Shown piece by piece: positions 1 to 34,632 of a DNA stretch of 34,632 bases. A model generated the notes under the pieces. It was not told where the DNA came from, searched no databases, and saw only the letters and a list, made by a program, of their open reading frames with translations. This DNA comes from a virus. The DNA is taken from the IMG/VR virus record IMGVR_UViG_3300031951_000646, positions 1 to 34,632 of that record. The stretch is one strand, 5' to 3'. Positions within the stretch are counted from its first letter, which is position 1; every line of letters starts with the position of its first letter. The translations under genes were made by a program, and so were the position numbers.

Positions 1-2
1 AT

Positions 3-281
3 AATAATTTCAGCGTTGGGCAGACAGTTACCGTAACTGGGATTACACCATCTGGTTTGAACATTGCAAACAAAATAATTACCGCACGGAACGCCACAAC
101 ATTTACGGTTGGGGCATCTGGTGGGGCAAGTGGTTCATACTCGTCTGGTGGAACAGCAACTGTTACATACTCTGGTTGGAGTGGTGCGGATGGCAACGAC
201 CTTCTTTACGACAAAAAAGGAAGTTTGCTGCAGTTGACCGAAGGAAACATTCTTCTAACACTTGAGGCCTATACAAATTAA
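3..281 (+). CDS. C-terminal part of a tail or baseplate structural protein (5' truncated)
   Basis: The frame is open from the first bases of the window, so the gene begins upstream and only its last 92 residues are present. The visible part is rich in Gly, Ser, Thr and Val and reads like a beta-structured virion protein, with a segment about sensing or binding that I cannot assign to a family. A TTG at 57 could be mistaken for a start, but coding sequence clearly continues upstream of it. The stop lies one base before the ATG of the next gene, as expected inside a structural operon. The role as a baseplate or tail component is inferred from position only. Confidence 0.6.
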   Translation, partial: NNFSVGQTVTVTGITPSGLNIANKIITARNATTFTVGASGGASGSYSSGGTATVTYSGWSGADGNDLLYDKKGSLLQLTEGNILLTLEAYTN

Positions 282-282
282 C

Positions 283-1545
283 ATGGCATACAGTGAATTG
301 ACCACCAATCTGATTTCGCCACAAAATAGGCTGGAATCACGAATTGTCTCATCTGGCTCTATCGTTGAAACGAAGAGCCCGACTGGGTATGTTCATGACT
401 GGGAGTTCACCAATGCCCAAGAAACGGTTGTGGCTGAAACATATATTCACCCACTTCAGTATTCGTTTGAAATACTCCCAATTGATGAAAATGAGCCAGT
501 AGAAATTCAATTGAATCATTTTTCAGTTGACTCTACGACCGTTCAAGACTCATTGATTCAATTTCACGCTCGGTTTAAGTGTTCAAGAATTTTGACAATT
601 GAAACAACGCTTATTGACGAGCACGGTGATGAAGTTATTCATTCAAACTCAACATTCGCTGGAAACTGGTCAACTGGCTGGTCTGGACAATTACGGGTAT
701 CAGAAAACGACCCTGCAGAATTTTCTGTTCACATCAGAATTCTTGGGCACAGCGGCTCCAAAATACATATGACGCTGCCAACGCTTGTTGACGATGTTTC
801 TTTCTATAACAACCCGTTTGTTCAGAACGGGCGGCGTAACTTACCTACATTCATGTGGGATAAAGACAAAGAGCAGACATATCCACAATATCCTTTTTAC
901 AAGTTAATGCACGCTTTGACATATTACGCTGGGATAGCCAGCCAGATGTCGTCAAATTTTTACAGATTTAGCAAATCTGAAATCTCCGCAAAATTTGGAA
1001 CCGACCCAGTGTGGGCAAACAGCATATTGGTTGATGCAGACTATGTTCATCAGGACTACGAGAAGTGGCTTGCTCAGTTTATTGGAGCAAAAATCATTAG
1101 AAGTATCACCGTTGATGGCGTAGAACTAATTGACGACCCAGATGCTTTTGCTACATGGCAACTAAATACTGCATACTTCGGCCGCGAGGCGGGCACGACT
1201 AAAGCGATTCGCGAAACTGTAAAACAAATTCTCACTGGGAACAAGGTCGTATACATAATCCCAGGTGGAACCTCGTTCGTGATAAATATCTACACCCTCA
1301 CAAGCGAAACCCCTGGAGTAGCAGCCGTTGGCGATACAAGTGATGAAGTTCTGGCAATCGCCAATTTGACTCGTCCGCTTGGCTTTGAACTGCATCACGA
1401 AGTGTTTGACGAACTCCCACTACTTCTTGATGACCCAGACTACGGAATCCTTGATGAAGCGGTTCTTGGTTCAAGCGAGTTTGCTCCAGTATTCCTCCTT
1501 GGAAGCCTGAGTGCTGGTGTTCTTGATACAGCGGTACTTGCTTAG
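283..1545 (+). CDS. Tail/baseplate protein, tail-protein-I-like
   Basis: A 420-residue protein. The ATG at 283 is preferred over an in-frame TTG at 262 because 262 lies inside the upstream gene and ATG is one base past its stop. Residues 1 to about 180 look like a beta-sandwich region. From about residue 185 the protein becomes helical and aromatic (RRNLPTFMWDKD, then a Tyr-rich helix). Around residues 283-328 there is a segment with W-x-L-N-x-A-Y-F-G-R-E-A-G-T-x-x-A followed by I-x-x-I-L-T-G. This layout resembles proteins such as P2 gpI that link the baseplate to fibres. That match is by eye and moderate. The position just ahead of the fibre genes supports a baseplate role. Confidence 0.5.
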   Translation: MAYSELTTNLISPQNRLESRIVSSGSIVETKSPTGYVHDWEFTNAQETVVAETYIHPLQYSFEILPIDENEPVEIQLNHFSVDSTTVQDSLIQFHARFKCSRILTIETTLIDEHGDEVIHSNSTFAGNWSTGWSGQLRVSENDPAEFSVHIRILGHSGSKIHMTLPTLVDDVSFYNNPFVQNGRRNLPTFMWDKDKEQTYPQYPFYKLMHALTYYAGIASQMSSNFYRFSKSEISAKFGTDPVWANSILVDADYVHQDYEKWLAQFIGAKIIRSITVDGVELIDDPDAFATWQLNTAYFGREAGTTKAIRETVKQILTGNKVVYIIPGGTSFVINIYTLTSETPGVAAVGDTSDEVLAIANLTRPLGFELHHEVFDELPLLLDDPDYGILDEAVLGSSEFAPVFLLGSLSAGVLDTAVLA

Positions 1546-1548
1546 TGG

Positions 1549-1554
1549 TAAAAT
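1549..1554 (+). promoter_or_regulatory. Candidate -10 element upstream of the holin gene
   Basis: The hexamer TAAAAT lies 25 bases before the holin ATG. The same hexamer, preceded by a G or A, occurs in three other short intergenic gaps (11540, 27336, 31634). It fits the TANNNT form of an actinobacterial -10 box. A TTGATA 20 bases upstream is a poor -35 because of its spacing. The call rests mainly on recurrence in gene starts. Confidence 0.3.
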
Positions 1555-1578
1555 TGGTACTGGCGATAAGGAGCAATT

Positions 1579-1794
1579 ATGAGCACTAAATTCGTTAAAG
1601 ATGCAGTTGAACAGGCTGCAAAAACATTCATCACCGCCTATCTCGGAGCATGGATTGCTGCAGGGTCAGATTTTGACTCATTAGTTGACACCGCAACCCT
1701 CAAGGTTGGAGTTGTCGCTCTTGCGGCATCAATTGCAATGAGCATGGGATTGAAGAAAGTTGGACCAAACAAGGATTCCTCAAGCGTCTTGTAG
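1579..1794 (+). CDS. Holin, phage r1t type
   Basis: A 71-residue protein expected to form holes in the cytoplasmic membrane at lysis so that the endolysin can reach the wall. It begins with an amphipathic helix (DAVEQAAKTFITAYLGAW). The middle carries a clear hydrophobic segment at about residues 43-58 (VGVVALAASIAMSMG) and the tail is basic. The 'A-x-K-T-F' start and overall plan match the r1t holin family, which often lies next to tail genes in actinophages. A good ribosome-binding site (AAGGAG) sits 6-8 bases before the ATG. It is oddly far, 30 kb, from the endolysin gene at 31687. Confidence 0.65.
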   Translation: MSTKFVKDAVEQAAKTFITAYLGAWIAAGSDFDSLVDTATLKVGVVALAASIAMSMGLKKVGPNKDSSSVL

Positions 1795-1803
1795 TCATTC
1801 CTC

Positions 1804-1819
1804 CTGCCAGCAATGGCAG
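1804..1819 (+). terminator. Small hairpin with GNRA loop after the holin gene
   Basis: A perfect 6-bp inverted repeat, CTGCCA/TGGCAG, encloses a GCAA tetraloop nine bases after the holin stop. No U-tract follows, so it may be an RNA-stabilising or processing stem instead of an intrinsic terminator. Confidence 0.3.
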
Positions 1820-1864
1820 TATTGGCTTACAATTAGGGCGCTGGATATTTAGGAGCGCGCATCT

Positions 1865-2239
1865 ATGCTTGCAGGAACTTACAACATAACTTGTCAGCAG
1901 GGGGCTACATTCACGCGCTTCATAACTATGAAGTACCCAGACCCCAACTCTCCACCGTCTGACCCTACTTATCTCCTTTACGACCTCACTGGCTACGAAG
2001 CCCGAATGCAGGTGCGCCGAACCGTTGACTCCTCGTCAGCACTAGTTTCATTGTCAACAGATGACGGAAGTATCGTCCTCGGCGGAGAAGACGGAACAAT
2101 TGAAATCACTATTGCTGCCGAAGACACCGCCCTGCTGACAAGTTCTGGGGTATATGACCTTGAAATTATTTCTGACGCTGGTGTTGTGAGCCGCGTGCTA
2201 CAGGGTGAGTGGCGCCTATCGCCAGAGGTCACGCGATGA
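1865..2239 (+). CDS. Small phage structural protein of unknown role
   Basis: A 124-residue protein that opens with a short beta strand and the motif Q-G-A-T-F-T-R-F, then DLTGYEARMQVRRTVDS at about residues 39-55. The rest is strand-rich (GTIEITIAAEDTALL, then YDLEIISDAGVVSRVLQGEW). Many tailed phages have such a 'x-G-x-T-W/F-x-R ... DLTGYxARMQVR' protein beside the tail fibre genes; its exact function is not known to me. AGGAG precedes the ATG, and the stop overlaps the ATG of the next gene (ATGA), which implies translational coupling. Confidence 0.6.
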   Translation: MLAGTYNITCQQGATFTRFITMKYPDPNSPPSDPTYLLYDLTGYEARMQVRRTVDSSSALVSLSTDDGSIVLGGEDGTIEITIAAEDTALLTSSGVYDLEIISDAGVVSRVLQGEWRLSPEVTR

Positions 2240-2547
2240 CAGTTACAAACTCCGTTCCAAATCAGGTAATCGTTCAAGAACCAGTTATAGATGTAAACAT
2301 TGACGAAGAGGTCCCAAGTTTAATCACTATCTCTACGGTTGGTTCCGCGACAGTACGGCGACATGTCCACACCCAGGCATCTGCTTCGCAGGTCTGGACA
2401 ATCAATCACACGCTTGGTGGGTATCCGTCTGTAATGGTCGTTGATTCAGCAAAAAGCGTTGTTGTCGGCGACATTTCATATGTAAGCAACACGCAAATTG
2501 TAGTAAACTTTAGTTCTGCGTTCTCTGGATATGCCTACCTCACTTAA
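2236..2547 (+). CDS. Small fibre-type protein with a beta-sandwich C-terminal domain
   Basis: A 103-residue protein. The start at 2236 is taken because it overlaps the preceding stop as ATGA; an in-frame alternative at 2209 lies deep inside the upstream gene. Residues about 45-103 hold the pattern W-T-I-N-H-x-L-G-G-Y-P-S-V-x-V-V-D-S followed by V-V-G-D-I-x-Y and a final F-S-G-Y-A-Y-L. A related pattern ends the next protein (from F-T-I-V-H-A-F-N to the C-terminus), so the two share a terminal domain found at fibre tips. Role in host contact or fibre assembly is inferred. Confidence 0.55.
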   Translation: MTVTNSVPNQVIVQEPVIDVNIDEEVPSLITISTVGSATVRRHVHTQASASQVWTINHTLGGYPSVMVVDSAKSVVVGDISYVSNTQIVVNFSSAFSGYAYLT

Positions 2548-2556
2548 GGATTACTT

Positions 2557-4038
2557 ATGGCAATGAAATTTGTTACAAATCTTGATATCAATCAAAATCA
2601 ACTTCTCAATGTAACTTTTGAAAAGGTTCCGACCGACCCGTCAAGTGGCAACTTTGAAGGTCGGATGATTTATAACACGGCCACGGACACCATCAAGGTC
2701 TACACGGGTAGTGCATGGAAGTCATTGCCACACACGCTTTCCGCAGGTGGCTCGCATACAGATGCCCTCACCATCACCGAGTCCAATGGAACGGTAACGC
2801 TGACCCTGAATCTTGCCGATACGGACAGCGCTGGTTTGCTCTCCAGCACTTTCTGGAACATGCTTAATGATGCAACATCGGATGCAACTGCAAGCAAATT
2901 AGTCAAAAGAGACGCAAACGGCAACGCCAAAGTCGCAACCCCAACAGACGCAGCGCATATTGCAACCAAGGGCTATGTTGACGCAGCCCGCCAGGGTCTT
3001 GATGTAAAGCAATCAGTTCGTGCTGCCACGACTGGTCCAATCACTATTGCAACAGGGCTTGAGGCTGGAGATACGCTTGATACGACAGTAACACTTGCTG
3101 CTGGCGACCGCGTTCTTGTTAAGAACCAGAGCACCGCATCGGAAAACGGTATCTATGTTGTTCAGAACACTGGAGCACCAGTTCGTGCAACAGATGCAAA
3201 CGGCACTGCTGACACTGGAACGGTTTCTGGCGGAACATTTACATTTGTTGAAGAAGGAAGCGTAAACGCAGACAGCGGTTGGGTTGTTTCCACAAACGGT
3301 TCAATCACCGTAGGAACCGATGCCATGAACTGGGTTCAGTTCTCTGGTGCTGGTTCAATCGTTGCTGGTACTGGTCTATCCAAAGATGGAAACACACTTA
3401 ATGTTGGTGGCACTGCCGACCGCATCACGGTAAACGCCGACACAGTTGATATTGCATCAACCTATGCTGGTCAAACATCAATTATCACGCTTGGAACCGT
3501 TACCACTGGTACATGGTCGGCAACCACCATTGCTGTCAACAAGGGCGGTACTGGCGCTACATCCTTTACGAGCAACGGAATCCTTTTTGGAAACTCCACA
3601 AGCGCAATTCAGGTAACTGCTGCTGGAACCCAGTATCAGGTTCTTCAGGCTGGTTCTGGTGGAACGCCAGAATTTGGAGCCGTAAACCTCTCGCAGTCCG
3701 CCGCCATCACTGGGACCCTCCCAATTGGCAATGGTGGTACTAACGCAACATCTGCTTCTGCGGCACGCACAAGCCTTGCTGCTGGTGGGACGCAGGGTTC
3801 TGGAGTAAGCACGCCAGCACTTGCTCGCAAAGTTACAAAAGCAGTTGGAAACGGCGCAGACACATCATTCACGATTGTTCACGCCTTCAACACTCGCGAA
3901 GTGATGATTCAGGTTTACGATTCAAGCAACTACGACACAGTAATTGCCGACACCGTAAGAACAGATGTTGATACGGTTACTGTTTCCTTCTCAACCGCTC
4001 CTTCATCTGGCGCATACACAGTCGTAGTTATCGGTTAA
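2557..4038 (+). CDS. Tail fibre protein (493 aa)
   Basis: A long Gly/Thr/Ala/Ser-rich protein with repeated short beta segments, typical of phage fibres. Near the start is a G-R-M-I-Y-N-T-A-T-D-T-I-K-V-Y-T-G-x-A-W module (about residues 35-55). It is followed by DAAHIATKGYVDAA (about 131-144), a segment seen in many fibre N-terminal regions. A domain with DRVLVKNQ and NGIYVV (about 185-205) also occurs in the 884-residue fibre at 8179. The last 70 residues form the tip-like domain shared with the 103-residue protein before it. AAGGA lies 8 bases before the ATG. Confidence 0.8.
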   Translation: MAMKFVTNLDINQNQLLNVTFEKVPTDPSSGNFEGRMIYNTATDTIKVYTGSAWKSLPHTLSAGGSHTDALTITESNGTVTLTLNLADTDSAGLLSSTFWNMLNDATSDATASKLVKRDANGNAKVATPTDAAHIATKGYVDAARQGLDVKQSVRAATTGPITIATGLEAGDTLDTTVTLAAGDRVLVKNQSTASENGIYVVQNTGAPVRATDANGTADTGTVSGGTFTFVEEGSVNADSGWVVSTNGSITVGTDAMNWVQFSGAGSIVAGTGLSKDGNTLNVGGTADRITVNADTVDIASTYAGQTSIITLGTVTTGTWSATTIAVNKGGTGATSFTSNGILFGNSTSAIQVTAAGTQYQVLQAGSGGTPEFGAVNLSQSAAITGTLPIGNGGTNATSASAARTSLAAGGTQGSGVSTPALARKVTKAVGNGADTSFTIVHAFNTREVMIQVYDSSNYDTVIADTVRTDVDTVTVSFSTAPSSGAYTVVVIG

Positions 4039-4045
4039 TACATAG

Positions 4046-4089
4046 CACCTTGAGGGGTGTGACAAACATAAAGAGACAGTTGAGGCTGT
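4046..4089 (+). promoter_or_regulatory. Twin mini-hairpins with identical TTGAGG loops before a fibre gene
   Basis: Two tiny stems, CACC/GGTG at 4046-4059 and ACAG/CTGT at 4076-4089, both enclose the loop TTGAGG. The second loop supplies the likely Shine-Dalgarno GAGG, eight bases before the ATG at 4094. Stems this short may be chance, but the identical loops suggest a translation-control site. Confidence 0.25.
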
Positions 4090-4093
4090 ATCA

Positions 4094-5257
4094 ATGACAA
4101 GATTTGTAGGGACACCGCTACGCGGAACAGAGTTCTCAAGCGTAAGTGATGAGGCTATTTCAGCACGAGTTGGGTCTGATACTTACCCTAGAGTACGCAT
4201 TGATGCAGGCGGCAGAATTACATGGGCATCTGGCTCAGCGACTGGGGATACAAATCTCTACCGTGATAGCGCGAATGTCCTCAAAACCGACGATGTATTT
4301 CAGGCACTTTCTGGAGTTGTCACCCTTGCCACAAATGGTGCGCCAACAGCATCGCTAGCAAATGGTGCAATTGCAATTGACACCACAAATCATGTTTTTT
4401 ATTTCCGTTCAAATGATGCCTGGAATGAAGTCAATGCAAGCGGAGCAACATTAACCGTATCCGATGCGGTCCCAACAGAAGACTTAACAGAAGGCGACCT
4501 GTGGTACGAGTCTGATACTGGTAAAACATTTGTTTATTATGATGCTTTTTGGGTTGAAATTGGCAACAGCGGTAGTGGAGTTGTTGCCGACAGCATCACT
4601 GGCAACGCTGCTACCGCAACAAAATTGCAAACAGCAAGGAATATTGCCCTTACTGGAGATGTAACAGGAACTGTTTCATTTGATGGTTCCGCAAATGCAT
4701 CAATAACCACAACAATACAGGCAAATAGCGTTGCCCTAGGGACTGATACCACGGGCAACTATGTATCTGATGTGTCGGCTGGAACTGGAATTTCTGTTTC
4801 GCATACACCTGGAGAGGGTTCAACAGCAACTATCTCAATTGAGTCAACCGCATGGACATCTTATACCCCAACAATTACTGCTGATGGTGGTGGTTTTGCG
4901 CTGAACAATGGAACACTTACTGGACGGTACAAGCAAGTAGGCAAAACAGTTTTTTTCAAATTGAAATTTGTTTTTGGTTCAACAACAAGCGCAGGAACTG
5001 GCCACTGGAACTTTAGTCTCCCAGTAACTGCTTATGATGCTAACTTCACATTTACAGCAGCAATACTTGATGACTCTGTCGCTTGGTACGGAGGAATTGG
5101 TAACGGTAATTACACTGGCTCAACATCAAGTTTTGCAGTAATCATTCCTGGCACCAGTGCATCAGTAACAACATGGGCATCTGTTGGTAATGGTGGTCCA
5201 TTTATTTGGGGTACTGCTGACAACATCACCATCTCAGGAAGTTATGAGGCTGCATAA
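4094..5257 (+). CDS. Tail fibre protein with C-terminal beta-sandwich tip (387 aa)
   Basis: A fibre-type protein. Residues about 85-115 contain a 'G-A-I-A-I-D-T-T-N-H-V-F-Y-F-R-S-x-D-A-W' strand pair common in phage fibres. About residues 176-200 carry A-T-K-L-Q-T-A-R-N-I-A-L-T-G-D-V-T-G, also present in the 884-residue fibre. The C-terminal ~135 residues, from 'W-T-S-Y-T-P-T-I-T-A' through 'L-T-G-R-Y-K-Q-V-G-K-T-V-F-F', form a beta-sandwich domain often seen at fibre tips, where receptor contact is expected. The stop TAA overlaps the next ATG by one base. Confidence 0.8.
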   Translation: MTRFVGTPLRGTEFSSVSDEAISARVGSDTYPRVRIDAGGRITWASGSATGDTNLYRDSANVLKTDDVFQALSGVVTLATNGAPTASLANGAIAIDTTNHVFYFRSNDAWNEVNASGATLTVSDAVPTEDLTEGDLWYESDTGKTFVYYDAFWVEIGNSGSGVVADSITGNAATATKLQTARNIALTGDVTGTVSFDGSANASITTTIQANSVALGTDTTGNYVSDVSAGTGISVSHTPGEGSTATISIESTAWTSYTPTITADGGGFALNNGTLTGRYKQVGKTVFFKLKFVFGSTTSAGTGHWNFSLPVTAYDANFTFTAAILDDSVAWYGGIGNGNYTGSTSSFAVIIPGTSASVTTWASVGNGGPFIWGTADNITISGSYEAA

Positions 5258-7992
5258 TGGCTATGAACTTTCCTAATTCACCAGCAACCAACGATACTTA
5301 CACGGTTGGCTCAAATACATGGTCTTACGATGGTGAAAAATGGGTATTAGTTGCAACACCAATAGACATTGATGACCTTGGTGATGTTGTAATTACATCT
5401 GCAGCAAATGGCCAACTTCTTGAGTTTGATGGGAACAATTGGGTTAATGCGGTTCGCCCATCTAGCGAGCCAATAGGTCACGAAGATAAAACAGAGAGCA
5501 CCATAGCATTTGATGAAAGTTCTAGAGAATTTTCTATTTCCCCTGTTGGTGCGTCATTTACTGTTTGGTGCACTGGAATTAGGTATGTTAAAACAACTAC
5601 GCAAACAGTTCAAATACCAGATACATCTGGTCTTTACTACATTTATTTTAACTCATCTGGGACATTGGCTTACAGAACTTCGTTTTTTGACTGGGAAAAC
5701 GATACGCCAACTGCATATATCTACTGGAATGAAGTAGATAACAAAGCATACTTTTTTGCCGACGAGCGCCACGGTGTAACTCTTGATTGGGCGACTCATG
5801 AATACTTGCATAGAACACGCGGAGCAGCGATTGCAAACGGTTTTGGCGTAAGCAGTTATTCAATTGATGGTGATGGTTCTTCTGACGACCATGCAAAATT
5901 TGACCTTGCTGGTGGAACATTTTTTGATGAAGATTTACAAGTGGATATTTCTCATTCCAATACGCCAACGGCAAACACATGGGAACAGATTCTTGAAGGC
6001 AATGCTGAAATCCCTGTCTTCTATCGCTTGAACAATCACTGGAAAAAAGATAGTGCAACAGAATTTGCATTCAAGCAGGGAACATCGCGCCCTCAATTCA
6101 ACTTGTTCAGTTCACCAAACTGGTCAACAACAGATATTGACAATAATAAGTTTGCTATCTCTTGGATTATTGCAACAAATAACTTAAACGAACCAGTCAT
6201 TGCAATCATGGGGCAGGCTTCATACAACACTATTGGTGAAGCGGAAGCGGCTTTGTGGGAAGGACTCAATCTTGACGGATTTCCAATTGTTGAATTCCGT
6301 CCATTGCATAAGGTTGTATTCCAAGGAACTGACTCATTTACAAACTCCGTAAATGCTGCTATTCGCGGTATTTATGATTTGCGCCGAATACATTCCAACG
6401 GAAGCACGGTCCCATCAACTCCAGTGTCCGACCATGGGTCAATGACTGGTCTTTCAGATGATGACCACACTCAGTACCTAACCGATACCCGCCATAACGC
6501 CCTTGACCATTCAACGGCAATGGGAACAGTGGTCCTGGATGACATCAACGATGTAACTGCGCCATCCCCGTCATCTGGAGATTTCCTTAAGTGGAATGGA
6601 ACCGCATGGGTCAACGACCCAATCAACCTTGGCACCGACACTGTTGGCGATTCTGACGATGTTGCAGAAGGAACAACAAACATCTATTTCACTGACTCAA
6701 GAGCACGAACTGCGCTTTTGGCAGACAATAACGGAACATCAAGCGGAATAAGACTTATTGCACCGAATACTGGAACTGTTGAGTTAATAAGTCACGAAGC
6801 AACCAGGTTCGTAAGAGTAACTTCAAACGCTGCAACAGGTGGCGGGAAAATAGAAATAGCGGGCTCGGCCCAAGTTATTGCTGCTCCTTCAATTGCCGAC
6901 CCAGGTGACTTGAGCGTTGCTGGAAGTGTCATCGTTGGCGGTGCGGTTGTTTTTGAAGGCGCAACTGCAAATGATTATGAAACAATCGTGCAAGTCGTGG
7001 ACCCGACTGCAGACAGAACAATTACGCTTCCAAACGCAAGCGGAACTGTAGCGCTCAGTGGTTCAATCGCACTGGGAACTGACACGACTGGTGGATATGT
7101 TGCTTCGCTGGTTGAGGGAGCGGGAATAACGCTTACAAATAACAGCGGCCTAGAAGGTGCAACACCGACAATTGCATTAAGAAGCAATGTTGTTACATCT
7201 ACTGGAACATTCAACTCAGTAACCGTTGATACATATGGTCGCGTTACAAACGGTTCAACCGTACCAGTAGTGACGACAGCCGATACTGGAACAGTAACCA
7301 GCGCGATGATTCAAAATGGAACCATTGTTGACGAAGACATTAGTTCTAGTGCGGCAATTGCTTTGTCCAAACTCACAACATCTGGTGCAACAACTGGTGA
7401 CTTGATTTCCTTTAATGGAACTACCTGGACAACATCTGCCCCAGTTTCTAGCAGCAGCATTACTGTTTCAGACACTGCTCCTTCTCCAGCAGAACAAGGC
7501 GACCTTTGGTACAACTCGCTGACCCTTGATGCTTACATCTATTACTCGTCAGCATGGGTCCAATTGTTCAACGACGACCCATTGGTGACAGACCTGCGAG
7601 ATTTGACCGATGTGCTCATTGACGGAGAGACATATGGCCAAGTGCTCTCGTATAACGGCACAGAATGGGCTAACACATCTTTGGTTGGCATTTCTGCTTC
7701 TTCAGCATCAAATTACACCCTCGTGTTGACGGACATGAATAAAACAATTGAGCGAGATTCCTCTTCGGCCAATACCGTTACAATTCCATTGAACTCTTCG
7801 GTTCAATTCCCAATCGGAACAAAAATATCGGTTTATCAGTACGGAACTGGCAAAACGCAAATTATTGGTGATGCTGGGGTCACTGTTCGCTCAAACCCTG
7901 GTTTCTATCTGTCGGCCCGATACTCCGTTGCCACGCTGGTAAAACGAGCCGCTGACGAGTGGATACTATTCGGCGACCTGAGCGCATCGTAG
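5257..7992 (+). CDS. Large tail fibre protein (911 aa)
   Basis: It starts with MNFPNSPATNDTYTVGSNTW (from residue 3), a short N-terminal module repeated in the tiny gene at 8000. The middle has H-G-S-M-T-G-L-S-D-D-D-H-T-Q-Y-L (about residues 391-406), a common fibre motif, then F-L-K-W-N-G-T-A-W modules and two or more 'G-T-D-T-x-G-x-Y-V-A-S-L-V-E-G' repeats shared with the 884-residue fibre. The final ~92 residues (DNA 7711-7989) are a C-terminal cassette found in two other proteins of this window. The one-base overlap with the upstream stop implies coupled translation. Role in adsorption is inferred from this architecture. Confidence 0.82.
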   Translation: MAMNFPNSPATNDTYTVGSNTWSYDGEKWVLVATPIDIDDLGDVVITSAANGQLLEFDGNNWVNAVRPSSEPIGHEDKTESTIAFDESSREFSISPVGASFTVWCTGIRYVKTTTQTVQIPDTSGLYYIYFNSSGTLAYRTSFFDWENDTPTAYIYWNEVDNKAYFFADERHGVTLDWATHEYLHRTRGAAIANGFGVSSYSIDGDGSSDDHAKFDLAGGTFFDEDLQVDISHSNTPTANTWEQILEGNAEIPVFYRLNNHWKKDSATEFAFKQGTSRPQFNLFSSPNWSTTDIDNNKFAISWIIATNNLNEPVIAIMGQASYNTIGEAEAALWEGLNLDGFPIVEFRPLHKVVFQGTDSFTNSVNAAIRGIYDLRRIHSNGSTVPSTPVSDHGSMTGLSDDDHTQYLTDTRHNALDHSTAMGTVVLDDINDVTAPSPSSGDFLKWNGTAWVNDPINLGTDTVGDSDDVAEGTTNIYFTDSRARTALLADNNGTSSGIRLIAPNTGTVELISHEATRFVRVTSNAATGGGKIEIAGSAQVIAAPSIADPGDLSVAGSVIVGGAVVFEGATANDYETIVQVVDPTADRTITLPNASGTVALSGSIALGTDTTGGYVASLVEGAGITLTNNSGLEGATPTIALRSNVVTSTGTFNSVTVDTYGRVTNGSTVPVVTTADTGTVTSAMIQNGTIVDEDISSSAAIALSKLTTSGATTGDLISFNGTTWTTSAPVSSSSITVSDTAPSPAEQGDLWYNSLTLDAYIYYSSAWVQLFNDDPLVTDLRDLTDVLIDGETYGQVLSYNGTEWANTSLVGISASSASNYTLVLTDMNKTIERDSSSANTVTIPLNSSVQFPIGTKISVYQYGTGKTQIIGDAGVTVRSNPGFYLSARYSVATLVKRAADEWILFGDLSAS
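7711..7989 (+). repeat. C-terminal fibre cassette, copy 1
   Basis: It encodes about 92 residues starting NYTLVLTD and ending FGDLSAS. It is homologous to the C-termini encoded at 10555-10830 (plus) and 26484-26762 (minus). Shared landmarks are SAN-T/A-V/L-T-V/I-P, G-S/T-G-K/Q-T, GVTV-x-x-x-PG and D-E/T-W followed by GDLSA. Confidence 0.8.
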
Positions 7993-7999
7993 GAGAATC

Positions 8000-8179
8000 A
8001 TGGCTATTTCATTTCCAGCATCACCATCAACAAATGACCAATTTTTCATTGTCGGCAAACTCTTCGTATGGAGTGGTACCACATGGAGTAGACGCAATTT
8101 ATATGCGATAATTGACGGTGGATTGTCGTCAACAGCGGTTTCTGGCGATATCAACACAGTAGATGGAGGCGATGCCTAA
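8000..8179 (+). CDS. 59-residue orphan fibre N-terminal module
   Basis: A short gene with a strong AGGAG six bases before its ATG and a stop that overlaps the next ATG (TAATG). The product begins MAISFPASPSTNDQFFIVGK, then L-F-V-W-S-G-T-T-W-S. This matches the first 30 residues of the 911-residue fibre (NFPNSPATNDTYTVG ... W-S-Y-D-G-E-K-W). It therefore looks like a stand-alone copy of that N-terminal module, either a small accessory structural protein or the remnant of a larger fibre gene. The good translation signals favour expression. Confidence 0.6.
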   Translation: MAISFPASPSTNDQFFIVGKLFVWSGTTWSRRNLYAIIDGGLSSTAVSGDINTVDGGDA

Positions 8180-10833
8180 TGGCTTACAAGAAGATACTTT
8201 TCCGTCGCGATACGGCGGCTAACTGGACATCCGCTAACCCCACCCTGTCCAGCGGCGAAGTTGGATTTGAGACAAATACTGGCAAGTTCAAGATTGGTGA
8301 CGGCACAACCGCATGGACCTCGCTCGCCTACACCGTCGGACAGAGAGTCGGAACAACAGATAATGTCACTTTCAATAATCTCGTAGTTTCTGGCGACCTT
8401 ACTGTAAGTGGCAATACGACCACTCTCAACACGGCAACACTGTCGGTTGAGGACAATATTGTCATTCTTAACTCTGGCGTAACTGGCTCCCCATCTTTGA
8501 ACTCTGGAATAGAAGTTGAGCGCGGCGATTCAACAAATGTTGTTTTGCGTTGGAATGAATCAACCGATAAGTGGCAAGTAACAGAAAACGGAACCGATTA
8601 CTACGACATCATCAATGCCACATCCCTTGAGGCGCGACTTGGCGAAGAGCACTGGCACAAGACTGCCCGACTTGCTACAGCAGCCGCATTGCCAAACACG
8701 CCGTCATACACCGCTGGCACCCTTGACTTAGACGGCGGATATGGAATTGGCGCAACGCTTGAGTCATCATCAAATGCGCGACTTGTGATTGATGGAACAA
8801 ATGCAAATACCACAGACCGTGTTCTTGTAAAAAATCAAGCAAACGCCGCCCACAATGGTGTTTACGATGTAACCGCACAAGGTAGCGCTGGCTCACACTG
8901 GATTCTGACTCGCGCTAGCGACATGAACGGTTCTCACGCAGGACAAATAAAAGTCGGCGAATCAGTTGGTGTTCGTGAGGGAACAAATAACTACTATCAG
9001 CAATTTTCAGTATCAACAACTGGTACTGGCACGGGTGGCGCGCACATCATTGGAACTGACGACATCACATTCGTCCAATACAGTGGAACTGCGTCTTTCA
9101 ACCCTGGTAACGGATTAACGGTTACTGGAAATACACTGAATGTTGCAACCGCTGACGCTGGACGAATTTTTGTTGGTGCTGACAGCATTGACCTTGCGAC
9201 AATAAATCAATCAGATAACTCTGGTTCTGCTGGTCTTGCTTTTGTCTCGGCAATATCGCGAGACGGTTACGGCCGTGTGCTTGGTGTAACGACAAGCAAT
9301 GTTGAATTAACCCTTGGGACGAATACAACTGGTTCATATGTTGCCTCTTTGGTTGAAGGGACTGGCGTAACCATCACCAACAACAGCGGGGAGGGAACCA
9401 CCCCAGCAATTGCTATTGGGCAGGCTGTTGGGACTACATCAAATGTAACTTTTGCAACAGTGACCGCAAACCTGACTGGTGAAGTTACAGGAAATGCAAG
9501 CACAGCAACAAAATTGCAAACAGCCAGAAACATTGCTGGTCAGGCATTTGATGGAACTGCATCAATTAACATTGCTCCAACGGACTTAACTGGAGTCACC
9601 TCAACTGCTGCAGAATTGAATATTCTTGATGGTGCTACGCTTTCAACAACTGAACTCAATTATGTTGATGGTGTTACATCTGCTATTCAAACGCAGTTAG
9701 ATAGCAAGGCAAGTTCGGCTGCCTCACCAGTCATAACTCTTGCTGGAGACTTGACTGGAACCGTAACACTGACCAACCTTGGCAATGGAACACTTACCGC
9801 AACTATTGCTTCAAACTCTGTTGCCCTTGGAACCGATACAAGTGGAGATTATGTTGCCTCGCTTGTTGCTGGAACGGGAGTAACGCTCACAAATAACTCT
9901 GGTGAAGGAGCGACGCCAACGGTTGCAATTGGCCAGGCAGTTGGAACAGCGTCAGAAGTGACATTCGCGAAAGTAACAACAACTGGGAATGTTGTTGTTG
10001 GCGGAAACCTTCAGGTAACTGGAACGACAACAACCGTTAACCAAGAGAGCCTCGCAATTGAAGACCCGTTGATTTACCTCAACGATGGAAGCACCGTATC
10101 CAACCCAGACCTTGGTTTTGCGGGCAACTATAACGACGGCACATACCGACATGCTGGTCTTTTTGCAGACGCATCAGATGGGCAAAAGTTTAAGTTCTTT
10201 AAAGGTTTGACCGTTGAGCCGACAAACCCAATCAACACTGCACACGCCTCATACGCTGCGGCAGATGTTGTAGCAAACACCTTCCAAAGCACAGTTGCAA
10301 CTGGGACTGCCCCATTTACCGTAGCCTCTACAACGGTTGTAACAAACCTAAATGCCGACTTCCTTGATGGTCAAAGTATTGCATACTTTGCGCCAATCAA
10401 TAGTCCAACATTCACGGGTACCGTGACACTCCCAAACCAGACCGTGACGGCAGCGATGATTGCCGACAACACTATTGTTGACGCAGAAATTAGCAGTAGT
10501 GCAAACATTGCCATATCAAAATTGGCAGATGTAGTGACTAATGCCCAGACAGCAAATTACACGCTCGTGTTAAGCGATAGGTCAAAAATTGTTGAAATGG
10601 GCGTTGGTTCAGCAAACACCCTTACCGTGCCGCCAGCATCATCGGTCAACTTTCCAACTGGAACACAAATAAATGTGCTCCAAACAGGCTCTGGGCAGAC
10701 TACAATAACCGCAGGCGCTGGAGTCACGATTAACGGTACTCCAGGGTTAAAAGTTCGCGCTCAATGGTCGTATGTTACGCTAATCAAGCGGGCATCAGAT
10801 ACATGGGTTGCTGTAGGAGACCTTTCGGCATAA
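8179..10833 (+). CDS. Large tail fibre with Mtd-like N-terminal domain (884 aa)
   Basis: Residues about 5-52 (from LFRRDTAANWTSANPTLSSG through KIGDGTTAWTSLAY) match the N-terminal domain of phage major tropism determinant (Mtd), which anchors receptor-binding proteins to the virion. It is followed by an 'L-S-V-E-D-N-I-V-I-L-N' module at about 93-104, repeated near residue 622 as L-A-I-E-D-P-L-I-Y-L-N-D. Further on are a DRVLVKNQ/NGVYDV domain and at least two long repeats with 'Y-V-A-S-L-V-x-G-T-G-V-T'. It ends with the shared C-terminal cassette. No C-type-lectin variable region or reverse transcriptase was seen, so diversity generation is not implied. A receptor-contact role is inferred. 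Confidence 0.82.
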   Translation: MAYKKILFRRDTAANWTSANPTLSSGEVGFETNTGKFKIGDGTTAWTSLAYTVGQRVGTTDNVTFNNLVVSGDLTVSGNTTTLNTATLSVEDNIVILNSGVTGSPSLNSGIEVERGDSTNVVLRWNESTDKWQVTENGTDYYDIINATSLEARLGEEHWHKTARLATAAALPNTPSYTAGTLDLDGGYGIGATLESSSNARLVIDGTNANTTDRVLVKNQANAAHNGVYDVTAQGSAGSHWILTRASDMNGSHAGQIKVGESVGVREGTNNYYQQFSVSTTGTGTGGAHIIGTDDITFVQYSGTASFNPGNGLTVTGNTLNVATADAGRIFVGADSIDLATINQSDNSGSAGLAFVSAISRDGYGRVLGVTTSNVELTLGTNTTGSYVASLVEGTGVTITNNSGEGTTPAIAIGQAVGTTSNVTFATVTANLTGEVTGNASTATKLQTARNIAGQAFDGTASINIAPTDLTGVTSTAAELNILDGATLSTTELNYVDGVTSAIQTQLDSKASSAASPVITLAGDLTGTVTLTNLGNGTLTATIASNSVALGTDTSGDYVASLVAGTGVTLTNNSGEGATPTVAIGQAVGTASEVTFAKVTTTGNVVVGGNLQVTGTTTTVNQESLAIEDPLIYLNDGSTVSNPDLGFAGNYNDGTYRHAGLFADASDGQKFKFFKGLTVEPTNPINTAHASYAAADVVANTFQSTVATGTAPFTVASTTVVTNLNADFLDGQSIAYFAPINSPTFTGTVTLPNQTVTAAMIADNTIVDAEISSSANIAISKLADVVTNAQTANYTLVLSDRSKIVEMGVGSANTLTVPPASSVNFPTGTQINVLQTGSGQTTITAGAGVTINGTPGLKVRAQWSYVTLIKRASDTWVAVGDLSA
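10555..10830 (+). repeat. C-terminal fibre cassette, copy 2
   Basis: It encodes the last ~92 residues of the 884-residue fibre, starting NYTLVLSD and ending VGDLSA. It is homologous to the cassettes at 7711 and 26484 but the most divergent of the three. Confidence 0.8.
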
Positions 10834-10836
10834 TTT

Positions 10837-11529
10837 ATGGGAGCACAAAATCAATCACTTGATAGTGGTGGTAAAAAGCCAACCACTCCGACCATTGGCA
10901 CTCCAACATTCAATAACACGAATGGCCATGTCTCTGTTCCATTTACTGCTTCAACATATACTGGTAAGAGCACCATCACATATACGGTCACATCAAGTGG
11001 TGGACAAACAGTAACTGGTGCCTCTCCAGCCGTATTCACCACGCTGAATGCGGGAACCGCATACACATTTACCGTTCGCGCAACTGCTGGGAATGGAGTT
11101 CTTTCTGATGTTTCTGCCACTTCAAGTTCTGTAACACCAGGAATTAGGCCATCTGCGCCAACCATTGGAACAGCAACTGCTGGAAACGCTCAGGCAACTG
11201 TTACATATACCGCTGGGTCAGTTGGGTCTGGCGGAGTTACATACACAGCAATTTCAAGTCCTGGAAGCGTCACTGGAACTGGTGGTTCGCCAATTACTGT
11301 GACTGGACTAACAAACGGAACTGCTTATACATTTATTGTTAGGGCTTCCAATGTTTATGGCTCTGCTGATTCTGCTTCATCAAACTCAGTAACACCAGTT
11401 GCTCCTCCGTATTTCCCACCGTTCTTCCCTCCGTTCTTTCCACCGTATTTCCCACCGTTCTTCCCGCCGTTCTTCCCGCCGTTCTTCCCGCCGTTTTTCC
11501 CGCCGTTTTTCCCGCCTGCATTCAAGTAG
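10837..11529 (+). CDS. Surface protein with two Fn3-like domains and a (PP-aromatic-aromatic) repeat tail
   Basis: A 230-residue protein beginning three bases after the previous stop. Residues about 17-105 and 106-187 are two Fn3/Ig-like domains, each with a 'L-N/T-x-G-T-A-Y-T-F-T/I-V-R-A' strand and closing with SVTP. From residue 190 the chain becomes nine to ten copies of Pro-Pro-(Phe/Tyr)-Phe, ending AFK. The Pro and Phe codons are nearly identical between copies, so the array probably expands by slippage. Fn3-like domains in phage virion proteins usually decorate the surface. The Pro-Pro tail is an attractive substrate for the hydroxylase-like enzymes encoded directly downstream; that link is inference. 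Confidence 0.75.
   Translation: MGAQNQSLDSGGKKPTTPTIGTPTFNNTNGHVSVPFTASTYTGKSTITYTVTSSGGQTVTGASPAVFTTLNAGTAYTFTVRATAGNGVLSDVSATSSSVTPGIRPSAPTIGTATAGNAQATVTYTAGSVGSGGVTYTAISSPGSVTGTGGSPITVTGLTNGTAYTFIVRASNVYGSADSASSNSVTPVAPPYFPPFFPPFFPPYFPPFFPPFFPPFFPPFFPPFFPPAFK
11404..11517 (+). repeat. 12-base repeat array encoding Pro-Pro-(Phe/Tyr)-Phe
   Basis: About 9.5 tandem units of 12 bases, most of them the codons ccg-ccg-ttc-ttc or close variants. They encode the C-terminal tail of the preceding protein. The later copies are the most uniform. Confidence 0.9.
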
Positions 11530-11539
11530 TTAACTGCGA

Positions 11540-11545
11540 TAAAAT
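11540..11545 (+). promoter_or_regulatory. Candidate -10 element, inside a small palindrome, before the oxygenase operon
   Basis: TAAAAT lies 26 bases before the ATG at 11572 in a 42-base gap. It sits within the perfect palindrome GCGAT-AAA-ATCGC (11536-11548), which is followed by a T/A-rich stretch. The site could be a promoter, a weak terminator for the fibre operon, or both. GAGGG precedes the next ATG. Confidence 0.35.
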
Positions 11546-11571
11546 CGCTTTAATTATTACAAAGAGGGCTT

Positions 11572-12234
11572 ATGCAGCGAAAAACAACAAGTCTTACAAT
11601 TATCCCAAATTTCATTTCGGACGCTGACGCTAAAGACATTGTTGATTTAGCAATAAAATCAGATGACAAATTTAATTTTGAGATAACCAAAGACGGAAAG
11701 CAAATATCCACAGCAGATAACGCTGTTGGGAAAATGGGATGGGAAGAAGCGCCGACCAAACTCCGCAATGGGTCGCCTTATTATGTTCCGTCTTTTTCCG
11801 AAAACCCAAAACCAACTAAAAATAATGGTTTCACAATAAACTATCGCGAAGACACGGAACTATGGGCGCTAACCGACAGGCATGTCGCTTTAGTTGCAAA
11901 ACAAATAAGCACTATGTTTGACATAGAAGAACTTGAACTTATGGCGACAATATTCCGCCGTGGCAAAACTGGAGCAACAATGCCGCCACATCAGGACGGT
12001 CCTGTGTTGAATGGTAATCAACTAGTAAATATTGACTTCAGTTGTTTTATGTTTTTAAATGAAGATTTTGAAGGTGGTTCTATACATTTTGAGGAACTAG
12101 GAGTTTCGTGGCAACCAATCTGTGGTTCTGCGGTTATTTTAAGCAATACCTCAACGAAGTCAATGGTGCATGAAATTAAGCCAGTAACAAAAGGGGAGAG
12201 ATTTTCCATAAATGCTTTCTTCAGGATTCTGTAA
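11572..12234 (+). CDS. 2-oxoglutarate/Fe(II) oxygenase, prolyl-4-hydroxylase-like (copy 1)
   Basis: A 220-residue protein, about the length of a single catalytic double-stranded beta-helix domain. The iron ligands are visible as H140-x-D142 (in PPHQDGP) and H200, and R210, ten residues after the distal His, fits the co-substrate carboxylate-binding residue. F-L-N-E-D-F-E-G-G-S at 161-170 matches the conserved 'YLN-x-D-F-x-G-G' loop of P4H-like enzymes. Such enzymes hydroxylate side chains, often proline, using O2 and 2-oxoglutarate. It is the first gene of the accessory operon, directly after the Pro-repeat surface protein, with GAGGG ahead of its ATG. Substrate unknown. Confidence 0.85.
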   Translation: MQRKTTSLTIIPNFISDADAKDIVDLAIKSDDKFNFEITKDGKQISTADNAVGKMGWEEAPTKLRNGSPYYVPSFSENPKPTKNNGFTINYREDTELWALTDRHVALVAKQISTMFDIEELELMATIFRRGKTGATMPPHQDGPVLNGNQLVNIDFSCFMFLNEDFEGGSIHFEELGVSWQPICGSAVILSNTSTKSMVHEIKPVTKGERFSINAFFRIL

Positions 12235-12251
12235 TCGGATAAGATTCAACA

Positions 12252-12878
12252 ATGACCTCCCCGTGGAAAGTTCCGCCTGGATATTTTGGCACATCAAAAG
12301 ACAACATTTTAATTCTTGATAATTTCATTGAATTAAATGACCTAAACAAAATTTATAGTTTTGCCACCTCAATAACAGAATGGGAAAATCCTGCATCAGA
12401 AAATCAATACGATGAAAATGGCGTATGCACATACAACGCCAAGTACTGGAATGACCGTCAGTGCCCAGCGCACTTGATAGAAAAACACAGCCAGGAAGTC
12501 CATGACTTGATTGACTTCTACATCGTTAAATTACAAAAATATGCAGAAAATTTTTACAAAGTTAAACTTAGCAAACGAAGTCCTGTAATAGTTAGATGGT
12601 TTCATGGGCTTGAACAGCGCCCACACGCCGATAAGCAAATGCTTGATGGCTCACCCAACCCGTTTACCGACTACGACCTAAATGCACTGTTTTACTATAA
12701 TGACAATTTTGATGGCGGAGAACTGTATTACCCAGACCACGACATTATTGTCAAACCTCGCCCTGGACTTGCCGTCATGCACCCAGGAGATATTCACTAT
12801 CTGCACGGTGTAAAAAGGATTGTCGGTGCGGATAGATTTACTACGCCCGCTTTTTATACGGTTGAAGAGTTTCTTTAG
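12252..12878 (+). CDS. 2-oxoglutarate/Fe(II) oxygenase, P4H-like (copy 2)
   Basis: A 208-residue single-domain oxygenase. The iron triad is H125-x-D127 (RPHADKQ) and H185, with R195 ten residues later. Y-Y-N-D-N-F-D-G-G-E-L at 148-158 is the family loop. It opens with a 'I-L-D-N-F-I' strand at 20-25, typical of P4H-like enzymes. It begins 17 bases after copy 1. TAAGAT seven bases before its ATG could be a -10 box for a leaderless transcript, but this is a guess. Catalytic residues are complete, so activity is expected; the target is unknown. Confidence 0.85.
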   Translation: MTSPWKVPPGYFGTSKDNILILDNFIELNDLNKIYSFATSITEWENPASENQYDENGVCTYNAKYWNDRQCPAHLIEKHSQEVHDLIDFYIVKLQKYAENFYKVKLSKRSPVIVRWFHGLEQRPHADKQMLDGSPNPFTDYDLNALFYYNDNFDGGELYYPDHDIIVKPRPGLAVMHPGDIHYLHGVKRIVGADRFTTPAFYTVEEFL

Positions 12879-12886
12879 GAGCAGCA

Positions 12887-13543
12887 ATGAATTTTGAATA
12901 TATCGGTGACAGAAAGTATGGAATCATTGCGTACCGCAACGCTTTAGGGAAAGAACTGCGCCTACCAGAAAGACTGGAAGAGACTATCGGCAATAGCACG
13001 CAACCACCATTTATGTGGATGGACGCACTAGTTGGGTTTGGACAAAAAATGCCACAGTACAGAGACTGCGTTGATTGCAAAATAGGCAACACTCATATTG
13101 AAAATTTGCCGCCACAGTTTTCCGAAATGAAGAACATCTACGAAGACACCAAAAAGGGCCTAATACCCTGCCTCCAGGATTATCAAAGCAAATATAACAT
13201 TTCTATGAATTTCATGGAAGCAATCAATTATGTTCGCTACAAAGAGAACCAGCACTTCAATGTGCATAGCGACCATGGGTTTTCATACATATGCACAGTC
13301 TCATCTGTCATGTATTTGAACGACGACTATGACGGCGGCGAGTTGTGGTTTCCGTATTTTGAAATGTCGTTCAAGCCGCAGTATGGAGACATTTTACTAT
13401 TCCCTTCAACATTTATTTACGCACACGCATCAAAGCCAGTTACCAGGGGAACAAAGTATGCTGCAGTAACTATGTTTGACTACAACGATGCATTCCATGA
13501 TTTTTCAAAAGAAATTCCATACAATGCCGCGCCTAATTATTAA
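12887..13543 (+). CDS. 2-oxoglutarate/Fe(II) oxygenase, P4H-like with Lys co-substrate residue (copy 3)
   Basis: A 218-residue oxygenase with H127-x-D129 (NVHSDHG) and H180. The residue ten positions after the distal His is K190, where every other P4H-like copy here has Arg. Collagen-type prolyl 4-hydroxylases also use Lys at this place, so the change is compatible with function. Y-L-N-D-D-Y-D-G-G-E-L at 143-153 is the family loop. AGGAGCAGCA lies just before its ATG. The end overlaps the next gene by 20 bases. Several Cys in the N-terminal half (C61, C64, C95) are not shared with the other copies. Confidence 0.85.
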   Translation: MNFEYIGDRKYGIIAYRNALGKELRLPERLEETIGNSTQPPFMWMDALVGFGQKMPQYRDCVDCKIGNTHIENLPPQFSEMKNIYEDTKKGLIPCLQDYQSKYNISMNFMEAINYVRYKENQHFNVHSDHGFSYICTVSSVMYLNDDYDGGELWFPYFEMSFKPQYGDILLFPSTFIYAHASKPVTRGTKYAAVTMFDYNDAFHDFSKEIPYNAAPNY

Positions 13544-14228
13544 AAAAAGTTCTCATGATTTGCCAATTGTAAAACAGTCTCGCATTAAGCGAGATTGGAT
13601 GGACGCTACGCACAACAAACATGCGTATCAGTGCTTGCCGATGACATACGCGAATGTGTACGGTTGGGAACTTTGTCTACCGCATGATGTAGTCGTTGAA
13701 TGGGACGGAACACACAACCCAGTTAAGGTTTTGTCTGGCGGAGAATTTAATGGCTTAACAGTCGCTAGTGGGAACATCTCTGGCATGGTCACATTTAGGA
13801 CAAATTGCGCGTTTCAGACAGAATCTGGGTATGACCTATGGATTGGTGGCTCGCCTAATTACTTTGTAAATGGCGCTGAACCTTTATCGGCGATAATCCC
13901 AAGTAGTTGGTGGCCAGACCCATTTGATATGAACTGGAAAATAAACAAAATTAATGAACCAGTAGTTTTTGAGTCTGGAAGCCCATTTATGTTTTTTTAT
14001 ATTTTTGATAACTCCCTGCTCCAGAACACAGAGGTTGAATTTTCTGTTTTGTACGAAGACCGCGAATTCGTTGAAAAACGCAAAAAATACAACGAAATGA
14101 AAATGAAGAATCAAGCAGAAAATCCATGGACATGGACAAAGGGCATAAAAACTGGGCTGGACGCTGATGGCAACAGAATAGGTCCAGAATTTACTGGTTT
14201 ACCAAAATTGCAAGAACCGCATGGATGA
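13524..14228 (+). CDS. DUF6065-like protein
   Basis: A 234-residue protein. The ATG at 13524 is chosen because the protein then opens MPRLIIKK and quickly reaches the family-like core; earlier in-frame codons lie deeper inside the upstream gene. Landmarks are K-R-D-W-M-D-A-T (23-30), A-Y-Q-C-L-P-M (34-40) and N-V-Y-G-W-E-L (44-50). They continue with F-Q-T-E-S-G-Y-D-L-W-I-G-G-S-P-N and P-L-S-A-I-I, then W-W-P-D-P-F-D-M-N-W. I recognise this pattern as the DUF6065 family, whose biochemical role is not known. It is sandwiched between oxygenase genes and overlaps the next by 8 bases, so it probably acts in the same pathway. Confidence 0.7.
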   Translation: MPRLIIKKSSHDLPIVKQSRIKRDWMDATHNKHAYQCLPMTYANVYGWELCLPHDVVVEWDGTHNPVKVLSGGEFNGLTVASGNISGMVTFRTNCAFQTESGYDLWIGGSPNYFVNGAEPLSAIIPSSWWPDPFDMNWKINKINEPVVFESGSPFMFFYIFDNSLLQNTEVEFSVLYEDREFVEKRKKYNEMKMKNQAENPWTWTKGIKTGLDADGNRIGPEFTGLPKLQEPHG

Positions 14229-14790
14229 GTTCATAACCCTTCTTGCCGTACATGCCCATATTGGCAGAATTGACGGTATTGATTACAAAACCGTAACAGC
14301 AGAGGTGCTGGAACAGAACCTTGTATTCGCAAAAGGATATGGTTTTCGCGTATATCCAAACTCGCCAGAGTGCCGTAAATTAAGCGATTCAATTGAGTTG
14401 CTGGCCAACAAGGTCTTGCCAGTGCCATCCGTTATCAATGACATATGGGCTGTATCAACAAATAAAGGGGAATCAGTCTCCTACCATTCCCACCACTCAA
14501 ACACGCATATGCAGCCGCAAGAGTATTGGAGTGGGGTGATTTACACATCGTCAGACGACGATTCAGCAGAGTTGGTATTTCACTCTTTTGGATATAACAG
14601 GATTGAGTCAATGACACGGATAAAGCCAGAAATTGGCAAAGTAGTGTTTTTCAATTCTTTTGTTCCACATTTTACGACTATGCACCAATCAGGTATCCCA
14701 AGAGTTGCTGTAAGTTTCAATCTAAAACCACAAAATCCAACTACTGTTGAAATACCAAATATGGATGTTTACAGAGGAATAAATGAGTGA
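14221..14790 (+). CDS. Putative 2OG-Fe(II) oxygenase of the Oxy_5/TIGR02466 type
   Basis: A 189-residue protein of a different oxygenase subfamily from its neighbours. The first metal-binding element is His-rich, H89-S-H91-H92 with H96, followed by W-S-G-V-I-Y (103-108). Then come a 'P-E-I-G-K-V-V-F-F-N-S-F-V-P-H' strand with distal H150 and the co-substrate Arg R161 in I-P-R-V-A-V-S-F-N. In this subfamily the proximal motif is commonly His-x-His instead of His-x-Asp, so ligand assignment by eye is uncertain. The gene overlaps both neighbours by 8 bases, which argues for coupled translation. Confidence 0.7.
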   Translation: MDEFITLLAVHAHIGRIDGIDYKTVTAEVLEQNLVFAKGYGFRVYPNSPECRKLSDSIELLANKVLPVPSVINDIWAVSTNKGESVSYHSHHSNTHMQPQEYWSGVIYTSSDDDSAELVFHSFGYNRIESMTRIKPEIGKVVFFNSFVPHFTTMHQSGIPRVAVSFNLKPQNPTTVEIPNMDVYRGINE

Positions 14791-14977
14791 CTTTGCTAAA
14801 AAACAAGCAGTTGCATATCTTGAGCGCTCAATATCAACCCTTTCAAAAATACTTGGAGTTGATGCTTTTTCCTTGACTCACATACCAGTTGATGAATCAT
14901 CTGCGCTATATGACTCGTATTTTTGCTTAATGAACGAAGTTGCTGCATACAAAAAGTTGGTGGGCAATGCAGATTGA
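14783..14977 (+). CDS. Small protein of unknown function (64 aa)
   Basis: A short, mostly helical protein (MSDFAKKQAVAYLERSIS, then a second helix rich in Tyr and Leu). It has no motif I recognise and no membrane segment. The ATG overlaps the upstream stop (ATGAGTGA) and its own stop overlaps the next start by 11 bases, so it is embedded in the operon and is probably translated. It may be a small partner of a neighbouring enzyme. Confidence 0.5.
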   Translation: MSDFAKKQAVAYLERSISTLSKILGVDAFSLTHIPVDESSALYDSYFCLMNEVAAYKKLVGNAD

Positions 14978-15440
14978 GCCAATAATTGGAATTGACCCAG
15001 TTGATTTCAAATCTCGCGACACGCTAACAGTTAACTGGGACAAGCAGAATGAATCGTGGGTTGTTGACGGACAGCAGTCACATTGCCATTTGTACGGCGG
15101 TCCAGTCGGTCCGCTTCCAGTTGGCAACCGTATTTCATGGGATTCACCGCAGGACATTTCAAGACAAGACCCGTTATCAAGGTATAACGCCGACTTGGAT
15201 TTAGAATTCAATAAGGCCGAGTTTGTTGCGTATATGTATATTTTGGGTTTTTCTGATGAAGAAATTAGTCTCCTAACGATAGATGAAATAGTTGAAAAAA
15301 TACGGAATGTATACAGGTACAAGCACGGAACCCCATCAGACACGGCAAGCCAAACATTTATAAAGCGTAAAAATATTGCATTATTGCGAGGTGTTCGCAG
15401 AGCGCACCATAAAATTCAGGTGATTGAAAATGGAGCCTAA
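14967..15440 (+). CDS. Protein of unknown function (157 aa)
   Basis: The start at 14967 is chosen over an upstream TTG because it yields the usual short overlap with the preceding gene. The N-terminal half is strand-rich with L-T-V-N-W-D-K-Q-N-E-S-W-V-V-D-G (20-35) and a His/Cys-containing H-C-H-L-Y-G-G-P-V-G-P (39-49). The second half is helical and charged, ending R-R-A-H-H-K-I-Q-V. I do not recognise the family. The gene overlaps the next by 11 bases. Confidence 0.5.
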   Translation: MQIEPIIGIDPVDFKSRDTLTVNWDKQNESWVVDGQQSHCHLYGGPVGPLPVGNRISWDSPQDISRQDPLSRYNADLDLEFNKAEFVAYMYILGFSDEEISLLTIDEIVEKIRNVYRYKHGTPSDTASQTFIKRKNIALLRGVRRAHHKIQVIENGA

Positions 15441-16155
15441 TTACAACCTGGCACACCTGGCTGACATATTTTCTAACACCCAGAGCCACAAAGATGATTT
15501 TCCAGGAAAATATTATGGACATTCATCAAAACTCATGGCCGAGTTTGTTTCTGTGATTGATTTTGACAAGAGGAATGTAGCGACTGGCGGTGTTGACCTA
15601 GCGATATTTCCGTGGGAAATGTTTGAGGAAACAAATGAAAGGACATTTAGGACCTACACCATCTCTCAAATATTTCAAGATTTAATCTACGCTTTGAAAA
15701 GTCCATCAAGCGTACTCATATGCGGACCAGATTATTCAAGCACAAGAGTTGTCCAGTGTTGCGAAAACAACATCAAAACCACGCTGCTCAACAATATATC
15801 TTTGAGAAACTTTGAAAAATGTTTTACTTCAATAAATGAGAGATTTTCAAAACTGGAATATGAAGTCATATCAATGCAAGATGTCACCGAAGGGTGTAGC
15901 AAGAAATTTGATTTAATTGAGATTTGGGCAAACCAACTTGACATGCCACTATCTAACCCAGATTATTTCCTTAGGATGTTGACAGATGGTGGGTTGATGC
16001 TCATAAACGGCACATCTGATTGGGCATTTCTGTATGACAATGACATGTACGGACACCCAATGCACGACCTGCATGAAGAACTTAAAAACAACAGTTCGGT
16101 TTCAGTATTTCATATTCCACTTCATTACGGATTTACATTGGTTATAAAGAAATGA
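15430..16155 (+). CDS. Methyltransferase-like Rossmann protein, possibly degenerate
   Basis: A 241-residue protein; the ATG at 15430 is preferred to a TTG six bases earlier. From about residue 91, 'S-S-V-L-I-C-G-P-D-Y-S-S' looks like strand 1 plus the glycine loop of a class I SAM methyltransferase, but with a single Gly. K-F-D-L-I-E-I-W-A near 158-166 resembles the strand before the catalytic loop, and L-R-M-L-T-D-G-G-L-M-L-I-N-G (about 181-194) resembles the late strand of such enzymes. The SAM-binding acidic residue is not clear, so activity is uncertain. Its stop overlaps the next ATG (ATGA). Confidence 0.45.
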   Translation: MEPNYNLAHLADIFSNTQSHKDDFPGKYYGHSSKLMAEFVSVIDFDKRNVATGGVDLAIFPWEMFEETNERTFRTYTISQIFQDLIYALKSPSSVLICGPDYSSTRVVQCCENNIKTTLLNNISLRNFEKCFTSINERFSKLEYEVISMQDVTEGCSKKFDLIEIWANQLDMPLSNPDYFLRMLTDGGLMLINGTSDWAFLYDNDMYGHPMHDLHEELKNNSSVSVFHIPLHYGFTLVIKK

Positions 16156-16832
16156 AAGTAATTGACAATTTTATTACAAATGAATCGCTGCTAGAAGAAA
16201 TCCGAAACGATGAGAATTTCTTTCCGCAGACAATGGGTGATGAGCAAAAGGTGAATTATTCAATACACCAATATCATGACCAAGATTCAAAACATTATTC
16301 CCCATATATGTTTTGGGACGGTTGGTGGAGGTCTCCAGCAAATACACTCAAGAAGCGAGTAATACAGGAAATATGGAAAGACAATTTGCCCCTCCCGTAT
16401 GACCAGATATGCGGTTTTGAGTATTGGGCAAAAACATTTAAGCCAGGACAGTATCTAGGCTTGCATATTGATGAAGATTCTCACCTTTATAAAGAAAGTC
16501 AAATATTTAATGGGCCAACTATTGGTTGCGTTTACTACCCCGACCACGAGTCAATAGATGGTGGATTTTTGGAGTTGCATGAATTTTTGCTTGAAGACGG
16601 AAGCAAATCACAACTTGAGCGAGGGGTGCTTGAATCAATGGCTTCCCCCATTGAGAAACGGGAGAGGATTGCTTTTAAGCCAAACAGGTTGATTGTGTTT
16701 GACGCTGGGCACATCCTTCACAACACCACCCCAACGGAAAGCGGTACTCGCAGGGTGCTGGTGGTAAATGTCTGGTCTGAGGACAAAAAGCCACTAGGAT
16801 TGCAGAACAACGGGTTTTATTTGGAGAAATAA
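16152..16832 (+). CDS. 2-oxoglutarate/Fe(II) oxygenase (copy 4, divergent)
   Basis: A 226-residue oxygenase beginning M-K-V-I-D-N-F-I, a strand typical of the group. The ligands fit H105-x-D107 (LHIDED) and H190, with R200 ten residues later (H-N-T-T-P-T-E-S-G-T-R). H187 lies nearby and is an alternative ligand. Unlike the other copies it has an aromatic insert (Y-M-F-W-D-G-W-W-R, 52-60) and a long loop between the two motifs. This makes it closer to 2OG oxygenases acting on small molecules or peptides than to classical P4Hs. Four-base overlap with the upstream gene. Confidence 0.78.
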   Translation: MKVIDNFITNESLLEEIRNDENFFPQTMGDEQKVNYSIHQYHDQDSKHYSPYMFWDGWWRSPANTLKKRVIQEIWKDNLPLPYDQICGFEYWAKTFKPGQYLGLHIDEDSHLYKESQIFNGPTIGCVYYPDHESIDGGFLELHEFLLEDGSKSQLERGVLESMASPIEKRERIAFKPNRLIVFDAGHILHNTTPTESGTRRVLVVNVWSEDKKPLGLQNNGFYLEK

Positions 16833-17159
16833 GTGAACATTGACTACAACATAGAGCACAAAAGATACGCCCATAGTTTCATCGTAACGGTCAATACTCC
16901 GTTTGGGGACGAGGACTACCTGCTACTTGTAGATGATGTGTCCAATGAAGCAGAAATATCAACAAATAGAGGGAGTGTGAAATTCGCTTCATACTCTTTG
17001 ACCGACTCGTCATTTAGTGCGGATTTTAAAATTGATACTCCAATGACAGCATCTGTTTCGCTTGAATTTGGCAAAGATAGCAATTCTGATTTATTTTTTG
17101 GGACAGTAAGCGTGGGTGAGTTTGTTAAAACAACCCTTACAGCAAAGAGGCACCAATGA
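16833..17159 (+). CDS. Small beta-rich protein of unknown function (108 aa)
   Basis: It starts at a GTG directly after the previous stop with no gap, and its stop overlaps the following ATG (ATGA). The product has alternating hydrophobic strands (Y-L-L-L-V-D-D, K-F-A-S-Y-S-L-T) and ends G-T-V-S-V-G-E-F-V-K-T-T-L-T-A-K-R. That suggests a small beta-sandwich or lipocalin-like sheet. No Cys, no membrane segment, and no family I recognise. A GAGAAAT lies ahead of the GTG. It sits between an oxygenase and a peroxidase-like gene. Confidence 0.5.
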   Translation: MNIDYNIEHKRYAHSFIVTVNTPFGDEDYLLLVDDVSNEAEISTNRGSVKFASYSLTDSSFSADFKIDTPMTASVSLEFGKDSNSDLFFGTVSVGEFVKTTLTAKRHQ

Positions 17160-17770
17160 GTTTTGCGTATGACATGAACATATCCTCCCTTACTGGTGAG
17201 GAAAACCTGCTTGAATCCGTAAAGGGGAAAATTGCTCTGTTTGTGAATATTTCCTCCAAGTGTGGGTACGAGCCACAATGCAGCAGATTTTGGTCGCACG
17301 CGAGAACATCTCGCCAATTATGGGAATTACAGAAAGTGCACGACGAATTTAAAGATAGGGGATTTACCGTAGTCGGCTTCCCGTGCAACCAATTCGGCGG
17401 AATGGAGCCAGGAAGCAATGAAGAGATTGCTGCGTTTATTGCTGAAAATTATCCGTTTGTAACATTTCCAATCACGGAAAAGATTGATGTAAACGGACCA
17501 AATGAGCACCCAATTTACACATACCTTAAAGGTCCAGAGTTGCGTAATTCAAGCGACAACCTTGCCGACACATCGGACTCTGCACAGCGAGGTCAGAACA
17601 AGGCAATGCAAGCGATGATGCGCATTCCACATAATTGGGAGAAATTTTTGCTAAGTCGCGACGGCGTATTCATTTCTCGCTTTAACTGGCAAGATTGGCC
17701 ACTGGCAGATAAGCCACTTGTCCATGGAGCAGCCTGGACAATCAGGGAAGCAATAGACGCGGTTTTGTAA
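17156..17770 (+). CDS. Glutathione-peroxidase-like protein with altered catalytic residues
   Basis: A 204-residue protein of the thioredoxin fold. Family landmarks are N-I-S-S-K-C36-G-Y, G-F-P-C77-N-Q-F-G-G (74-82) and F-P-I-T-E-K-I-D-V-N-G-P-N (104-116). GPx enzymes reduce hydroperoxides with a Cys or Sec, assisted by Gln, Trp and Asn. Here the Cys is kept (TGT codon, no selenocysteine). The Gln position after F-G-G is Met83, and the Trp-Asn-Phe site reads His159-Asn160-Trp161. There is also an insert of about a dozen residues after the active Cys (from C42 to about Q54). It may detoxify peroxide made by uncoupled oxygenases nearby, or it may be a thiol-disulfide enzyme. Four-base overlap with the upstream gene. 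Confidence 0.82.
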   Translation: MSFAYDMNISSLTGEENLLESVKGKIALFVNISSKCGYEPQCSRFWSHARTSRQLWELQKVHDEFKDRGFTVVGFPCNQFGGMEPGSNEEIAAFIAENYPFVTFPITEKIDVNGPNEHPIYTYLKGPELRNSSDNLADTSDSAQRGQNKAMQAMMRIPHNWEKFLLSRDGVFISRFNWQDWPLADKPLVHGAAWTIREAIDAVL

Positions 17771-17771
17771 G

Positions 17772-18692
17772 ATGGATATTGAGAATCTCGGCGGAGGAGT
17801 TCTCGTCTTTAGGAATGTGGTTGAAGTGGACCACGACTTCATAATTCCATATTTGGCAGAACTTCACGAAAAAGTTGTAGAACAAGATTTTACAATCATC
17901 CACGATGAAAGCGGCAATGCTCTACATGCCATAAATCGTTCTGGACATAGATACCCATTAGAGGATATTTATCGTGTTAACAGAATTACTGGATTTGCCC
18001 CAGACGACAGAACAGATGAAAAGCATATATTTTTTGATAAATGCGAAGATGCCGTATATTCATGTTTAATTAGATATGTAGAGCATTTCCCAATGATTCT
18101 TCCGTCTCTATGGTGGAGAACGCACGGCCATGTTGTCGCTTACAGGAGTGGTTCGGACATGGGTTTTCACTCAGATAACGATGTCAATTATCAACCTGGA
18201 GCGGTGCCAGACATGCAAGTCGCTACAAGGCATGTTGTCGGCTCAATATTGTACTTAAATGACTCCGCTAACTCTTCTGAAGAATGCGGTGATTACGAAT
18301 ATGTTGGTGGGGAACTTGAGTTCCCTTATCTTGGCATTTGCTACAAGCCAAAGTCTGGTGACATCATTATGTTTCCGTCAAATTACATGGGTACGCATAG
18401 GGTAAAAGAACTTCATAGTGGTTCAAGGTATGCATACATATCATATTTTTCGCATGGCTCCGAGGATGTGAAGAGGGGTATTTGTCCATCCGATTCTGGC
18501 GCACTTAAACTAAAGTCATCTCAAGTTTGGATACCAGAAGTTTTTGACGACTATTCCACTTATATAAATAGCAAATACAACTCCGATTCTGATAAATATA
18601 AAATGCTAACATTGCCATTAAATCGCATAAACAACAGCAGTGGTACCACTCAAGAATTAATCCAGGAAAGAAACAAAGATGATTTACAATGA
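17772..18692 (+). CDS. 2-oxoglutarate/Fe(II) oxygenase, long P4H-like family A (copy 5)
   Basis: A 306-residue oxygenase and the first of four tandem relatives. The N-terminus has the shared 'L-G-G-G-V-L-V-F-R-N' strand (6-15). S-L-W-W-R-T-H-G-H at 112-120 precedes the iron motif H133-x-D135 (FHSDND). The distal ligand is H209 and the co-substrate residue R219. The family loop is E-L-E-F-P-Y-L-G-I (181-189) and S-G-D-I-I-M-F-P-S-N precedes the distal His. About 80 extra residues follow the core. It is closest to the minus-strand gene at 22456-23445. All catalytic residues are present. Confidence 0.85.
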   Translation: MDIENLGGGVLVFRNVVEVDHDFIIPYLAELHEKVVEQDFTIIHDESGNALHAINRSGHRYPLEDIYRVNRITGFAPDDRTDEKHIFFDKCEDAVYSCLIRYVEHFPMILPSLWWRTHGHVVAYRSGSDMGFHSDNDVNYQPGAVPDMQVATRHVVGSILYLNDSANSSEECGDYEYVGGELEFPYLGICYKPKSGDIIMFPSNYMGTHRVKELHSGSRYAYISYFSHGSEDVKRGICPSDSGALKLKSSQVWIPEVFDDYSTYINSKYNSDSDKYKMLTLPLNRINNSSGTTQELIQERNKDDLQ

Positions 18693-19539
18693 TGTCGCTC
18701 CCGAGCACCTCGGCGGCGGTGTAATCGTATTCAGAGATGCGATAACATTTGATTTTGACTGGGCATGCGAATTTGCAGAAAATGCAGTATCGGCTGAACG
18801 CAACGACATGTACAAAGAGGCAATTGACCCAGAGTCGGGCAGGCCTGGATTTTTAAATAAAAGTGGATATTTTTTTGATTATGAAGACACGATGAATATG
18901 CCTCGTCGCGGTGCTTCAATACACAGAAGCGAGCAGGCAGATGTTATTGAGTTTTTAAAATTTCTTGAAAATTCTCGCGATAAGTATCTGCTTAAGTATC
19001 TAGTTGAGTTTCCACTGGCTTACAAAAATATCTGGTGGAAGGTAAAAGGCCATCTGGTTGCATACTCAATAGAGCATGGAGGCCGCCTACTGGGTCCCCA
19101 CTCAGATACGAGTGCCGACTATTCATATGGTTTTGGCGAGCCGACAGACCAACTAGCAACCAGGAATACGCTTACTGCACTTATTTACTTTAATAACGGT
19201 TTTTCTGGTGGTGCGCATTACTTTAATTATCTAGATATCCGCTACACGCCAAATCCTGGCGATATTTTAATGTTCCCGTCAAATTTTATGGCTGCGCATG
19301 AGATTGAACCAATAACTGCAGGAAACAGGTACACATATCTAGGCTGGTACGCGCACGGTTCACCCAATCCTGCAGTAAACGAATTCATTGCTGACCCAAT
19401 CACTCAGCCAGAACTTGCTGCAGTTTCAACCAATGTGTATCTCCCCACATTGCGTGAAGACTTTAGAAACCATCTAATCAACTGCGGTGTTGACAAAAGT
19501 TCTCCAGCGTGGCATTTAGTAGAAAGTATGCACTCATGA
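18679..19539 (+). CDS. 2-oxoglutarate/Fe(II) oxygenase, long P4H-like family A (copy 6)
   Basis: A 286-residue paralogue of the preceding gene, overlapping it by 14 bases. It repeats the N-terminal strand (L-G-G-G-V-I-V-F-R-D, 11-20) and N-I-W-W-K-V-K-G-H (117-125). The iron motif is H141-x-D143 (GPHSDTS), the distal ligand H207, and the co-substrate residue R217. The C-terminal extension is shorter than in copy 5. Its stop overlaps the next start (ATGA). The tandem arrangement points to gene duplication within the phage lineage. Confidence 0.85.
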   Translation: MIYNDVAPEHLGGGVIVFRDAITFDFDWACEFAENAVSAERNDMYKEAIDPESGRPGFLNKSGYFFDYEDTMNMPRRGASIHRSEQADVIEFLKFLENSRDKYLLKYLVEFPLAYKNIWWKVKGHLVAYSIEHGGRLLGPHSDTSADYSYGFGEPTDQLATRNTLTALIYFNNGFSGGAHYFNYLDIRYTPNPGDILMFPSNFMAAHEIEPITAGNRYTYLGWYAHGSPNPAVNEFIADPITQPELAAVSTNVYLPTLREDFRNHLINCGVDKSSPAWHLVESMHS

Positions 19540-20294
19540 TTAGGTATCACCTTGGGTGCGGAATTGTTCTGATTCGTGGACTTATTGGCGCTGATGAAAT
19601 TGAAACTTACGACATTTCGTTGATAGAACAGAACATAACCCCACAAGGCTTCACTAAAAAAGATGGCAAACTTTATACCGCTGGTGGATATGAGTACAAC
19701 GAAGAGATTGATTCAAAAACATATCCTGTGCGATATGCTGAAAACATAGATTCTCTTGAATTTACAAAAATCATTTCTGAAAAAATTTATCAATCAGTTG
19801 TTGATTATTGCAAAGTTTTCCCTGCGGTTGTTGAATGCATAACCGAACATAAACAACTCCACTACATAAAGTATGCCCAAAATACTGGGATGGGACCACA
19901 TTCAGATTGCTCAGCATCCTACAAGAACAACTCTGTTGAGTTAATTTCGTCTTCTGCAATTGATAATACTCTGAGCACTTCAATTGTCTTGAATAGTGAT
20001 TTCACTGGTGGCAAATTTAGATTTACCGTTATTGATGAGGAACTTGACCTTCGCGCTGGTGACGCTCTGATTTATCCTTCAAATTTTGTTGGTAGCCATG
20101 AAGTTAAACAAATTACATCTGGAACAAGATGGGCTTTTTTGTCTTTCTTTTCACATGCGCGCTCACATTTTGATGGGCAAGATGATTTGGACAAAAAGAA
20201 TTTGTGGTTAAAAAAATTTCGTTCAGACATTGGTGTAGAGGATACAAAAGTTGCTAATAACTTTCAGAAAAAAGTAGAAGTTGGTGAATTATGA
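19536..20294 (+). CDS. 2-oxoglutarate/Fe(II) oxygenase, shortened family A (copy 7)
   Basis: A 252-residue paralogue. The ATG at 19536 overlaps the upstream stop (ATGA) and is chosen over a TTG at 19509. It keeps the N-terminal strand (L-G-C-G-I-V-L-I-R-G, 6-15), the iron motif H122-x-D124 (GPHSDCS), distal H188 and R198. The Trp-Trp-Lys segment of copies 5 and 6 has become E-H-K-Q-L-H-Y. The C-terminal tail is short. It is most like the next gene, which suggests a recent duplication of that pair. Confidence 0.83.
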   Translation: MIRYHLGCGIVLIRGLIGADEIETYDISLIEQNITPQGFTKKDGKLYTAGGYEYNEEIDSKTYPVRYAENIDSLEFTKIISEKIYQSVVDYCKVFPAVVECITEHKQLHYIKYAQNTGMGPHSDCSASYKNNSVELISSSAIDNTLSTSIVLNSDFTGGKFRFTVIDEELDLRAGDALIYPSNFVGSHEVKQITSGTRWAFLSFFSHARSHFDGQDDLDKKNLWLKKFRSDIGVEDTKVANNFQKKVEVGEL

Positions 20295-21031
20295 TTATCA
20301 CACACATGGGTAACGCCATAGTCAAATTTGATAATGCATTTACTGTTGACCCAGAATATTTTAAGAAATTCACAAATAGCCTAGAATCAACCATTGACAA
20401 TGGTGATTCAAATAAACAAATTGAAAATACCCGCACAGAAGGTGGGTATGAAATACCACGGGAACATGCAAACGAATCACCAATCAGATACACAAATCTG
20501 CATTCACTAAATGAAGAAAACGCAAACTTTTTAAAATATCTGCAAGACTCAATTCATAAATGCATGGTTGAATATTGCAAAATTTTTCCAGTAGTCGTAG
20601 AAAATGTCAGATGGGTTACTAATGGGTATGTAATCAAATACGAAAATGGACAATGTATTGGCCCACACTCTGATTGCAATATCGCATACGCGGATGATGG
20701 CGTAACAATTTTGAACAGTATCCCCATTTACAATATTCTGACTGCTGGAGCATTTTTGAATGACGACTTTGAAGGTGGACAGATATCATGGCGAATATGG
20801 GGAATAAATAGCAAGCCAAAAGTTGGTTCGGTTTTTATATACCCATCGTCTTTTGTCGGATGCCATGAGGTCGCCCCAGTTACACAGGGGACAAGGTACG
20901 CCTATCTCAGGTGGTATGGACACGGCGAACCTGAATTTAATCCAGCGGAAAGTGTGATGCACTTGCTTGAAGACATCAAAGCCAAGAACACTCAACAGAA
21001 ATTTGTTCCAGTTGGGGTTATTTCCAATTAA
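20291..21031 (+). CDS. 2-oxoglutarate/Fe(II) oxygenase, shortened family A (copy 8)
   Basis: A 246-residue paralogue and the last gene of the plus-strand operon. The iron ligands are H126-x-D128 (GPHSDCN) and H192, with R202 as co-substrate residue. F-L-N-D-D-F-E-G-G-Q at 155-164 is the family loop. It shares the 'S-I-H-K-C-M-V-E-Y-C-K-I-F-P' helix (87-100) with copy 7 (S-V-V-D-Y-C-K-V-F-P). It overlaps copy 7 by four bases. Its stop codon overlaps the stop of the facing minus-strand oxygenase, so no independent terminator fits between the two operons. Confidence 0.83.
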   Translation: MIITHMGNAIVKFDNAFTVDPEYFKKFTNSLESTIDNGDSNKQIENTRTEGGYEIPREHANESPIRYTNLHSLNEENANFLKYLQDSIHKCMVEYCKIFPVVVENVRWVTNGYVIKYENGQCIGPHSDCNIAYADDGVTILNSIPIYNILTAGAFLNDDFEGGQISWRIWGINSKPKVGSVFIYPSSFVGCHEVAPVTQGTRYAYLRWYGHGEPEFNPAESVMHLLEDIKAKNTQQKFVPVGVISN

Positions 21032-21657
21032 ACAATCGGATGGTAACTTTGCCAATTCGCATAATCCATGCTGTTCCATTTTTCAACAACCCAAAATGTG
21101 CTTGTTACGAGGCGATTGCCAGATGTTATTTGTTTCACTCCATGGCCAAAATTTGCCCCAGACGGGAATATCAATAGCGTCCCAGCCTTTGGTTTGAACT
21201 CAATGCCATATTGATAAAAATATATTTCTCCACCCTCGTACGAGTCGTTGAAATAGAGAACATTGCTTAGGTCGCGCCAGGATTCGCACACCTTGTCCGC
21301 ATGAGGGTTGAGTAATGTTCCTGGCGTGTAACGAGAAATACTTGAAATTTCCGAATAACCAGAATTGATGTTTATTTTACAGTCGTATGTTTCCTCTAAA
21401 AGTTTACATATTTTGTCCCTATATGAACGAAGAATCTTGGTTATTTCGGTTTCGTAATTTTTTACAACGGTCGGTATGTAATCAATGAGGATTAATGGAT
21501 TTGATTCAATGTGTTCAGCGGTTAGACAAAATTCATTTATTTTAACCAAATCTTCTTCAGAAATAAAATTCTCATGAACATGAATGTGTTTTTTGTCCTC
21601 GGAATTTATTCTTACTTCTTCCCATCCGTCGTAGATGTAGTTGTCCATATTTTTCAT
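21028..21657 (-). CDS. 2-oxoglutarate/Fe(II) oxygenase, P4H-like (copy 9)
   Basis: A 209-residue single-domain oxygenase, the last gene of the minus-strand operon. The iron motif is H119-x-D121 (NPHADKV), the distal ligand H172 and the co-substrate residue R182. Y-F-N-D-S-Y-E-G-G-E-I at 135-145 is the family loop. The N-terminal half includes H-V-H-E-N-F-I-S-E-E-D-L, a strand-helix start typical of P4H-like enzymes. It resembles copy 2 more than the family A genes. The ATG overlaps the upstream stop (ATGA). Confidence 0.85.
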   Translation of the reverse strand: MKNMDNYIYDGWEEVRINSEDKKHIHVHENFISEEDLVKINEFCLTAEHIESNPLILIDYIPTVVKNYETEITKILRSYRDKICKLLEETYDCKININSGYSEISSISRYTPGTLLNPHADKVCESWRDLSNVLYFNDSYEGGEIYFYQYGIEFKPKAGTLLIFPSGANFGHGVKQITSGNRLVTSTFWVVEKWNSMDYANWQSYHPIV

Positions 21658-22451
21658 AAAGCAATTGTTTCTACTTCAGATTTACCAATTTCAATCTTGT
21701 CGTAAATTCTCTGGCTGCGAGCAAATCCACCCATAACAGAATGAGCAACGCATCTGTTGTCCCAGACAACAAGGTCGTTTTCTGACCAACTAACTTCAAT
21801 CTGATTATCTGGCATATCAAATATGTTCAATAAACTCAATTTGTAGGCATTCCATTTATCGTAATCTTTTCCAATCGTATTTTGCCCATTGTAGAAAATA
21901 GAAAGGTTTTTTGTTACTGGATGGACCCTTATTGATGGATGCGCATATTCTGGTTTTCTGTATGCTGGAAACTCATTACTGTCGGCATTCCATCCTGGAG
22001 ACTTTATTCTATAAATAAAATCTATGTGTTCCTTTTCAAGACAATCATATGCGCGCTCTAGGTCAACAAACCGTGTATTGCCGCCCTCTGGGGACGGAGT
22101 TCTCATGTGCATGCAACTTATATCAACAACATGCTCTTCCCATGAACCATCAACATGCCATCTATCAACGCCCCATCTAGAAAAATATTCATTGCTTGAT
22201 GGCAAGGGCTTTTTGTTTGATTCAAAAAAATCAAAAAGTGGCTCGCTTGAACGACCAGCATCAATCATCAAATAATTATGATTACTATGAATTTTTTTTA
22301 AAAATTCAATTACATCTGGCACAGAAATATCCGCATTTTTGAAAATTAAAACTTTTCTTAAAACCAAATCATTTTTGATTGATTCAATATTTCGTTCAAT
22401 TGAGTTAACATCAAAATTTATATAGGTTTTACCAAATATTGGGCCGCTCAT
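21654..22451 (-). CDS. TauD/TfdA-type 2-oxoglutarate dioxygenase
   Basis: A 265-residue protein from the ATG at 22451; a TTG six codons earlier would overlap the upstream gene. It belongs to the TauD branch, not the P4H branch. W-H99-V-D101-G-S-W carries the first two iron ligands. E-G-G-N-T-R-F-V-D-L-E-R-A-Y (122-135) is the classic TauD segment, then H-P-V-T-K at 177-181. Distal H237 (R-C-V-A-H-S) is followed by R248, which fits the co-substrate Arg. TauD relatives oxidise small molecules such as taurine, carnitine precursors or amino acids, so it may act on a free or carrier-bound substrate rather than a fibre. Confidence 0.88.
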   Translation of the reverse strand: MSGPIFGKTYINFDVNSIERNIESIKNDLVLRKVLIFKNADISVPDVIEFLKKIHSNHNYLMIDAGRSSEPLFDFFESNKKPLPSSNEYFSRWGVDRWHVDGSWEEHVVDISCMHMRTPSPEGGNTRFVDLERAYDCLEKEHIDFIYRIKSPGWNADSNEFPAYRKPEYAHPSIRVHPVTKNLSIFYNGQNTIGKDYDKWNAYKLSLLNIFDMPDNQIEVSWSENDLVVWDNRCVAHSVMGGFARSQRIYDKIEIGKSEVETIAL

Positions 22452-22455
22452 GACA

Positions 22456-23445
22456 TCAGTCTTTCGCAATTTCTTTTGCAGTATGGGTTCCCCCGTATTG
22501 CGTCACGCATCTGTTTTGGAATACTGGGTTGGAGCCAACCTCAAGACCTTCAACTGGCTTCATCCATCGCGAGTAATCGGATTTGCAGTAACGCTCATAG
22601 TCGTCGTAAATTTCATCAAACCAAACTGGCGGACACCACTCGTTTGAATCTTTGCTCTCAGCAATCCTGATATTTGCCGCCTCGTCATCGGCACCCTGGC
22701 CAAAGAATGTGAGGTACGCATAGCGAGTGCCGCCTTCCATTTTTGTTACCCCATGAGCGCATATGTAGTTCGTGGGGAAGAATATGATGTCGCCCTTTTG
22801 CGGCTTGTACTCAATGCCCAAGTATGGAAACTTAAGCGTTCCGCCGCAGAAGTTCTCTCCATCAAGTTCCTCTGCAGTCTCAACATGGTCGTTAAAGTAC
22901 GCCAATGCACCAGCCGTCTGCCTTGATGCGACCATGCCTTTTGGCATGTAACGGACCCCACCAGTAACCTTGTAATTCGTATCGTTATCTTGATGCCAAC
23001 CAAGAACTCCTTGTCCGTGGTAGCGAAGAATGTGTCCACGAGTTTTCCACCAAAGGCTTCCAACAATTAGCGGGAACATGTCTATGTATCTAATTAGACA
23101 CTTGTAAATCGTGTCTTCAAGATATACGAAATAGTCAAGGATTTCCTTTTGTGTATTTTCATCTACTGGAGCGAGAAGGCGAACTGGCGCGGCAGGGACA
23201 TCTTCCATCCTGTACCTGAATCCATCTTCATTAATCCCATACTGAACACCATCTTCACCAATGACATACGACCATCTGCCCTTATGCGCTTCTTCTGCGC
23301 AGTCGTCAATATGGGATAAAACAAATTTCTCCACATTGAAAACATTCTTAAATACGACAAGCCCGTTTCCAAGGTCTTCAAATTGAAATTGGCTAATTTC
23401 AAGAAGTTCCTTGTCGCCTATTTTTGGTGTTGATGGTAGTGCCAT
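22456..23445 (-). CDS. 2-oxoglutarate/Fe(II) oxygenase, long P4H-like family A (copy 10)
   Basis: A 329-residue oxygenase, the minus-strand relative of the plus-strand gene at 17772. Shared features are L-G-N-G-L-V-V-F-K-N (25-34), the 'Y-K-C-L-I-R-Y-I-D-M-F-P-L-I' helix (114-127) and S-L-W-W-K-T-R-G-H (130-138). The iron ligands are H151-x-D153 (GWHQDND) and H231, with R241. L-K-F-P-Y-L-G-I-E-Y-K-P (204-215) matches copy 5 nearly residue for residue. The C-terminal extension of about 80 residues is rich in Trp, Tyr and Asp, as in copy 5. A hairpin lies just upstream of the start. Confidence 0.87.
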   Translation of the reverse strand: MALPSTPKIGDKELLEISQFQFEDLGNGLVVFKNVFNVEKFVLSHIDDCAEEAHKGRWSYVIGEDGVQYGINEDGFRYRMEDVPAAPVRLLAPVDENTQKEILDYFVYLEDTIYKCLIRYIDMFPLIVGSLWWKTRGHILRYHGQGVLGWHQDNDTNYKVTGGVRYMPKGMVASRQTAGALAYFNDHVETAEELDGENFCGGTLKFPYLGIEYKPQKGDIIFFPTNYICAHGVTKMEGGTRYAYLTFFGQGADDEAANIRIAESKDSNEWCPPVWFDEIYDDYERYCKSDYSRWMKPVEGLEVGSNPVFQNRCVTQYGGTHTAKEIAKD

Positions 23446-23458
23446 TGCTTCAGTCTAT

Positions 23459-23479
23459 CATGGCACTATTTTTGCCATG
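23459..23479 (-). promoter_or_regulatory. 7-bp perfect hairpin between the glycosyltransferase and oxygenase genes
   Basis: The arms CATGGCA/TGCCATG enclose a 7-base loop in the 42-base gap 23446-23487. On the minus strand it follows the glycosyltransferase stop by 8 bases and ends 14 bases before the next ATG. There is no U-tract after it, so an operator, an RNA-processing stem or an attenuator is as likely as a terminator. Confidence 0.35.
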
Positions 23480-23487
23480 TATAAATC

Positions 23488-24411
23488 CTAGTAACTTCTT
23501 GTCACTACTGTTCTCTCGGCAAAGTTGATACCCGCAAATTCAAAGTACTCATCAAGAGTCCGCTCAGTCCCTAGTGCAAATTCACCAATTATGTTGTTTT
23601 CAAAAATAGATAGAAATTCTTTATTTGATTCGTTAACCATCTCTGACCATAATTCTGGGAAGTCCTGCCATGCATGGTTTCTTTTGTTTTGCAAGATTGT
23701 CTTTGCGGCATCAAAATACAAATGAAACAAATATGCGTTTTTAGGGATGACTGGAATAAATCCGCTAGTAAATGCTCTTGCCGCAATAAGCATCTCTTCC
23801 CCCCAAAAAGCAATTTTTCTATTTGGCTTAACTAAGGCAAAATCCCCAACAGTGAATATTGAGCCTCCAGAAACAGAAGGCGTATATCCACACATATAAT
23901 GCGAGCCAATTGCTGTTTGGTGTGGAAAATTTAATACTTTAAAATCTTCAAATTTTTCAATAAATGCAATTTTTGTAACCGTACTGTTTGTGTCTTTTAC
24001 TTCATTCATTGAATCGTCGTACCAATATGCCGCTGGGTACATGCTGACTAAAGGTTTTTCAATGCCTTCGTTTATGTATTCATTTACTGATTCAATTAGA
24101 CCCAAATCCCAATTTTTCTTAAACCTCATGTGTGCATCTATTTGCAAATAGTATCTTTCGCCGTCGTAAAAACTATTTGCAATATAGCGCGACTCACCAA
24201 TTCCAATACCATCTGGAGCAATATCTGTTCTCATTGATATTCTGTGAGGGCTTTTACATATTGGGCGTTCTATCAACCCATCCTCAAGCACGCAGTTTGC
24301 AATACCAAAATGCAATTTTGACGAATTGCTGCAATTATGTATTGCACTTGCAACTGTTTTGGGTAATTCAAAATCATTGTAAGATGGGATTTGTATAAAT
24401 ATTGAATTCAT
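23488..24411 (-). CDS. GT60-like glycosyltransferase (GlcNAc-transferase family PF11397)
   Basis: A 307-residue protein; the ATG at 24411 overlaps the upstream stop (ATGA). It opens S-I-F-I-Q-I-P-S-Y-N-D (3-13) and carries G-E-R-Y-Y-L-Q-I-D92-A-H94-M-R-F (84-97), the family's metal/sugar-nucleotide motif. W-D-L-G-L-I (101-106), S-M-Y-P-A-A-Y (123-129) and F-W-G-E-E-M-L (202-208, probable catalytic acids) follow. The best-known members, Gnt1 of Dictyostelium and relatives, add GlcNAc to hydroxyproline of Skp1 after a prolyl 4-hydroxylase. This context of P4H-like neighbours is therefore striking. The acceptor here is not known. The protein has no signal peptide, so it should act in the cytoplasm. 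Confidence 0.85.
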   Translation of the reverse strand: MNSIFIQIPSYNDFELPKTVASAIHNCSNSSKLHFGIANCVLEDGLIERPICKSPHRISMRTDIAPDGIGIGESRYIANSFYDGERYYLQIDAHMRFKKNWDLGLIESVNEYINEGIEKPLVSMYPAAYWYDDSMNEVKDTNSTVTKIAFIEKFEDFKVLNFPHQTAIGSHYMCGYTPSVSGGSIFTVGDFALVKPNRKIAFWGEEMLIAARAFTSGFIPVIPKNAYLFHLYFDAAKTILQNKRNHAWQDFPELWSEMVNESNKEFLSIFENNIIGEFALGTERTLDEYFEFAGINFAERTVVTRSY

Positions 24412-25457
24412 TTCCAAACCGCAGAAGCGCAATTGACGCAAATTAAGCCGAGGGCATTTTTAATTACTTCCTCATGCTTTTCTGAAAACCAAATTTCTTT
24501 TAGGTCATTTTCCTTAAATGAGCCAAATACATAATCAAAGTTGTAGTCATTGCAGCATATGAATGTTTCACCAACTGCGTTTACATGGAGCCATCCGTAA
24601 ATTCTGCCGTTCATGCCGTTTGAGCAGTCAACAACTTTTTCAGTTGCGCCTCTATAACGAATAATTGCTTCAGAATTATCAATAACTTTTTCTTTTGCCA
24701 AAAATGAAGCCCTGTCAATCAATGAAGAGACTGGATAAATGTTCAATCCTGGGAATAGCGACCGCGCTATTTGAACTTGCTGAAATTGCTCGCCAGTCGG
24801 GGACAAATCAATTTGCGGCGCGTTCTCGCCTAATTTCATCCACCCGCCTGCGTCATAAAGAGAATCTTGTGTTGGGATATTCACCCCAATTGAAAAAGCA
24901 CCAGAAGAAACAAATTCTGGAAATTTGTTCATTGTTAATCTGATTCCGTTTACCAACTCATCAAAAGTGGTTGACACAACACCGCTTCTGTCCATCCATA
25001 ACTTTTCTTCAAATGCTGGAATGTTCAGATTTATGCCACTAATTACATCTTTGAATTGGCTCAAGATTTCAACTTTTTCTTCTGTCAGATTGGTCCCATT
25101 GGACAAAATCATTGTCATGAATCCATATTGACGCGCAAGTCCAAGCATCTCTTTGAGATGTTTGTACAACAGGATTTCGTTGTAATGAGCGGTATAGAAG
25201 TGTCTAAAGTCTGACGCCACAACTCCGTTCGGAGATGTTTTTTCGCTAGCAATATTTCCAAGTATCTTGTCCATCAAATCCACTGGCATATGCTTGGCGG
25301 CATAGAGTGGATTTTTTTGATACCTAACTGGGCAAAACCAGCATTTTGCATTACAAAATCCAAATGGGTCTATTTGCGCATCTGAGATTTTTATAGTTGA
25401 TAATTTGCCGAATATCTCGCTACTAGCAGCCTTATCTACCATTTCCCGAGAGGACAT
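24408..25457 (-). CDS. Radical SAM protein with SPASM-like C-terminal cluster
   Basis: A 349-residue protein. The radical SAM motif is C35-N-A-K-C39-W-F-C42, which binds the [4Fe-4S] cluster that cleaves SAM. A T-M-I-L-S-N-G-T strand (about 114-121) fits the TIM-barrel core. The C-terminus has further Cys: one near residue 279, a CC pair near 302, and C-V-N-C near 341-344. This is the pattern of a SPASM auxiliary cluster, as in enzymes that modify peptides or proteins. The start at 25457 overlaps the upstream gene by 22 bases; Met6 is an alternative. It is coupled to the glycosyltransferase that follows. Confidence 0.87.
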   Translation of the reverse strand: MSSREMVDKAASSEIFGKLSTIKISDAQIDPFGFCNAKCWFCPVRYQKNPLYAAKHMPVDLMDKILGNIASEKTSPNGVVASDFRHFYTAHYNEILLYKHLKEMLGLARQYGFMTMILSNGTNLTEEKVEILSQFKDVISGINLNIPAFEEKLWMDRSGVVSTTFDELVNGIRLTMNKFPEFVSSGAFSIGVNIPTQDSLYDAGGWMKLGENAPQIDLSPTGEQFQQVQIARSLFPGLNIYPVSSLIDRASFLAKEKVIDNSEAIIRYRGATEKVVDCSNGMNGRIYGWLHVNAVGETFICCNDYNFDYVFGSFKENDLKEIWFSEKHEEVIKNALGLICVNCASAVWK

Positions 25458-25663
25458 GTTGCTTCTTTCAGTTTCACTTTAAGCGCCATAAAACATCCAC
25501 ATTCCTTGCACTGTTTTGTGAGTTGAATCAGACTTGGGCACTCAAGACAAACATCAAGTCTTTCTTGGGCTTCAAAAACAGATGCTTTTGGCAAATTGTG
25601 ATTCAAAACATCCCATGGCCTAGTAGAGCCAACTTTCTTTTTGTACTCCCTCCAAGGCGACAC
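25436..25663 (-). CDS. Small Cys-rich (metal-binding) protein
   Basis: A 75-residue protein from a GTG at 25663 preceded by GGAG at the proper spacing; a longer in-frame version would run 43 bases into the upstream gene. The start M-S-P-W-R-E-Y-K-K-K leads to G-S-T-R-P-W-D-V-L-N. The second half carries C-L-E-C-P, then C-K-E-C-G-C, then a lone Cys in C-P-L-G-K-W at the end. That is enough for a zinc ribbon or an Fe-S site. Similar small proteins with this C-x2-C / C-x2-C-x-C / C-P-L-G-K-W ending occur in many phages with 2OG oxygenases, as I recall. Function unknown. Confidence 0.7.
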   Translation of the reverse strand: MSPWREYKKKVGSTRPWDVLNHNLPKASVFEAQERLDVCLECPSLIQLTKQCKECGCFMALKVKLKEATCPLGKW

Positions 25664-25665
25664 GG

Positions 25666-25899
25666 TTACTCCGTTGGCGCAGAGAAGTTTGTTCCATCCC
25701 ATGTCCATCCATATTGAACTGTTTCTTTAAGTTCTGCAGGACATTTAACTACGGTTGGGTTTGAGGAAAAAATTGCATGCACTCCCTCAAGACCATCGGT
25801 AATTGGGATTGAGTGACGCCATACAACTTCTCCGTCAAGAACGAAAAAGTAATACTCGTTTTCCTCTGGTGAGGTTGGGTTAACTGGTGCTTCTGACAT
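25666..25899 (-). CDS. Small phage structural-type protein (77 aa)
   Basis: The protein contains 'Y-Y-F-F-V-L-D-G-E-V-V-W' (16-27) and ends Q-Y-G-W-T-W-D-G-T-N-F-S-A-P-T-E. The G-W-T-W-D-G-T-x-F-x-x-P ending is common in small phage tail or assembly proteins. AGGA lies before the ATG. The gene ends two bases before the GTG of the Cys-rich gene. The role is inferred from this ending and from the fibre-type genes directly upstream. Confidence 0.55.
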   Translation of the reverse strand: MSEAPVNPTSPEENEYYFFVLDGEVVWRHSIPITDGLEGVHAIFSSNPTVVKCPAELKETVQYGWTWDGTNFSAPTE

Positions 25900-25929
25900 A
25901 TGGCTATCCTATACCTTTCTGGCCGTTTA

Positions 25930-26484
25930 TTAGCAGGATGGTCCCTGACAGTTGTTGCCATAGACCGTTCCTTCACCACATCCCGAACGGTTACATGTGG
26001 TAGTTACGAATGTTTGAACACAGTTTGCGGTTCCAGGACATCCAGTATGCGTGTATCCAGAAGTCTGGGTGCATGAACATGGCTCCAAGGTGGTAGTAAA
26101 ATTAGGTGGCGGAGCAGTCGTAAATGACGGCGGTGCAGCGGTGGTTGTGGTGGTTGTCGTAGTCGTAGTCGTGGTTGTGGTCGGAGCAACTGGAGTCACT
26201 GAACTTGAGGCCGAAGATGTTGCACTTACACCGTATCCACTATTAGCCGTAACGGTAAATGTATAGGCTGTTCCATTGGTGAGTCCATTCACGGTAAGTG
26301 GCGAAGAACTACCAGTCGCTGTAATGCTTCCAGGACTTGATGTGGCTGTATATGAAGCCGTGCCCTTGCCGTCGTAAGCCGATGCGGTGAATGAAACCGT
26401 GGCTGAAGCGTTGCCAGCAACCGCGCTTACGCTAGTTGGGGCATTAATAAACTTCCCCGCGCTGGAGGTGTTTCCTTTAATCAC
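25930..26484 (-). CDS. Surface protein: Fn3-like domain, poly-Thr linker and Cys-rich tail
   Basis: A 184-residue protein starting at a GTG that overlaps the upstream stop (GTGA). Residues about 14-99 form one Fn3/Ig-like domain with G-L-T-N-G-T-A-Y-T-F-T-V, very like those in the 230-residue protein at 10837. Next come 14 consecutive Thr (about 102-115) and a Pro/Thr stretch. The last ~50 residues hold eight Cys in C-x-C, G-C, N-C spacing, probably four disulfides or a metal site. Thr-rich linkers are favoured O-glycosylation sites. With a glycosyltransferase in the same operon, this protein is a candidate acceptor; that is inference. Confidence 0.7.
   Translation of the reverse strand: MIKGNTSSAGKFINAPTSVSAVAGNASATVSFTASAYDGKGTASYTATSSPGSITATGSSSPLTVNGLTNGTAYTFTVTANSGYGVSATSSASSSVTPVAPTTTTTTTTTTTTTTAAPPSFTTAPPPNFTTTLEPCSCTQTSGYTHTGCPGTANCVQTFVTTTCNRSGCGEGTVYGNNCQGPSC
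26140..26181 (-). repeat. Run of 14 Thr codons
   Basis: Fourteen consecutive ACN codons with mixed third bases. The codon mixing argues against simple DNA slippage and for selection on the Thr tract. It lies between the Fn3-like domain and the Cys-rich tail. Confidence 0.9.
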
Positions 26485-27260
26485 GAGGCGCTCAAGTCAC
26501 CAATCAGGTACCACTCGTCTGTACCGCGCTTGATAAGCGTTGCCGATGAATATCGGTCTCTTAAGAACAACCCTGGAGTCGCACGAACAGTCACCCCAGA
26601 ACCAGCAGCAATTTGAGTTTTTCCGCTTCCGTACTGAATGACGGTGATTTCTGAACCAATAGCGAAGTTTGCGGTTGAACTTGGAGGAACTGTTACCGCG
26701 TTCGCTGAACTTGAATTCATTTCAATTATTTTTGTTTTGTCAGAAAGAATCAGCGTGTAGTCAGAAGTTTTTGTTGAAATTGCCACATTGGCCAATTTTG
26801 AAAGCGCAATTTCTGCAGAAGCATTGATATCTGCGTCAACGACAACACCAGTTGATATTGCGGTCACGCCAGCATCGGTTACGGAGATGTCTCCAGTAAT
26901 TGATGTATATGTTGCTACGCCAGAAGCATTTGCCAAAACAACATTTCCAGCAGTTCCTGATGCCAGTTTTGACAGAGCGATAGCAGCATTTGCAGCAACT
27001 TCAGTGTTGGTTACTTCTCCAGCCTCAATCTGAGCACCAACTTCTTCCCAGGCACTTCCGTTATAAAAGTACAACTTGTTGGCTGAATCAAGGTAACTAA
27101 ACATCCCCTCTGCGAGCGTCACTCCAGCAGAAGAGTATGCGGCAGACCTGGCTGTTGCGTCAGCAAAACGATGGATTGTTTGGTCCATCAGGTATGTGTT
27201 TACTTGTGCTGCAGTTAACACCGCTCCAGTAGAGAAAAGTTTGATTCCAGCGCCAGCCAT
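26481..27260 (-). CDS. Fibre-type protein with shared C-terminal cassette (259 aa)
   Basis: The ATG at 27260 has GGAG eight bases upstream and is preferred to a farther in-frame codon. It opens M-A-G-A-G-I-K-L-F-S-T-G-A-V-L-T-A-A-Q-V, then 'A-T-A-R-S-A-A-Y' and 'Y-F-Y-N-G-S-A-W' (75-82), common in phage head-fibre and tail-fibre proteins. The C-terminal ~92 residues are the cassette shared with the 911- and 884-residue fibres. It is the first gene of the minus-strand operon. This places the modification genes downstream of a virion gene on both strands. Confidence 0.75.
   Translation of the reverse strand: MAGAGIKLFSTGAVLTAAQVNTYLMDQTIHRFADATARSAAYSSAGVTLAEGMFSYLDSANKLYFYNGSAWEEVGAQIEAGEVTNTEVAANAAIALSKLASGTAGNVVLANASGVATYTSITGDISVTDAGVTAISTGVVVDADINASAEIALSKLANVAISTKTSDYTLILSDKTKIIEMNSSSANAVTVPPSSTANFAIGSEITVIQYGSGKTQIAAGSGVTVRATPGLFLRDRYSSATLIKRGTDEWYLIGDLSAS
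26484..26762 (-). repeat. C-terminal fibre cassette, copy 3
   Basis: It encodes about 92 residues starting DYTLILSD and ending IGDLSAS. It is homologous to the cassettes at 7711-7989 and 10555-10830 but on the opposite strand. Confidence 0.8.
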
Positions 27261-27335
27261 TGAAACTCCAGTTTGTAAGTGTGGTTCCAACAATAATACA
27301 TCACTTGATTGGGCTTAGAAACAATGGTGTTGTAG

Positions 27336-27341
27336 TAAAAT
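27336..27341 (+). promoter_or_regulatory. Candidate -10 element in the divergent gap 27261-27366
   Basis: This 106-base gap separates the two divergent operons and must hold promoters for both. TAAAAT at 27336-27341, 25 bases before the ATG of the large secreted protein, repeats the hexamer of three other gaps. On the minus strand TATTAT (27298-27293) is a possible -10 for the other operon. GGGGG lies just before the ATG at 27367 as a Shine-Dalgarno sequence. Confidence 0.35.
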
Positions 27342-27366
27342 TTAATGTCCATTTACTGGGGGTCAT

Positions 27367-30300
27367 ATGCGTTTTAAATTGAACACCAGGATTGCTCGCA
27401 TACAACTTGCTGCGCTTTTGCCAATTTCAATGCTGTCAATGTTTATGACAATACCCACAGCGCATGCAACTTTTTCAACCAATACTCAAATATCAAACAG
27501 CCAAGGATTCTTGCAAGGACAATTCGCTGAAGTAGGCGTAAGAGCCAACGGAGCATTCGGCTCCACAAGCGTTCCGTCTGGATTCAATCAAAACCCAGCA
27601 AACTGTCTTGGCTTTCGCGTTGACAGAGAAATGGATGGCTGGGGAACCACAACAGATGACGGCGACTATTTCTGTCCAGGCTCACCGTTTGAGGGCTGGC
27701 AGGTAAAAGTCGGCTCAAGTATTGGTAAAAACGACAACGGTCAAACAGGTGTTGCTGGCACAGTATCCGACATTCAGAACTCTGGTTCTTCCCAGTGTGT
27801 TTCATGGAATAGTGCAAGTCCATACAACGGTGTGAGCATCTCTCAGAGATACTGCGTGCCCACAGCAGGGCAGGCGCTTCATACTGATGTAACACTCACA
27901 AACACGACTGGCTCTGCTATTTCCAATGTCTTCTTTGGTCGTGGCTTTGACCCAGATAACGCAACTGGTTCTGGCTCAATGACATGTGCTGGAACCACTG
28001 GTAATACAACAACTTTCCAATCATGCAACGCCGTGACTGGGCAAGGAGCAGAGGCGCAAGCAACAGCACGGTGGGGAAATGGTTCATTTATCGCTCTCCA
28101 GTCATTTGACGCTCGTGCTCGTGTGGCTAGACAAACTGGTGGATTTTCCTCTCCAGACCCTGCTGACATTTGGAATGCTGGAAACTCACTCGCAACCAGT
28201 GGGGCATATCTTGGCAACATCGGAGAAATATTTGCTGATGCTGGAATCTATGTGGCATTGAATGTTCCAACGCTTGGCGCTGGTGCTTCTACTTCTTTCC
28301 GTATTAGTTATGTTCTTTCCGCTGAAGGAAATAACGCCCCAGTTCTTGGAGCGCCAGTCGTTAGCGGAGTAGGTCAAACCTCAGCAACTGTCGCATCAAC
28401 TGTAAATCCGAAGGGCTTCTCAACTACTGCGACACTGGTCTATTCAACTGACCCAGATTTTGGCACTTCAAGTTCTGTATCAATGGGAACTTTTACAGGT
28501 TCTGACGAACTATCCATTGATGCTGAAATCACAGGTCTTGACCCAAGCGAAACCTACTACGCAAAGATTGTTGCAACTAACGAGACTGGTGAAACAGAAT
28601 CCGCAGTATTTGACTTTGACACTCTTTCAGCAACAGCGCCAACTATTTCCTCAGAGGCACCAACAGTCACTGTTGATGACGGCCCTGTAACACTGACTGG
28701 AACGGTTAATCCAAACGGTTTCAGCGCTACGGCAGTATTCCAGTACAGCACCACATCAGACTTCTCTGGAACAATAGTTGATGTTCCAGTTGCTGGAAAC
28801 TTGACTGGAACATCAGACACAAGTGTTTCCACGACTGTTTCTGGTCTGACTGGCTCAACCACTTATTACTATCGCCTAAAAGTAACCAATGCTTCTGGAA
28901 CGGCATACAGCCCAACTGTTTCTTTTGTACCTAACGATATTCCTGCCCCAACATCGTTGGTAGTAACAAGCCTTGAAGATACGACTGCAAACGGAACTCT
29001 TCGTTGGGCAATCACGCAGGCAAATGCCACTGCTGGCGGGATATACGACTCAATCACATTTAGTGTTGATGGAACAATAACTCTTACTAGTGCTCTGCCC
29101 CAGATAACTCAAAATGTGACAATTACTGGTAACGGCAGAACTCAAACCATCATTGATGGAAACAACCTGTACCGCATATTCAATGTTCCATCTGGCAGAA
29201 GCCTGATTGTCTCTAACATGACCCTAAAACAAGGGCAAAATGTTTACGGTGGTCTTATCTACAACTCACAGGGAACGGTTGTTGCAACAAATATCAGATT
29301 TACAGCGATGACTGGCGGTAGCGCTGTTTGGAATAATGCTGCTGGCTCAACAGCAACATACACCAACTGTACATTTGACTACCTAAGTATTGGTATTGGT
29401 GGAGACCATGGCTCAACTCCACAACTTCCTGCTGGAGTCACAACATGGGCAGACCAAACGGATTCTGCTTTCCAAAACAAAACATATGTAGATAATTGCG
29501 TATTTAGTAATAATAGTTCTGGTATCAACACCCAGCGCTTTACAAAAGTGCAGAACTCAACATTTACAAATAACTCTTATGCAGTAAACATCCAAGGACT
29601 AAATCGTGGGCAGGTTCTAAATTCCACATTTACGAACAATGGAATTGGTGTTTATCACAACGGCTGGATTCCACCGACTTTCAACATGGGAACCGACAAC
29701 CGTCTCATTAGTGGCAATACATTCACAACAAATGCAATCGCTATTTACCTTGATGACACATACAACAACGGTCAAAAGAACCAAAGTTGGTCAACTGTAA
29801 CTGGCAACTCATGGGACGCTTCAGGTGTTTGGATTCGTCATTACCAGTGGAATGGAACTTCACAAGTTGAAGGAACTGCTCGCCCATATACAACTGGAAC
29901 AGTGTTTACACAAAGTGCCAATACATTTCCAGACACGATTGGCGCACCATCTAATTTAACTGCAACTGATACTGGTTCTGGAATCCTGCTTGATTGGGAC
30001 GCTCCAACATCTGGCGGATACCTTCCTGAGCGTTATGCAATTGGTTGGTCTGGGAGTCTTGGTGGCGGCGGAATCGCGACAGGAAATGTTGGTGGCGCGA
30101 ATGCCTTAAATACATCTATTGAAATACCTTACTCAACCATATATTCATTTGGTGAACCAGGAGAAACATTCCCGTTCTACATTCGTTCCGATAACGACAC
30201 ATTCTCAAAGTATTCAGTTAATTCAAACACTGTGTCTATTCAGGTTGGTGTTTCTTCAAGCACTACGACCACCAGCAGTTCAGTGCCAGCAAGTAGTTCA

Positions 30301-31602
30301 ATCCCTACAAGTACTTCAACAACACCAACGACGGAAGCACCGACAGAATCCACAGAGCCAGTGGTAGTTGTCGTCCCTGTATCGCCTGAGCCAGCGACCA
30401 CAGTCCCAGAAGACACCACCCCAGAAACAGTAGAGACGCTGCCTGAAGAAACAGCAACAGAAGAGACACTGCCAGATACGACAGATGAAACAGTGCCATC
30501 AGAAACAGAAACGGAAACAGAATCAGGTCCATCAGAAGAGTCTACCCCTGAATCAGAAGAAGTTTTAATCATCATTGACAGCCTCCCAGACGACGCTTCT
30601 GCAGAGGAAATGGCAGATGCTGTGTTTGAAGCCATAGATGGCGCTTCGGCAGAAGAGGTAGGAGCCGTTCTTGAAGCGGTATTTGATGATGCAACTTCTG
30701 AAGAGGTGGTGGCAATTCTGTCTGCTGTCTTTGAAGATGCTTCACCATCTGAAGTTGTTGCAATCCTTTCCGAAACATTTGCCGATGGGGCCACCGACGA
30801 GGAAGTCGCTGCTGTTACCGAAGCACTTCTTTCAGACGGAGTAACGGAAGAAGCGGTATCAATGCTTATTGATGTTCTTGATAGCGGAGTTATTGACGAG
30901 TCTCAAGTTGAGGCAGTAGTTGATGCAATCCTTGAAGAGGAAATAAGCGACGAAGTTGCTACAGAACTCGCCACGAGTGCTGCGGTTATCCAAAACATCA
31001 GCGCTGAGCAAGCAACTGAAATTTTTGCATCCGTACCAGTAGAGGAACTTTCTTTAACCGAGGCAGCGGCAATCGTTGACGCCGTGCAGGACGCCCCTAC
31101 TGAGGTGCGAGAATCATTTGAGGAAGAGATAAATGTGTTCGCTGGGGTGTTTGACAACTATGTGGCGACTGGCTCAACCATTGATGTTGGGACTAGAAGA
31201 AGCGTAATTGCGGTAAACTTAGTAACTAATACAGTTGCGCTGGCTGCCGCCGCAGGCGGTATCCCTGGCTCGTCGTCTAGTCCTACTCCTTCCGCGAAGC
31301 AAGACATTGCCGCTCGGAAAGAAGAGGAGGAGGAAGAGGGTGGCGCGATTGAGGGTGAAGGCCCTGATTGGATAAAAGCCATATCTATTTACAAGTTAAA
31401 AGATGGAGTGAAAGTAATGGACTGGATGAATTTTATTAAGAAGTTCTGGTATGGAATTTTGAGTTCTGGCTTCACGCTTGCTGGCGCAACCGTGATGTAC
31501 TTCACCCTTTCAGGAATAACTCAACAAATCGCCCTCTGGGGAACTGTTCTGGCATTTGCAGGTTCTATGTACCTTCACATGAAAGAACCAGACTCAGAAT
31601 AG
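27367..31602 (+). CDS. Large secreted or surface protein (1411 aa) with signal peptide and beta-helix
   Basis: Residues 1-34 are a signal peptide (basic start, hydrophobic core, A-H-A cleavage). Then come an N-terminal beta domain (~35-320), two Fn3-like domains (~325-525) and a right-handed beta-helix-type region (~528-855) that begins with 'N-G-T-L-R-W-A-I-T-Q-A-N-A'. A third Fn3-like domain (~858-960), a Ser/Thr/Pro/Glu linker (~963-1065) and seven or more 16-17-residue acidic helical repeats (~1077-1195) follow. Two C-terminal membrane segments (~1362-1404) close the chain. The plan mirrors actinobacterial cell-surface proteins. In a phage it could remodel the infected cell surface or form part of the virion. 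It lies just ahead of the lysis genes. Confidence 0.75.
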   Translation: MRFKLNTRIARIQLAALLPISMLSMFMTIPTAHATFSTNTQISNSQGFLQGQFAEVGVRANGAFGSTSVPSGFNQNPANCLGFRVDREMDGWGTTTDDGDYFCPGSPFEGWQVKVGSSIGKNDNGQTGVAGTVSDIQNSGSSQCVSWNSASPYNGVSISQRYCVPTAGQALHTDVTLTNTTGSAISNVFFGRGFDPDNATGSGSMTCAGTTGNTTTFQSCNAVTGQGAEAQATARWGNGSFIALQSFDARARVARQTGGFSSPDPADIWNAGNSLATSGAYLGNIGEIFADAGIYVALNVPTLGAGASTSFRISYVLSAEGNNAPVLGAPVVSGVGQTSATVASTVNPKGFSTTATLVYSTDPDFGTSSSVSMGTFTGSDELSIDAEITGLDPSETYYAKIVATNETGETESAVFDFDTLSATAPTISSEAPTVTVDDGPVTLTGTVNPNGFSATAVFQYSTTSDFSGTIVDVPVAGNLTGTSDTSVSTTVSGLTGSTTYYYRLKVTNASGTAYSPTVSFVPNDIPAPTSLVVTSLEDTTANGTLRWAITQANATAGGIYDSITFSVDGTITLTSALPQITQNVTITGNGRTQTIIDGNNLYRIFNVPSGRSLIVSNMTLKQGQNVYGGLIYNSQGTVVATNIRFTAMTGGSAVWNNAAGSTATYTNCTFDYLSIGIGGDHGSTPQLPAGVTTWADQTDSAFQNKTYVDNCVFSNNSSGINTQRFTKVQNSTFTNNSYAVNIQGLNRGQVLNSTFTNNGIGVYHNGWIPPTFNMGTDNRLISGNTFTTNAIAIYLDDTYNNGQKNQSWSTVTGNSWDASGVWIRHYQWNGTSQVEGTARPYTTGTVFTQSANTFPDTIGAPSNLTATDTGSGILLDWDAPTSGGYLPERYAIGWSGSLGGGGIATGNVGGANALNTSIEIPYSTIYSFGEPGETFPFYIRSDNDTFSKYSVNSNTVSIQVGVSSSTTTTSSSVPASSSIPTSTSTTPTTEAPTESTEPVVVVVPVSPEPATTVPEDTTPETVETLPEETATEETLPDTTDETVPSETETETESGPSEESTPESEEVLIIIDSLPDDASAEEMADAVFEAIDGASAEEVGAVLEAVFDDATSEEVVAILSAVFEDASPSEVVAILSETFADGATDEEVAAVTEALLSDGVTEEAVSMLIDVLDSGVIDESQVEAVVDAILEEEISDEVATELATSAAVIQNISAEQATEIFASVPVEELSLTEAAAIVDAVQDAPTEVRESFEEEINVFAGVFDNYVATGSTIDVGTRRSVIAVNLVTNTVALAAAAGGIPGSSSSPTPSAKQDIAARKEEEEEEGGAIEGEGPDWIKAISIYKLKDGVKVMDWMNFIKKFWYGILSSGFTLAGATVMYFTLSGITQQIALWGTVLAFAGSMYLHMKEPDSE
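30595..30957 (+). repeat. Acidic helical repeats, unit 16-17 residues
   Basis: At least seven degenerate units of the form A-x-x-E-E-V-x-A-I/V-L-x-x-V-F-x-D/E. They lie between the low-complexity linker and the C-terminal membrane region of the large secreted protein. Confidence 0.7.
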
Positions 31603-31633
31603 TTAGTACATAATAATTGCCATATTCATGTTG

Positions 31634-31639
31634 TAAAAT
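31634..31639 (+). promoter_or_regulatory. Candidate -10 element before the endolysin gene
   Basis: TAAAAT within TTGTAAAATTTAGTA lies in the 84-base gap 31603-31686. The surrounding bases resemble the site at 27336 (TAGTAAAATTTAATG). A clear -35 at normal spacing is not visible. GGAG follows about 10 bases before the endolysin ATG. Confidence 0.35.
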
Positions 31640-31686
31640 TTAGTAGCGCTGAATCATTGCGCTCCTAATTCTGGAGATTTATTGAC

Positions 31687-32523
31687 ATGAGTAAGAAACT
31701 TGCATGGGATTACATTGTTCCAGTAGTTCTTCCAAAAGACCTTAAAGGAATTGAGCCAGGAAAACTTCCTGCAAACCTTCTAAGGGCTGTACCTGGTGGC
31801 GGGAAAATGCACTGGATTGCTGCATCTGCTTGGACGGCCATGGTTGAAAAAGCAAAGGCTGAAGGCGTTGAACTAAAACCGACTTCCAGCGGCGACACAT
31901 ACCGCGATTACGAGAGCCAGAAAAAAGGATTCCTAACCCGCTACACACTTGACAAAGTGGAAGGCACCAGCACAAAAACATTTGAGGGCAAGACTTGGTA
32001 TCTCAAAAAGGGTATGGCGATGCTCGCCACGCCTGGAAAGTCGCAGCATAACCTCGGCTTGGCTGTTGATGTTCATTCAGCATCTGAGCCAAAGCGTCTC
32101 AACTGGCTTGTTGAAAATGTCAAAGAATTTGGCTTTTCATGGGAAGTTGTTCCGTCAGAGCCTTGGCACCTTCGCTATGTTTGCGGAGATAATGTCCCAG
32201 CATCAGTGAAGGCATGGATGGACGCAAACGGAGTTTCTGCACCAGCAGCAGTTGCAGTCAAAGAAGATGCACCGAAGCCTGCCCCTAAAGCCGCTCCAGC
32301 AGCCCCTAAAGCCGCTCCTAAAGCCGCTCCAGCAGCGCCTGCAGGGGATGCAAAGATTCGTAGCATCCAAGAAGCGCTAAAGGCTCGTGGCGCGTATCCA
32401 GGAGCAATTACTGGCGTAATGGACGACATGACCAAGGGTGCAATTAAAGCATTCAAGGTTGCAAACAAACTTCCTGCAGACCATGTCCCTGGCCCTCAAG
32501 TAATGAAATTGCTCGGTCTATAA
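31687..32523 (+). CDS. Endolysin: M15 (VanY-type) peptidase plus peptidoglycan-binding domain
   Basis: A 278-residue wall-degrading enzyme. The M15 zinc site is visible as S-Q-H121-N-L-G-L-A-V-D128 and E158-P-W-H161; the three metal ligands are H121, D128 and H161, with E158 as the catalytic base. This family cleaves D-Ala-containing or L-Ala-D-Glu peptide bonds in peptidoglycan stems. Residues 196-219 are an Ala/Pro/Lys linker of repeated K-A-A-P units. Residues ~223-278 are a peptidoglycan_binding_1 domain (I-Q-E-A-L-K-A-R-G, then F-K-V-A-N-K-L). No signal peptide, so it depends on a holin. The neighbours at 32525 and the distant gene at 1579 are candidates. Confidence 0.9.
   Translation: MSKKLAWDYIVPVVLPKDLKGIEPGKLPANLLRAVPGGGKMHWIAASAWTAMVEKAKAEGVELKPTSSGDTYRDYESQKKGFLTRYTLDKVEGTSTKTFEGKTWYLKKGMAMLATPGKSQHNLGLAVDVHSASEPKRLNWLVENVKEFGFSWEVVPSEPWHLRYVCGDNVPASVKAWMDANGVSAPAAVAVKEDAPKPAPKAAPAAPKAAPKAAPAAPAGDAKIRSIQEALKARGAYPGAITGVMDDMTKGAIKAFKVANKLPADHVPGPQVMKLLGL
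32272..32343 (+). repeat. Ala/Pro/Lys linker repeats in the endolysin
   Basis: Imperfect repeats of the codons cct-aaa-gcc-gct-cca-gca encode a flexible linker between the peptidase and the wall-binding domain. Confidence 0.75.
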
Positions 32524-32524
32524 A

Positions 32525-32785
32525 TTGGACGCAACATGGGCAGCCGTTGTAACTGGAGCATTTGGCTTGCTCATGTTATTGATTGAAAAGGGTCGCAGAG
32601 AAAATAATCGCGACCACGGATTCGTAAGAGACCGACTTGATGCAATCAAAGAAGATATTGCAGACCTTGACACCGACATAAGTGTCATAGAGGCTAAAAT
32701 AGATACACATATCCTTGACCATTCAGTAGGCGCTGTTGAGCAACATGATGCTCCAGAACGCAAGAAGCCGAGTAAGAAGAAATAA
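32525..32785 (+). CDS. Membrane-anchored coiled-coil protein, candidate second holin or spanin-like
   Basis: An 86-residue protein. The start is a TTG two bases after the endolysin stop; no ATG lies before the membrane segment, so this start is likely but unproven. Residues ~4-20 are a single hydrophobic segment (WAAVVTGAFGLLMLLI). They are followed by R-D-H-G-F-V-R-D-R-L-D and a charged heptad-like coiled coil (~30-65), then a Lys-rich end. Actinophage lysis cassettes often carry such a one-helix protein with 'D-H-G-x-V-R-x-x-L' after the lysin. Its exact lysis role is inferred from position. Confidence 0.6.
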   Translation: MDATWAAVVTGAFGLLMLLIEKGRRENNRDHGFVRDRLDAIKEDIADLDTDISVIEAKIDTHILDHSVGAVEQHDAPERKKPSKKK

Positions 32786-32793
32786 ATCTATCT

Positions 32794-32973
32794 ATGGGCA
32801 AACGACGAAAAGGTGTAGTGCGCGGCCCTCAGCAAAGAGTTCGCGTTAATCCGCTTACGAAGCAGGAAGAAATCATTGCTGGGACAAAGGCTGGAAAGAA
32901 GCGTCAGCGCCTATCTCCATCAAATCCACTTCGTACTCACGACCTGCACGGACCAGTAGATAAAAAGAACTAG
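32794..32973 (+). CDS. 59-residue basic protein of unknown function
   Basis: A short gene between the lysis genes and the next ORF, with ATG at 32794 and TAG at 32971. The product is strongly basic (MGKRRKGVVRGPQQRVRVNP, then K-R-Q-R-L). It ends D-L-H-G-P-V-D-K-K-N. It has no hydrophobic segment. A basic charge of this kind suits nucleic-acid or wall-polymer contact, but no family is recognised. Codon use matches the neighbours, and the frame fills the gap exactly, supporting a real gene. Confidence 0.5.
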   Translation: MGKRRKGVVRGPQQRVRVNPLTKQEEIIAGTKAGKKRQRLSPSNPLRTHDLHGPVDKKN

Positions 32974-32982
32974 TCTTTCAGC

Positions 32983-33312
32983 ATGGCTGAACAGGTAATG
33001 ACATGGAATGACGATGGTCATTCAATTCAACTCAGGCTGTCAAAATCCGAACTTGAGATAACTGGAATAACCTGCCCAAACAGGGATACAGGGAATTGCA
33101 ATGACCCAGTTCATGGCTGCGTGGTCACATACTTTATTCGCCGCTTCGGTCTTGAATGTAATGCGGGAACATGTCCACCAGCAGAGAGTATTGATATTTG
33201 CTGGACGCTTATCGGCGATAGCAGGGTAATTGAGGAATGCCAATTGTGGTTTATGCCAAAGTCGGACGAAGTCTTCTCTGCTTGGCTGGAAACGAAACAG
33301 TCTAAAAACTAA
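32983..33312 (+). CDS. Cys-containing protein of unknown function (109 aa)
   Basis: A protein with seven Cys spread as C-P-N-R-D-T-G-N-C, G-C, then E-C-N-A-G-T-C-P-P, and two later singles. The spacing could bind zinc or form disulfides, but it has no signal peptide. The W-x-L and Q-L-W-F-M-P strands suggest a small beta fold. It starts nine bases after the basic 59-residue gene. Its stop overlaps the stop of the facing regulator gene by four bases. No family recognised. Confidence 0.5.
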   Translation: MAEQVMTWNDDGHSIQLRLSKSELEITGITCPNRDTGNCNDPVHGCVVTYFIRRFGLECNAGTCPPAESIDICWTLIGDSRVIEECQLWFMPKSDEVFSAWLETKQSKN

Positions 33313-33656
33313 CTCGGCTGCTTCTCATGCTTTCGCAGAGCACCTTTGAAGCCACTCTTTCTGTTCCTCTCGGAAATAAATGCCTCGTATTCAAGTTTGT
33401 CTTTTTGCGCAAGGCCGAGTAGGTACTGCGAGCCCTTTTCGGTCAGCAGGAATTTGCCCGACGGTACTTCCATCAAAAAACCATGTTCATGGAGTCGCTT
33501 GAAAGACCGTTCAACATCAGATAATGCTGGCTTGTCCACCTTCATTTTCCTGAAGTCCTCTGGAGTGAACGGCCTGCGGTGTGTGCGCATTTTCCCGTAA
33601 CACATGATTACATAGCCAATTGAACCAGATTTGAATGGATATTTATTTGCGCTCAT
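33309..33656 (-). CDS. Winged-helix DNA-binding protein (115 aa)
   Basis: A small protein with a winged-helix layout. The helix F-T-P-E-D-F-R-K-M and the 'S-D-V-E-R-S-F-K-R-L-H-E-H-G-F-L' helix (about 46-61) are followed by the wing V-P-S-G-K-F-L-L-T-E-K-G (64-75). This is the plan of MarR- or PadR-like or replication-type wHTH proteins. It lies 15 bases after another winged-helix gene on the same strand. Together they may form a phage regulatory pair. The target is unknown. Confidence 0.65.
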   Translation of the reverse strand: MSANKYPFKSGSIGYVIMCYGKMRTHRRPFTPEDFRKMKVDKPALSDVERSFKRLHEHGFLMEVPSGKFLLTEKGSQYLLGLAQKDKLEYEAFISERNRKSGFKGALRKHEKQPS

Positions 33657-33671
33657 TAAGCACGAAGGTTA

Positions 33672-34106
33672 TCAAAACAAATCTTCGTCACCAACTTCAT
33701 CTTCTTGTTTCATTGTGTTAATTGCTCCAAGAAGGTGCTGTATATCAGGGTGCGAAATTACATTTTCAACTGAAATTCTGTAGACATTTTTGCGATTGAC
33801 TTTTGTCTTTGTAACAAGCCCTTTATCTATAAGGGATTTAATGGTCTTGTCAATCATTGTTTCGCTGATGTTGAGATAATTGGAAAGTGCTCTCTGCGTG
33901 ATTGAGTTGTCTTCAATCAAAGCCACAAGAACCCTGCCTGGAGTTGAAAGCAGACTGATGGTGTTTTCGTTGTGATAGCGGAACAACTTTTGCTTATCTA
34001 GCGTCTCCAGAATGCTGGAAATAAGGTCTTCCTGACCGTCGCCGACTACCGCTTTGAGGGCGTCGCGTATTTTGTCAGATTTTGAACTTTGCATAGATTT
34101 GTGCAT
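33672..34106 (-). CDS. MarR-like winged-helix regulator
   Basis: A 144-residue protein from the ATG at 34106; a GTG one codon earlier and an ATG at 34094 are alternatives. The core reads T-P-G-R-V-L-V-A-L-I-E-D-N, then I-T-Q-R-A-L-S-N-Y-L-N-I-S-E-T-M-I-D-K-T-I (a classic helix-turn-helix) and L-I-D-K-G-L-V-T-K-T-K-V-N-R-K-N-V-Y (the wing). A helical N-terminus may dimerise. The C-terminus is acidic. It is divergent from the gene at 34172, so it may control both directions from the gap 34107-34171. Confidence 0.7.
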   Translation of the reverse strand: MHKSMQSSKSDKIRDALKAVVGDGQEDLISSILETLDKQKLFRYHNENTISLLSTPGRVLVALIEDNSITQRALSNYLNISETMIDKTIKSLIDKGLVTKTKVNRKNVYRISVENVISHPDIQHLLGAINTMKQEDEVGDEDLF

Positions 34107-34119
34107 CACAGCGTATCAC
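34101..34119 (+). promoter_or_regulatory. Candidate operator: direct repeats over the regulator start
   Basis: GTGCATCAC and GCGTATCAC (7 of 9 bases equal) are spaced by one base and overlap the start of the MarR-like gene. A TATTAT at 34128-34133 could be the -10 box for the plus-strand gene at 34172. The repeats could be an autoregulatory site. Confidence 0.25.
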
Positions 34120-34171
34120 CAATGCTCTATTATGGGCACACCTAGTCACAATGAGCCACAGGAGAAATCAC

Positions 34172-34462
34172 ATGAGTGAAACTTTGCCCAAAGGCGCTCC
34201 GAAATTGAGCCAAATTTTCAAAAAACTGCAGGAAGAAAATGGGCATTCCCGTTGCGCCGTTTGCAGTGCGTACAAGAAGATGGACGAAGAAGACAAGGAA
34301 AGTTTTATTCAGGTAATGGATTCAGAGATACCTGTAAAAAATATTTGCAATGCTCTCTTGGAAGTCGGAATCACTCTGAGTCGCTACCAAATCGGTGACG
34401 CTCGCCGAGAGTGCATGAAAGGCAATAAGCCATGTCAAACATTCAAGGCGGAATCAAAGTGA
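34172..34462 (+). CDS. Small protein with CxxC and helix-turn-helix-like segment (96 aa)
   Basis: The ATG at 34172 is chosen because AGGAG sits seven bases upstream; an earlier ATG at 34151 has no such site. The protein has C-A-V-C near residues 28-31, then a helical part with I-P-V-K-N-I-C-N-A-L-L-E-V-G-I-T-L-S-R-Y-Q-I, which looks like a helix-turn-helix (short helix, G-I-T turn, second helix). The end contains two more Cys. It could be a small DNA-binding or zinc protein of the early region. Its stop overlaps the next GTG (GTGA). Confidence 0.5.
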   Translation: MSETLPKGAPKLSQIFKKLQEENGHSRCAVCSAYKKMDEEDKESFIQVMDSEIPVKNICNALLEVGITLSRYQIGDARRECMKGNKPCQTFKAESK

Positions 34463-34632
34463 CTACAAAAAAGCCTAACGCGCTCGCGGCGCTTGCAAAC
34501 AAAACAAAAGTTGCCAGCGACATAGCCAAACTTCTTGAGACGAACAATATCCCAATTGAAGAACTTGGGAAGATTAAGATGAATAAGACTATTGTCAATA
34601 AAGACGGTGTGTCTACAGTAACCGATAGAACG
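34459..34632 (+). CDS. Start of an unknown gene, truncated by the window end
   Basis: The frame is open from GTG at 34459 (overlapping the previous stop as GTGA, with GGCGGA upstream) to the last base; an ATG at 34432 in the same frame is a possible earlier start. The 58 visible residues are Lys/Ala-rich, with a helix A-S-D-I-A-K-L-L-E-T-N-N and I-P-I-E-E-L-G-K-I. Too little is present to name a family. Confidence 0.5.
   Translation, partial: MTTKKPNALAALANKTKVASDIAKLLETNNIPIEELGKIKMNKTIVNKDGVSTVTDRT

Follow-up and report, generated by a model that had tools for sequence, protein, structure and literature searches.

A candidate phage-encoded surface adhesin linked to the lysis genes of predicted actinophages

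The modification of a host's surface by phage genes is already known as a kind, and the described systems take several forms. Pelagiphages and OM43 phages carry curli clusters (type VIII secretion), which likewise are phage genes for adhesive material on the surface of abundant aquatic hosts (PMC7029224, PMC9599517, PMC9004378). For the pelagiphage curli, "sibling capture" of neighboring cells has been proposed (PMC7029224), and in the case of a phage with curli pore genes, the infected cells did not clump (PMC9004378). Another example is Llp of phage T5, a small outer-membrane lipoprotein exported to the host surface where it may help to prevent adsorption to infected cells and debris, the logic being receptor masking on both (PMC9586334). 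The phages of Patescibacteriota encode ConA-like lectins that have been proposed to increase adhesion at the host surface (PMC12911398). Among bacterial proteins, the serine-rich-repeat adhesin (SRRP) of L. reuteri (5ny0) has a signal peptide, a beta-helical binding region, and a Ser/Thr-rich stalk.

The protein considered here is like each of these in part. Compared to phage curli, it would be one Sec-exported, membrane-anchored multidomain protein with no fiber-secretion channel, in a host predicted to be gram-positive. Unlike T5 Llp, it has 1411 amino acids, no lipobox, shuffled heads, and another anchor. It differs from the serine-rich-repeat adhesins in being phage encoded and lacking LPXTG, with a membrane module in place of the sortase anchor. 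The Patescibacteriota phage lectins are described as auxiliary genes, and the architecture, lysis linkage, and head exchange seen here are not described there (PMC12911398). In the papers searched, these three features and the reuse of the head with the anchors of other hosts were not found described; a description of the protein family was not found in the freshwater-phage papers searched. Comparison at the sequence level establishes the architecture, the family, the gene order, the exchange of heads, and the occurrence of the head domain on other displayed phage proteins. We consider the protein to be, with a probability of roughly 0.62, an adhesin that the phage expresses along with its lysis genes and displays on the infected actinobacterium.

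Layout of the protein and its gene neighborhood

The stretch of DNA analyzed (the window, 34,632 nt) is a complete virus record in the form of a linear fragment. An open reading frame of 1411 amino acids with an ATG start was recovered at exactly 27367-31602 on the plus strand. Reading from the N-terminus, a signal peptide and a head are followed by two Fn3-like domains, a beta-helix, and one more Fn3-like domain; the linker comes next, then an acidic helical repeat and, last, a membrane module. The whole protein gave subthreshold matches or none in Pfam, PHROGs, and NCBIfam, and the pI of the mature protein, computed from composition, is 4.05. The features of the gene and of the two genes after it are as follows.

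27367..27468, +, Sec signal peptide, residues 1-34 (predicted to be cut at AHA^TF; lacks a lipobox Cys)
27469..28320, +, distal head domain, residues 35-318 (its six Cys do not vary among relatives; homologous domains occur in phage proteins that are T9SS-sorted or barrel-anchored)
28321..28941, +, two Fn3-like domains, residues 319-525 (fold matches)
28942..29931, +, right-handed parallel beta-helix, residues 526-855 (present in some members of the family only)
29932..30240, +, third Fn3-like domain, residues 856-958 (fold match)
30241..30552, +, Ser/Thr/Pro/Glu linker, residues 959-1062 (from composition; presumed stalk)
30553..31197, +, acidic helical repeats (units of ~16 residues), then a conserved segment close to the membrane with IDVGxRR at its end, residues 1063-1277
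31198..31263, +, first predicted membrane segment, residues 1278-1299 (hydropathy, AlphaFold)
31264..31425, +, charged loop with RKEEEEEE and a beta-hairpin, residues 1300-1353 (presumed cytoplasmic)
31426..31581, +, conserved C-terminal membrane hairpin, residues 1354-1405 (motif GFT.aG....yfTLSG)
31687..32523, +, VanY-type endolysin with a peptidoglycan-binding domain (next gene, presumed operon)
32525..32785, +, small protein (phrog_32850) with a membrane segment at its N-terminus (only its position is holin-like)

The predicted signal peptide is MRFKLNTRIARIQLAALLPISMLSMFMTIPTAHA^TF. Its presence had been claimed in a preliminary description of this DNA and is borne out by a simple n/h/c-region rule (a net positive charge in the n-region, a hydrophobic core free of charges, and A/V/S-x-A), which is positive in 56/58 N-terminally complete homologues, with the remaining 2 signal-peptide-like by eye, and in 0/38 of the other proteins of the window. 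Also, in each of three sister contigs (76-100 kb, 78-92 ORFs each), the protein is the only one of more than 200 amino acids to pass the rule. A lipoprotein anchor of the Llp type was dropped from consideration, the first Cys being residue 80, as was a sortase anchor, since an LPXTG-type motif was not found in the protein.

The six Cys of the head are invariant in 12/12 relatives compared, which is what a disulphide-bonded extracellular domain would be expected to show. The head fold is poorly modeled, with a pLDDT of 20-50 over much of residues 35-318, and no recognized lectin fold was found in this protein's own head, with PF18483 (L-type lectin) unmatched in the Pfam search. The Fn3-like domains match tandem Fn3 structures in fold comparisons (Foldseek E 4.5e-8; VIA Z 11-13), but Pfam fn3 (PF00041) scores 18.3 bits against a gathering cut-off of 25. 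The label "Fn3-like" is therefore used, and the earlier assignment of such domains stands on fold and misses on the Pfam score. The proposed beta-helix agrees with the model, of which residues 501-821 match the right-handed beta-helix of 8wm1 (VIA Z 20.1, rmsd 3.2, 251 aligned). Against this region, a DHS dehydratase scores Z 20.1 and pectate lyases score Z 13, and there is also a resemblance to 5ny0, the binding region of SRRP (E 0.003).

The Ser/Thr/Glu linker and acidic repeats that had been noted earlier are confirmed by composition, with 58% Ser/Thr/Pro and 21% Asp/Glu in the linker and 27% Asp/Glu in the helical repeat. The membrane segments are only modestly hydrophobic in this protein (hydropathy peaks of 1.62, 1.32, and 1.17), while homologues reach 1.8-2.5, and AlphaFold places three helices in the C-terminal membrane region. 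The membrane segments first reported for the C-terminus are predicted both by homologue hydropathy and by AlphaFold, but they probably number three and go beyond the pair at the extreme C-terminus. An alignment of this C-terminal module contains 39 invariant columns. As judged from the alignment, such conservation exceeds what a plain anchor requires and counts against reading the protein as a displayed adhesin. A Foldseek search with the module found no significant match, which leaves its fold unmatched and rules nothing out. A type V autotransporter was considered and rejected; the C-terminus is modeled as helical with membrane helices and no barrel, and a barrel is seen solely in relatives of the head, such as L191.

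Between the gene and the endolysin gene lie 84 nt in which a promoter/terminator scan, itself at chance level overall, lists no terminator-like site on the plus strand. In the main lineages, a VanY endolysin follows on the same strand in 56/57 distinct loci; the sole exception has 325 nt of downstream sequence, and all 56 loci with at least 500 nt have VanY. The intervening gaps are mostly 60-100 nt, with others of 3.3-3.7 kb or ~1 kb. A second clade is arranged differently: seven loci (L012, L022, L023, L033, L039, L040, and L041) have an endolysin homologue upstream of the gene, again on its strand, and L007-L009 have none within the 6-kb flanks. In DSL-LC01, a named relative, the VanY gene is ~9 kb downstream of the homologue. 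The divergent neighbors in the window encode a fiber-like protein and an Fn3/poly-Thr protein.

Distribution of the family and exchange of its heads

Scans of IMG/VR gave 47 loci with P0001 and 441 related stretches that encode the C-terminal module (A1), of which 80 were retained for analysis. By sequence comparison, the 1411-residue protein is a member of a phage family defined by the signal peptide and this module. A single C-terminal module is present per record in 21/23 records, contigs of 138-177 kb included. WhiB is a regulator of actinobacteria and was found in 22/36 records of the family, which argues that its members are actinophages. The predicted host of DSL-LC01 is Actinomycetia (PMC10611076), and this phage encodes a direct homologue with the same C-terminal module (WJZ48438.1, hypothetical protein). 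Another direct homologue is A0A6J5P167, a "Fibronectin type III" protein of an uncultured Caudovirales phage with 86% identity over the ectodomain; both were deposited without an assigned function.

The suggestion that the protein is host derived was not supported. When 84,980 species genomes were scanned twice, only one relative came up, on a contig in a MAG labeled Gammaproteobacteria, although these scans require near-exact peptide patterns and distant host homologues could escape them. That contig carries the phage's own order of VanY, membrane protein, and wHTH. The family thus looks phage-borne.

Among complete proteins, eight head types and eight C-terminal types are mutually shuffled. 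For example, L033 has an L-type lectin as its head (PF18483, E 1.1e-39) and another relative has PA14 (E 8.9e-6), both above the Pfam cut-off. In 44 dereplicated loci, pairs with lysin identity of at least 85% agree in head type in 33% of cases, compared to 25% (sd 5%) after shuffling (p 0.09). The identity of the C-terminal part tracks that of the lysin (r 0.54), whereas head identity hardly does (r 0.19). Head type would therefore appear close to random relative to phage lineage.

The breakpoints are clean, falling at the signal peptide and before the C-terminal module. L012 and L041 share 98% identity along 5 kb that runs to where the signal peptide ends; what follows is unrelated until the C-terminal part, where identity is 94%. 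L002 and L003 have 91% nucleotide identity over the mature gene and unrelated flanks. The sister phages G010 and G023 are 91-98% identical over some 65 kb, and their larger nonhomologous patches are an uncharacterized one at 4436-5797, the tail-fiber region, a sugar-gene patch, and the ectodomain of this protein. G009 and G023 have the same pattern of patches. Head and tail fiber covary in both of these pairs, but G009 and G010 share a head type despite different fibers, so a strict coupling of head and tail fiber is not claimed.

More distant relatives of the head were collected by a profile search with that domain. LR756502 (642 kb) encodes a signal peptide, the head domain (hhalign against our head over 253 columns, E 2e-12), and then a CHU_C type IX secretion domain (E 7e-17). 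In L190-L204, a signal peptide and the head domain (hhalign E 1.2e-8 for these barrel-type relatives) are followed by a C-terminal region with a terminal phenylalanine, recognized in L191 as an autotransporter barrel (PF03797, E 2.7e-19). Several of these loci sit in operons with CsgF, CsgG, and curlin repeats, on contigs that also carry phage ribonucleotide reductase and exonuclease genes; curli-bearing phage contigs in our own data therefore encode a protein with this head. The head domain is not exclusive to displayed proteins, because in L188 it is found on a subtilase with no obvious signal peptide. It is possible, at rather less than even odds, that phages of unrelated hosts share one recognition domain grafted onto whichever display fits the host: actinobacteria would offer the membrane module, Bacteroidota type IX sorting, and proteobacteria the outer-membrane barrel with curli.

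Possible roles on the infected cell

The initial proposal of a phage gene whose product has an adhesin-like layout and is displayed on the host surface is supported, and the gene is linked to lysis genes. The further idea that the protein is a target of the modification enzymes, the oxygenases, is unsupported. As an adhesin, the protein would be exported by the host Sec machinery and anchored in the cytoplasmic membrane by its C-terminal module, with the acidic helical repeat and the Ser/Thr/Glu stalk spanning the wall. The Fn3, beta-helix, and head part would lie outside and bind glycans or proteins on the surface of the host species. Synthesis would probably be late, from the operon that encodes the endolysin, and the binding part would be swapped between phages, as is the case with receptor-binding fibers. 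Two consequences appear about equally likely, with a smaller share left to others: new virions may be kept from sticking to the spent cell or its debris by masking of the receptor, or uninfected neighbors may be tethered near the burst.

The main rival is a sensor of lysis timing, since the C-terminal module is overconserved for an anchor (39 invariant columns) and adjoins a small membrane protein and the endolysin. In such a scheme, the ectodomain would sense a superinfecting phage or the state of the surface, and the module would control the neighboring holin-like protein. There is an analogy in the control of the T4 holin by the antiholin RI, which is reported to be exported by means of a signal peptide that can be cleaved off and to be linked to superinfection (PMC8385771). 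The size and the shuffled lectin-type heads match no known antiholin, however, and the second-clade lysin is upstream or beyond the 6-kb flanks, which makes a sensor unlikely. We regard as improbable a release factor whose beta-helix degrades capsule or wall polysaccharide outside the cell and so frees virions at lysis; its place in the lysis operon and the resemblance to DHS dehydratase and pectate lyases would fit, but catalytic residues were not identified in the beta-helix, and L102, L121, and L128 keep the rest of the protein with no recognizable beta-helix.

An ordinary virion or tail-fiber protein with a merely signal-peptide-like N-terminus would explain the adjoining fiber genes and the Fn3 and beta-helix domains, which are common in virion proteins. 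The conserved signal peptide, the invariant Cys, and the C-terminal membrane module all speak against it, as does the fact that no other protein of the window has such an N-terminus, and the odds of it are very low. Lower still are those of a host-derived surface protein carried as a passenger to the host's benefit. Its layout is like that of bacterial surface adhesins, with the SRRP binding region as an example, but the gene is single copy in a conserved phage synteny, and the genome scans found no cellular relative apart from the phage-like contig.

With the adhesin reading preferred, the surface of the host is probably re-dressed by these phages at a late stage of infection. Freshwater actinobacteria rank with the most abundant bacteria in lakes, and little is understood of their phages. 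A phage protein that is widespread, single copy, hypervariable, and aimed at the surface of the infected cell would make the question of sibling capture versus superinfection exclusion, previously raised for marine curli phages only, testable with one gene. The gene would be a second recombination hotspot, beside the tail fiber, in the arms races between phages and hosts. If the head is indeed shared across phages of unrelated hosts, re-dressing the surface of the infected cell in time with lysis would be a general phage strategy.

The head domain on other phage proteins

The head domain of the predicted surface protein also occurs in three phage curli clusters, which contain CsgF, CsgG, curlin repeats and FecR and in which this domain and a C-terminal barrel sit on one protein.

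L194, 6428-11345: phage curli cluster with head-domain protein
L190, 4096-6920: phage curli cluster with head-domain protein
L191, 1089-4438: phage curli cluster with head-domain protein

In a 642-kb phage (LR756502; L149, 4010-6703), the same domain is joined to a Bacteroidota type IX sorting domain in one phage-encoded protein. A divergent copy is borne by a subtilase (Peptidase_S8; L188, 4849-7236) that lacks an obvious signal peptide.

Relatives of the predicted surface protein and their neighbors

Between two sister phages, the tail-fibre gene (G009, 26167-29544; G023, 120153-121817) has kept its N-terminus while its C-terminal part has been replaced, and the sugar-gene patch upstream of the surface-protein gene likewise differs. 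Immediately upstream of the homologues at L023 and L040 lie unusually long ORFs with a VanY-lysin-like part (622 aa at 4080 and 757 aa at 3666, respectively). The C-terminal module, together with the phage VanY order (endolysin, small membrane protein, wHTH), is found on JAURLY010000091.1 (L050), from a MAG labelled Gammaproteobacteria; this is probably a mis-binned actinophage contig.

Fn3 proteins in the window

The protein at 25930-26484 has an Fn3 domain that scores above the Pfam cut-off, then poly-Thr, then a tail rich in Cys; genes for a GlcNAc transferase and a radical SAM/SPASM protein are its neighbors. An Fn3-like protein at 10837-11529 ends in tandem (F/Y)PPF repeats, and the 2OG-Fe(II) oxygenase run (11572-23445) starts directly after it. 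This repeat protein is a candidate substrate for proline hydroxylation.
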